Below are positions 1-42,767 of a stretch of DNA of 42,767 nt, in pieces. This DNA comes from Erysipelotrichaceae bacterium (GTDB taxonomy: Bacteria; Bacillota_I; Bacilli_A; Erysipelotrichales; Erysipelotrichaceae): the NCBI GenBank assembly GCA_015058875.1, contig SVBN01000024.1:1-42767 (forward strand), written 5' to 3'. Made by a program: the position numbers and the translations under genes. Under the pieces are notes generated by a model. That model did no database searches. It was not told the DNA's origin and saw only the letters and a list, made by a program, of their open reading frames with translations. Numbering within the stretch: position 1 is the first letter of the stretch; each line of letters opens with the position of its first letter.

Positions 1-1
1 T

Positions 2-3000
2 TCCATTCGCGATGCGGGAACCGTGCGGTATATCGTTAGGGCGGAAAATCCGAACTATATTACGGCACAGGCAGAAGGTGAACTGACAGTGACGCGCAAA
101 GCCATCACTGTTCAGACGATGAATTCAGGCAAGACGTATGGTGAACCCGATCCTCAGCTGAGAGCGGCTGCGGAAGGTGTCGCGGAAGGCGACGAAATTA
201 CATACACGGTGTCCCGTGAAGCAGGAGAGGATGCCGGTACATATGCAATCTCTGCGGAAGGTGCAGCTGTTCAGGGCAGTTATGAGATTTCCTATAGCGG
301 TGCAGAGTTTACGATTGTGCCTTCCGGCGTTCTGAGCGTACATGCGGGTGATGTGACGGCAGTCTATGACGGACAGCCCCACAGCATCAGCGCTTCGGCG
401 GGCATTGCGGAAGGAACCGTCATTGAATACAGCACGGACGGTGAAACATGGGATGTGAATTCTCCTGTGCTTACCGATATCGGCGAGATGACCGTACAGA
501 TCCGTGCCGTCAACCGCAACTATGACACGGCACATACACAGGCAGTTCTGCGTGTGCTTCCGAAGAAAGCAGCCATTTCGGCAAGAAACAGCGGAAAGAC
601 ATACGGCGACGACGATCCGGCTCTTACCGCATCCGCGGACGGCGTTCTGGAAGCGGATATGGCGGGTCTGAATTATGCGGTTTCCCGTGAAGCGGGAGAA
701 ACAGCCGGAACATATAAGATCAGCGTTTCCGGTGATGCACGGCAGGGCAATTATGAGATTGAATATGTGCCCGGTGTATTTACAATCGCAAAGGCGGACG
801 GAATCGATCTGAGAGCGGAAGGGTATGACGGCGTCTATGACGGACAGAGCCATTCTGTCAGGGCAGAAGCCTCCGCGGAAGGAACGGAATTCCTTTACAG
901 CCTTGATCAGGGCGTGACATGGAGCAGTGATGTTCCGTCGATCACAGATTACGGCCGGCAGGAAGTGCTCATCAGAGCGGAAAATCCGAATTACAATACA
1001 GCTTCCGTATCGGTGATTCTGAATATTTCACGCAGAAAGGCGGAAGTAAAAGCAAGGAATGCGGAAAAGACATACGGAGCGTCTGATCCGGAACTGACGG
1101 CGGATGTATCGGGAACCGTCGGTTCAGATCGTGTTGCCTATACGCTTTCCCGGACAGCCGGGGAACATGCGGGCAGCTATACGGTTGCCGTATCTGCGGA
1201 AGCAGTGCAGGGGAACTATGAGGTTGTCACTGTACCTGCTGTATTCACAATCCGTCCGGCTGCCGGACTGACAGTCAGCGCCGAAGGATATGAAGGCGTC
1301 TATGACGGAGAATTCCATACCCTGCGTGCGGAAACCAATATTCCTGATGGGACCGTACTGACATACAGCACAGATGGCGCAGTTTACTCGTCTGTCATGC
1401 CTTCTGTCAGGAATGCCGGTGAGATGCATGTGAACGTGCGGGCGGAAAATCCGGATTACGTGACAGCACAGACCTCCGTGATTCTCAGGGTAACACCGCG
1501 CAGGGCGGTTGTGAGAGCACTGGATGCGGAAAAGGTCTATGGACAGGCAGATCTTGCATTTGAAGCAGAGGAAGAAGGCATTCTGGAGGGTGACAGAATC
1601 AGTTATGTTCTGAGCCGGAAACCGGGAGAAGATGCCGGAACCTATGCGATTGAGATTTACGGCGAACAGCTGCAGGGGAACTACGAGACGGAATTCCATA
1701 ATGGGACATTGACCGTGCTTCCTTCCGCTGCACTGACAATTACCGCAGCAGGATATGAGGGCATCTACGACGGCAATGAACATGCGGCTTCCGCATCTGC
1801 GTCCGTCAATGAGAGAACGGTGATTTCCTGGAGCACGGATGACGGAGCCACATGGAGTGAAACCGTTCCGTCGATCACGGGTGCCGGAGAACTCAATGTC
1901 TCCGTAAAGGCGGAAAATCCGAATTATGAAACAGTGACAGCGGAAACCACGCTGAAAGTAACGCCGAAGGCAGCGGTGATCACAGCCCGCAACGCTTCGA
2001 AAGTGTACGGGACGGAAGACCCGCAGCTGGAAGCGGATATCGAAGGAATTCTTGAAAAGGATTCCGGATCGGTGACATATGAAATCACAAGGGATTCCGG
2101 CGAGAATACCGGAAACTATGTGATCCGCGTCAGCGGAAATGACGGGACAGGAAATTACGCAATATCCTGTGTCCCTGCAGTCTTTACAATTACGAAGGGC
2201 AGTTTTGCGGTCTCTGCTGTTTCTGCGGAAAAGACCTATGACGGAGAACGGATCACAGGCGGCACAGCTTCGGAAATCCCGGAAGGAACAACTCTTTCCT
2301 GGAGTACGGATGAAGGAGAAACATGGAGCACTGAGATACCGTCTTTGCTTCATGCCGGATCACTGTCCTACAGTCTCAGAGCAGAAAATGATAATTACAA
2401 TATCGCATATGCTTCGGGGAGCCTGACGGTTTCACCGCGCGTGATTATACTGCGCTCGGCATCGGCACAGAAGATGTATGACGGATCGCCTCTGGTGAAC
2501 AGAAATGTCAGCACGGAAGGTGAGTTCGCGGGCGGCGAAGGCGTAACATGGACCTTCAGCGGCACAAGAACCGCTCCGGGTACTTCGCAGAATGTCTTTA
2601 CCTATGCGTTCAACGAAGGAACGGATCCCGCGGACTACAGCATTTCCGTATCCTACGGAAGCCTGACGGTCACAAACCGCGATGCAAAATACGGCATTAC
2701 GGTCCGCGGAGCGGATGCGTCAGTCCTGTACGACGGTACGGAACAGAAGGCGGAAGGCCTGGCAGCGTCAGTATTTGAGATTGAAGGCCACCGGTACACA
2801 CTCAGCGGCATGAAAGCCGAAGCTTCGGCAGTCAATGCCGGTACTTATCCGGTTGTCGTCAGCGGTACGCCGGTGATCAGAGATGAAGAAGGCAATGATG
2901 TCACGGAACAGTTCGCAATCAGTACGGAGCCGGGAAGCTTTGTGATCCGGAAGCGTCAGGTAGTGCTGACCTCCGAATCTGCAGGCAGAACATATGACGG

Positions 3001-6000
3001 CAATCCGCTTACCACGGCGGCGCACAGAAACCAGGGCATCCTGATCGGAGGCGACGGGTTCGCGGACGGTGAAGGAGTCAATATTACCCTGAGCGGAAGC
3101 CGGATTATCCCGGGAACTTCAAAGAATACATTCGAATGGACGATGGCTGAAGGAACACTGGCGTCCAACTATGAAATCACGGCAGTGTATGGCGACCTGA
3201 GCGTACTGAGCAGGAATGCGGAGGACCGCTATCTGGCTGTGATTGAAGCCTCCGGCGGGGAAGCGGTTTACGATGGCGAAGAACATACGGTACAGGGTCT
3301 GGTCAGCGATTCGTTTGTGCTGAACGGACGGACCTATACCATCTCGGGCATCAGTGCTTCCGCATCCGGAACACATGCCGGAACATATGTCTCCGTACCG
3401 CAGGGAACCGCAGTGATTACGGATGAAGACGGAGAGGATGTCACCTCTGAATTCAACGTCGTGATAAAAGAAGGCACGCTGAATATTGCACCGAGAAACG
3501 TCACATTCACTTCCGCGTCACTGGAGAAGGAATATGACGGCATGCCGCTGCAGAGCGGAAATGTCGTGATTTCCGGAATGGGACTGGCAGGAAACGACGA
3601 TGTGATGTTTGAGGTCACCGGAAGCCAGACACTCGCGGGCTCTTCGGCGAATGCATTCACATGGATTGCCGGAGAGGGTACGGATCTTGCCGATTATGTC
3701 ATCACGCCGGTATACGGACGTCTGACTGTGACGGACAGGGAAAAACAGTTCGAAACCACGGTAAAAGCCACCGGCGGGACAGTCCTGTACGACGGCAGGC
3801 AGCACAGTGCCGGCGGTCTTGAAGGTCTGAAGTTCAGCCAGAACGGAATCTCCTACACGATTACCGGACTGAGCGCATCGGCTTCGGGTATGGATGCCGG
3901 AACCTATCCGGTGATCGTCAGCGGAACGCCTGTGATCCGGGATTCTGCCGGAAATGATGTCACGAAGCAGTTCGCGGTGCATTTCGAAAACAGCGAGCTG
4001 GTGATCCGTCCGAGAGCGGTCGTCATGACATCCGCATCCGCATCGGCGGAATACAACGGAAATCTGCTGAGAAAAGATCAGGTATCCATCAGCGGCGACG
4101 GCTTCGCAGGCGGTGAAGGCGCATCCTATGTATTCACCGGCGGACAGAGAACGGTCGGCGTATCGGAGAATACATTCGGATATGTGCTGAAAGACGGTAC
4201 ATCAGCTTCCAACTACAGCATCACGGTGCAGAACGGTACGCTTTCCGTTGTCAGCCGTGACACGAAATATACGGTTACCGTGACCGCAAACAGCGGAAGC
4301 GGCAAATACAACGGCATGTCGCAGACAGTCAGCGGCCTGCGTGAACAGTCATTCGTGATCGATGGAAACAGGTATTATCTGAGCGGAATGAGTGCGGAAG
4401 TTTCCGCGGTTCATGCCGGCAGATACACCGTGCCTGTCACAGGAACGGCAATGATCACCGATGAACAGGGCAATAATGTGACGGAACAGTTCGCGGTTCT
4501 GACCGAGAGCGGCACGCTGGAAATCACGAAGCGCAGCCTGGTGCTGACATCCATGAATGCCGCAAAGATGTATGACGGCAGACCGCTGCATACGAAGAAT
4601 GAACCGGATCAGGGTGTCCGGATCTCCGGCGACGGACTTGCGGGAAGCGATACGATTGTCTTTGAAGCAACCGGATCCAGAACCGTAACCGGTGCTTCGG
4701 AGAATACATTCACTTACCGTCTGAACGGTACGCCGGGCGATTATACGGTTACCGAGGTATACGGGCAGCTGGAGGTCACCGACCGTCAGACGCTGTATGA
4801 AATCGATGCCAGAGCCCGCAGCGATGCATTCGCCTATGACGGAAAGGCCCATACGCTCGGCGGATTTGAAACACTGAAGTTTGAGGTGGACGGCTCTTCC
4901 TATACGCTCAGCGGAATTACCGCATCTGCCCGCGGGCAGGATGCCGGAACATATCCGGTCAGAATCAGCGGAACACCGGCTGTACTGGACGCGGAAGGAA
5001 ATGACGTCAGCGGACAGTTCCATGTCAACCTGATTGACGGTGAGATGAAGATCACACCGAGAACGGTTGTCCTGACATCTGCGGACGGCGAAAAGGAATA
5101 TGACGGAAGCGCGCTGCAGAACAGTGAAGTTGCTGTTTCCGGCGAAGGCTTCGCGGAAGGCGAAGGCGCATCCTTCCATGTCACCGGTTCGCAGACCGTT
5201 GCCGGCAGCTCTGAGAATACATTTACGTATACGCTGAATGACAATACAAAGGCGGATAACTACCGGATTGAAATGCATTACGGAACACTGAATGTGCTGA
5301 ACCGGGCTGCGCAGTATCAGCTGACGGTCATGGCAAACAGTGCCAGAGTACGTTATGACGGCACGGAGCATACCGCCGGCGGACTGTTTGAAGATACATA
5401 TATTGTGGAAGATCACAGCTATACAGTTTCCGGTCTGGAAGCGGAAGTGAAGGCAGTGCATGCCGGAACCTGCAGCATTCCGGTGACCGGTACGGCTAAA
5501 GTGACCGATGAAGAAGGCAATGATGTCACGGAGCAGTTTGCGGTAAGAACAGTTCCGGGAACACTCGTGATCGAGCCGAGATATGTCACGCTGCGGTCGG
5601 TATCGCTGGAAAAGACCTATGACGGCGATGCGCTGACGGCAGCGGACGAAGAGAATCAGGGTATCGTGATTGAAGGCGACGGATTTGCCGGAAATGACGG
5701 TGTGACAATCACCCTGAGCGGAACCAGAACGCTGACCGGCGAATCGGACAATACCTTCACGTATGCATTCAATGAAGGAACGCTGGAAAGCGACTATGTC
5801 ATTGCGGCCCGGTACGGCAAACTGAAGATCACCGGAAGACCGGCAGAACAGCTGTACCAGGTTCATATCACGGCACAGAGCGGAGATGCGGTCTATGACG
5901 GCAGCGAACACAGAGTCTCCGGTCTGAACGGGACGGAAGTGCTGTTCAACGGCCACAGATATACCGTGACCGGACTGAGCGCCCAGGCTTCGGGTACCCA

Positions 6001-9000
6001 TGCCGGAACATATGCTTCGGAAATCACCGGTGAAGCGCATGTGCTGAACGGTGCCGGAGAAGATGTGACGGATCAGTTCCTGATTACCGGTGAAGGCGGA
6101 ACCCTGACCATTCATCCGAGGGATGTCATCCTGACATCGTCATCCGTATCGAAGGAATATGACGGCGAACCGCTGAGAAGTCCGGATGTATCTGTTTCCG
6201 GAAGCGGATTTGTGAATGGGGAAGGCGCTTCATTTGAAGTGACCGGCAGCCAGACGGTTGTCGGCAGCTCGCCGAATACATTTACATATACGCTGAATGA
6301 AGGCACGGATCCGGATGATTACCACATCATTACGGATACCGGAACGCTGCATGTCAGAAGCCGCGATACGAAATATGAAGTGGTCCTGACAGCCGGAAGC
6401 CTGAAGGCAAAGTACGACGGCAGTGAAAAGACCGTCGATACCGTGCAGGACAGCTTCCGGATCGGAAACAATGAATACCATGTCGAGGGCATTGAGGCGC
6501 ATGCGTCCGCTGTTCATGCCGGGATCTATCCGGTCACGATCAGCGGAACGCCGAAGGTGACCGACAGTGAAGGCAACGACGTAACATCCCAGTTCATGCT
6601 GGTGATGCAGAACGGCACACTGGAAATTGAGAAGAGAAATCTGATCTTTGTGTCCGCGGATGCCGAGGCGCAGTACAGCGGTGATGAACTGAAGGCAGAC
6701 CGTGTCACAGTCGGCGGAGAGGGCTTTGCGGAAGGCGAAGGCGCATCCTTCACGGTGACCGGCAGCCGGAGCCTCCCCGGTTTCAGCAGCAATACCTTCA
6801 CCTATGAACTCAATGAAGGAACACGCGCATCCGATTACAATATCACCCTCAGAGAGGGAAGGCTGAGCATTACCAACCGTCAGGCACGCTACGCGATTGA
6901 AGTGCAGGCAAAGTCTGACAGCGTGCTCTATGACGGACAGATTCATACGCTCAGCGGTCTGGAGACGACCAGATTCGGCATCGGCAGTCAGGTTTACACC
7001 GTGACCGGACTTGAGGCACATGCATCGGCTCAGCATGCCGGTACATATGCCGTACAGGTGACCGGTACGCCGAAGGTACTGGACCGTCAGGGCAATGATG
7101 TGACGGATCAGTTCCGTGTCACATCCGCCGACGGACAGCTGACAATCCGTCAGAGAGCTCTGACGCTGCGCTCGGCGGATGATGAGGCGGTCTACACCGG
7201 CCGGCCGCTGAGAAATACAAATGTAACTGTCGGCGGCGACGGATTCGCAGGCGGAGAAGGAGCTTCCTTCCGCTTCACGGGTTCCCGCACGATCGTCGGC
7301 TCTTCGCAGAATACATTCACTTATGAACTCAACGGAAATACCAGAGCATCCGATTACAGCATCGTGACCGGATTCGGAACCCTGACTGTGACCGGCAGGC
7401 CTGAGGACGCATTGTATGAAGTGACCGTCCGCGGCGCATCCGGAAGTGCAATGTATGACGGAGGCACCCATTCCGCATACGGTATCCTGGTGAACGGAAC
7501 GGCAGCGGAAAACGGCAGTGCGGCAGCGTTTACGGCGGGTGGAAACAGCTACACGCTGGAAGGCCTCAGCGCTTCCGCGGAAGCGGTCAATGCCGGAACC
7601 GTACCGGTACCGGTATACGGAAATCCTGCGGTTTATGACAGCGAAGGCAATGATGTGACTTCGCAGTTCCTGATCCGTACGGAAAGCGGAACGCTCACGA
7701 TCTCAAAGCGTACAGTTATACTGACCTCCGGTTCCGCAAGCCATACCTATACCGGACAGCCGCTGAAGAATGAAACAATGAGCTTCGGCGGAGACGGATT
7801 TGCGTCCGGCGAAGGTGCACAGTATGTATTCCGTGCATCGAGAACCATTCCGGGCGAAACACTGAATGTATTCGATTACAAACTGAATGAGAATACTTCG
7901 GAAGGAAACTACATTATCACAAAAGAGTACGGAAAATTGACGGTTCTGAACCGTGACGCGAAGTATCTGGTAACCGTTACGGCAAAGAGCGGAGAGTATC
8001 TGTACGACGGACATGAAAAGACCGTAACCGGTCTGCTCAGCAGCGTCTTCGAGGTTGACGGCGCATATTACCGGATCTCCGGACTGAGCGCATCCGGTGA
8101 AGGAACCGGTGCCGGAGTATATCCGGTTACCGTAAGCGGAGCCGCGGTGATCACCGACAGCGAAGGCAATGACGTGACGGATCAGTTTGCCGTACAGAGC
8201 AATAACGGTACACTGACGATCCGGAAGCGCAGTCTGGTATTCACCTCCGCCAGCATCAGCGTGCCGTATGACGGCAATCCGGCAGAAGCACCGGAAGTTG
8301 AGGTGACAGGCGACGGATTCGCGGACGGCGAAGGTGCCGTATTCCATGTGAGCGGCCGCCGCACACTGCCCGGCTCGTCAGACAACACATTCACATATAC
8401 CCTGACGGAAGGGACCGATCCCGACAACTATGAGATTGAAACCGTCTTCGGAAGGATCAGTGTTACGAACCGTGAGGCACTTTACGAAATTACCCTGACG
8501 GCAAACAGCGATACCGTGCTGTATGACGGACAGGTACATGAAGTCAGCGGATTCGAAACAACGGAATTCGAAATTGACGGACATACCTATACCGTGGAAG
8601 GCATTGAGGCAGGTGTTCAGGCATCTGCGGTAGGCATTCACAATACGGAAATTACCGGTACGCCGGTTGTCCGGGACAGCGAAGGCAATGACGTGACGGA
8701 ACAGTTTGCTGTGACAGTTGAAAACGGAACACTGAACATTATCAATACCTACCTGCTCACCATCCGCTATGTGGATGAAGACGGTAATGACCTTGCCCGC
8801 CCGTATACCGGAAGGTATCAGGCAGGTGAGTCGTTCGGTCCGATCCGCTCACCGATGATTGCAGGCATGACGCCGTCGTATGAAGCGGTGGTCTCCGCCC
8901 GGACAGGCATGCCGGCAAGGGATACCGTCGTGGAAGTCATCTACACGGCCGAAACGGTTCCCGCACCGGAGATTCCGGAACCGGGACCGGAAGAGCCGGC

Positions 9001-9574
9001 ACCCGGACCTCAGGTAACACCGCCTCAGACACAGCCGTCTCCATCCCCGTCTCCTGTACCGCAGCGTATCGAAGATCCGGAATATGAACGTACCGCTGTA
9101 GTTGCGGAAGACGACAGCGGCGGCGTAGTACTGATGGATATTGCCGAGGATGCAATACCTCTGGCGCCCGCACCGGCGGGGTACTGGGGACTGATCAACC
9201 TGATCAGTGCAATCGCAACGGTGATCCTCGGACTCGGCATGATCATCATGAACTTCTTCCGCAGAAAAGAAGATGAGGAAGAAGAGGACGAGGAAGCCGT
9301 GACGGAAGAGGAACGTGAAATCGAGGAAGAGCAGGAGAAAGAAGACAGACACAACTCACGCAGTGCGAAACTGCTGAGCATTCTTGCGACAATCATTTCA
9401 CCGGTCATCTTCTTCCTGACCGAAGACATGACAAAGACCATGCGTCTGACGGACCGCTGGACATTCATCATGCTGGTGGTGCTTGTCATTCAGATTATCC
9501 TGGTCATCTGGATCTTCCGGATTCAGGGAGATGATGAGGAGGAAGAGGAAGAAGATCAGCTTCAGAATGCCTGA
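2..9574 (+). CDS. Giant repetitive surface protein, 3' part (5' end outside window)
   Basis: The reading frame is already open at base 2 and in register with the repeat pattern, so the gene starts upstream; at least 3,190 residues are visible. The ectodomain is built from Ig-like MBG/YDG-type repeats recognisable by recurring YDG, YG..DP, AGTY and EGNDVT..F motifs. A MucBP-like domain follows at about residues 2910-2977 (counted from base 23; it begins YLLTIRYVDEDGN). Then come a Pro/Glu-rich stretch (about 2980-3010) and three hydrophobic helices (about 3054-3076, 3116-3135, 3146-3165) separated by very acidic charged loops. There is no LPXTG motif, so anchoring is probably by the C-terminal membrane helices. 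A likely role is adhesion or a long stalk; this is inferred from the repeat families, and the N-terminal binding head is not in view. A hairpin terminator follows the stop codon. Confidence 0.9.
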   Translation, partial: SIRDAGTVRYIVRAENPNYITAQAEGELTVTRKAITVQTMNSGKTYGEPDPQLRAAAEGVAEGDEITYTVSREAGEDAGTYAISAEGAAVQGSYEISYSGAEFTIVPSGVLSVHAGDVTAVYDGQPHSISASAGIAEGTVIEYSTDGETWDVNSPVLTDIGEMTVQIRAVNRNYDTAHTQAVLRVLPKKAAISARNSGKTYGDDDPALTASADGVLEADMAGLNYAVSREAGETAGTYKISVSGDARQGNYEIEYVPGVFTIAKADGIDLRAEGYDGVYDGQSHSVRAEASAEGTEFLYSLDQGVTWSSDVPSITDYGRQEVLIRAENPNYNTASVSVILNISRRKAEVKARNAEKTYGASDPELTADVSGTVGSDRVAYTLSRTAGEHAGSYTVAVSAEAVQGNYEVVTVPAVFTIRPAAGLTVSAEGYEGVYDGEFHTLRAETNIPDGTVLTYSTDGAVYSSVMPSVRNAGEMHVNVRAENPDYVTAQTSVILRVTPRRAVVRALDAEKVYGQADLAFEAEEEGILEGDRISYVLSRKPGEDAGTYAIEIYGEQLQGNYETEFHNGTLTVLPSAALTITAAGYEGIYDGNEHAASASASVNERTVISWSTDDGATWSETVPSITGAGELNVSVKAENPNYETVTAETTLKVTPKAAVITARNASKVYGTEDPQLEADIEGILEKDSGSVTYEITRDSGENTGNYVIRVSGNDGTGNYAISCVPAVFTITKGSFAVSAVSAEKTYDGERITGGTASEIPEGTTLSWSTDEGETWSTEIPSLLHAGSLSYSLRAENDNYNIAYASGSLTVSPRVIILRSASAQKMYDGSPLVNRNVSTEGEFAGGEGVTWTFSGTRTAPGTSQNVFTYAFNEGTDPADYSISVSYGSLTVTNRDAKYGITVRGADASVLYDGTEQKAEGLAASVFEIEGHRYTLSGMKAEASAVNAGTYPVVVSGTPVIRDEEGNDVTEQFAISTEPGSFVIRKRQVVLTSESAGRTYDGNPLTTAAHRNQGILIGGDGFADGEGVNITLSGSRIIPGTSKNTFEWTMAEGTLASNYEITAVYGDLSVLSRNAEDRYLAVIEASGGEAVYDGEEHTVQGLVSDSFVLNGRTYTISGISASASGTHAGTYVSVPQGTAVITDEDGEDVTSEFNVVIKEGTLNIAPRNVTFTSASLEKEYDGMPLQSGNVVISGMGLAGNDDVMFEVTGSQTLAGSSANAFTWIAGEGTDLADYVITPVYGRLTVTDREKQFETTVKATGGTVLYDGRQHSAGGLEGLKFSQNGISYTITGLSASASGMDAGTYPVIVSGTPVIRDSAGNDVTKQFAVHFENSELVIRPRAVVMTSASASAEYNGNLLRKDQVSISGDGFAGGEGASYVFTGGQRTVGVSENTFGYVLKDGTSASNYSITVQNGTLSVVSRDTKYTVTVTANSGSGKYNGMSQTVSGLREQSFVIDGNRYYLSGMSAEVSAVHAGRYTVPVTGTAMITDEQGNNVTEQFAVLTESGTLEITKRSLVLTSMNAAKMYDGRPLHTKNEPDQGVRISGDGLAGSDTIVFEATGSRTVTGASENTFTYRLNGTPGDYTVTEVYGQLEVTDRQTLYEIDARARSDAFAYDGKAHTLGGFETLKFEVDGSSYTLSGITASARGQDAGTYPVRISGTPAVLDAEGNDVSGQFHVNLIDGEMKITPRTVVLTSADGEKEYDGSALQNSEVAVSGEGFAEGEGASFHVTGSQTVAGSSENTFTYTLNDNTKADNYRIEMHYGTLNVLNRAAQYQLTVMANSARVRYDGTEHTAGGLFEDTYIVEDHSYTVSGLEAEVKAVHAGTCSIPVTGTAKVTDEEGNDVTEQFAVRTVPGTLVIEPRYVTLRSVSLEKTYDGDALTAADEENQGIVIEGDGFAGNDGVTITLSGTRTLTGESDNTFTYAFNEGTLESDYVIAARYGKLKITGRPAEQLYQVHITAQSGDAVYDGSEHRVSGLNGTEVLFNGHRYTVTGLSAQASGTHAGTYASEITGEAHVLNGAGEDVTDQFLITGEGGTLTIHPRDVILTSSSVSKEYDGEPLRSPDVSVSGSGFVNGEGASFEVTGSQTVVGSSPNTFTYTLNEGTDPDDYHIITDTGTLHVRSRDTKYEVVLTAGSLKAKYDGSEKTVDTVQDSFRIGNNEYHVEGIEAHASAVHAGIYPVTISGTPKVTDSEGNDVTSQFMLVMQNGTLEIEKRNLIFVSADAEAQYSGDELKADRVTVGGEGFAEGEGASFTVTGSRSLPGFSSNTFTYELNEGTRASDYNITLREGRLSITNRQARYAIEVQAKSDSVLYDGQIHTLSGLETTRFGIGSQVYTVTGLEAHASAQHAGTYAVQVTGTPKVLDRQGNDVTDQFRVTSADGQLTIRQRALTLRSADDEAVYTGRPLRNTNVTVGGDGFAGGEGASFRFTGSRTIVGSSQNTFTYELNGNTRASDYSIVTGFGTLTVTGRPEDALYEVTVRGASGSAMYDGGTHSAYGILVNGTAAENGSAAAFTAGGNSYTLEGLSASAEAVNAGTVPVPVYGNPAVYDSEGNDVTSQFLIRTESGTLTISKRTVILTSGSASHTYTGQPLKNETMSFGGDGFASGEGAQYVFRASRTIPGETLNVFDYKLNENTSEGNYIITKEYGKLTVLNRDAKYLVTVTAKSGEYLYDGHEKTVTGLLSSVFEVDGAYYRISGLSASGEGTGAGVYPVTVSGAAVITDSEGNDVTDQFAVQSNNGTLTIRKRSLVFTSASISVPYDGNPAEAPEVEVTGDGFADGEGAVFHVSGRRTLPGSSDNTFTYTLTEGTDPDNYEIETVFGRISVTNREALYEITLTANSDTVLYDGQVHEVSGFETTEFEIDGHTYTVEGIEAGVQASAVGIHNTEITGTPVVRDSEGNDVTEQFAVTVENGTLNIINTYLLTIRYVDEDGNDLARPYTGRYQAGESFGPIRSPMIAGMTPSYEAVVSARTGMPARDTVVEVIYTAETVPAPEIPEPGPEEPAPGPQVTPPQTQPSPSPSPVPQRIEDPEYERTAVVAEDDSGGVVLMDIAEDAIPLAPAPAGYWGLINLISAIATVILGLGMIIMNFFRRKEDEEEEDEEAVTEEEREIEEEQEKEDRHNSRSAKLLSILATIISPVIFFLTEDMTKTMRLTDRWTFIMLVVLVIQIILVIWIFRIQGDDEEEEEEDQLQNA
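98..2440 (+). repeat. Five tandem class A repeats (MBG plus YDG pair) in the surface protein
   Basis: Units start at about 98, 566, 1037, 1502 and 1967, a period of 465-474 bp (about 156 residues). Each unit pairs a half with the core K.YG..DP...A and a half with the core YDG..H followed by STD...W and RAENPNY. A further partial half lies at the window edge, so the array continues upstream. Units share spacing and key residues but are clearly diverged at the nucleotide level, which points to old duplication without recent homogenisation. Confidence 0.85.
2441..8746 (+). repeat. Twelve tandem class B repeats in the surface protein
   Basis: Units start at 2441, 2957, 3497, 4016, 4535, 5063, 5582, 6122, 6638, 7157, 7712 and 8231; most are 516-540 bp (about 173 residues). 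Each has a first half with the core YDG.PL, GDGFA.GEGA, TGS.T..GSS.NTFTY, and a second half with YDG..H..SGL, AGTYPV.VSGTP and EGNDVT.QF. Unit 10 (7157-7711, 555 bp) is longer because of an Ala/Gly-rich insertion near 7490-7540. Class B is a different design from the class A array that precedes it. Confidence 0.85.
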
Positions 9575-9614
9575 GACATCCTCTGAAATCCTCCGGCAGT
9601 AAATCATACAGAAG

Positions 9615-9646
9615 ATACCCGCAGATCTGCGGGTATCTTTGCTTTC
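9615..9646 (+). terminator. Terminator after the surface protein gene
   Basis: A perfect 10-bp stem, GATACCCGCA / TGCGGGTATC, closes over a GATC loop (9615-9638) and is followed by TTTGCTTTC. It lies 40 bp after the stop codon. Confidence 0.85.
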
Positions 9647-9733
9647 TGTCAGAAAATGCGTCAGTCTCCTGCCCAAAAAGATGGGGAAAGAAGAGCAGTA
9701 CTCTGTGTAGTATTTGAATGTGGAGGCATGCAT

Positions 9734-10942
9734 ATGAAGTTTGATTGGGAATTTCTGAAGAATCAGGTATTTGAGGACAGTCTGCTGACCCAGAACAGAT
9801 ATCCTTCAAAAAACAATCTGCCGGCAAGTGCCATAAAGGCGCTGGAAGTACGGGAAGACGGTGCCGTGCTCCTGCGGATCGGTGCTCCGGAAGCCGGAGA
9901 GGTGAAGGTGGTCGCACAGTTCGGCACGCCGACGCCGGAAGGATACTGTCCCTGGGAAGACGAACCGGTATACGGGACAAAGGATGAGAACGGGATATTC
10001 ACCGCTGTGATTCCCTGGGGAGAAACACATACCGGATCCAGATCGCTGAAGATTTATATTGACGGGACGCTGGTGATCTGGCCGTATCTGCCCACTGCAT
10101 TCGGTTCCAACCGGATTCAGAATTTTATCGAAGTTCCGGATGAAGAGATGGCATTCTCCTATATTTACAATGTGCTGCACGGCGCAGTGATCTCTCAGCG
10201 TTTTCATTCTTCGGCAACGGGAAAAGAAGAACGCATGATGATCTATACGCCGCCGGGATATACAAAAAACAATGAGGATTATCCGGTACTGTACCTGCTG
10301 CATGGCGGCAGCGACAACGAAACCAGCTGGTTTGCCCGGAACCGTGTCAATGACATCATGGACAATCTGATTGCGGAAGGGAAATGCCGGCCGTTTATCA
10401 TCTGTGCAATCAACGATATGTATACCTATGGGGAAGATTCCGCGGAACGCAGATGGGATCATGTGGACGGATGCACGGAAGATGTGCTGATCCATGACGC
10501 AATCCCGTTTATGGAAGAAAACTACCGGGTGCTCGCGGACAAATGGCACCGGGCCATCGGCGGACTGTCACTCGGCGCTCTGCAGGCATGCGATTACGGC
10601 TTCGGGCATCCGGAGCTGTTCGGGAATCTGGGATTTCTGACCAGCATTACCGAGCATGCGACATATCGGAACCTGCGGGGCAGACCGTGGAAGGAAGCAC
10701 TGGCGCATCCTGAAGAAACCGCAAAGCAGTATAAAGTTCTTTTCTGCTCGGCAACACCGCAGGAAGATCATTTTGATTATTTTCTGAATGATCAAAAACT
10801 GATGAAGGAAGCAGGTCTGGAGGAACTGATGCCCGGTTATCATCGGGAAGTGCATCCGATGCGCCTGACCCGCTGGTGCAGCTGGAGGCTCGGATTCCGG
10901 CATTTTGCGGAAATGCTGTTCAGGGAAGAATCTGACGATTGA
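9734..10942 (+). CDS. Esterase-family protein (alpha/beta hydrolase) with N-terminal Ig-like domain
   Basis: About 402 residues. GGAGG at 9722-9726 is seven bases before the ATG at 9734 but only one base before the ATG at 9728, so 9734 is the likelier start. Residues about 1-125 look like the Ig-like module that precedes esterases of the putative esterase family (PF00756; feruloyl or acetyl xylan esterase relatives). The hydrolase domain follows, with YLLHGG for the oxyanion region and the nucleophile elbow G-L-S-L-G (Ser279). No signal peptide is seen, so the enzyme is probably cytoplasmic and may act on imported acylated sugars. The C-terminal signature normally read as H-x-W..WR is here T379-R-W381..W384-R, so the usual catalytic His seems replaced. 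The gene is monocistronic; the next promoter overlaps its stop codon. Confidence 0.8.
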   Translation: MKFDWEFLKNQVFEDSLLTQNRYPSKNNLPASAIKALEVREDGAVLLRIGAPEAGEVKVVAQFGTPTPEGYCPWEDEPVYGTKDENGIFTAVIPWGETHTGSRSLKIYIDGTLVIWPYLPTAFGSNRIQNFIEVPDEEMAFSYIYNVLHGAVISQRFHSSATGKEERMMIYTPPGYTKNNEDYPVLYLLHGGSDNETSWFARNRVNDIMDNLIAEGKCRPFIICAINDMYTYGEDSAERRWDHVDGCTEDVLIHDAIPFMEENYRVLADKWHRAIGGLSLGALQACDYGFGHPELFGNLGFLTSITEHATYRNLRGRPWKEALAHPEETAKQYKVLFCSATPQEDHFDYFLNDQKLMKEAGLEELMPGYHREVHPMRLTRWCSWRLGFRHFAEMLFREESDD

Positions 10943-10966
10943 CTAATTCCGAAAAAAGGGTATGAT
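10939..10966 (+). promoter_or_regulatory. Strong sigma-A-type promoter for the riboswitch/exchanger transcript
   Basis: TTGACT (10939-10944), a 16-bp spacer and TATGAT (10961-10966). The -35 overlaps the TGA stop codon of the esterase gene. Predicted initiation near 10973 places the aptamer at the very 5' end of the RNA. Confidence 0.75.
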
Positions 10967-10969
10967 TTT

Positions 10970-11064
10970 CTGTGTTGAGGGAGTAACTGGCGCAAAAAGC
11001 GCAGGCAGATCGTCATCACGGAGAGTATCCCGGTCTGTCTTGAAATGGTGAGACTCATAAACAG
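10970..11064 (+). promoter_or_regulatory. yybP-ykoY (Mn2+) riboswitch aptamer
   Basis: The conserved pieces of this class (Rfam yybP-ykoY) appear in order: a GGGAGTAAC block at 10979-10987, ATCGTCATCACGG around 11009-11021, and GGTGAGACTC at 11047-11056 closing the basal stem. The outer stem pairs CTGT..GAG (10970-10979) with CTC..ACAG (11054-11064). Known members sense Mn2+ and usually switch downstream genes on when Mn2+ is high. A terminator hairpin lies 40 nt downstream, as expected for transcriptional control. Assignment is by motif reading; a covariance search with RF00080 would settle it. Confidence 0.87.
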
Positions 11065-11102
11065 CACTGACTGTGTATGAGGATCTGAATTCAGATAACG
11101 GA

Positions 11103-11128
11103 AGCACAGCAGATCTGCTGTGCTTTTT
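11103..11128 (+). terminator. Regulated terminator of the riboswitch expression platform
   Basis: Perfect 9-bp stem AGCACAGCA / TGCTGTGCT with a GATC loop and a TTTTT run, ending 22 bases before the exchanger start. It sits between aptamer and gene, so readthrough decides expression. Confidence 0.85.
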
Positions 11129-11150
11129 ATGAGTAAGGAGAAAATAGAAA

Positions 11151-12122
11151 ATGCTTGTCCCTGTATTATTGTTTCTGCTCGGTTTCCTGCTTCTGATCAA
11201 AGGCGGAGACTGGTTCGTTGACGGTGCGGTAGGCATCGCCCACAGATTTCATCTTCCGGAGCTGCTGATCGGTGCAACGGTTGTATCGATCGGTACAACC
11301 CTGCCGGAAGTCATGGTATCTTCCCAGGCAGCCCTGCAGCATAATGCCGGTATTTCCTACGGCAATGCGATCGGTTCCATTATCTGCAATACATCACTGA
11401 TTGCGGCGATTACCATTGCCGCAAAACCGGGTCCGGTTTCCCGGAAATCGCTGATCCTGCCGAGCGGTGCATTCTTTATCGCGGCAGTGATCTATTCCCT
11501 GATTGCCTATACCTCGGGAGAGTTCACACGTCTGGAAGGAATCATGTTCCTGTGCATGTTCGTGCTTTATATGTATCTGTCTGTCCGGCAGATGAAAAAC
11601 GGTGACGGTGCAGAAAGCAGTGAAGAAGAGGAAACAGACGGAAATGAATCCACAATGACAAAGGATCTCCTGCTTCTGGTAGTCGGTGCCGTTGCGATTG
11701 CCTTCGGCGCAAATCTGCTGGTCAATAACGGAACGCTGATTGCTGCGGCGCTCGGCGTACCGGATTCGGTCATCGGTCTGACCATGGTTGCCCTGGGTAC
11801 ATCCCTGCCGGAACTTGTTACGGCAATTACCTCGCTGATGAAGGGACACGGCGCATTGTCGCTGGGCAATGTCATCGGTGCGAACCTGTTCAATATCATT
11901 CTGGTATCCGGTATGGCAATTACGATTTCACCGTTTGCGGTGCCGGCGGAGAAAACACTGTTCGGAATCAATTCCTCACTGCTGGTGGATATCCCGGTGA
12001 TGATGGGCGTGATGCTGTTAATGTGCGTACCGGCACTGAAGAATGAAAGGCTGTACCGGTGGCAGGGCATCCTGTTATTGTGCATCTATGCATGCTTTAC
12101 CATCTATCAATTTGTTATCTGA
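11151..12122 (+). CDS. CaCA-family sodium/calcium-type cation exchanger, probably exporting Mn2+ or Ca2+
   Basis: 323 residues, the usual length of bacterial YrbG-type exchangers, with about ten membrane helices in two inverted halves. Both alpha-repeat signatures are present: G-T-T-L-P-E near residues 47-52 and G-T-S-L-P-E near 222-227. A hydrophilic acidic loop (about residues 148-168, ESSEEEETDGNES) separates the halves and probably faces the cytoplasm. AAGGAG lies upstream of the ATG. By family this is an integral membrane cation:cation antiporter. Because its RNA carries a Mn2+ riboswitch, the physiological substrate is more likely Mn2+ (efflux under excess) than the Ca2+ that homology annotation would give; that is inference. 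The gene is alone on its transcript and ends at a terminator shared with the convergent MerR gene. Confidence 0.85.
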   Translation: MLVPVLLFLLGFLLLIKGGDWFVDGAVGIAHRFHLPELLIGATVVSIGTTLPEVMVSSQAALQHNAGISYGNAIGSIICNTSLIAAITIAAKPGPVSRKSLILPSGAFFIAAVIYSLIAYTSGEFTRLEGIMFLCMFVLYMYLSVRQMKNGDGAESSEEEETDGNESTMTKDLLLLVVGAVAIAFGANLLVNNGTLIAAALGVPDSVIGLTMVALGTSLPELVTAITSLMKGHGALSLGNVIGANLFNIILVSGMAITISPFAVPAEKTLFGINSSLLVDIPVMMGVMLLMCVPALKNERLYRWQGILLLCIYACFTIYQFVI

Positions 12123-12146
12123 TCGGAAAACGGATTCTTAATGCTG

Positions 12147-12180
12147 AACTGCATGCTCAGAAGTGAGTGTGCAGTTTTAT
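12147..12180. terminator. Terminator between convergent exchanger and MerR genes
   Basis: 13-base arms AACTGCATGCTCA / TGAGTGTGCAGTT around a GAAG loop (12147-12176), with two wobble pairs, followed by TTTAT. It serves the exchanger and may also act in reverse. Confidence 0.7.
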
Positions 12181-12187
12181 TGTGGTT

Positions 12188-12661
12188 TCATTTTTCTTTA
12201 TATTCCCGGAAGTCCCTGACTTTCTGATTGAATTCAATGATCCTTTCATCTACTTCCTCTGCGGGAAGCTTTTTGTAGTAATCGATATCGTTCCGCTGTT
12301 CCGCTTCCTGGAAGTACCAGCATTTGTAGCGGACAATGTCCAGCATCTCCTGCAGTTCTGCAATCTGTGCTTCCAGACGCTTTTCCTGTTCTTTGAACAT
12401 CAGATAACGTTCGTGGATACTGTCATTGCCCTGCATGAACAGCTCCATGAATTTCCGGATTTCCTTAATCGGCATACCGCCTTTTTTCAGACAGGTAATG
12501 GTATACAGCGGTTCGAAGTCTTCCTCCCGGAACAGCCGGGTTCCGGATTCACTGCGGTGAACAAAAGTGAGCAGACCTTCCTTGTCGTAATAGCGTATGG
12601 TATATGCACTGATGCCGGTGCGCTCGGCAACCTCGCCGATGGTGTAATATTTTTCGCTCAT
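12188..12661 (-). CDS. MerR-family transcriptional regulator
   Basis: 157 residues. The N-terminal winged helix (YTIGEVAERTG at residues 6-16, then TIRYYDKEGLL) is the standard MerR DNA-binding domain. A long dimerisation coiled coil follows at about residues 80-120, with a short charged C-terminus. No cysteine cluster typical of metal sensors is present, so it more probably responds to an organic or electrophilic signal, as AdhR/NmlR-type members do. It is divergent from the metallo-hydrolase/amidohydrolase/reductase operon, and the shared spacer holds a MerR-type dyad in an over-long promoter spacer. It probably activates that operon and controls itself. Confidence 0.9.
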   Translation of the reverse strand: MSEKYYTIGEVAERTGISAYTIRYYDKEGLLTFVHRSESGTRLFREEDFEPLYTITCLKKGGMPIKEIRKFMELFMQGNDSIHERYLMFKEQEKRLEAQIAELQEMLDIVRYKCWYFQEAEQRNDIDYYKKLPAEEVDERIIEFNQKVRDFREYKEK

Positions 12662-12682
12662 GTTTTCAGATTACCTCTTGCC

Positions 12683-12714
12683 TTAGACTATACTCTAACT
12701 TTTAAAATTATAAT
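12683..12714 (+). promoter_or_regulatory. MerR-type promoter and dyad operator
   Basis: TTAGAC (12683-12688) and TATAAT (12709-12714) are 20 bp apart, longer than the optimal 17 bp and typical of MerR-activated promoters. The dyad TTAGA-c-TATA-c-TCTAA (12683-12698) overlaps the -35 side. The operon start codon is 25 bp downstream. Confidence 0.6.
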
Positions 12715-12738
12715 GTAAGAAAGACAGGAGGAGAATGT

Positions 12739-13533
12739 ATGACACAGGCAAAAGCAGAAAGAGTGCAGATGAAAGCATCTGATTTTGAAACAATTGATCA
12801 TACGGCTGTATACTGGCTCGGGAACGGCGGTGCAATGATCAATTCGAGGGGTACGATCATCCTGATTGATCCGCTTCTGAAGGGGTTTGACATGCCGATT
12901 TATACCGAAGCACCGGTACAGCCGGAAGAAATCCCGCATGCGGATGCGGTGCTGATCACGCATTGCGATAACGATCATTTTTCCAGGGATACGCTGCGGG
13001 ATCTGAAAGGGAAGGTAAATGAATTCCATTCACCGCACTATGTGGCAGGACTGTTTGAAGAACTGGATATCCAGGCACAGGGGCATGATATTCATGACAC
13101 ATTTGCGGTTGGCGACTGCAGGATTACACTGACACCGGCAGATCATGCATGGCAGAATGAATCTCCGAAGCATTCCGTGAAACGCCATTGGGCAATGGAA
13201 GACTATTGCGGATACTGGATTGAAACACCGGACGGGAAAATATGGATGCCGGGTGACTCCAGACTGATGGAAGAGCAGCTGACCTATGACATGCCGGATC
13301 TGATCCTGATGGATATCTCCGACGGATCATGGCATATCGGACTGAAAGGCGTGGAGAAACTGGCGGAGACTTATTGCGAAAGCGTGCTGGTTCCGATCCA
13401 CTGGGGCTGCGTCCGTTCCGACTGGAGAGAATTCAACGGTGATCCGGAAACTGTCCGGCAGATGATTGTGAATCCGGAACGCCTGAATACCGTACCGTGC
13501 GGAGAAGCAGTGAAGCTGAGGAGGGTGAAATGA
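12739..13533 (+). CDS. Metallo-beta-lactamase-fold hydrolase (UlaG-like)
   Basis: 264 residues. AGGAGG precedes the ATG. The metal-binding motif H-C-D-N-D-H (His75 to His80) is present, with a later His in PADHAW (about 136), an acidic ligand in WMPGDS (about 172) and a C-terminal His in VPIHWG. This is the UlaG/L-ascorbate-6-phosphate lactonase-like branch of the fold; lactone or phosphodiester hydrolysis is possible, and the exact substrate is not visible. Cytoplasmic, without a signal peptide. It is the first gene of a tightly coupled three-gene operon: its stop codon overlaps the next start as ATGA. Confidence 0.85.
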   Translation: MTQAKAERVQMKASDFETIDHTAVYWLGNGGAMINSRGTIILIDPLLKGFDMPIYTEAPVQPEEIPHADAVLITHCDNDHFSRDTLRDLKGKVNEFHSPHYVAGLFEELDIQAQGHDIHDTFAVGDCRITLTPADHAWQNESPKHSVKRHWAMEDYCGYWIETPDGKIWMPGDSRLMEEQLTYDMPDLILMDISDGSWHIGLKGVEKLAETYCESVLVPIHWGCVRSDWREFNGDPETVRQMIVNPERLNTVPCGEAVKLRRVK

Positions 13534-14477
13534 GAACGATTGATTTTCATGCGCATCCGGTAACGGATGCCTTCCGTCAGGCAATGACGGATCTGAATAT
13601 TGATGTACTTGCGGACGACGGTTTCCCGCTGCCGAAATGGAGTGCGGAAGATCATCTTGCATTCATGGATCAGGCAGGAATTGATTTTACCGTATTATCC
13701 ACTCCGACACCGCATATCTATAATGGTGATCCCGTAAAAGCGGCACAGGCGGTACGTGCGGTCAATGAAGAGACGGCACAGATCGTAAAACAGCATCCCG
13801 ACCGGTTTGCGTTTGCGGCCGCATTGCCGCTGCCGGCAATACAGGAATCCATTGCCGAAGCGGAATATGCACTGAGTGAACTGGGCGCTGCGGGAATCAA
13901 GGTACCGACCAATGCATTCGGAATGTATCTGGGCGATCCTTCCATGGATCCCGTTATGGAAGTGCTGAACAGGCACCGTGCGCTGGTGATCATCCATCCC
14001 TGCCGGGCAAAGGAACGTCCTGCCAATGTGATTACCGGCACGGTTGCGGCAATCTTTGAATATCCGACGGATACAACCAGAGCAGTAATCAATATGATTG
14101 CTCACCGCATTATGACCCGCTTCCCCGAGATCCGCTGGGTGGTACCGCACTGCGGATCCTTCCTGCCGTATATGCTGCAGAGATTTACCGGCGTATCCGG
14201 GATTCTTGCCGGTATGGGCATGATGGAAACGGTGGATGCGAAGGAAGAATTCAGCCGCCTGTACTTTGATATCGCCGGAGATCCGGAACCGGTCGGACTG
14301 AATATGCTGAGAATGGTCGCGGATGAGAGCCATATCGTCTTCGGAAGTGATTTCCCGCATTCCCCGGCACCGGTGATCCTGAAAAAGAAACAGCATTTCG
14401 ATGTCAATCCGGAATATGATGGCATCAGGGAACGGATTTACAGCGCAAATGGAGAAACTCTGCTGAAAGGGGAATGA
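13530..14477 (+). CDS. Amidohydrolase-family (ACMSD-like) hydrolase or decarboxylase
   Basis: 315 residues when started at the ATG at 13530, which overlaps the upstream stop codon and is preceded by GAGGGTG; an earlier in-frame start at 13497 would lie inside the previous gene. H7-x-H9 at the N-terminus, a conserved His in VIIHPCRA, VPHCGSF, and the final F-G-S-D-F-P are the metal ligands and catalytic Asp of the amidohydrolase 2 family (PF04909). Members hydrolyse cyclic compounds or decarboxylate aromatic or unsaturated acids. With the neighbouring lactonase-like enzyme and aldo-keto reductase it suggests a short pathway for detoxifying or degrading a carbonyl or lactone compound. Confidence 0.85.
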   Translation: MRTIDFHAHPVTDAFRQAMTDLNIDVLADDGFPLPKWSAEDHLAFMDQAGIDFTVLSTPTPHIYNGDPVKAAQAVRAVNEETAQIVKQHPDRFAFAAALPLPAIQESIAEAEYALSELGAAGIKVPTNAFGMYLGDPSMDPVMEVLNRHRALVIIHPCRAKERPANVITGTVAAIFEYPTDTTRAVINMIAHRIMTRFPEIRWVVPHCGSFLPYMLQRFTGVSGILAGMGMMETVDAKEEFSRLYFDIAGDPEPVGLNMLRMVADESHIVFGSDFPHSPAPVILKKKQHFDVNPEYDGIRERIYSANGETLLKGE

Positions 14478-14479
14478 CC

Positions 14480-15469
14480 ATGAAGTATGTGAAACTCGGG
14501 AACAGTGATCTGAATGTATCACGGATCTGCCTTGGCTGCATGGGTTTCGGCAAACCGGAATCCGGCATGCATAAATGGACGCTGGATTATGACGAAACAA
14601 AACCGATCATCGATTATGCGCTGTCCCAGGGAATCAATTTCTTTGACACGGCGATGGCTTATCAGGGCGGCACAAGCGAAGAGTTTGTCGGCAGGGCAAT
14701 CCGTGAGTCGGGAAAAAGTGATGAGACCGTAATTGCGACCAAATATACGCCTTCCATGGGAGCTGAAAACAGACGGGCATATCTCGAACAGTGCATCGAT
14801 AATTCGCTGCAGCGTCTCGGAACGGATCACATTGATCTGTATATTATGCACAGCTGGGACTACAATACGCCGGTCAGGGAAACATTGGAGATTCTGAATG
14901 ATGCTGTGAAGGCAGGAAAAATCCGTGCATTGGGAGTGTCCAACTGCTATGCATGGCAGCTGGCGAAGGCAAATATGCTGGCGAAAGAACTGGGACTGCA
15001 GGGATTTGTTTCCATCCAGTCACATTACAATCTGATTGCCAGAGAAGATGAACGTGAACTGGTGAAATACTGCCATGAGGACAATATAGCAATGACGCCG
15101 TACAGCGCTCTGGCGGCAGGCAGACTTTCAAAAAAGCCCGGAGAGACATCAAAGCGTCTGGAGCTCGATGCTTATGCAAAGGGGAAATATGATCTGAGTG
15201 CGGAGGCGGACCGACAGATTATTGATCGCGTGATGCAGCTGAGTGAATCAAAGAATGTATCCATGACGGAAATCTCGCTGGCATGGCTTCTGACAAAGGT
15301 GGAATCCCCGGTTGTCGGTGCAACAAAACAGCATCATATCGACGGCGCGGTGAAAGCTGTGGATCTGGTATTGAGCGAAGAAGAAATCAGATATCTGGAA
15401 GAGCCGTATACAGCTCATGAGATTGTCGGTGTTCTGGCACAGCGTCCCTGGATGAAACAGGCAGAATAA
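14480..15469 (+). CDS. Aldo/keto reductase
   Basis: About 329 residues. ATGs lie at 14474 and 14480; AAAGGGGA ends just before the first, so the second has the better spacing, and the upstream gene ends at 14477. The catalytic tetrad is visible: Asp56 and Tyr61 in FFDTAMAY, Lys88 in ATKYTP and His124 in MHSW. The NADPH-binding C-terminal region with VVGATKQHHI is also present. It reduces aldehydes or ketones with NADPH in the cytoplasm. It is last in the MerR-controlled operon; partner enzymes and a regulator without metal cysteines fit a reactive-carbonyl response. A bidirectional terminator follows. Confidence 0.9.
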   Translation: MKYVKLGNSDLNVSRICLGCMGFGKPESGMHKWTLDYDETKPIIDYALSQGINFFDTAMAYQGGTSEEFVGRAIRESGKSDETVIATKYTPSMGAENRRAYLEQCIDNSLQRLGTDHIDLYIMHSWDYNTPVRETLEILNDAVKAGKIRALGVSNCYAWQLAKANMLAKELGLQGFVSIQSHYNLIAREDERELVKYCHEDNIAMTPYSALAAGRLSKKPGETSKRLELDAYAKGKYDLSAEADRQIIDRVMQLSESKNVSMTEISLAWLLTKVESPVVGATKQHHIDGAVKAVDLVLSEEEIRYLEEPYTAHEIVGVLAQRPWMKQAE

Positions 15470-15499
15470 TCATTCGGAAAGATAATATCAGACAGAGAA

Positions 15500-15550
15500 A
15501 AAGATCAGCCGGTGAAGCTGCGACAAACATCTTCCGGCTGATCTTTCATT
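15500..15550. terminator. Bidirectional terminator between convergent genes
   Basis: 13-bp perfect arms AAAGATCAGCCGG (15500-15512) and CCGGCTGATCTTT (15534-15546) around a 21-base loop, with A-rich sequence on one side and T-rich on the other. Confidence 0.75.
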
Positions 15551-15557
15551 TGTTTTA

Positions 15558-16250
15558 TTAAGCGTGTTTCGGATAGTATCCGATCAGGATGTTCTTTTTG
15601 TTCAGAACGGTGTCTCTGTCGGACAGATAGGAGTCACCGGCTTCGATGACAAAGAGCTTTGCCTCACCGTTTCTGACTTTATAGACGGCCTCATCACTCA
15701 GACCGAAGACAGATGCGATGATATGGTCCGAGATTGTAAAGTAATACTGCCGGTTTTTATCTTCGTAGCTGAGTCCGACCTCCGTACCGGGGACGATGCC
15801 TTTGACGGAAAACTTTCCGGGATTCAGTGTATGCATGCCGAGAATACGCACGGAAGTGCGGCATTCTTCATCCTGATACTGTTCCCAGTCTGCGGAAGCT
15901 TCGGCGTGATAATCGAATTCATCGGCTGCGGATGATGGAAAGAATCTTTCTTTCAGCAGACTGTACAGAATCATAAGAGCACCGGTTCCGATCAGGACAA
16001 GTCCGATTTTGTCCGGTATGCTTTCGATAATCTTCATGATAATAAAGCAGCACAATGCCGCAATTCCTGCTCCGACAAAAGAGGCCGTCAGGAATCCGAT
16101 GACAACAATCAGCGCTGCAATCAGGAACAGCAGAACCAGTGAAAATGTATTGCCTGCCTGCGGCGGGAATATTGTCAGAAATAATCCGAATACGGCAGTG
16201 ATGATTCCGGCAATTACTGATCCGGATTTCAATACGTTCTGTTTTTCCAT
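15558..16250 (-). CDS. Four-helix membrane protein with cytoplasmic C-terminal domain, unknown function
   Basis: 230 residues. GGAGG is six bases before the ATG. Residues about 10-105 form four closely spaced hydrophobic helices, and the remainder (about 110-230) is a soluble domain with many Tyr, Asp and Glu residues and no motif I recognise. The helix arrangement resembles small DUF308-like membrane proteins, but this is not enough to assign a family. It stands alone, convergent with the aldo-keto reductase and divergent from the OYE fusion. The ORF is well supported by its RBS, composition and hydropathy; the function is unknown. Confidence 0.75.
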   Translation of the reverse strand: MEKQNVLKSGSVIAGIITAVFGLFLTIFPPQAGNTFSLVLLFLIAALIVVIGFLTASFVGAGIAALCCFIIMKIIESIPDKIGLVLIGTGALMILYSLLKERFFPSSAADEFDYHAEASADWEQYQDEECRTSVRILGMHTLNPGKFSVKGIVPGTEVGLSYEDKNRQYYFTISDHIIASVFGLSDEAVYKVRNGEAKLFVIEAGDSYLSDRDTVLNKKNILIGYYPKHA

Positions 16251-16316
16251 AGAAACCTCCGTCTGAAAAAGAATATATTCATTATGCGATGAAACGGCGG
16301 AAAATGGAACCGTGAT

Positions 16317-16372
16317 TCTGACCCGGCGGCCGGTCAGATTGCTTTTCCGGGATCTGACTTCTGCGATATGAT
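16317..16372 (+). promoter_or_regulatory. Inverted repeat and -10-like site upstream of the OYE fusion gene
   Basis: TCTGACC (16317-16323) and GGTCAGA (16332-16338) form a 7-8-7 inverted repeat. TATGAT lies at 16367-16372, with only a weak -35 (TTTCCG) 17 bp before it. The repeat could bind a regulator of the divergent region. Weak evidence. Confidence 0.35.
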
Positions 16373-16393
16373 CATGGCACGGGGTGAATTGTT

Positions 16394-17878
16394 ATGCTGA
16401 GAGAAAAACTGACAGTAAATCATGTGACATTGAATAATAGGATCGTGATGCCGCCGATGGCGACGGCAAAGTCCTCACCGGACGGGAAGATTACGGAAGA
16501 CCTGATTGCTTACTATAAGGAAAGGGCGATTGCCGGTACCGGTCTGATTATCACCGAACACAGCTATATCTGTGATCAGGGGAAGGCCTCACCGAATCAG
16601 GTGTCGGTATCAAGAGACAGTGACGTGGAAGGATTGAAAAAGCTTGCGGATGCAGTGCATGCATGCAGTGACACAAAGATCATTGTGCAGATCAATCATG
16701 CCGGCAGCGGTGCGAAACCGGATGATCCGGAAATGAGAATCGTTTCTTCCAGTCCTGTACCGAAGCCGCGACGCAAGGATGCGCCGGTTCCGGAAGAGCT
16801 GACAGAAGAAGAGATCGCTGTCATTGTCCGGCAGTTTGCGGAGGCCGCGCGCAGGGTAAAAGAAGCAGGATTTGACGGCGTGGAGATCCACAGCGCTCAC
16901 GGCTACCTGCTGAACCAGTTCTATTCCCCGATCACGAATCAGAGAAATGATGCATACGGCGGAAGTCTTGAAAACCGGATGCGCATTCACAAAGAAGTGC
17001 TGCATGCGGTACGGGAAGCCGTAGGAAATGATTTTCTGATCTGTGTGCGTCTCGGCGGTATTGATTATATGGAAGGCGGAAGCACGCTGTCCGATGCATG
17101 TGAAGCATCAAAACTGCTGGAAGCATATGGTGCGGATATGATTTCTCTTTCCGGCGGACTGACGGGATATATCAATCCGGATGATCATACGCCAGGATAC
17201 TTCCGCGAAATGTCAAAGGCGGTAAAAAACAGTGTGAACATTCCGGTACTGCTGACCGGCGGAGTCACTTCCGGATTCGATGCGGAAAAGCTGCTGAAAG
17301 AAGGAGATGCGGATCTGATCGGTATCGGCAGAGCAATGCTCATTGATCCTGCATGGTCCGCAAATGCACTGCATGAAACGGATCTGTTTGAGGAAGTTAC
17401 ATACCGGGATGCGGACTTCAATGTCTTTAAAACAGTCAGGGAAGACTGGCTGATCCTGACGGCAGGAGAGAATCCGATGACCTGTTCCTGGGGACATATG
17501 GGATGTGTCTGGGGAAAAACATCGCTCTGGATTTATGTCAGACCGGACCGCTATACAAAGCAGTTTATGGATGAGAAAGGATACTTCTCCGTCTGCATTT
17601 TCAATGAAGCACAGCGGGAAAATCTGAAGTATGTCGGAACACAGTCCGGCAGGAATGAGGATAAGGTAAAGCATACCGGATGGACTGCAGTAAAGGATGA
17701 ACATGGGATTCAATACTACGATGAGGCGGAGTATGTGTTCCTGTGCCGCAAGATCTATCATCAGGATTTTGTGCCGGAAGGATTTGATGCCCAGGAGATT
17801 ATGAATAAGGTATATGCCAATGCGCCGATGCATACCGGATATGTCGGAGAGATTCTGAGAATACTGAAGAAAAAATAA
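16394..17878 (+). CDS. Old Yellow Enzyme-type oxidoreductase fused to a flavin-reductase-like domain
   Basis: 494 residues, versus about 340-370 for a single-domain OYE. Residues about 1-335 form the FMN TIM barrel: MPPMAT near the N-terminus, the substrate-binding pair His166/His169 in HSAHGYLLNQF, RNDAYGGSLENR, and GIGRAMLIDP in the phosphate-binding end. Residues about 340-494 match the flavin-reductase-like split barrel, with NPMTCSWG, WGKTSLWIYVRP, FSVCIFNE and a C-terminal GYVGEI. The 4Fe-4S and second Rossmann region of 2,4-dienoyl-CoA reductases is absent. The second domain may bind another flavin and pass electrons to the first. Likely role: NAD(P)H-dependent reduction of activated alkenes or xenobiotics. 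The gene has its own terminator. Confidence 0.87.
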   Translation: MLREKLTVNHVTLNNRIVMPPMATAKSSPDGKITEDLIAYYKERAIAGTGLIITEHSYICDQGKASPNQVSVSRDSDVEGLKKLADAVHACSDTKIIVQINHAGSGAKPDDPEMRIVSSSPVPKPRRKDAPVPEELTEEEIAVIVRQFAEAARRVKEAGFDGVEIHSAHGYLLNQFYSPITNQRNDAYGGSLENRMRIHKEVLHAVREAVGNDFLICVRLGGIDYMEGGSTLSDACEASKLLEAYGADMISLSGGLTGYINPDDHTPGYFREMSKAVKNSVNIPVLLTGGVTSGFDAEKLLKEGDADLIGIGRAMLIDPAWSANALHETDLFEEVTYRDADFNVFKTVREDWLILTAGENPMTCSWGHMGCVWGKTSLWIYVRPDRYTKQFMDEKGYFSVCIFNEAQRENLKYVGTQSGRNEDKVKHTGWTAVKDEHGIQYYDEAEYVFLCRKIYHQDFVPEGFDAQEIMNKVYANAPMHTGYVGEILRILKKK

Positions 17879-17935
17879 GCAGATGAAAAGATGCAGGCAG
17901 ACTGTGCTGCCAGCAGAGAAAGAACCCAAAATGGA

Positions 17936-17965
17936 AGCTTGAGATCATCAAATCTCAGGCTTTTT
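17936..17965 (+). terminator. Terminator after the OYE fusion gene
   Basis: AGCTTGAGAT / ATCTCAGGCT stem (one G-U pair) with a CATCAA loop, followed by five Ts. Confidence 0.85.
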
Positions 17966-18044
17966 ATGACTGTTCAAAAAGTTATTGAACATAGAGAAGA
18001 TAATCGGTTCCGGGGAAAAGCAAATTCTGCTGTGAAAACGTGCG

Positions 18045-18084
18045 TTGTTAGATTAACATCCGCAAAATTGTAAAAAGTGCGGAT
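18045..18084 (+). promoter_or_regulatory. Candidate promoter with inverted repeat before the AbiEi relic
   Basis: The inverted repeat ATCCGCA (18058-18064) / TGCGGAT (18078-18084) overlaps a possible promoter, TTGTTA (18045-18050), 18 bp, TGTAAA (18069-18074). AbiEi antitoxins are known to bind inverted repeats at their own promoters, so this could be the surviving operator. Confidence 0.4.
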
Positions 18085-18113
18085 AAAAATTGAAATGAAA
18101 GGAGCTGATGCAG

Positions 18114-18308
18114 ATGAAAAACCGGACAGAATGCTTGGCAGAATATGGATCCGATTACATGATTCAGCAGAAGGTTAACTCGGGGGAGCTTTTTAAGATC
18201 GGCAAGGCAGTCTACTCAGAAGAAAAGGATGCTCCTGAACTTGCTGTGCTGGTGTTCATCTATAGTTATGTCTTTTTGGGAGAATGCCTGCTTTTAATTT
18301 GCCCATTG
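18114..18308 (+). pseudogene. Truncated AbiEi-like antitoxin (type IV toxin-antitoxin) relic
   Basis: The start at 18114 is set by GGAG nine bases upstream. About the first 50 residues (CLAEYGSDYMIQQKV, ELFKIGKAVYS, PELAVL) read like the winged-helix N-terminus of AbiEi-type antitoxins, which are normally about 200 residues. After that the family pattern is lost. The frame stays open to 18494, but its last 150 bases are antisense to peptide deformylase, so the tail is probably not real. No AbiEii nucleotidyltransferase toxin follows. Read as a deletion remnant; a short expressed DNA-binding protein cannot be excluded. Confidence 0.55.
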
Positions 18309-18344
18309 TTTCAGCCTCATCTTCCATACAATGGCAGAAGTCAC

Positions 18345-18755
18345 TCAGATCAGAATTCCGCTGAGATGATCGATTTCGTGCTGGATAATCTGGGCGGTGT
18401 AGCCGGTATAAGTCTGTTTTTTCCTGTGAAAGGAAAGATCATCATATTCCACCGTAATGGTTGTGTACCGTGTGGTTTTTCTTGTGCCGCTTAAGGACAG
18501 ACATCCTTCCTCCGTTTCATACGGGTCCTTCTTTACGGTGATGACCGGATTCAGCATGCACATGACGGCCGGGCCCGTGGAAAAAACGATGATCCTTTTG
18601 GATACACCGATCATATTTGCGGCCATGCCGACGCATTCATGGCGGTGCGCTTTCAGCGTATCGATCAGGTCCATGGCATGCGGCAGATCTTCTTTCTGCG
18701 CTTTGGATGAGGGTATGGAAAGGAAGAATGTGTCATGTATAATCTCTCTGTTCAT
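18345..18755 (-). CDS. def: Peptide deformylase (short clostridial type)
   Basis: 136 residues from the ATG at 18755, which AGGAGA precedes; an earlier in-frame start would add 25 unlike residues. It removes the N-terminal formyl group from nascent proteins. Motif 1 reads G-M-A-A-N-M rather than the classic G-x-A-A-x-Q, motif 2 is E-G-C-L-S-L (metal Cys), and motif 3 is Q-H-E-I-D-H (metal His pair and catalytic Glu). The protein ends soon after motif 3, as in the ~136-residue deformylases common in Clostridia and Erysipelotrichia, often found beside a second, longer PDF elsewhere. It is not beside fmt or priA, so it may be an accessory copy. Confidence 0.88.
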   Translation of the reverse strand: MNREIIHDTFFLSIPSSKAQKEDLPHAMDLIDTLKAHRHECVGMAANMIGVSKRIIVFSTGPAVMCMLNPVITVKKDPYETEEGCLSLSGTRKTTRYTTITVEYDDLSFHRKKQTYTGYTAQIIQHEIDHLSGILI

Positions 18756-18828
18756 AGCTGCTTCTCCTGTACCCGGTAAATACGGGTTTGTTACATATCT
18801 CCCGGAAAAAATCACGTCCGGAAAACGC

Positions 18829-18886
18829 ATTTTGTGAGAATACTCTCAAAATCGTGCTTTCTTTCGAGGTGGACCGGAAGTACAAT
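18829..18886 (+). promoter_or_regulatory. Inverted repeat and -10 upstream of the sugar operon
   Basis: An imperfect dyad with TGAGA / TCTCA core arms and flanking A/T (18829-18852) lies between the divergent deformylase and fructokinase genes. TACAAT at 18881-18886 is a good -10, but the -35 is poor, which fits a promoter that needs an activator. GAGGAGG at 18926-18933 precedes the fructokinase start. No clear ScrR-type site is seen here. Confidence 0.4.
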
Positions 18887-18940
18887 AGAGATAGTTTTTA
18901 TATCAGTAAAATCATATCAGATTTACGAGGAGGATATTTT

Positions 18941-19933
18941 ATGAGTACAGCCAAACTGCCGTGCAATGTGGATGTGGTCGCATTGGGCGAACTTTTAATT
19001 GACTTCACGGAAAACGGCGTTTCCGAACAGGGAAACCCGCTGCTGGAAGCGAATCCCGGAGGAGCCCCCTGCAATGTGCTGAGCATGCTTACCCGCTTCG
19101 GGAAAACTGTCGGCTTTATCGGCAAGGTCGGAAACGACGGATTCGGAAAGATGCTGAAAGGCGCCATCGCCGAGCAGGGCATCCTGACAGAAGGACTGTG
19201 CTTTGATAATGATGTGCATACGACACTGGCTCTTGTCCTGAAGCTGGAAAACGGCGACCGTGACTTCGCATTCTACCGCAAGCCGGGAGCGGATATGAAT
19301 CTGCGTCCGGAAGAAGTTGATACGGATCTGATCCGCAGTGCGAGACTGTTCCATTTCGGATCTCTGTCCCTGACTGACGAGCCGGTCAGAAGCGCAACAA
19401 AGAAGGCACTGGAGACAGCGGAGGACGCAGGACTGATGATCTCGTTTGACCCGAATCTCAGAGAACCGCTGTGGGAAACAATGGATCAGGCGAAGGAACA
19501 GATTGACTTCGGCATGAAGCATGCCCATGTCCTCAAGATTTCCGATAATGAAATCACCTGGTTCACGGGTAAAGAGGACTATGAGGACGGTATCCGCTAT
19601 CTGCAGGAAACCTATCCGAATCTGAAACTGATCTGCCTGTCCATGGGACCGGACGGCAGCCGTGCGTGCTTCGGCGATCTGAGAGTGGATGTTCCGGCAT
19701 TCCTGCAGGAAAAGACCATTGAGACAACCGGTGCAGGCGACACATTCTGCGCATGCATGCTGAATACGGTTCTGGATAAGGGACTGGATGATCTGAGCGA
19801 AGATGATCTCAGGGAAATGCTGACAACAGCCAATGCGGCCGCTTCTCTTGTGACAACAAAGAAAGGCGCACTGCGCGTTATGCCGCAGCTGGATGAAGTA
19901 AAGGCATTTATTGCGGAAAGGACACAGGGATAA
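18941..19933 (+). CDS. scrK: Fructokinase, PfkB family
   Basis: 330 residues from the ATG at 18941, which has an excellent GAGGAGG site; the open frame extends upstream to 18788 without a plausible start. PfkB signatures: GGAPCN near residue 43 and TGAGDTFCACM with catalytic Asp267. It phosphorylates fructose to fructose-6-phosphate with ATP in the cytoplasm. It is the first gene of the operon, and the amylosucrase-like gene starts 3 bp after its stop codon. Both enzymes then meet on fructose, the product released when a sucrose-using GH13 enzyme acts. The sugar specificity is inferred from context. Confidence 0.87.
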   Translation: MSTAKLPCNVDVVALGELLIDFTENGVSEQGNPLLEANPGGAPCNVLSMLTRFGKTVGFIGKVGNDGFGKMLKGAIAEQGILTEGLCFDNDVHTTLALVLKLENGDRDFAFYRKPGADMNLRPEEVDTDLIRSARLFHFGSLSLTDEPVRSATKKALETAEDAGLMISFDPNLREPLWETMDQAKEQIDFGMKHAHVLKISDNEITWFTGKEDYEDGIRYLQETYPNLKLICLSMGPDGSRACFGDLRVDVPAFLQEKTIETTGAGDTFCACMLNTVLDKGLDDLSEDDLREMLTTANAAASLVTTKKGALRVMPQLDEVKAFIAERTQG

Positions 19934-19936
19934 GGC

Positions 19937-22021
19937 ATGATCAGACAGGAATGGGAAAGCACGTTTAAAAAACGTCTGGAAAAGAACTACGACGAGATGA
20001 AGAGACTTTATCTCGGTCTGTACCACAATGATGAGCATGCGTTCGATTATTTCTGCACCATGCTGCATGACTATTATGAGCAGCGTCCGGAACTTCTGAA
20101 GGAATGGGATGAGGCAAGAGAAGCGGTACCGGGATGGTTCCGCGGGAATGAAATGCTTGGCATGCTGATGTATGTCAACTGCTTCGGAGGCAATCTGAAG
20201 GGCGTTGCATCGCATCTGGATTATATCAAGGAAGTCGGCGTCAACTATCTGCATCTGATGCCGCTGCTGGAAAGCCCGAAGGGAAGAAGTGACGGCGGCT
20301 ACGCTGTCTCTGATTTCCGCAAGGTACAGCCGGAACTCGGTACGATGGAAGATCTGGCTGAGCTGGCGGAAGAATGCCATACCAAGGGCATGAGCCTGTG
20401 TCTGGACTTTGTCATGAACCACACCAGTGAGGACCATGAATGGGCAAAGCGGGCAAGAGCAGGTGAGAAGGAATATCAGGACAGATACTTCTTCTATGAT
20501 GACTGGACAGTACCGAAGGAATATGAAAAGACAGTTCCGCAGGTATTCCCCCAGACTGCACCGGGCAATTTCTCCTGGAATGAAGAGACGCATAAGGTTG
20601 TCATGACAACCTTCTACCCGTACCAGTGGGACCTGAACTATGCAAATCCTGTCGTATTCAATGATATGACAGCGAATATGCTGTATCTGTGCAACCACGG
20701 CGTGGATATTATCCGCCTGGATGCGGTTCCTTATATCTGGAAAGAGCTCGGCACATCCTGCCGCAATCTGCCGGAAGTCCATACTCTGGTCAGACTGATG
20801 CGTCTGGCGTCGGAAGTTGTCTGCCCCGGCACACTGCTTCTGGGTGAAGTGGTTATGGAACCTTCCAAGGTTGTTCCGTATTTCGGAAGTCTGGAAACAC
20901 CGGAATGCCATATGCTGTACAACGTTACAACAATGGCAAGCACATGGCACACCGTTGCCACAAGAGATGTTCATCTGCTGAGACATCAGCTGGAAACCGT
21001 ATTCGCACTGCCGAAGCAGTATACATTCCTCAACTATCTGAGATGTCATGATGATATCGGATGGGGACTGGATTATGACTATCTGAAGCAGTTCGGCATG
21101 GAAGAAGTCGCACATAAGAAGTATCTGAATGACTGCCTGACAGGCAAACTGCCGGGAAGCGAAAGCAGAGGCGAACTGTACAACGATGATCCGAAACTCG
21201 GTGATGCCCGTCTGGTCGGCATGACCGCATCCCTGACCGGTATTGAAGCTGCGGATTACGAGCAGAATGAATGGAAGATGGAGCGGGCAATCGACTTCGA
21301 TGTCATGCTGCATGCATTCCTGCTCACACAGAGCGGTATTCCCGTGCTGTACAGCGGCGATGAAATCGGGCAGCTGAATGATTATACTTACCACAATGAT
21401 CCGCTGAAGGCAGAAGACAGCCGTTACCTGCACAGAGGCGATCTGAACTGGGAACATGTCGCGATGCGCAATGATCCGAACACCCGTCAGGGCAAACTGT
21501 ATCCGCGTCTGAAGCAGCTGCTTCAGATCCGTTCCAGATACGTCGTGTTTGAAAGCGATGCGGACACATGGATTGTAGAACCGTGGAATGATCATATTCT
21601 CGGCATCGGAAGATATTATGAAGGTGAAAAGCTGATTGCGCTGTTCAACTTCTCTGCCAATGAAGAGACTGCATGGATCGATGAGCAGGATGACTATGTC
21701 AATCTGCTGACCGGTGAGCCTGTCACAGCAAAGAACGTACAGATTCCTGCACAGAGCTTTGTCTGGCTGTATCATGCATTTGAAAATGCCAAGAAGAAAA
21801 GTACGCATGCACCAGTGCTGAAGCTGAAGAAGGAAAAGAAGCAGCCGGCAAAGAAGACGGAAAAGAAAGCCGCAAAACCGGCAGAGGAACCCGTAAAGAA
21901 GGCGCCTGAAGTTAAGCCGGAAGAGCTGACCGTAAGAGCTGTTATTACAAGAAAGATGCCGCTGAAAGGCGCTCCGGCAAGAAGCGAATCGCTGAGACTG
22001 AGAAGAGGAAGGAAGAGATGA
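19937..22021 (+). CDS. Amylosucrase-family GH13 enzyme with long basic C-terminal tail
   Basis: 694 residues. The alpha-helical N-terminus, (beta/alpha)8 barrel and C-terminal beta domain follow the layout of amylosucrases (GH13 subfamily 4). Family landmarks are VNYLHLMPLL, FVMNHTSEDHEWA, QWDLNYANP, VDIIRLDAVPYIWK with nucleophile Asp262, LLGEVVMEP with acid/base Glu304, and LRCHDDIGW with His371 and transition-state stabiliser Asp373. Amylosucrase splits sucrose, builds alpha-1,4-glucan and releases fructose. No signal peptide, so intracellular. Residues about 618-694 form a Lys/Ala/Pro-rich tail (AKKKSTHAP, KKTEKKAAKPAEEPVKK, LRRGRKR) not found in the classic enzyme. Alternatives are sucrose hydrolase or a sucrose-6-phosphate-active variant. 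The stop overlaps the next start (ATGA). Confidence 0.82.
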   Translation: MIRQEWESTFKKRLEKNYDEMKRLYLGLYHNDEHAFDYFCTMLHDYYEQRPELLKEWDEAREAVPGWFRGNEMLGMLMYVNCFGGNLKGVASHLDYIKEVGVNYLHLMPLLESPKGRSDGGYAVSDFRKVQPELGTMEDLAELAEECHTKGMSLCLDFVMNHTSEDHEWAKRARAGEKEYQDRYFFYDDWTVPKEYEKTVPQVFPQTAPGNFSWNEETHKVVMTTFYPYQWDLNYANPVVFNDMTANMLYLCNHGVDIIRLDAVPYIWKELGTSCRNLPEVHTLVRLMRLASEVVCPGTLLLGEVVMEPSKVVPYFGSLETPECHMLYNVTTMASTWHTVATRDVHLLRHQLETVFALPKQYTFLNYLRCHDDIGWGLDYDYLKQFGMEEVAHKKYLNDCLTGKLPGSESRGELYNDDPKLGDARLVGMTASLTGIEAADYEQNEWKMERAIDFDVMLHAFLLTQSGIPVLYSGDEIGQLNDYTYHNDPLKAEDSRYLHRGDLNWEHVAMRNDPNTRQGKLYPRLKQLLQIRSRYVVFESDADTWIVEPWNDHILGIGRYYEGEKLIALFNFSANEETAWIDEQDDYVNLLTGEPVTAKNVQIPAQSFVWLYHAFENAKKKSTHAPVLKLKKEKKQPAKKTEKKAAKPAEEPVKKAPEVKPEELTVRAVITRKMPLKGAPARSESLRLRRGRKR

Positions 22022-22842
22022 GCAGAAAACTGATCTTTCTTGATATCGACGGAACACTGACGGAAGCAGGATCCAACGTTCCTCCGCAGAGTGCACAGGA
22101 AGCTGTCAGAAGAGCCAGGGAAAAAGGTAATCTGGTCTATCTGTGCACGGGAAGAAACATGGGCATGCTGAAGCCGGTGCTGGAATACGGATTCGACGGT
22201 GTTGTAGCGCTGGGCGGCGGATATGTGCAGTGCGGGGATGAAGTGATCTATGATCATCCGATGACCCGTGAACAGTTTGAAACCGCAATGGCTGTGCTGG
22301 AAAAGAACAACGTGTTCCGTACCATTGAGGCGAAAGATGCCACATACGGCGATGAGCATCTCGGGGATTTCCTGAAGAATACATCCGGAGGCAACTCGGA
22401 GATCGAACGCTGGCGCAAGGCACTCTCGCAGAGCCTCGGAATCAGACCGATCAGTGAATATGACGGCAGAGATATCTACAAAATTGTCATCATGTGCACT
22501 TCCGCATCCCAGCTGGAAGAGCCGAGGGCTCTTCTGGAAAAGGAATTCGAATTTGCAATTCAGGATGTGGCGGCGCATAACTGTCTGAACGGGGATCTGG
22601 TCAACCGGGCGTTTGATAAGGGAAAGGGCGTGCTCAGAGTCTGTGAGCATCTCGGCATCCCGGTGGAAGACACCTACGGATTCGGAGATTCCATGAATGA
22701 TCTGGAAATGATCGAAACCGTGGCAACAAGCGTATGCATGGAAAACGGATCGGAAAAGCTGAAGGAGTTAAGCGATATCATTGCTCCTTCCGTGACCGAT
22801 GACGGTCTTTACAAAGTATTTGAACAGCTTGAGCTGTTCTGA
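22018..22842 (+). CDS. HAD-superfamily (Cof-type) sugar phosphatase
   Basis: 274 residues. Motif 1 is D9-I-D11-G-T; a threonine in LCTGRN serves as motif 2; a Lys near 200 (FDKGKG) is motif 3; and GFGDSMNDLEM is motif 4. The large insertion between motifs 2 and 3 is the IIB (Cof) cap. It removes phosphate from small phosphorylated sugars. Its start overlaps the amylosucrase stop codon and the PTS permease follows, so sucrose-6-phosphate (the PTS product) is an attractive substrate; that is inference. Sequence alone cannot exclude a general sugar-phosphate overflow phosphatase. A candidate promoter for the PTS gene overlaps its 3' end. Confidence 0.85.
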   Translation: MSRKLIFLDIDGTLTEAGSNVPPQSAQEAVRRAREKGNLVYLCTGRNMGMLKPVLEYGFDGVVALGGGYVQCGDEVIYDHPMTREQFETAMAVLEKNNVFRTIEAKDATYGDEHLGDFLKNTSGGNSEIERWRKALSQSLGIRPISEYDGRDIYKIVIMCTSASQLEEPRALLEKEFEFAIQDVAAHNCLNGDLVNRAFDKGKGVLRVCEHLGIPVEDTYGFGDSMNDLEMIETVATSVCMENGSEKLKELSDIIAPSVTDDGLYKVFEQLELF

Positions 22843-22874
22843 TAAACTGCAGGCTTCATACCAAACGTTTACAA
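22820..22874 (+). promoter_or_regulatory. Candidate internal promoter with cre-like site before the PTS gene
   Basis: TTGAAC (22820-22825), 17 bp, TAAACT (22843-22848), then a cre-like palindrome centred on AAACGTTT (22860-22874). On the reverse strand it reads TTGTAAACGTTTGGT, one mismatch from the Gram-positive cre consensus. A site just downstream of the predicted start would block transcription when CcpA (or a LacI-type sucrose repressor) binds. Confidence 0.5.
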
Positions 22875-22914
22875 TGCAGCACCCGATAAAAAACGGGGAG
22901 GAAAGGGGATTAAA

Positions 22915-24855
22915 ATGGCATTGGATTACAGAAAATGCGCTGAAGAGATCGCTGCCAATATCGGCGGCGGCGAGAACGTCGTAAGCGCGGCACACTGTGC
23001 AACCAGACTGCGTCTTGTCATCGCTGACAACGGCAAGGTCAACAAAGAAGCACTGGACAACGTCGAAGGTGTTCAGGGCATGTTCGAATCAAACGGTCAG
23101 CTCCAGCTGATCATCGGCACCGGTACCGTCAACAAGGTATTTGACGAGTTCATCGCTGTTACAGGCGTACAGGCCGGTACAAAGGATGATGTCAAGGCTG
23201 CCGCAGCTGCCAAACAGCCGCTCTGGAAACAGATGCTGAAGACAATCGGCGACGTATTCGTACCGATTCTTCCGGCAATCGTAGCTTCCGGTCTGATGAT
23301 GGGTCTTGTTGAAGCACTTGCAAAGATTCCGGGACTGGGATTCGGCGGTTCCGACTGGTTCGCATTCCTCGATACAGTCGCAAACACAGCATTCGCTTAT
23401 CTGCCGGTTATCGTAGCTGTTTCTGCCGCAAGAGTATTCGGCGGAAATATCTTCCTCGGCGCAGTCATCGGTCTTCTGATGATTCACTCCGCATTCCTGA
23501 ACGGATGGAATGTTGCCAATACCGAAGCAATCAATGCATTCTTCGGTGTAACTGACGGCATCATTCCGAAGTGGCATCTGCTTGGCAATATTATTACCAT
23601 CCAGAGATCCGGTTATCAGGGGCACGTCATTCCGGTTATCATTGCCGTATTCATTATGTGCAAAGTCGAAAAGTGGCTGCACCAGCATGTACCGGAAATG
23701 ATCGACCTGTTCGTTACACCGCTGACAACTGTTCTGGTTACAGCTCTTGCGACACTGTGGATCGTCGGCCCGATCTTCTCCACACTGGAAACATGGGTTC
23801 TTGCAGGTGCAAAGATTCTCGTACGCAATCCGCTCGGTGCATGCGCAATGGGTGCGCTGTATCCGGCTACCGTCGTTATGGGTCTGCATCATATGTACAA
23901 CGTTATCGAAGCAGGTATGCTTGCTGAGAGCGGACTGAACACCTGGATGCCGATCGCTTCCGCAGCAAACTTCGCACAGTTCGGTGCCTGCCTTGCTGTA
24001 GGTCTGAAGGTTAAGAATGCCAAGACAAAGGCAGTCGCGGTTCCTTCTTCCCTGTCCGCAGCTCTCGGTATCACAGAACCGGCTATCTTCGGTGTCAACA
24101 TGCGTTTCTTCAAGCCGTTCGTTGCCGGTATGATCGGCGGAGCAGTCGGTTCACTCGTAGCAGCTCTGTTCGGATTCGGCGCTACAGCATACGGCGTAAC
24201 CGGTATCCCTGGCTATCTGACAGTTTCCAACCCGCTGCAGTATACAATCGTTCTGGCAATTGCCGGCGGTATTGCATTCGTTCTGACAACCATGTTCTGG
24301 CATGAGGAAGTTCCTGAGACAAAGGCAGCTCCTGCACCGGCACCTGCCGAAGAACCTGCACCTGCACCGGCACCTGTCGCAGCAGCTCCTGCAGCAGCTG
24401 ATACAGCCGTTCCGACAGAAGTCGCAATGACAGCTGAAAAGACAGTTGAAAGCACAATTCTGCAGCCTGTCGCAGGTAAGCTGATCCCTGCATCCGAAAT
24501 TCCTGATCCGGTATTTGCCGGCGAAGCAATGGGACCGAGCGTCGGTATCCAGCCGGAAGGTGAATTCGTATATGCACCGTTCGACGGTACAGTTGCAATG
24601 CTGTTCCCGACAAAGCACGCTGTCGGTCTGATGTCCGACTCCGGTGTTGAAATCCTGATCCATGTCGGTGTTGACACCGTATCCATGGACGGCGACGGAT
24701 TCGAAGCATTTGTTGAACAGGGCCAGGCTGTCAAGGCAGGCGACAAGCTGCTGCACTTCGACCGTGCAAAGATCGCAGCTGCGAACCATCCTGATACAGT
24801 CATCGTTGTTGTTACCAACAGCTTCGATCTGACAAACGTCAAGAAAGCAGTTTAA
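22915..24855 (+). CDS. scrA: Sucrose-type PTS permease, EIIBCA
   Basis: 646 residues. EIIB is at about 1-85, with the phosphorylated Cys28 in AAHCATRLR. EIIC is at about 105-460, multi-helix, with family motifs GYQGHVIPV, GLHHMYNVIEAGM and ALGITEPAIFGVN. An Ala/Pro-rich hinge (about 470-505) precedes EIIA of the glucose type, with His568 in KHAVGL and the phosphorylated His583 in HVGVDTV. The EIIC motifs belong to the glucose/glucoside superfamily and look closest to the sucrose/trehalose branch. It imports and phosphorylates the sugar at the membrane. GGGGAGGAAAGGGG supplies a very strong RBS. The fructokinase and amylosucrase-like neighbours favour sucrose; trehalose or another glucoside remains possible. 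Confidence 0.88.
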   Translation: MALDYRKCAEEIAANIGGGENVVSAAHCATRLRLVIADNGKVNKEALDNVEGVQGMFESNGQLQLIIGTGTVNKVFDEFIAVTGVQAGTKDDVKAAAAAKQPLWKQMLKTIGDVFVPILPAIVASGLMMGLVEALAKIPGLGFGGSDWFAFLDTVANTAFAYLPVIVAVSAARVFGGNIFLGAVIGLLMIHSAFLNGWNVANTEAINAFFGVTDGIIPKWHLLGNIITIQRSGYQGHVIPVIIAVFIMCKVEKWLHQHVPEMIDLFVTPLTTVLVTALATLWIVGPIFSTLETWVLAGAKILVRNPLGACAMGALYPATVVMGLHHMYNVIEAGMLAESGLNTWMPIASAANFAQFGACLAVGLKVKNAKTKAVAVPSSLSAALGITEPAIFGVNMRFFKPFVAGMIGGAVGSLVAALFGFGATAYGVTGIPGYLTVSNPLQYTIVLAIAGGIAFVLTTMFWHEEVPETKAAPAPAPAEEPAPAPAPVAAAPAAADTAVPTEVAMTAEKTVESTILQPVAGKLIPASEIPDPVFAGEAMGPSVGIQPEGEFVYAPFDGTVAMLFPTKHAVGLMSDSGVEILIHVGVDTVSMDGDGFEAFVEQGQAVKAGDKLLHFDRAKIAAANHPDTVIVVVTNSFDLTNVKKAV

Positions 24856-24858
24856 TCC

Positions 24859-25116
24859 ATGATTGAACTTCAGATTACCGTAAAGGATCCTCAGGGAATC
24901 CATGCACGTCCGGCAGGCAGAATCACTTCCGCACTGCTTGGCTATGAGAGCTTTGTAACACTCTGGAAGGGTGAGAAAGACTATGATGTCAAAAAGCTTC
25001 TCAGCTTCATGGGTTCGGAACTGAAATGCGGAGAACAGGTCGTGATCCGTGTGGAAGGACCAGATGAGGAAAAATGCGCTGAAGCTGTAAAGCAGCTGTT
25101 TGACGAAAATCTGTAA
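24859..25116 (+). CDS. HPr-like phosphocarrier with His15 but Lys46
   Basis: 85 residues, the full HPr length. The phosphorylated His15 sits in the canonical G-I-H-A-R-P-A-G. Position 46, the serine that HPr kinase/phosphorylase modifies for CcpA-dependent catabolite control, is Lys (V-K-K-L-L-S, residues 44-49). The start is 3 bp after the PTS stop codon and lacks a separate strong RBS, so translation is probably coupled. Inference: a dedicated phosphate donor for the adjacent EIIBCA, insensitive to HPr kinase, as opposed to the housekeeping ptsH product. It is last in the operon; a terminator follows. Confidence 0.85.
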   Translation: MIELQITVKDPQGIHARPAGRITSALLGYESFVTLWKGEKDYDVKKLLSFMGSELKCGEQVVIRVEGPDEEKCAEAVKQLFDENL

Positions 25117-25123
25117 TGCAGAG

Positions 25124-25153
25124 GGCATGTGCGATTGGCACATGCCTTTCGTT
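25124..25153 (+). terminator. Terminator of the sugar operon
   Basis: GGCATGTGC / GCACATGCC perfect 9-bp stem with a GATTG loop, then TTTCGTTT. Confidence 0.85.
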
Positions 25154-25218
25154 TACCCGGTTGCATGTCGTCCGGCATGGGTGAAATGCAGTATAATACA
25201 CCGGAAGAGGATATGAAT

Positions 25219-26043
25219 ATGAGTGAAGTGAAGCTGCTGGTATTGGATCTGGACGGAACATTGCTGAATGGGAAAAAGCAGATCAGTGAACGGAACAGGG
25301 AAGTTTTATTGAAAGCACAGAATGAAAAAAGCCTGCGGATCGCGATCGGATCGGGCAGGGATTATGACTATGCGAAAAAAGTATCTGAACCGCTGGAACT
25401 GGACAGCCATAAGGGCTTCCTCATCTGCAACAACGGGCAGAAGGTATATGACTGTGAGACACAGACAATGAATGAGATCCGCAGGATTACCCATACCGGC
25501 GGAAGGATTGCCATGTCTTATGCCGAACTGAACAGTCTGGAAATCAGAGGATCCATCGGTACCGAAAAGTATTTCCATAACTGTCATGAAGGAAAGGGAA
25601 AGAACGGGGAAGAAGATCTCGGATACAATCCGGATACCGGATTCTTCGATACGGATCAGGATTTTGACAAGATTGTTATCTTTACATCTGAGAAATACAG
25701 TCTGGATGATGATCACCGGGTGGTGGAAGAACTGAGAGGACTTCTCGGAGAACATGATGATGTAACGCTGGTAGCACCGCATGTAGTGGATCTTGTGGCG
25801 AAGGGCGTGGACAAAACTTCCGGAATCGAATGGATTGCAGAGCATTATGGCTTCGAGAAGGAAGAAATCCTGGTGATGGGTGACGGGGAGAATGATCTTC
25901 CTGCCGCATTGAAATATCCGTTCTCTGCTATGGCCAACAGCATGGATTCCGTTCTGAAGGCGGCTTCCCGGGTGACGCTCTCCAATGAGGAAGACGGTGT
26001 TGCATATGAAGTGGAACGTTCCGTACTGAAAACTGCGGAGTGA
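25219..26043 (+). CDS. HAD-superfamily (Cof-type) phosphatase
   Basis: 274 residues from the ATG at 25219; GGAAGAGG is eight bases before it and only two before the alternative ATG at 25213. D10-L-D12-G-T is motif 1, IGSGRD carries motif 2, a Lys in VAKGVDKTSG is motif 3 and MGDGENDLPA is motif 4; a IIB cap lies between. Cytoplasmic sugar- or nucleotide-phosphate phosphatase of unknown substrate. It is separated from the sucrose operon by a terminator and has a TATAAT at 25192-25197 with a poor -35, so it is probably transcribed on its own or with the small gene after it. Confidence 0.85.
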   Translation: MSEVKLLVLDLDGTLLNGKKQISERNREVLLKAQNEKSLRIAIGSGRDYDYAKKVSEPLELDSHKGFLICNNGQKVYDCETQTMNEIRRITHTGGRIAMSYAELNSLEIRGSIGTEKYFHNCHEGKGKNGEEDLGYNPDTGFFDTDQDFDKIVIFTSEKYSLDDDHRVVEELRGLLGEHDDVTLVAPHVVDLVAKGVDKTSGIEWIAEHYGFEKEEILVMGDGENDLPAALKYPFSAMANSMDSVLKAASRVTLSNEEDGVAYEVERSVLKTAE

Positions 26044-26081
26044 GCGCTATAATTGTCTCAGAGAAGGCAGGTAAAATAATT

Positions 26082-26312
26082 ATGGACGCAAAACTGGAAC
26101 AGAAAGCAGCGGAAGTCATTCAGAAAATTCAGAATGATCCCGAACTGCAGAAAGAATTCGCGGCAGCTCCGGCAAAGACAATTGAAAAACTCGCCGGCAT
26201 CAACATTCCCGACTTCATGGAACCGATGATTGAAAAGGTCATCCGTGAACAGATTGCCAAAGGTGCGGATGCCGCAGATCCGATGGAACTGGTCCGCAAG
26301 TTCCTGAAATAG
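26082..26312 (+). CDS. Small helical protein (76 aa) of unknown function
   Basis: The start at 26082 is preceded by a weak AGG; the in-frame ATG at 26040 would overlap the upstream stop region. The sequence is almost all amphipathic helix, with the pattern DPELQKEF...P...IEKLAGINIPDF, then a Lys/Glu helix. This pattern (D-P-x-L..F..x-P..x-I-E.L.G..L/I-P) recalls small uncharacterised proteins common in Clostridia and the leader fold of Nif11/NHLP peptides. There is no Gly-Gly cleavage site, Cys-rich core or modification enzyme nearby, so a peptide-natural-product role is not supported. A strong terminator shows it is transcribed as the end of a unit. Confidence 0.7.
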   Translation: MDAKLEQKAAEVIQKIQNDPELQKEFAAAPAKTIEKLAGINIPDFMEPMIEKVIREQIAKGADAADPMELVRKFLK

Positions 26313-26319
26313 GCACATG

Positions 26320-26351
26320 AAAACACTATTCTCCGGAGAGTAGTGTTTTTT
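26320..26351. terminator. Terminator after the small helical protein gene
   Basis: AAAACACTA / TAGTGTTTT arms closed by a TCTCCGGAGA palindrome, with A-rich and T-rich flanks; it can work in both directions and may also end the convergent ATPase transcript. Confidence 0.8.
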
Positions 26352-26474
26352 ATGATCATCAGATGATGCATCGGATCAGAGTACTGCACAACTGAAAAAT
26401 GCCGCAAAACAGACACTTATGCGCATCAATGAAAGCGGCTTTGTGAATACAGCGGATACTTGAAGAATAAATGC

Positions 26475-27839
26475 TCATGAACGATCGATCAGAATTAAAT
26501 GCGGATCATTCATCTGCATCAGTTCATCGGTGAAGCCGGATTTGCTTGCAAGCAGGTAATATATTTCACGATCATCAGCGGGGATAAAAGCGGTTTTAAG
26601 CTTCAGATCATCAAGAATACCGATTCCGACTTCTTTCTCACGATATTTGCATTCACCGGCAATCAGGTGCTGCCGGTCCAGAGCAAGTACGTCAATCTCG
26701 GTTTCATACCATTTCCCATTCTGCTGAACATTCCCCCACCATTTGCCGGTGATCTGAGGCATGAAAGGGATCCTTCCGGAAACAGCATATCGATACAGAT
26801 TGTTTCGGATGATTTCTTCATACATAAAGCCAAGATATTCATGATACCCATTGGTTAATATGAATTTTTTTGATTCCGGACCGATCGAAGTGATCATTGA
26901 AATGTTCGGTTCGATAAATGCGTAATGAAACCGGAAGAACAGGTCAGAGATGCAATAGCGCACTTCGTTCTTTTTCTGTGACAGAGGGTTGCGGACCGTG
27001 CTGATGATTTCCAGATCTGCAAGTTTGTTCAGGTAAGGGTATATGTTGCGTGTGTCGATTCTGCCTTTTTTTGCGATGGCAGATGCATCTTTTTCTCCTG
27101 TTCCCAGAGCACGAAGTATCGTCGTGTATGTTGTGATGTCCCGCAATTCCTGCATCAGAATGTTTCCTGTTTCCTGAATCAGCCGTCCGTTATTGGAAAA
27201 CAGAAGATGATCTGCGGCATCTTCCGGATTGGCATAGCCCAGGAAAAAATTCACATATTGAGCAACGCCGCCCGTCATTGCATATACATTTACCGCTGAC
27301 TCATAATCCAGATACAGCCGGCATATTTCATCAAAGGTGAAAGGAACAACTTTCAGTATTTCATCAAATCGCCCGTACAGCGGAGCCTGTTCATCATGAA
27401 TCTGATGTTTCATGAAAGACAGACTTGAGCCCATCAGTATTAATTTGATTTTATTCAGCCCATGGTCAATGATCCATTGAAACTCAAAAGGCACATTTTC
27501 GTTTTTTCTTGCCAGGAAAGGAAACTCATCGATAATGATCACCAAAGGATTATGCTCTACTTTCGAAAGATAAGTGAAAACATCTTTAAATGATGAAAAG
27601 GTCATGATCATCTCATCGCTCAATGATCCGGACAGAGTTCTTTTAAAATCTTCCAGTGCAATATTGTAATCATATCCGAACACCTGAAAGTAGACTGCAT
27701 TTTCTGCGGAATGTACATACTGAAGAACAAGTTCTGTTTTTCCGACCCTTCTCCGTCCGTAGATTGCCATTGCCTTTTCGATGTCAGATTGTGAAAATTC
27801 TCTGATTTTCGCCAGTTCATCTTCCCGGAAATAAAACAT
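26475..27839 (-). CDS. AAA-type ATPase with DUF234 nuclease-like C-terminus
   Basis: 454 residues from the ATG at 27839, which AGAGGTGAT precedes (an ATG three codons earlier is less well placed). The N-terminal ATPase has Walker A Y-G-R-R-R-V-G-K-T-E and Walker B LVIIIDEFPFL, as in the archaeal-ATPase/MNS clade. A winged-helix segment follows (about 245-300). The C-terminal domain (about 325-454) contains E-x-E-I-D...GECKYREKE, a PD-(D/E)XK-like nuclease core as described for DUF234. Cellular roles of this family are poorly known; defence or mobile-element functions are suspected. Its promoter region has three tandem palindromes, so expression is tightly controlled. Confidence 0.85.
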   Translation of the reverse strand: MFYFREDELAKIREFSQSDIEKAMAIYGRRRVGKTELVLQYVHSAENAVYFQVFGYDYNIALEDFKRTLSGSLSDEMIMTFSSFKDVFTYLSKVEHNPLVIIIDEFPFLARKNENVPFEFQWIIDHGLNKIKLILMGSSLSFMKHQIHDEQAPLYGRFDEILKVVPFTFDEICRLYLDYESAVNVYAMTGGVAQYVNFFLGYANPEDAADHLLFSNNGRLIQETGNILMQELRDITTYTTILRALGTGEKDASAIAKKGRIDTRNIYPYLNKLADLEIISTVRNPLSQKKNEVRYCISDLFFRFHYAFIEPNISMITSIGPESKKFILTNGYHEYLGFMYEEIIRNNLYRYAVSGRIPFMPQITGKWWGNVQQNGKWYETEIDVLALDRQHLIAGECKYREKEVGIGILDDLKLKTAFIPADDREIYYLLASKSGFTDELMQMNDPHLILIDRS

Positions 27840-27873
27840 ACAGATCACCTCTGATTTGAGTATATCATAAAAT

Positions 27874-27917
27874 CGTATTTAAATACGTCGTATTTAGATT
27901 CGTCGTATTTAAATACG
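27874..27917 (-). promoter_or_regulatory. Three tandem 14-bp palindromes upstream of the ATPase gene
   Basis: CGTATTTAAATACG (27874-27887), CGTATTTAGATTCG (27889-27902) and CGTATTTAAATACG (27904-27917) repeat every 15 bp. The outer two are perfect palindromes; the middle one has two changes. On the minus strand TATACT lies just downstream (27862-27857), so the nearest palindrome overlaps the -35 region. This looks like a cooperative operator for autoregulation or a dedicated repressor. Confidence 0.7.
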
Positions 27918-27979
27918 ATTGGTGGATATCTGCGGATTGTTCAGGAAATTACAGGCCGCAGAAGTGCAGTCCGTATTCT

Positions 27980-28516
27980 TCACCAATGATTGTAATGTAC
28001 TCTGTCTTCTTCAAACTCCGGTCTGTCCGGTTTTCCGGATTCCAGTTCGGAAGGATCTGAAGGATAACCGAACGCAATCAGAGAGTGCGGAACGATTGTT
28101 TCGGGCAGCTGGAACAGTTCCTTCTGACGCTCGACACGGTCCATCTGCGGCCATGTGCCAAGCCACACGCTTCCGATCCCGAGTTCATGTGCAGCCAGAA
28201 TCATGTTTTCGCAGGCAATGGAGGTATCCACGACACTGTAGTCCTTTGCTCTGGAGAAGGCACGTTCCATGTCTCCGCAGACCAGGATTCCCATTGCGGC
28301 CTGTTTCAGACACTGGGCCGGCCTGCCGTTGGCATCTGCAGTTTTCTCCAGAAGCTCCTTATCTGTAATGACAATAAAAGCCCAGTCTCTGGCATTGACG
28401 CATGTCGGGCCTGCCATGCCTGCTTTCAGTATGGTACGGATATCTTCATCGGAGATAGGCTGATCGGTAAATGAGCGGATGCTGCGGCGCTTCATAATGG
28501 TTTCAATTGTATTCAT
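27980..28516 (-). CDS. Nitroreductase-family flavoprotein
   Basis: 178 residues, the short type. KRRSIRSFTDQPISDEDI at the N-terminus binds FMN phosphate; GPTCVNARDWAFIV and the central AAHELGIGSVWLGTWP complete the family pattern; the C-terminus GYPSDP..KPDRPEF is typical. FMN-dependent reductase using NAD(P)H on nitro compounds or quinones, cytoplasmic, acting as a dimer. GAAGGAAAC precedes the ATG. It is transcribed toward the ATPase gene, but the tandem palindromes between them suggest separate control. Divergent from the nucleoid-protein gene. Confidence 0.9.
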   Translation of the reverse strand: MNTIETIMKRRSIRSFTDQPISDEDIRTILKAGMAGPTCVNARDWAFIVITDKELLEKTADANGRPAQCLKQAAMGILVCGDMERAFSRAKDYSVVDTSIACENMILAAHELGIGSVWLGTWPQMDRVERQKELFQLPETIVPHSLIAFGYPSDPSELESGKPDRPEFEEDRVHYNHW

Positions 28517-28626
28517 ATCGTTTCCTTCTTTCTGTTTCCGGTAATATCATATCTGTTTTTTTGCTCTGCTTTCTTTCGAAGTTTGAGTCAGATGTGTACA
28601 ATGAATGAAAACAAGTGAGGACATTT

Positions 28627-29652
28627 ATGGACGAAGAACTGCTGGAAACAGAGTCTCATGGACTGGAAATAACAAGTGCCGTACTGCATGTACTGGATGG
28701 GAATCATCACAATCTGATTTATTCGGAAGAAACACTGGATCTGGAGGAACCGACGGTCAGTGCCTATGTCACAAGACACATCTCAAGGATGAGAAAGGAT
28801 ATCCGTTTATCTCCTGGGACATTCAATGAAGGAAGTTCTTTCCGGGAGCTTGCCGGAAAATACTTTCATCATGAGTTATCACTGATTGAATTCTCTCATC
28901 AGGCACTGGAATCATTCGGTACTTATCTTTCCGAAGAGGAACCGGGATCATTTGATGTGCTGTTTGCGGATTACCGCTTTGATGATGTGCCTTATATCGG
29001 GATTCTTCTTCTGGAAGGAAAACCTGCTGTAACACATATGACCGATGTCACGGAAAACGGCATCATTAATACAATCAGCGCCGGAAGCGCCGTGCTGCCG
29101 CCGTCGACTGCGAAGCTTCATTCCTTTGCGGTTGTGAACCTGCTCAGTTATGAGATCGAGTATGTGGACGATACAAAGTGGAATCACGGAATATCGGTGA
29201 TCAATGAGAAGATTCTGGACAGCACCGGCGGAATCTCAAAGAAAGAGATTGTCGAAACGGTCAAGATGATTACCGAGGAAGTCGCGGAAGAATATGAAGA
29301 AAGTCCGGTGATCCTGATGTCAAAGGTAAAGAACTACATTGCTTCAAATGTCAGCGAAGGACTGCCGGTCAGCACATCGGAACTGGCGGAAGAAGTATTT
29401 GATGCCAGGCCGGAAATGAAGCAGGCGTTCCTGAAGCGTACGGAAGAACATCAGCTTCCGGAAGAAACGGAACTGCCGAAGGCATCGGTTTCCAGAACAA
29501 TGAGATATCAGAGAATCCGTACGGATACAGGCATTGAACTGGTTTTTCCGACTGAATATTTTGCAAATACGCAGTATATTGAATTTGTGAATCATCCGGA
29601 TGGGACAATTTCCATTGAGATCCGGAATATCGGCCGCATCAGCAACCGCTAA
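28627..29652 (+). CDS. Nucleoid-associated protein, NdpA/YejK family
   Basis: 341 residues from the ATG at 28627, placed by GTGAGGA six bases upstream; the GTG at 28615 is itself part of that site. The whole protein matches the 37-kDa nucleoid-associated family (PF04245): ISRMRKDIRLSPG, an acidic middle, a KAVNYI-like SKVKNYIASN and the C-terminal TGIELVFPTEYF..IEF and TISIEIRNIG. Members bind nucleoid DNA; in Gram-positives the role is little studied. A TACAAT at 28597-28602 may be the -10. It is followed after 19 bp by peptidase T with its own AAGGAGG. Confidence 0.85.
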   Translation: MDEELLETESHGLEITSAVLHVLDGNHHNLIYSEETLDLEEPTVSAYVTRHISRMRKDIRLSPGTFNEGSSFRELAGKYFHHELSLIEFSHQALESFGTYLSEEEPGSFDVLFADYRFDDVPYIGILLLEGKPAVTHMTDVTENGIINTISAGSAVLPPSTAKLHSFAVVNLLSYEIEYVDDTKWNHGISVINEKILDSTGGISKKEIVETVKMITEEVAEEYEESPVILMSKVKNYIASNVSEGLPVSTSELAEEVFDARPEMKQAFLKRTEEHQLPEETELPKASVSRTMRYQRIRTDTGIELVFPTEYFANTQYIEFVNHPDGTISIEIRNIGRISNR

Positions 29653-29671
29653 TTAAGGAGGAATACAAATA

Positions 29672-30916
29672 ATGACACAATTCTATGAACAGGTCAGAGA
29701 TCGTCTGATCCGCTATGCAAAAGTAGACACACAGTCCAGCAATCATTCCGATACCGTACCGACAACAATGAAGCAGTTTGATCTTGCCCGCATGCTGGAA
29801 GCCGAACTGAAGGAGATCGGTGCATCTGATGTGTGGCTGGATGAAAAGTGCTGCGTGGTATACGGGAAGATCCCTTCCAATATGGATCATGAAGTAAAGG
29901 CACTGGGACTGGTTGCCCACATGGATACGGCGCCGGACGCATCCGGAACGGATGTAAAGCCCTGGGTGCTGGAAAACTATCAGGGACAGGATATCGTTCT
30001 GAATGAAGCACAGCAGATAGTCATGAAGGTATCCGACTTCCCGAATCTGAACAATTATATCGGGCAGGATCTGGTGCTGACAGACGGCACGACGCTGCTG
30101 GGCGGAGATGACAAGGCGTCCATATCTGCCATCATGACCATGGCGGAGTATCTGATCGCTCATCCGGAAATCCCGCATGGAGACATCTGCCTGGCATTTA
30201 CACCGGATGAAGAGGTCGGCGGTCTGGCAAGAGATCTGGATCTGCAGAGATTCGGATCACCGACAGCCTATACGCTGGACGGGGATTATCTCGGATACTA
30301 TGAGGATGAAACATTCAATGCCAGTGCCGCTAAAGTGACCATTACCGGAAGAAGTGTGCATACCGGTACTGCCAAGGGCATTATGATCAATTCCGTGGAT
30401 ATCGGCGCTGAATTCATGGGGATGCTGCCGGCGTTTGAAAAGCCGCAGTTTACCGACGGCAGGGAAGGTTTCTATCATGTGGTATCCTTCAACGGCAGCT
30501 GTGAACATACGGAACTGTCCATGATTATCCGTGATCACAGTGCCGTGGAATTTGAAAACAGGGAGAATTACCTGAGAAAGATCACGGATGAGCTGAACCG
30601 GAAATACGGGGAGGGCATTGTAACACTGGAGATCAAAGAGACATACCGTTCCATGAAGGAAGTGGTGGATCAGGTGCCTTGGCTGGTGGAATACCTGGTA
30701 CAGGCAATCAGAGACTGCGGTGTGGAACCGCAGAATCTGGCATTCCGCGGCGGAACCGACGGCTCCGCACTTTCCCACAGAGGACTGCCGTGTCCGAATC
30801 TGAGTGCCGGATATGAAAATGCACACGGAAGATTTGAATATGTTCCGATCCAGAGCATGGAAAAGAACGTAGAGATTCTGCTGAGACTTGTCGAAATCTA
30901 TGCTTCAGCGCTTTAA
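29672..30916 (+). CDS. pepT: Peptidase T (tripeptide aminopeptidase)
   Basis: 414 residues, normal for PepT (M20B). Zinc-site residues: His83 and Asp85 in AHMDT, GGDDKAS (bridging Asp), TPDEEVG (catalytic and ligand Glu), TLDGD, and the late His in ENAHGRFEYVP. It cleaves the N-terminal residue from tripeptides in the cytoplasm. AAGGAGG sits ten bases before the ATG. The next gene, a metallophosphoesterase lipoprotein, starts 17 bp inside its 3' end, so the two are translationally coupled. Confidence 0.92.
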   Translation: MTQFYEQVRDRLIRYAKVDTQSSNHSDTVPTTMKQFDLARMLEAELKEIGASDVWLDEKCCVVYGKIPSNMDHEVKALGLVAHMDTAPDASGTDVKPWVLENYQGQDIVLNEAQQIVMKVSDFPNLNNYIGQDLVLTDGTTLLGGDDKASISAIMTMAEYLIAHPEIPHGDICLAFTPDEEVGGLARDLDLQRFGSPTAYTLDGDYLGYYEDETFNASAAKVTITGRSVHTGTAKGIMINSVDIGAEFMGMLPAFEKPQFTDGREGFYHVVSFNGSCEHTELSMIIRDHSAVEFENRENYLRKITDELNRKYGEGIVTLEIKETYRSMKEVVDQVPWLVEYLVQAIRDCGVEPQNLAFRGGTDGSALSHRGLPCPNLSAGYENAHGRFEYVPIQSMEKNVEILLRLVEIYASAL

Positions 30917-32093
30917 GTGTTTTGCCTGTGTGTTTCTGGCATGCACGATGTTATGCGGCTGTAAAAAGGCTCCGGAAGATACTATGGATACATATACGAT
31001 CTTTGTCGGTACCGATCTGCATTATATTTCCCCGGAAATAACAGACTATGGTCCGCTGTTCATGCAGGTGGTAAGCAATGCGGACGGGAAACTGACGGAG
31101 CATACGGAAGAAATTGCAGAGGAGTTTGTTGAAACAGCACTGAGAGAACATCCGGATGCAGTGATTCTGACCGGTGATCTCACTTTTAATGGTGAAAAAA
31201 AGAGCCTGGAGGATCTGGCAGAGAAACTGAATCGCCTGGAAGATGCCGGCATTGAAGTGCTTGTGATCTCAGGCAATCACGATATTGCCTATCCCCAGGC
31301 AAGAAGGTTTGAAGGCAATACCGTATTCCCGACAGAAATAATCACACAGAAAGACTTTGCGGAAATCATGTCTGAATACGGTTTCCGTGATGCATTGTCT
31401 GTTGATGATTCAAGTAATTCCTATGTGTATGCATTGAATGAGAATCTGTGGATTCTGGCACTTGATGCCAATACGGAACAGGAACCGGGATCCATTACAG
31501 TTTCCACTCTGCAGTGGGCGGAAGAACAGCTGAAGCAGGCGAAGGAAAAGAATGTCCATGTCATTTCCATTACCCATCAGAATGTACTTCCCCAGAATGA
31601 TCTTCTGTATACGGGATATGTCATCAATAATAATGAACAGGTTGTATCTGTATTGGAAAAAGGAGGCGTGACGCTGAATCTCAGCGGCCATTCCCATATC
31701 CAGCATACTGCCAGGGATGAAGTCCTGACGGATATCTGTACGGAAGCTATGTCTGTCTATCCGCTGCGATACGGTGTCATCAAGATCAGCGGGAACTCCT
31801 GGAATTATGAGCGTGCACATCTGGATATCCTGCAGGATGAGGCCAGAGAACGCTTTACCCACCGCACCGAAGAACAGATCCGGGCACTGCTGGAAGAACG
31901 GGATATTTCCGAAGCAGACCGGGAAGAAATGGTATCCTTTGCGGTGAATATGAATGTGATGAACTTCTGCGATGATATTGATCCGGATACCCATTACCGG
32001 AATCTGAAAGGGTGGAAGCTCTGGGAAGATTATGGGAAAGATACATTCTGGTATTACTACTTTGATACTATGACAAAAGGAGACGGATCATGA
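30900..32093 (+). CDS. Metallophosphoesterase lipoprotein
   Basis: 397 residues from the ATG at 30900. The N-terminus is a lipoprotein signal: positive MLQRFK, a hydrophobic stretch and lipobox L-C-G-C, so it is anchored outside the membrane. The calcineurin-like metal site is complete: GTDLHYI, LTGDLTFNG, SGNHDI, SITHQN and SGHSHIQ. The substrate is unknown; extracellular cyclic nucleotides, phosphodiesters or phospholipid head groups are possibilities for exported members. It overlaps pepT by 17 bp without a strong RBS, and the next gene overlaps its stop codon (ATGA). Confidence 0.87.
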   Translation: MLQRFKCFACVFLACTMLCGCKKAPEDTMDTYTIFVGTDLHYISPEITDYGPLFMQVVSNADGKLTEHTEEIAEEFVETALREHPDAVILTGDLTFNGEKKSLEDLAEKLNRLEDAGIEVLVISGNHDIAYPQARRFEGNTVFPTEIITQKDFAEIMSEYGFRDALSVDDSSNSYVYALNENLWILALDANTEQEPGSITVSTLQWAEEQLKQAKEKNVHVISITHQNVLPQNDLLYTGYVINNNEQVVSVLEKGGVTLNLSGHSHIQHTARDEVLTDICTEAMSVYPLRYGVIKISGNSWNYERAHLDILQDEARERFTHRTEEQIRALLEERDISEADREEMVSFAVNMNVMNFCDDIDPDTHYRNLKGWKLWEDYGKDTFWYYYFDTMTKGDGS

Positions 32094-32800
32094 AACCTTA
32101 TGTGATATACCATATGACAGCTTCTATTGACGGAAGAATCACCGGACCATGGATGAGAAATGAAGGTCAGAGAGAAATCGAAGAATATTACTATGAAGTA
32201 AACAGAGCGTATCAGGCAGATGCCTATATGTGCGGCAGAGTGACCATGCAGGGCAGTTTTGCCGGAACGGATGTCCCGGATACGTCTCCTTATCAGGATC
32301 TGCATTTTGATCGGGAAGACTATATTGCGGACGCAGATCATGGCTACTTTGCTGTATCCGTGGATACTCATGGCAGAGTGAACTGGCAGGATTCCTGTAT
32401 CCATGATTCTGATCCGGGATATGACAATGCGCATATTATCGAGATCCTCTGCGAATCGGTATCCGATGCATATCTCGGTTTTCTGAGAGACAGGAAAATC
32501 TCCTATCTGTTCTGCGGGAAGGAAACACTGGATGAAGAGATGATGCTGGAGAAACTGAACCGGTATTTCCATATACGTAAGCTGATGAATGAAGGCGGTG
32601 CTGTACTGGGCGGAAGCTTTGCGAAAAAACATCTGATCGATGAACTGAGCATTGTTGTCTCACCGGTACTGGCTGGCGGAACAGACAGCACCCTGGTATC
32701 GGATGTAATGATGACAGATCCAGAGTTCTGGAAGCTGGAAAGCGCAGAACCGTTCGGACAGGGCGGTGTGCATCTGGTATATAAAAGGAAACAGCAATAA
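32090..32800 (+). CDS. RibD C-terminal/dihydrofolate reductase-like reductase
   Basis: 236 residues, matching stand-alone RibD_C domain proteins (PF01872): MTASIDGRITG at the N-terminus, AYMCGRVTMQ, and the NADPH-binding NEGGAVLGGSF..HLIDELSIVVSPVLAGG. Related enzymes reduce the ribosyl group of a riboflavin precursor or other small substrates with NADPH. With no riboflavin genes around, the true substrate is unknown. AAAAGGAGA precedes the start, which overlaps the previous stop codon. Last gene of the pepT unit; a hairpin terminator follows. Confidence 0.87.
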   Translation: MKPYVIYHMTASIDGRITGPWMRNEGQREIEEYYYEVNRAYQADAYMCGRVTMQGSFAGTDVPDTSPYQDLHFDREDYIADADHGYFAVSVDTHGRVNWQDSCIHDSDPGYDNAHIIEILCESVSDAYLGFLRDRKISYLFCGKETLDEEMMLEKLNRYFHIRKLMNEGGAVLGGSFAKKHLIDELSIVVSPVLAGGTDSTLVSDVMMTDPEFWKLESAEPFGQGGVHLVYKRKQQ

Positions 32801-32824
32801 TACTGCAGAAATCATATAATCACG

Positions 32825-32861
32825 GCAGCTGCTGATCCGGATGAGAAAGCAGCTGCTTTTT
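32825..32861 (+). terminator. Terminator of the pepT unit
   Basis: GCAGCTGCT (32825-32833) / AGCAGCTGC (32848-32856) arms with a 14-base loop, followed by a run of Ts. Confidence 0.75.
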
Positions 32862-32882
32862 AAAACCCTTGAAGCAGAGAAA

Positions 32883-32923
32883 AGATGAGAAAAGTGCACC
32901 GGAAAAGGCATTTTCTCATCTTG
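32883..32923 (-). terminator. Perfect inverted repeat, likely terminator of hicAB
   Basis: 12-bp arms AAGATGAGAAAA and TTTTCTCATCTT with a 17-base loop. Read on the minus strand it lies after hicB and is followed by TTTCTC. A second stem, TGCGGCG / CGCCGCA (32951-32971), lies between it and hicB. Nothing else is seen in 32862-32988. Confidence 0.55.
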
Positions 32924-32988
32924 ATTGCTGTGTGCATCGGTAAGTGATATTGCGGCGGTTCATTCGCCGCACGGAGTACTAATAGCTG

Positions 32989-33393
32989 CTACCTCAGTTT
33001 TTCAATTAATGCTTCCTGAAGTACTCGTGAAACATTCAGCCCGGCTGCGTCAGCCTTTTCATTCAGCCATGCCGGCAGGCTGACATTTCGCCGGACTGAA
33101 CGCGTATTCAGTTTGTGCTGGTACTCGATTGTGTCGATGTCTACCAGAGTCAGAAAACCATCCGAAAATGCAAAATCTTCCTCATCTGCTTTTTCTTTCG
33201 CTGTTTTCATGGCCTGATCAGTGTCTGACGGTTCCGGCAGTTCGTGATTCAGACTGTGTGTTCCGAGAAGATCTCTTGCCATCTCCACGGCTTCATAAAG
33301 ATCTTTTCCTTGTGTCATGGCATCAATATCAGGAATATATGCAAGATACATGTCATGATCGTGTTTGATAAATACCGGATAAACTCCTCTCAT
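32989..33393 (-). CDS. hicB: HicB antitoxin (type II toxin-antitoxin)
   Basis: 134 residues. The N-terminal HicB fold (YPVFIKHDHDMYLAYIPDID, then A.EMARDLLG) is followed by a linker and a ribbon-helix-helix-type DNA-binding C-terminus (RNVSLPAWLNEKADAAGLNVSRVLQEAL). It neutralises HicA and represses the operon. It sits 70 bp after hicA in the usual hicA-hicB order. Confidence 0.92.
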   Translation of the reverse strand: MRGVYPVFIKHDHDMYLAYIPDIDAMTQGKDLYEAVEMARDLLGTHSLNHELPEPSDTDQAMKTAKEKADEEDFAFSDGFLTLVDIDTIEYQHKLNTRSVRRNVSLPAWLNEKADAAGLNVSRVLQEALIEKLR

Positions 33394-33463
33394 ATGCCTC
33401 TCCTTTGCCTGTTTGTCTTCAATTGATTTTTCATATGCTGGAGTACCGACAGAAAGTGTATTG

Positions 33464-33634
33464 TTATAACCTGTACTTTCTGACGATTAACTTTGCAAGT
33501 CTTTCGTTAATTTCGGCATGCCGCGGGATTTCAATTGTCTCATTCCCTCGTTTATATACATCATGATTACCGCCGTGCCGATCAAATCTGAAACCTGCTT
33601 TAATCAACAGTTTGATTAAATCGCGCTGCTTCAT
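33464..33634 (-). CDS. hicA: HicA mRNA interferase toxin
   Basis: 56 residues from the ATG at 33634, preceded by GGAGG; an upstream in-frame extension is hydrophobic and unlike the family. The dsRBD-like fold is seen: KQRDLIKLLIKAGF, the catalytic His in GGNHDVYKRG, IPRHAEINERLAKLI. It cuts mRNA when not bound by HicB. Full family length, no damage seen, so the pair is probably functional. Confidence 0.92.
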   Translation of the reverse strand: MKQRDLIKLLIKAGFRFDRHGGNHDVYKRGNETIEIPRHAEINERLAKLIVRKYRL

Positions 33635-33655
33635 TGGATGAACCTCCGTACTTAT

Positions 33656-33708
33656 AATATACACAATAATTACACAAATCACAATTGGTATACACAATAA
33701 ATGTGTAT
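33656..33708 (-). promoter_or_regulatory. hicAB promoter and operator
   Basis: Minus-strand -35 TTGTGA (33684-33679), 17 bp, -10 TATATT (33661-33656). A 19-bp dyad ATACACA-ATAAA-TGTGTAT covers 33690-33708, just upstream of the -35. Its left half ATACACAATAA recurs exactly at 33659-33669, 31 bp away and overlapping the -10. Probable HicB binding sites. Confidence 0.7.
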
Positions 33709-33735
33709 CGAGTGATGTGCGGCAGTTTTCGACTT

Positions 33736-33765
33736 TTGTCTGCCCTGCAGGTGGATATTTATAAT
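33736..33765 (+). promoter_or_regulatory. Promoter of the surface-glycan operon
   Basis: TTGTCT (33736-33741), 18 bp, TATAAT (33760-33765). The predicted start near 33772 leaves a leader of about 200 nt before the first gene. A second weak -10 (TAGAAT, 33946-33951) lies close to the start codon. Confidence 0.6.
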
Positions 33766-33771
33766 CATTAT

Positions 33772-33969
33772 TCAGGCAAAGGTTTCCTGATTTGCTATGC
33801 GGAGAGTTACTGATCGAATTTACAGTAAAAGTAAAATAGTTCTGCCGTAATTGAGAATACAGCAGTCTGTATTCTCATTGCGGCATTAAGACGTCTTGAA
33901 CTGCCAGCTGACAGCGGAGGCCTGTCAGTTCTCAGGTGAATGTGATAGAATAGCAAAGAGGCTGAGAAT
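33772..33969 (+). ncRNA. Structured leader RNA of the glycan operon
   Basis: The main element is a long stem at 33843-33885: TGCCGTAAT.GAGAATACAG pairs with CTGTATTCTC.ATTGCGGCA around a CAGT loop, about 19 pairs with one bulge and one wobble. Downstream, two mutually exclusive stems can form: CTGACAG / CTGTCAG (33908-33914, 33922-33928) or GAACTG / CAGTTC (33898-33903, 33926-33931). No U-run follows either, so it is not a plain terminator. I recognise no known riboswitch class. Confidence 0.5.
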
Positions 33970-35826
33970 ATGAGTTCTTTTTCGTCGTTAATCAGAAAAA
34001 ACAGGGAACTGAGTTTGTTCCTTCTGGATACATTTACGATTGTCCTTGCATATATACTGGGGTTTCTTTTCCGCTTTATTGATCCTGTAGAAAACATAGC
34101 ACTTTACAGCAGATATTTCATGAAGATGGTTGTTACCATGCCGGTGGTGCTGCTGATCAACTATGTTTTCTTTTATCTTCTGAAAATTAACCGGTCTCTC
34201 TGGAAGTATACGGGAATTGATGAAGTTGCCAGAATCGGTTTTGCGACGGTAGCTGCGAATCTGATCTGGTTTCTGATTGTTTCATATTATCCCGTCAAAC
34301 CGTATATCCGGTCAGTACCGATTATCGGCATGCTGATGCAGTTGTTGCTGATGCTGGGAATCAGGTTTGCCTACCGGGCATATCGGAACCGGTATCTGCT
34401 TAGTCAAAAACATCATACCGCTGTCATTATCGGAGCCGGCAGTGCCGGAGCCCTGCTGTACCGGGATATCCTGACAAATGATCAGATCGACGCGAATGTC
34501 ATCGGATATATCGATGATAATCCGGGACTGACCGGGAAAAGAATCAACGGTGTTCCGGTGCTTGGCAGAGTGCAGGATATCACAGAAATATTGAAAAATC
34601 ATCATATCGATGTGGTCTATATCGCAATACCAAGTGCATCCAAGAAGAGAATTGCTGAGATCGTGGATACCTGTTCGGCAGCCGGTCTGCGTACGCAGAT
34701 CATGGACTACCGGGTCAAGGAAAATCTGCAGGAAGTATCTTCCCTGCGTGAAGTGTCGGTAGAGGATCTTCTCGGCAGAGAAGAGGTGCATCTGGATACA
34801 GATGCGATCTCCGGATATCTGAAGGATAAAGTCGTTATGGTAACGGGCGGAGGCGGCAGTATCGGCTCGGAACTGTGCCGTCAGATCCTGAAATACAAGC
34901 CGGTGAAACTGATTGTCTATGATATTTATGAGAACAATATGTATCAGCTCCAGCAGGAAATTCTGATGCATAACCGCAAGACCCATGAATATGAAGATAC
35001 GGAAGTGATCTGCCGGATCGGTTCTGTCCGTGACAGCGTCCGTCTGGATGAAATTCTGGATGAATTCCATGTCAATGTTGTCTTCCATGCGGCAGCTCAT
35101 AAGCATGTGCCTCTGGTAGAGGATTCCCCGAAAGAAGCGGTCAAGAACAATGTCTTCGGTACCTGGAATACACTGCATGCATGCATTGCACATAAAGTGG
35201 AGCGCTTTATCCTGATTTCCACGGATAAGGCAGTCAATCCGACCAATGCCATGGGGGCAACAAAGCGTCTGACGGAACTGATCATTCAGGCATCCAGAGA
35301 CAACGGCGTCACCAGGCTCGGTGCTGTACGCTTCGGCAATGTGCTTGGTTCCAACGGATCAGTAATCCCGCTGTTCCGTGAGGAGATCCTGCAGGGCGGG
35401 CCGGTAACGGTGACCGATCCGAATATCGAACGCTATTTCATGACGATACCGGAAGCCGCAAGTCTGGTTCTGCAGGCAGGAGCCTATGCGGATCAGGGAG
35501 ATATCTTTGTCCTGGATATGGGAACAAGGGTCAAGATTCTGAAACTCGCAGAAAATATGATTACTTTATCCGGATATAAACCGTATGAAGATATCGATAT
35601 CGAATTCATCGGCTTAAGACCCGGTGAAAAGATGTTTGAAGAAATCAGTCTGGGAAATGAAAAACGCTACAAGACCGCCAGCAACCGTGTCTTTGTCAAT
35701 GAGCCGATGAATATCGACAGCAATCATTTCTTCTCAGAACTGAAAGCACTCAGAGACCGGATTGATACGGACAGTGATGAAGCAATTCATGCAGAACTGT
35801 TCCGGCTGATTGAGGAATACAAATAA
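33970..35826 (+). CDS. CapD/PglF-type nucleotide-sugar 4,6-dehydratase
   Basis: 618 residues. Four N-terminal membrane helices (about 15-115), a first Rossmann-like region (AVIIGAGSAGALLYRDIL, about 150-170), then the short-chain dehydrogenase domain from about 290 (VTGGGGSIGSELCRQIL). Its active site STDKAVNPTNAMGATKR has Met in place of Tyr before the catalytic Lys, as in WbpM/PglF. It converts a UDP-N-acetyl hexosamine (typically UDP-GlcNAc) to the 4-keto-6-deoxy sugar at the inner membrane face. First gene of an operon with a matching aminotransferase 11 bp downstream and an initiating sugar transferase. Confidence 0.9.
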   Translation: MSSFSSLIRKNRELSLFLLDTFTIVLAYILGFLFRFIDPVENIALYSRYFMKMVVTMPVVLLINYVFFYLLKINRSLWKYTGIDEVARIGFATVAANLIWFLIVSYYPVKPYIRSVPIIGMLMQLLLMLGIRFAYRAYRNRYLLSQKHHTAVIIGAGSAGALLYRDILTNDQIDANVIGYIDDNPGLTGKRINGVPVLGRVQDITEILKNHHIDVVYIAIPSASKKRIAEIVDTCSAAGLRTQIMDYRVKENLQEVSSLREVSVEDLLGREEVHLDTDAISGYLKDKVVMVTGGGGSIGSELCRQILKYKPVKLIVYDIYENNMYQLQQEILMHNRKTHEYEDTEVICRIGSVRDSVRLDEILDEFHVNVVFHAAAHKHVPLVEDSPKEAVKNNVFGTWNTLHACIAHKVERFILISTDKAVNPTNAMGATKRLTELIIQASRDNGVTRLGAVRFGNVLGSNGSVIPLFREEILQGGPVTVTDPNIERYFMTIPEAASLVLQAGAYADQGDIFVLDMGTRVKILKLAENMITLSGYKPYEDIDIEFIGLRPGEKMFEEISLGNEKRYKTASNRVFVNEPMNIDSNHFFSELKALRDRIDTDSDEAIHAELFRLIEEYK

Positions 35827-35837
35827 GGAGATCCGTT

Positions 35838-37121
35838 ATGGAAATCAAACCGTTTGAAAAGAAGATCTGGCTTTCTTCTCCGACAATGCACGGGGAAGAA
35901 GCGAAATATATGATGGAAGCCTATGAGACCAACTGGATGAGCACGGTCGGAAAGAATCTCAATGAGATAGAAGATCAGCTGGCTTCCTATATCGGTGTGA
36001 AGTATGCGGTCGCATTAAGCGCAGGCACTGCCGCACTGCATCTGGCTACAAAGCTGGCCGGGGAGAAGCTTTACGGCAGACCGAGACCGAATCAGGGCAC
36101 ACTGCAGGGGAAACGGGTATTTGCCAGTGATGTGACATTTGATGCATCGGTGAATCCGGTAGCCTATGAAGACGGCGAAGCCATCTTCATTGATACGGAA
36201 TACGATACATGGAATATGTCTCCGGAAGCACTGGAGAAGGCGTTTGAGATCTATCCGGATGTCAGACTGGTTGTGCTGGCGCATCTGTACGGAACACCGG
36301 GCAAGATGGAACAGATCAAGCGGATCTGCGACCGGCACGGTGCACTGATCATTGAAGATGCGGCAGAAAGCCTGGGCGCAAAGTACAAACTGAACGGGGA
36401 ATGGAAAGAAACAGGCTCCCTGGGTGACTATAACTGCATTTCCTTCAACGGCAACAAGATCATCACCGGATCCTCGGGAGGCATGTTCCTGACGGATTCG
36501 CTGGAAGATGCCAACAAGGTGCGCAAATGGAGCACCCAGTCCAGAGAGAATGCCCCGTGGTACCAGCACGAGGAGATCGGATATAACTACCGTATGTCCA
36601 ATGTCATTGCCGGTGTCATCCGCGGACAGATTCCCTATCTGGAGGAGCATATTGCCCAGAAGAAGGCAATCTATGAAAGGTATAAGGAAGGCTTCAAAGA
36701 TCTGCCGGTACAGATGAATCCGTATGATGCGGATAAATCAATGCCGAACTTCTGGCTCAGCTGCATCCTGATCAATGAGGATGCGATGTGCCGGCATGTA
36801 AGGGATGATCATAAGGCGCTGTATATCAGTGAACCGGGAAAATCGTGCCCGAGCGAGATTCTGGAAACACTGGCTAAATATAATGCCGAGGGCAGACCGA
36901 TCTGGAAACCGATGCATGCTCAGCCGATCTATCAGAATCATGCATTTATTACTGCAGACGGAGACGGCAGAGGCGCCAGCAATGCCTATATTGATATGGG
37001 CAGAGCAGCGGATGTCGGAATGGATCTGTTCGCAAGAGGTCTGTGTCTTCCGAGCGACAACAAGATGACATCGGAAGAGCAGGATATTATTATTGAAATT
37101 GTAAAGAACTGCTTTATGTAA
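35838..37121 (+). CDS. DegT/DnrJ/EryC1-type sugar aminotransferase
   Basis: 427 residues. The PLP lysine is Lys207 in SFNGNKIITGSSGG; VALSAGTAALHLA and IIEDAAESLG (PLP-ring Asp) are family signatures. Together with the upstream dehydratase it should add an amino group at C4 of a 4-keto-6-deoxy sugar, as PglE does in bacillosamine synthesis. Cytoplasmic, PLP- and glutamate-dependent. AAGGAG precedes the ATG. The sugar transferase gene starts 15 bp after its stop codon. The N-acetyltransferase that would complete bacillosamine is not in the operon. Confidence 0.9.
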   Translation: MEIKPFEKKIWLSSPTMHGEEAKYMMEAYETNWMSTVGKNLNEIEDQLASYIGVKYAVALSAGTAALHLATKLAGEKLYGRPRPNQGTLQGKRVFASDVTFDASVNPVAYEDGEAIFIDTEYDTWNMSPEALEKAFEIYPDVRLVVLAHLYGTPGKMEQIKRICDRHGALIIEDAAESLGAKYKLNGEWKETGSLGDYNCISFNGNKIITGSSGGMFLTDSLEDANKVRKWSTQSRENAPWYQHEEIGYNYRMSNVIAGVIRGQIPYLEEHIAQKKAIYERYKEGFKDLPVQMNPYDADKSMPNFWLSCILINEDAMCRHVRDDHKALYISEPGKSCPSEILETLAKYNAEGRPIWKPMHAQPIYQNHAFITADGDGRGASNAYIDMGRAADVGMDLFARGLCLPSDNKMTSEEQDIIIEIVKNCFM

Positions 37122-37136
37122 GAAGGGAAACAGGAG

Positions 37137-37832
37137 ATGGGTGTAATTTATCGGAAATACGTGAAACGGCTGCTGGATATTGTCATTTCACTTGCCGTGA
37201 TTACCGGATTATCTCCTGTTTATATTGTTACGGCACTGCTTGTCAGAACAAAGCTCGGATCTCCGGTTCTCTTTTCCCAGCTGAGGCCCGGATATAAAGA
37301 AAAGATCTTCCGGATGTACAAATTCCGTTCCATGACAGATGAGAAGGATGAAAACGGAAAACTTCTTCCGGATGAGATACGGCTGACGCCGTTCGGTGCA
37401 AAACTCAGAAGCACCTCACTGGATGAACTGCCGGAGATGTTCAACATCCTGAAAGGGGATATGTCCGTGGTCGGACCGCGTCCCCAGCTGGTCAGAGATA
37501 TTGTGTTCATGAGTGAAGAACAGAGAAAGCGTGCCCTGACAAGGCCGGGACTGACCGGACTTGCTCAGATTAACGGCAGAAATGCCATTTCCTGGGAAAA
37601 GAAGCTTGCCTATGATCTGGAGTATATTCAGAAAGAATCATTCCTTTACGATCTGAAAATCTTCTTCGGAACCTTTGCGGCAGTATTCCGCCGTGATGAT
37701 ATCAATATGGAAGGGGAAGCTACTGCCCTGGACATGGGAGACTGGCTGCTGAAAGAAGGAAAGATCTCCGAAGAAGAATACAGGCAGAAACAGCAGGAAG
37801 CATTGGAACTGATCCGGGAAAGCGGATTATAA
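37137..37832 (+). CDS. Initiating sugar-1-phosphate transferase (PglC-like)
   Basis: 231 residues. One N-terminal hydrophobic helix (about 12-32), then the bacterial sugar transferase domain with KFRSM, LRSTSLDELPE, GDMSVVGPRP, RPGLTGLAQINGR. It moves a sugar-1-phosphate from UDP-sugar to undecaprenyl phosphate, the first membrane step of glycan or glycoprotein-linked oligosaccharide synthesis. An acidic C-terminal extension (about 195-231) follows the usual end. The context predicts a diamino- or amino-trideoxy hexose as first sugar. AGAAGGGA is the RBS. Confidence 0.9.
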   Translation: MGVIYRKYVKRLLDIVISLAVITGLSPVYIVTALLVRTKLGSPVLFSQLRPGYKEKIFRMYKFRSMTDEKDENGKLLPDEIRLTPFGAKLRSTSLDELPEMFNILKGDMSVVGPRPQLVRDIVFMSEEQRKRALTRPGLTGLAQINGRNAISWEKKLAYDLEYIQKESFLYDLKIFFGTFAAVFRRDDINMEGEATALDMGDWLLKEGKISEEEYRQKQQEALELIRESGL

Positions 37833-37840
37833 GCATACAG

Positions 37841-37870
37841 CATACGGATGAATACGGATCCGTATGTTTT
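37841..37870 (+). terminator. Terminator of the glycan operon
   Basis: Perfect CATACGGAT / ATCCGTATG stem with an 8-base loop, followed by TTTT; nine bases after the stop codon. Confidence 0.75.
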
Positions 37871-37888
37871 GCATTGCGGGAGAACTGT

Positions 37889-38164
37889 ATGGAAAGAATC
37901 AGAAAGCATATTGTATTTCACGGACGCGTGCAGGGTGTCGGCTTCCGCTGGAGAGCCATGCAGGCGACAGATATGTACGGCTGTACCGGCTGGGTCAGAA
38001 ATGAATGGGATGGTACGGTTACCATGGAAATCCAGGGGACAAAGCCTGCCATTGATGCTGTGATCAGCACACTGGAGCGCGGCTCCTATATCCATATAGA
38101 AAACATGGAAGATAAACAGATAGAGATACAGGAAAATGAATCACAGTTCACGGTGGAATTCTGA
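37889..38164 (+). CDS. acyP: Acylphosphatase
   Basis: 91 residues from the ATG at 37889, preceded by GGGAGAA. The active site is intact: GRVQGVGFR (catalytic Arg in the phosphate-binding loop) and the Asn of GWVRNEWDGTV. It hydrolyses acyl phosphates in the cytoplasm. It lies after the glycan operon terminator and is probably a separate unit. Confidence 0.93.
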   Translation: MERIRKHIVFHGRVQGVGFRWRAMQATDMYGCTGWVRNEWDGTVTMEIQGTKPAIDAVISTLERGSYIHIENMEDKQIEIQENESQFTVEF

Positions 38165-38193
38165 ATATGCACGCAGTGTCTGAAGATGATGAA

Positions 38194-38254
38194 AACAGAT
38201 CTCAGGGATAGCTCCCGGGAAACCCGGATGCACCGCCTGACGGTCTGTTTTTTA
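38194..38254. terminator. Terminator after acylphosphatase
   Basis: AACAGATCTCAGG (38194-38206) pairs with CCTGACGGTCTGTT (38236-38249) with a small bulge, followed by a T run; an inner CCCGGGAAACCCGG can also fold. It lies between convergent acyP and the HipA-like relic. Confidence 0.65.
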
Positions 38255-38998
38255 TCTGTTCAATGCATGCTGTTTGATCCGTTCAATCTGCCCGGACAGG
38301 AGATTCTTCAGTGTTTCGACTCTCCTGTCGGTAATGGAAGAAATCCGCCGGTATTTCTTCAGCATAGTTCATATTCCTCTTCGATCCCGTTCAGATATTC
38401 AAAATGGTATCTGCTGAAATCGGTGACCATATCCAGCAGCTTCTCGTACGGGATTTTTCTGGCATTGAAGATCTGGGCGTTCGGAAGAGTCGGCTGAATC
38501 TCCAGCTCCTTATCTTTAACCAGACATCCGAGTCCGGTTCCGGTATCGAAGATCGGGGCGGCGCCTTTGTATGCCATGGTGTCCGCATCGATCAGGATGC
38601 CTAAATTCTGGGGATGCCGGTCGGTATTCATCATCAGATAGTCCAGAACAAGCATCTCTTCCATCTTCTGTTCAATGTCATAGATTCCCTGTTCGTGCAG
38701 GAAGGAAAGATACGGATTCAGATACCGGAGAATATCCGATGCCGGAACAAGTTCCGTATGTTCATCCAGCATATTCGGACAGACGCTGATCAGCTTTTCT
38801 TCATATACTTCCACAATATAGGGAATACAGCTGATTCCCAGTCTTTTCGCGATCTTGGATGCCAGCCATTCATTGACGGGCTCCTGCTGGGGGAACGGTG
38901 TTCCGCCTTTCAGCAGCACGAGTCTGTCTCTTCTGCGGAACCAGGCTTTCTGCTGGAAGCCTGCAAGTGTATTGTTCGGTGTATGGGAAACTGATCTT
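38252..38998 (-). pseudogene. HipA/CtkA-like kinase relic, truncated at both ends
   Basis: The main frame (38359-38919 from a GTG, open upstream to about 38998 with no ATG) carries the catalytic core: LLKGGTP, VNEWLASKIAKRLGI, YLMMNTDRHPQNLG (catalytic Asp and Asn) and IFDTGTGLG (metal Asp). The N-terminal domain is missing. The main frame stops at 38359, while the expected C-terminus (KKYRRISSITDRRVETLKNLL) continues in another frame to 38252, so a frameshift separates them. HipA-like kinases phosphorylate proteins and often act as toxins. The 5' side abuts a sugar-kinase relic on the other strand, so a deletion or rearrangement removed the start. Confidence 0.7.
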
Positions 38999-39263
38999 CG
39001 AAAGCGGAAAGAGTAGTATCAAGACTATGAATGCGGATGTCCGGAACTGATCACTCTGTACAATATCGTGACGGAAACAGACGGCATCTACAGCGGAAGG
39101 TTCTCCGGTGCTGGATTCAAGGGATGCTGCATGGCACTGGTAGATTTCGATAAGGCAGACGGCATACTGGAACAGGTGACGGAAAAGTATCTTTCCGTAT
39201 ATCCGGATCTGAAAGTAAATGTGCACCATCTGCAATACTGCAGACGGGGTGAAGTTATGAAGT
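38985..39263 (+). pseudogene. C-terminal relic of a GHMP-family sugar kinase
   Basis: GKLIFESGKSSIK, then in another frame YECGCPELITLYNIV and SGRFSGAGFKGCCMAL, the C-terminal motif of GHMP (galactokinase or heptose kinase-like) enzymes. A one-base frameshift separates the two near 39024, and a second near 39240 would restore ADGVKL and a stop codon overlapping the next start (ATGA). The N-terminal two thirds are absent; the relic begins where the HipA-like relic of the opposite strand ends. Confidence 0.65.
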
Positions 39264-39985
39264 GCATCATACTAGCTGCAGGATATGCCACAAGACTGTA
39301 TCCGCTGACAGAGAACTTCCCCAAGCCGCTGCTGAAGATCGGAGAAAAGGCATCCTTGACTGGCTGGTGGATGATATCAGTCCCATGATTGAAGAATTCA
39401 TCGTTATCAGCAATCATAAGTTCGCGGATCACTTCCGGAAATGGGCAGAAGGAAAACAGCAGAAGATCACTGTGTTGGATGACGGTACCACCAGCAATGA
39501 AACAAGACTGGGTGCTGTAAAAGATATAGAGTTTGCGGTAGAAACACTGAATATCACAGATGACTGTGTCGTAATGGCCGGAGATAATGTACTTGATTTC
39601 AGTCTCCGGCATTTTCTCAGTTATGCACAGTGCACAGGAACATCCTGTGTCATGTGCCATGAAGAGAACCGTCTTCAGGCACTGCAGAAGACTGCAGTCA
39701 TTGAATTTGATGAGAATCAGCTGATCACTTCCTACCAGGAGAAACCGAAGGAACCGAAAGGCAATCATGCTGTACCGCCGTTCTATTTCTATCGTGCTCA
39801 GGATATCCAGAGGATACCCGAAGCATTATCCGCAGGATGCGGATATGATGCTCCGGGAAGCTTTGCGGCATGGTTATCTGTTAAGACACCGGTACATGCA
39901 TATATCATGCGCCAAGAGGTATGATATCGGAGATATCAACAGCTACAACATGGTGCAGGAAAAGTTTAAGGGAATCATTGAGTGA
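39257..39985 (+). pseudogene. Sugar-phosphate nucleotidyltransferase, frameshifted
   Basis: MKCIILAAGYATRLYPLTENFPKPLL is the RfbA/GalU-type N-terminus with the nucleotide-binding loop. The frame breaks near 39346 (AAAAGGC where AAAAGGGC would give GEKGILDWL) and continues as IEEFIVISNHKF, VMAGDNVLDFS, YQEKPKEPKG. A second break near 39910 separates HAYIM from KRYDIGDINSYNMVQEKF. Otherwise full length (about 240 residues), so decay is recent. GGGGTGA provides the RBS. The intact enzyme would make an NDP-sugar, plausibly from the product of the adjacent sugar kinase. Confidence 0.75.
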
Positions 39986-40174
39986 ATGATATATAGACAC
40001 TCATATTAATGTTGCCCATAATGTGATAGATAATCATTTTTATAAATGACTGTCATTCGAATTACGTCCATGAATGAGATCAATGAACACTAACTTGATT
40101 TTTCATAAGTTTAAGATGCATTGATGATAACGTGGAAGAAATTCAAAAGAAATAGAGGGGATGAATATTGTTGT

Positions 40175-40999
40175 ATGTTAAGAATTCTTCAAATAATTAA
40201 CCAGGAATATGCATCAATACTATCCTGTATTATTTCATTGATAACTGCTATTACAACTATTGTTTATGTGGTTTTCACACATCATCAAATGAAAGCAACA
40301 CAAGAAACTGTAAAAGTGATGAAAGATGAACTTAAGCAAAATAAACAACCTTGTGTAACGTTATCTATCAATAAAATTGAAAGTGGTCCGTCCTTATCAA
40401 ACGGCAGGCGACAAATGGTAATTAACTTTTGCGTGGAAAATGTCGGTGACACTCCAGCCATCTCACTGTTTTGCATAAGTCATTTAGAATTGCAACATTG
40501 TACAGACGAAAATGGGATGAAGATCATCGATATGTTTTCAGGTCCATTATATTATTCCTGCCTTAAAATAGGAGAAATAAAAGAAGCAAGATTACATTAT
40601 GAAAATAAGCAAATAAAGCTATTGTTTAATGATCTCACAATAGCTATGGATGAAAATTGGAAAAGAATAAAGTCTAAACCGTATAGTCATCATGTTCGTG
40701 GTACAGAAATAGTCATACAAGCATTCTATAAAAATATAAGTGGGCAATGGTTTGAAACAAAGTTACAACAAGAAGTCTGCTGGGGATATGACACTTTAAC
40801 TGAAGAAAAAACAAAAGAAAATATAAATGAGTTTACTTTTCCACCTAGAGAATTAACCGAAAATGATCGCTTTCAATTATGTTTGGCATCTCCATATCTT
40901 TCTCCACAACTTATTCATATGGTTAATGAGGACGAAGCGACAAAAGTTCTTGAGGCTTATAAGAAAGATTGGCCAGATAGTTTTAGGGTACATTATTAA
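40175..40999 (+). CDS. AT-rich single-pass membrane protein, unknown function
   Basis: About 274 residues from the ATG at 40175; GAGGGG lies about 15 bases upstream, rather far, and an alternative ATG at 40121 has no better site, so the start is uncertain. One membrane helix at about residues 10-35 (ASILSCIISLITAITTIVYVVF), then a soluble domain with a short coiled stretch and a probable beta-sandwich (FCVENVGDTPAISLF). I recognise no family. Base composition is clearly more AT-rich than the rest of the window, and codon use differs (many AAA, ATA, TTA). It sits between relic genes; probably recently acquired. Little is seen in 39986-40174 apart from AT-rich sequence. Confidence 0.65.
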   Translation: MLRILQIINQEYASILSCIISLITAITTIVYVVFTHHQMKATQETVKVMKDELKQNKQPCVTLSINKIESGPSLSNGRRQMVINFCVENVGDTPAISLFCISHLELQHCTDENGMKIIDMFSGPLYYSCLKIGEIKEARLHYENKQIKLLFNDLTIAMDENWKRIKSKPYSHHVRGTEIVIQAFYKNISGQWFETKLQQEVCWGYDTLTEEKTKENINEFTFPPRELTENDRFQLCLASPYLSPQLIHMVNEDEATKVLEAYKKDWPDSFRVHY

Positions 41000-41022
41000 C
41001 GATAGAGTCTTTATTTAGCCCC

Positions 41023-41100
41023 CCTGTGTCATGTGACGGAAGTGAAACCATTTTCAGGCACTGCAGAATACTGCAACCATAGAATATACTTCAGATTATC
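41023..41100 (+). pseudogene. Fragment of a second nucleotidyltransferase copy
   Basis: About 65-75 bp resemble 39646-39715 inside the nucleotidyltransferase relic: shared CCTGTGTCATGTG and TTCAGGCACTGCAGAA blocks. Translated in the matching frame it reads CVM-stop-RK-stop-NHFQALQNTATIEY against CVMCHEENRLQALQKTAVIEF. The two in-frame stops show it is not functional. Confidence 0.6.
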
Positions 41101-41120
41101 TTTGCTTTTAATGAAAGTTC

Positions 41121-42003
41121 TATATAAGATTCTTTATATTCCTTTAAAGGGGTGTCTTGTTAAAGAAATGTATCCGAAACCGGAATACAGAGAAATGTCA
41201 GATCTGGATATTCTGGTGAAAAGAGGCGATGCAGCAAAACTGAAACCGGTTATGGAATCTTTGGGATATCAGTGTGAGCGTTTTGGTTTTGAAAAAGATG
41301 ATTCCTATACAAAAAACCATTTATGCATGTAGAGATGCACTATGAACTGCTTTCACAGGGTGAAGTTCAGTTCTATCAGGAAACAGGAGGATACTGTACC
41401 GGTGTTATGGATCCGTGGGAAAATGCCATAAAAGTAAATGAATACCAATATGAAATGAAAATGGAAGATGTATATCTTCATTTGGTTACCCATCTTTACA
41501 AGCATTTTAAAGGGGCCGGAACAGGAATCAAACAGGTGACAGATCTGTTTGTTGTGAAAAATTATTGTTCACTTGATTGGGAATATATCAATCATAAATT
41601 GAAAGGTTTAGGACTTTCGGGATTCCATGAAGATATTCTGAATGTTCTGAAGGTATGGTATGAAAATGCCGATCCGACAGAAGAAACGGATGCGATGGGA
41701 GAATATATTTTTTATGCCGGAAGCTACGGGCATTATTCCATACGGATAGAGCACCGAATCCAAAAAGTGAAGGAAAAGAGCACCTCAGAATCAGCTGCGA
41801 TTGTGAAATATCTGATGTTCAGACTGTTTCCGCCCTATGAAGAAATGTGCAGGTGGTATCCTCTTGTAAGAAAATCAAAACTATTATTGCCGATTATGTG
41901 GGTTTATCGACTGTTTTATAAATGCCGGACACAGTTTAAAAGGGCAATAATTGAATTGAGAACATTGAAAAAGATTGCAGCAGAACAGAAGAATCGGCAA
42001 TAA
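41121..42003 (+). pseudogene. NTP_transf_5-type nucleotidyltransferase, truncated and frameshifted
   Basis: IPLKGCLVKEMYPKPEYREMSDLDILV is the nucleotidyltransferase motif of this family (the Asp pair in D-L-D). The expected N-terminal ~100 residues are replaced by unrelated sequence. The frame ends at 41332, but the next frame continues as HVEMHYELLSQGEV and runs to 42003 with the family's helical C-terminus. The break is in an A-run at about 41311-41316, where one more A would restore T-K-K-P-F-M-H-V-E. Such proteins are often found in polysaccharide clusters; the exact role is unknown. Confidence 0.7.
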
Positions 42004-42074
42004 CTGGGGCCTGACAGATCTGTGAAATTGTAGTCTGGCTGATATGACTGTACATATTATTTTAAGGATGATTC

Positions 42075-42656
42075 TTACTGCCCGCTGGCAGCTTTTTTCA
42101 GCAACTCTTTCAAATAGGTTTGCCCCAGATCCTTAATGAACTCTGATGTGATTGTATAGAATAATCCATCGTGCAGGTTGTCAAATACCAGTCGGACCAT
42201 AGAAATAAAAGGAAGATGCAGTCCGGTCAGCTCTTCTTCAAGTTCAGACCATTGTTCAGCCTGGCTGCCCTCAAATGAATTCATAATTACACTGAGGTAT
42301 CTGCTCATATATAATTTTGCATTCGGGAACGCAAGACTGATATGCTCTGCTGTATGCAGAAGATAATCTTTTACTTCGTACAGATAGTTTGAAGGCATCT
42401 GATCGACCCAGTCAGCCATTATTTCAGCAATAAACTCACGCCATACGGCATATCCTGCATTCATAAATCCATTGGTTATTGTATCTTCTGAAGCCGCATC
42501 CGAACAATACAGATCATAGAATCGCTGACCGCTGCGGCAGGCAGTGTCTGTTTCGTGGGTCGTGCAGTAGATATGAGAGAGCTCATGGATAAGATCATGG
42601 AAAAAATCTCCGGAATAATAGTAATGTTCCGGAAGGTCTGTAAACTGATTCCAAAG
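42075..42656 (-). pseudogene. HExxH zinc-peptidase-like relic lacking its N-terminus
   Basis: A frame beginning at the ATG at 42464 gives 129 residues, but the same frame stays open upstream to about 42656 and contains DFFHDLIHELSHIYC, an HExxH zinc-peptidase motif, followed by HETDTAC. No start codon precedes the motif; the frame ends at a TGA where sequence character changes. The 5' part was therefore lost, probably to an insertion or rearrangement at about 42655. ImmA/IrrE-like peptidases are one possible source; the family is not certain. Confidence 0.6.
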
Positions 42657-42660
42657 TCAA

Positions 42661-42752
42661 GGACTGAAGTTTGACAATTTGAAGAAATTAAGAATGAGAG
42701 AGGATTGAGCCCGGGGGTGGGCGAAATCCTCTCTCATTTTCTGTCTCAGTCC
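42661..42752 (+). terminator. Strong hairpin inside a larger inverted repeat at the window end
   Basis: AATGAGAGAGGAT..GCCC (42693-42712) pairs with GGGC..ATCCTCTCTCATT (42719-42738), followed by TTCTG. Outside it, GGACTGA (42661-42667) pairs with TCAGTCC (42746-42752). It starts where the peptidase relic breaks off, so it may be the end of a mobile element or a terminator of a gene beyond the window. Confidence 0.6.
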
Positions 42753-42767
42753 TGTATCAAAATGCAT

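Follow-up and report, generated by a model that had tools for sequence, protein, structure and literature searches.

Organization of the locus

Within the window, the 42,767-nucleotide stretch of Erysipelotrichaceae DNA analysed here as a whole, five genes and a hairpin follow one another on the forward strand:

18941..19933, + strand, PfkB-family sugar kinase, probable fructokinase (PF00294, 173.5 bits; NF006957 is the best NCBIfam model)
19937..22021, + strand, GH13_4-type amylosucrase-like enzyme of 694 aa (best PDB matches are amylosucrase/sucrose hydrolase)
22018..22842, + strand, Cof-type HAD-IIB phosphatase, proposed sucrose-6-phosphate phosphatase (PF08282, 171 bits; TIGR00099)
22915..24855, + strand, PTS EIIBCA permease of the sucrose/beta-glucoside class (EIIB, EIIC and EIIA domains; TIGR01996)
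24859..25116, + strand, HPr-like phosphocarrier (PF00381, 71.3 bits; His15, Lys at the Ser46 position)
25121..25154, + strand, terminator-like hairpin with T-rich tail after HPr (core 25124-25146, then TTTCGTTT)

Domain models, the common strand and the short intergenic gaps (3, -4, 72 and 3 bp from the kinase through HPr) bear out the tightly spaced kinase-GH13-HAD-PTS-HPr set described in the first-pass annotation and confirm that the five genes form one operon. Directly 3' of HPr lies a 9-bp GC-rich hairpin (25124-25146) that was noticed by eye and is absent from the output of a consensus terminator scan; the segment around it (25112-25162) folds with a dG of -23.6 kcal/mol (z -3.89), and 0 of 200 shuffles were equally stable. 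Because this terminator-like hairpin sits just after HPr, a second Cof-type HAD gene (25213-26043) is probably transcribed separately from the five-gene set. That gene was set aside as the pathway phosphatase, as it lies beyond the hairpin and related operons gave no close match to it alongside.

The GH13 enzyme

Each of the top 18 PDB matches of the GH13 protein bears the name amylosucrase or sucrose hydrolase (431-479 bits), and they span roughly residues 4-579; the next group, trehalose synthase, scores 200 bits. By its closest relatives across the full catalytic length the protein is therefore placed among the amylosucrases, in what we take to be subfamily GH13_4; the C-terminal tail of ~75 aa is Lys/Ala-rich. 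Assignment as a sucrose phosphorylase or sucrose-6F-phosphate phosphorylase (GH13_18) was rejected on weak scores (73.5 bits for the sucrose phosphorylase model).

Twelve catalytic and -1/+1 residues (D119, Y122, H162, F226, R260, D262, E304, H371, D372, D373, R425 and R496) are identical in 91/91 close kin and in three solved amylosucrase chains. They comprise the nucleophile D262 and the acid/base E304, the pair D119/R496 equivalent to the -1 salt bridge D144/R509 of NpAS, and the pair D373/R425 equivalent to NpAS D394/R446 at +1. The close-kin clade additionally carries a private invariant residue, His486, in the loop before Arg496, which is not found in the three solved chains compared. 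Other clade-only changes relative to those chains are Val305-Val306 and, in most members, Tyr-Pro-Tyr at 227-229, and Trp337 is clade-only in a comparison restricted to 14 distant relatives. When GH13 copies that have both PTS and HAD are compared with those that lack the two, no listed active-site residue is among the most strongly separating positions.

Two positions tied to polymer or acceptor binding in amylosucrases both differ in the window enzyme: NpAS Arg415 is replaced by Lys, as in 91/91 close kin, and NpAS Phe417 corresponds to Tyr396 (Tyr in 53/91 and Phe in 38/91 close kin). A third position, NpAS Ile330, is Val. According to the accessible text of one study, microbial amylosucrases conserve Phe417, and the residue is linked to polymerisation (PMC6949346). 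We retain the name amylosucrase-like since Phe417 is a helper residue, not a catalytic one. The enzyme would make alpha-1,4-glucan from sucrose, or it may instead hydrolyse or isomerise sucrose, as other members of its subfamily do.

The kinase, the permease and HPr

Among NCBIfam models the kinase scores best against the fructokinase equivalog NF006957, in keeping with the name first given to it, but the 199 bits obtained are far under the cut-off of 450. Its relatives in the window's family (57-71%) adjoin or sit near close kin of the GH13 gene. The label sucrose-type PTS is likewise upheld in part: the sucrose EIIBC model TIGR01996 is the best listed model for the permease, yet its 491.7 bits are under the cut-off of 559.3 and nearly equalled by the beta-glucoside IIABC model (484.2 bits); the trehalose model reaches 353.3 bits. 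The active-site features are present in all three domains (Cys28 in EIIB, the GITEP motif in EIIC, His568 and His583 in EIIA). HPr proteins at operon loci carry His15 in 23/23 cases, with Lys46 in 17 and Ser46 in 4, and another HPr of the window's genome retains the Ser46 motif. HPr follows the PTS in Sharpea and Kandleria; none was found beside the nine other operons of the window's family.

The HAD phosphatase and its partners

The HAD protein belongs to the Cof type (TIGR00099, 148.3 bits over a cut-off of 137) and to Hydrolase_3 (PF08282, 171 bits), outside the endonuclease/exonuclease/phosphatase family of MapP. It falls short of TIGR01482, the model for the subfamily of sucrose-6F-phosphate phosphatase (SPP) (67.4 bits against a cut-off of 107.15), and a match to PF05116 (32.7, over the Pfam cut-off of 20.3) covers 56 residues only and is far behind PF08282. 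The nearest solved kin are 3fzq, 2pq0 and BT4131, a sugar phosphatase of a kind with broad specificity. Residues D9, D11, K201, D224 and D228 are invariant in 44/44 aligned orthologs and kept in at least 97% of 56 HAD rows, two of which are duplicates.

The order FRK-GH13-HAD-PTS occurs at ten loci among 195 family genomes, the window and 9 others, in line with the gene-order conservation that the first-pass annotation had proposed to look for. This recurrence argues that the order is not due to chance. At one of the nine further operons the contig ends inside the PTS, and at another the GH13 gene has an in-frame stop. The arrangement GH13-(LacI)-HAD-PTS-(HPr-EI) is found in Sharpea, Kandleria, Clostridium vitabionis and rumen Lachnospiraceae. 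A search of 190 family genomes placed the HAD ortholog (57-68%) in exactly the ten operon genomes, the next matches being at most 36%. One Lachnospiraceae family sample of 397 genomes has HAD in 27 and GH13 in 105, and all 27 HAD-bearing genomes, 3 of which were previously known as GH13 carriers, also have GH13 (hypergeometric p 1.6e-17, ignoring kinship). HAD is missing from the other 78 of the 105 GH13 genomes; GH13 therefore does not need HAD.

A PTS ortholog adjoins HAD, in several gene orders, in 19 of the 20 regions examined out of 29 places fetched, and at L213, L217 and L218 HAD adjoins the PTS with no GH13 inside the region fetched. Sixty distinct close-kin loci, each with at least 6 kb downstream, divide into 33 with HAD and PTS, 4 with HAD only, 4 with PTS only and 19 with neither (Fisher 2.6e-8); recounting L146, which has an EIIA domain only, as neither gives 33/4/3/20. 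Across 7 well-supported independent PTS contrasts in the GH13 tree, HAD changes the same way in 5.4, the opposite way in 0.2 and is unchanged in 1.5, these figures being averages (median p 0.06). None of 14 more distant amylosucrases has HAD or PTS, and 11/14 have ABC importer genes nearby.

The association has exceptions on both sides. Six GH13 loci adjoin an EIIBCA (L085, L088, L104 and L117, plus L095 and L107, both cut by a contig end), yet the HAD ortholog was not found in their genomes, which rules out HAD as a strict companion of every PTS-GH13 pair. Nor was it found in the genomes of L080 and L146, GH13 loci with an EIIA domain only; the titles of all eight assemblies describe them as metagenomic. 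Conversely, no such PTS was found in the genomes of the HAD-linked loci L083, L126, L134 and L141. By this distribution the HAD is a dedicated ortholog tied to the GH13/PTS set, and we propose that it acts as the sucrose-6-phosphate phosphatase of the PTS route.

GH32 and glycogen genes

The absence of GH32 noted at first pass applies to the operon and to the window's contig, where no GH32 match was found and the Scr-type pairing of GH32 with PTS is lacking. It does not extend to the genome, which has 6 clear GH32 genes and one weak match, all off that contig. The seven GH32 neighbourhoods fetched give no tblastn match to the operon PTS. In L070, one of the seven, the open frame at the end resembles, by eye, another kind of PTS EIIC.

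More widely, GH32 was found in 36/47 genomes searched and in 27/36 operon genomes; the 9/36 without a match include C. vitabionis YH-T4B42 and Lachnospiraceae ACC2. All six genomes of the HAD-less EIIBCA-GH13 loci have GH32, and none was found in that of L080. GH32 lies nearby at 9/45 related operon loci, which points to sucrose as the sugar. A co-regulated GH32 gene elsewhere that accounts for all sucrose use had been named beforehand as evidence against the route; this is partly borne out, with GH32 genes elsewhere in the window's genome and near these nine loci.

Glycogen synthase and phosphorylase families (GlgA and GlgP) are present in 19/19 genomes tested, 14 of them operon-bearing. The idea that GH13 substitutes for a missing GlgA was accordingly rejected; with GlgA present, there is another likely glucan maker besides GH13.

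A proposed route from sucrose to glucan

A PTS seems at odds with an amylosucrase, because the former delivers phosphorylated sucrose and the latter needs free sucrose. On balance we think it probable that the five genes together specify an uptake-and-storage route for sucrose that reconciles them. The EIIBCA permease with its own HPr would import sucrose as sucrose-6-phosphate, the phosphate being on the glucose half, and the Cof-type HAD would strip the phosphate to give free sucrose. The GH13_4 enzyme would then use the glucose of this sucrose to extend an alpha-1,4-glucan (glycogen) at its end, freeing fructose that the PfkB kinase would convert to fructose-6-phosphate. Since glycogen phosphorylase could later release the stored glucose as glucose-1-phosphate with no use of ATP, textbook accounting gives no final cost for the phosphate lost to HAD; the expense would be 1 PEP and 1 ATP per sucrose, equal to that of the ordinary GH32 route. 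Where present, GH32 may compete for sucrose-6-phosphate.

Gene content, conservation, co-occurrence and catalytic residues are the observed basis of this route, whose substrates, flux direction and regulation we infer. The chain, essentially that of the first-pass annotation, is partly supported, drawing comparative support from the usual position of HAD beside the PTS and its presence only alongside GH13 in the genomes searched, from the distant, mostly ABC-linked relatives without HAD, from operon genomes without a GH32 match and from the free-sucrose residues kept in GH13.

Alternatively, HAD could be a relief valve that eases sugar-phosphate stress whenever PTS import exceeds catabolism, with GH32 elsewhere splitting sucrose-6-phosphate and GH13 obtaining its sucrose from another source. 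The frequency of GH32 (36/47 genomes, the window's included, and 9/45 operon loci), a sugar phosphatase among the nearest solved HADs and the HAD-PTS pairs at L213, L217 and L218 would suit this, but a general valve would not require GH13, and HAD was never found without it in searched genomes (27/27 and 10/10). With 9/36 operon genomes also having no GH32 match, we regard the valve as unlikely. Another substrate for the permease (trehalose, turanose or a similar alpha-glucoside, which the operon would then handle) is in our estimate very improbable: the sucrose IIBC score misses its cut-off with the beta-glucoside model close behind, and the specificity of a PTS can be plastic, low levels of sucrose reportedly being moved by a trehalose PTS (PMC3938415), but the sucrose model is the best and far above trehalose (491.7 vs 353.3 bits), the PTS is partnered by a fructokinase-like gene and also by GH32 near nine operons, and amylosucrase uses sucrose.

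The first-pass annotation had also allowed for GH13 acting directly on sucrose-6-phosphate, as a hydrolase yielding glucose-6-phosphate and fructose or as a transferase, and HAD would in that case act on another metabolite or trim phosphorylated glucan. The EIIBCA-GH13 pairs without HAD at six loci and the clade-only His486, Val305-Val306, Trp337 and Tyr-Pro-Tyr 227-229 are compatible with such a substrate. The -1 residues, however, including the Asp-Arg salt-bridge pair, match those of free-sucrose enzymes as far as these are described in the accessible text of PMC6949346, no listed active-site residue is among the positions that best tell PTS+HAD copies from those with neither, and alpha-galactosidase genes near some non-PTS kin could release free sucrose from raffinose. 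Direct use is thus disfavoured, and we judge it quite improbable. An extreme form, in which the clade moves glucose-6-phosphate units from sucrose-6-phosphate to glucan, building a phosphorylated storage polymer, and HAD trims the glucan or sugar-phosphate, seems highly improbable.

Comparison with known systems

By analogy, the uptake-and-storage route is best read as the equivalent for sucrose of the Enterococcus faecalis maltose route, in which the step after MapP is maltose phosphorylase. There, as far as the accessible text goes, maltose enters through the malT PTS and the maltose-6'-phosphate phosphatase MapP, whose gene lies beside the EII gene, dephosphorylates the imported disaccharide phosphate inside the cell for an enzyme acting on the free disaccharide (PMC3737437; PMC3737153). 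The window's phosphatase gene likewise adjoins the EII gene (compare PMC3737437), but the sugar would be sucrose, the phosphatase is a Cof-type HAD and the downstream enzyme is amylosucrase-like. If correct, the principle known from MapP would have a second instance, here a dedicated phosphatase joining a PTS to an amylosucrase, and a Cof HAD would gain a defined function as the sucrose-6-phosphate phosphatase of an uptake route. This would also account for a way in which Bacillota of the rumen and gut (Sharpea, Kandleria, Lachnospiraceae) could store half of each sucrose, its glucose, as glycogen at no extra ATP cost. We found no description of a PTS-phosphatase-amylosucrase route in the open-licence PMC literature, as far as its accessible text extends (PMC8894670 and PMC11046441 included); that of a Sharpea rumen study reports PTS enrichment and never mentions amylosucrase (PMC5069950).

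In the Synechococcus PCC7002 spsA-sppA-frkA-amsA operon the sucrose phosphate comes from internal synthesis, whereas here it would come from the PTS, and the window set differs in its Cof-class HAD, PTS and HPr. The Faecalibacterium prausnitzii cluster for sucrose and fructan use (GH32 - ABC - LacI - fructokinase - amylosucrase) shares the fructokinase next to amylosucrase; unlike the window, it has an ABC importer bringing in free sugar, and its accessible description names no PTS or phosphatase (PMC8894670). A recombinant strain with the F. prausnitzii amylosucrase gene degraded sucrose, according to the same text (PMC8894670). On the route proposed here, a sucrose PTS without GH32 need not mean a broken pathway. 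The classical scr/sac operon combines the ScrA PTS, the GH32 sucrose-6-phosphate hydrolase ScrB and the fructokinase ScrK. The window shares its sucrose-class PTS and fructokinase but has HAD and GH13 in the place of GH32, and some relatives have all of them.

Organization and conservation of the gene set

The five genes that the first-pass annotation assigned to a possible PTS-fed sucrose-to-glucan pathway are real, and nearly abut with intergenic gaps of 3, -4, 72 and 3 bp. They and their neighbors are arranged as follows.

18345-18830, opposite orientation to the set: peptide deformylase gene, upstream neighbor
18941-25116, + strand: five-gene set (probable PfkB-family fructokinase, GH13, Cof HAD, PTS EIIBCA, HPr)
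25124-25146: terminator-like hairpin with T-rich tail directly after the set, absent from the output of a consensus terminator scan
25213 (start): second Cof HAD gene, past the hairpin and outside the conserved set
26082-26312, + strand: small NHLP-leader-like gene, past the hairpin and just 3' of the second Cof HAD, outside the conserved set

The likeness of the 26082-26312 protein to NHLP-type RiPP leader peptides is weak (22.8 bits against a cut-off of 50.9). MBG_2 domains occur repeatedly in a huge open frame at the start of the window (2-9574, + strand, >3,180 aa, open at the window start), together with a stretch resembling cell-surface antigen I/II, and its product is likely a surface protein.

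Of 195 family genomes searched, 14 hold close GH13 relatives (55-79%), at 15 places counting the window, and 15 hold distant relatives (37-42%). Conservation of the gene order, the check proposed earlier, is borne out within the family, with fructokinase-GH13-HAD-PTS found at 10 of the 15 close-relative places; one further place ends inside GH13 at a contig edge. The core GH13-HAD-PTS set also recurs among the best 80 named-genome loci, in many cases accompanied by LacI, HPr and PTS enzyme I, and is carried by Sharpea porci, Kandleria vitulina, Clostridium vitabionis and Lachnospiraceae ACC2, among others. Because the 80 loci were picked from a larger number by GH13 similarity, they give no measure of frequency. 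Not counting the window, 45 distinct operon loci were compared: enzyme I lies near 24, LacI near 23 and GH32 near 9. In many relatives (loci L079, L087, L090 and others) the amylosucrase and HAD genes stand next to a private PTS that comes with its own HPr and enzyme I, and frequently with LacI as well.

Properties of the encoded proteins

Sequence comparison makes the GH13 protein a relative of amylosucrase: the 18 solved structures that match it best all bear the name amylosucrase or sucrose hydrolase (431-479 bits), the next group being trehalose synthases at 200 bits. All 91 close relatives keep the -1 subsite residues that excerpts of PMC6949346 list for amylosucrase, and with them the catalytic and +1 residues; so do 14 distant amylosucrases, bar one gap at R496. 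Against the solved chains, the window's GH13 protein has three substitutions (NpAS numbering: Ile330 to Val, Arg415 to Lys and Phe417 to Tyr). Phe417, which the same review ties to polymerization, is replaced by Tyr in 53 of the 91 close relatives and is Phe in 38. The Lys/Ala-rich C-terminal tail (~75 aa, window 21800-22021) is shorter or missing in the other 19 sequences of the alignment.

The HAD protein is a Cof-type phosphatase whose catalytic residues are invariant across 44 aligned orthologs. The PTS is a complete EIIBCA carrying phosphorylation-site motifs, for which a sucrose model is the best fit, yet under the model cut-off. The HPr (24859-25116) keeps His15 and has Lys in place of Ser46; at related loci this site is Lys in 17 of 23 HPrs and Ser in 4, and the window's genome encodes a further HPr in which the usual Ser46 motif is intact. 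HPr lacking Ser46 would be blind to HPr kinase, and the operon HPr may therefore escape this control.

Linkage of the HAD to the PTS and GH13

Among 190 family genomes searched, the HAD ortholog is confined to ten operon genomes. A second sample comprised 397 genomes from the family to which G204 belongs (the genome that carries L090; its title is Lachnospiraceae bacterium); here the HAD is present in 27 genomes, all 27 of which have a close GH13, itself found in 105 genomes overall. At 20 of the 29 HAD places, fetched for a neighborhood check, the orthologous PTS adjoins the HAD in 19 and a more distant EIIBCA in the remaining one, while GH13 falls within the same stretch at 16, with one clipped by a contig end. 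These 16 places show at least three gene orders; the partners stay constant though their order varies, which is good evidence that the HAD functions jointly with the PTS and GH13. Sixty distinct close-kin GH13 loci have 6 kb or more of downstream sequence; HAD and PTS occur together at 33 of them, both are missing at 19, HAD stands without PTS at 4 and PTS without HAD at 4. Independent contrasts on a quickly built tree point the same way, toward a HAD-PTS link, at a median p of only 0.06.

Proposed route and alternatives

The most economical reading is a chain in which the PTS would convert sucrose to sucrose-6-phosphate, the HAD would return this to sucrose, GH13 would yield glucan and fructose, and PfkB would form fructose-6-phosphate. 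By textbook stoichiometry the cost per sucrose is one PEP and one ATP, no different from that of the GH32 route, since glycogen phosphorylase (found in 19 of 19 genomes tested) uses Pi to recover the glucose in the form of a phosphate ester. A clade-specific His486 leaves the door slightly open to direct use of sucrose-6-phosphate by GH13, but the pocket that would then have to take the 6-phosphate has, at the listed positions, the residues of enzymes that use free sucrose.

Several results sit less easily with the PTS-HAD-GH13-PfkB chain. At six loci GH13 has an EIIBCA next to it but the genome is without the HAD ortholog; all six genomes have GH32, which fits a fallback, one not predicted beforehand, and GH32 is also present in 27 of 36 HAD-bearing operon genomes, with six clear genes in the window's own. 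At two loci, L080 (3337-3945) and L146 (8199-8696), a free-standing EIIA-like gene replaces the full EIIBCA beside a close-kin GH13; both have enzyme I, L146 also has HPr, and the HAD is missing at both. At four loci with HAD and GH13 the genome has no such PTS. In favor of the chain, by contrast, a GH32 match is absent from 9 of the 36 operon genomes searched and is weak or fragmentary in two more (G172 and Sharpea porci). GH32 thus seems wholly absent from some of these organisms, provisionally, as many of the genomes are drafts. The present data fit a specific sucrose-6-phosphate phosphatase and a broad HAD placed here by happenstance alike.

Comparison with known systems and PTS-less loci

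In its logic the route would resemble the MapP bridge that serves maltose metabolism in Enterococcus, as outlined in part of PMC3737437, but the sugar, the phosphatase family and the final enzyme all differ. A phosphatase-fructokinase-amylosucrase trio is already known from Synechococcus, where it serves sucrose synthesis (excerpts of PMC11046441), as is a fructokinase-amylosucrase pair with ABC uptake from Faecalibacterium (excerpts of PMC8894670); among open-licence papers we found no description of a PTS version.

Loci of other make-up act as natural controls for the proposed route. Neither HAD nor PTS lies alongside the 14 distant amylosucrases, 11 of which have neighboring ABC importer genes that would bring in free sugar. 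Most of the 19 close-kin loci with neither HAD nor PTS have no GH36 neighbor; a GH36 α-galactosidase gene lies near three of them (L051, L100 and L112) and near two PTS-less loci that keep the HAD (L083 and L126). GH36 here may release free sucrose from raffinose-type sugars, and these five loci suggest a raffinose-to-glucan route. L051 also has a galactokinase gene.
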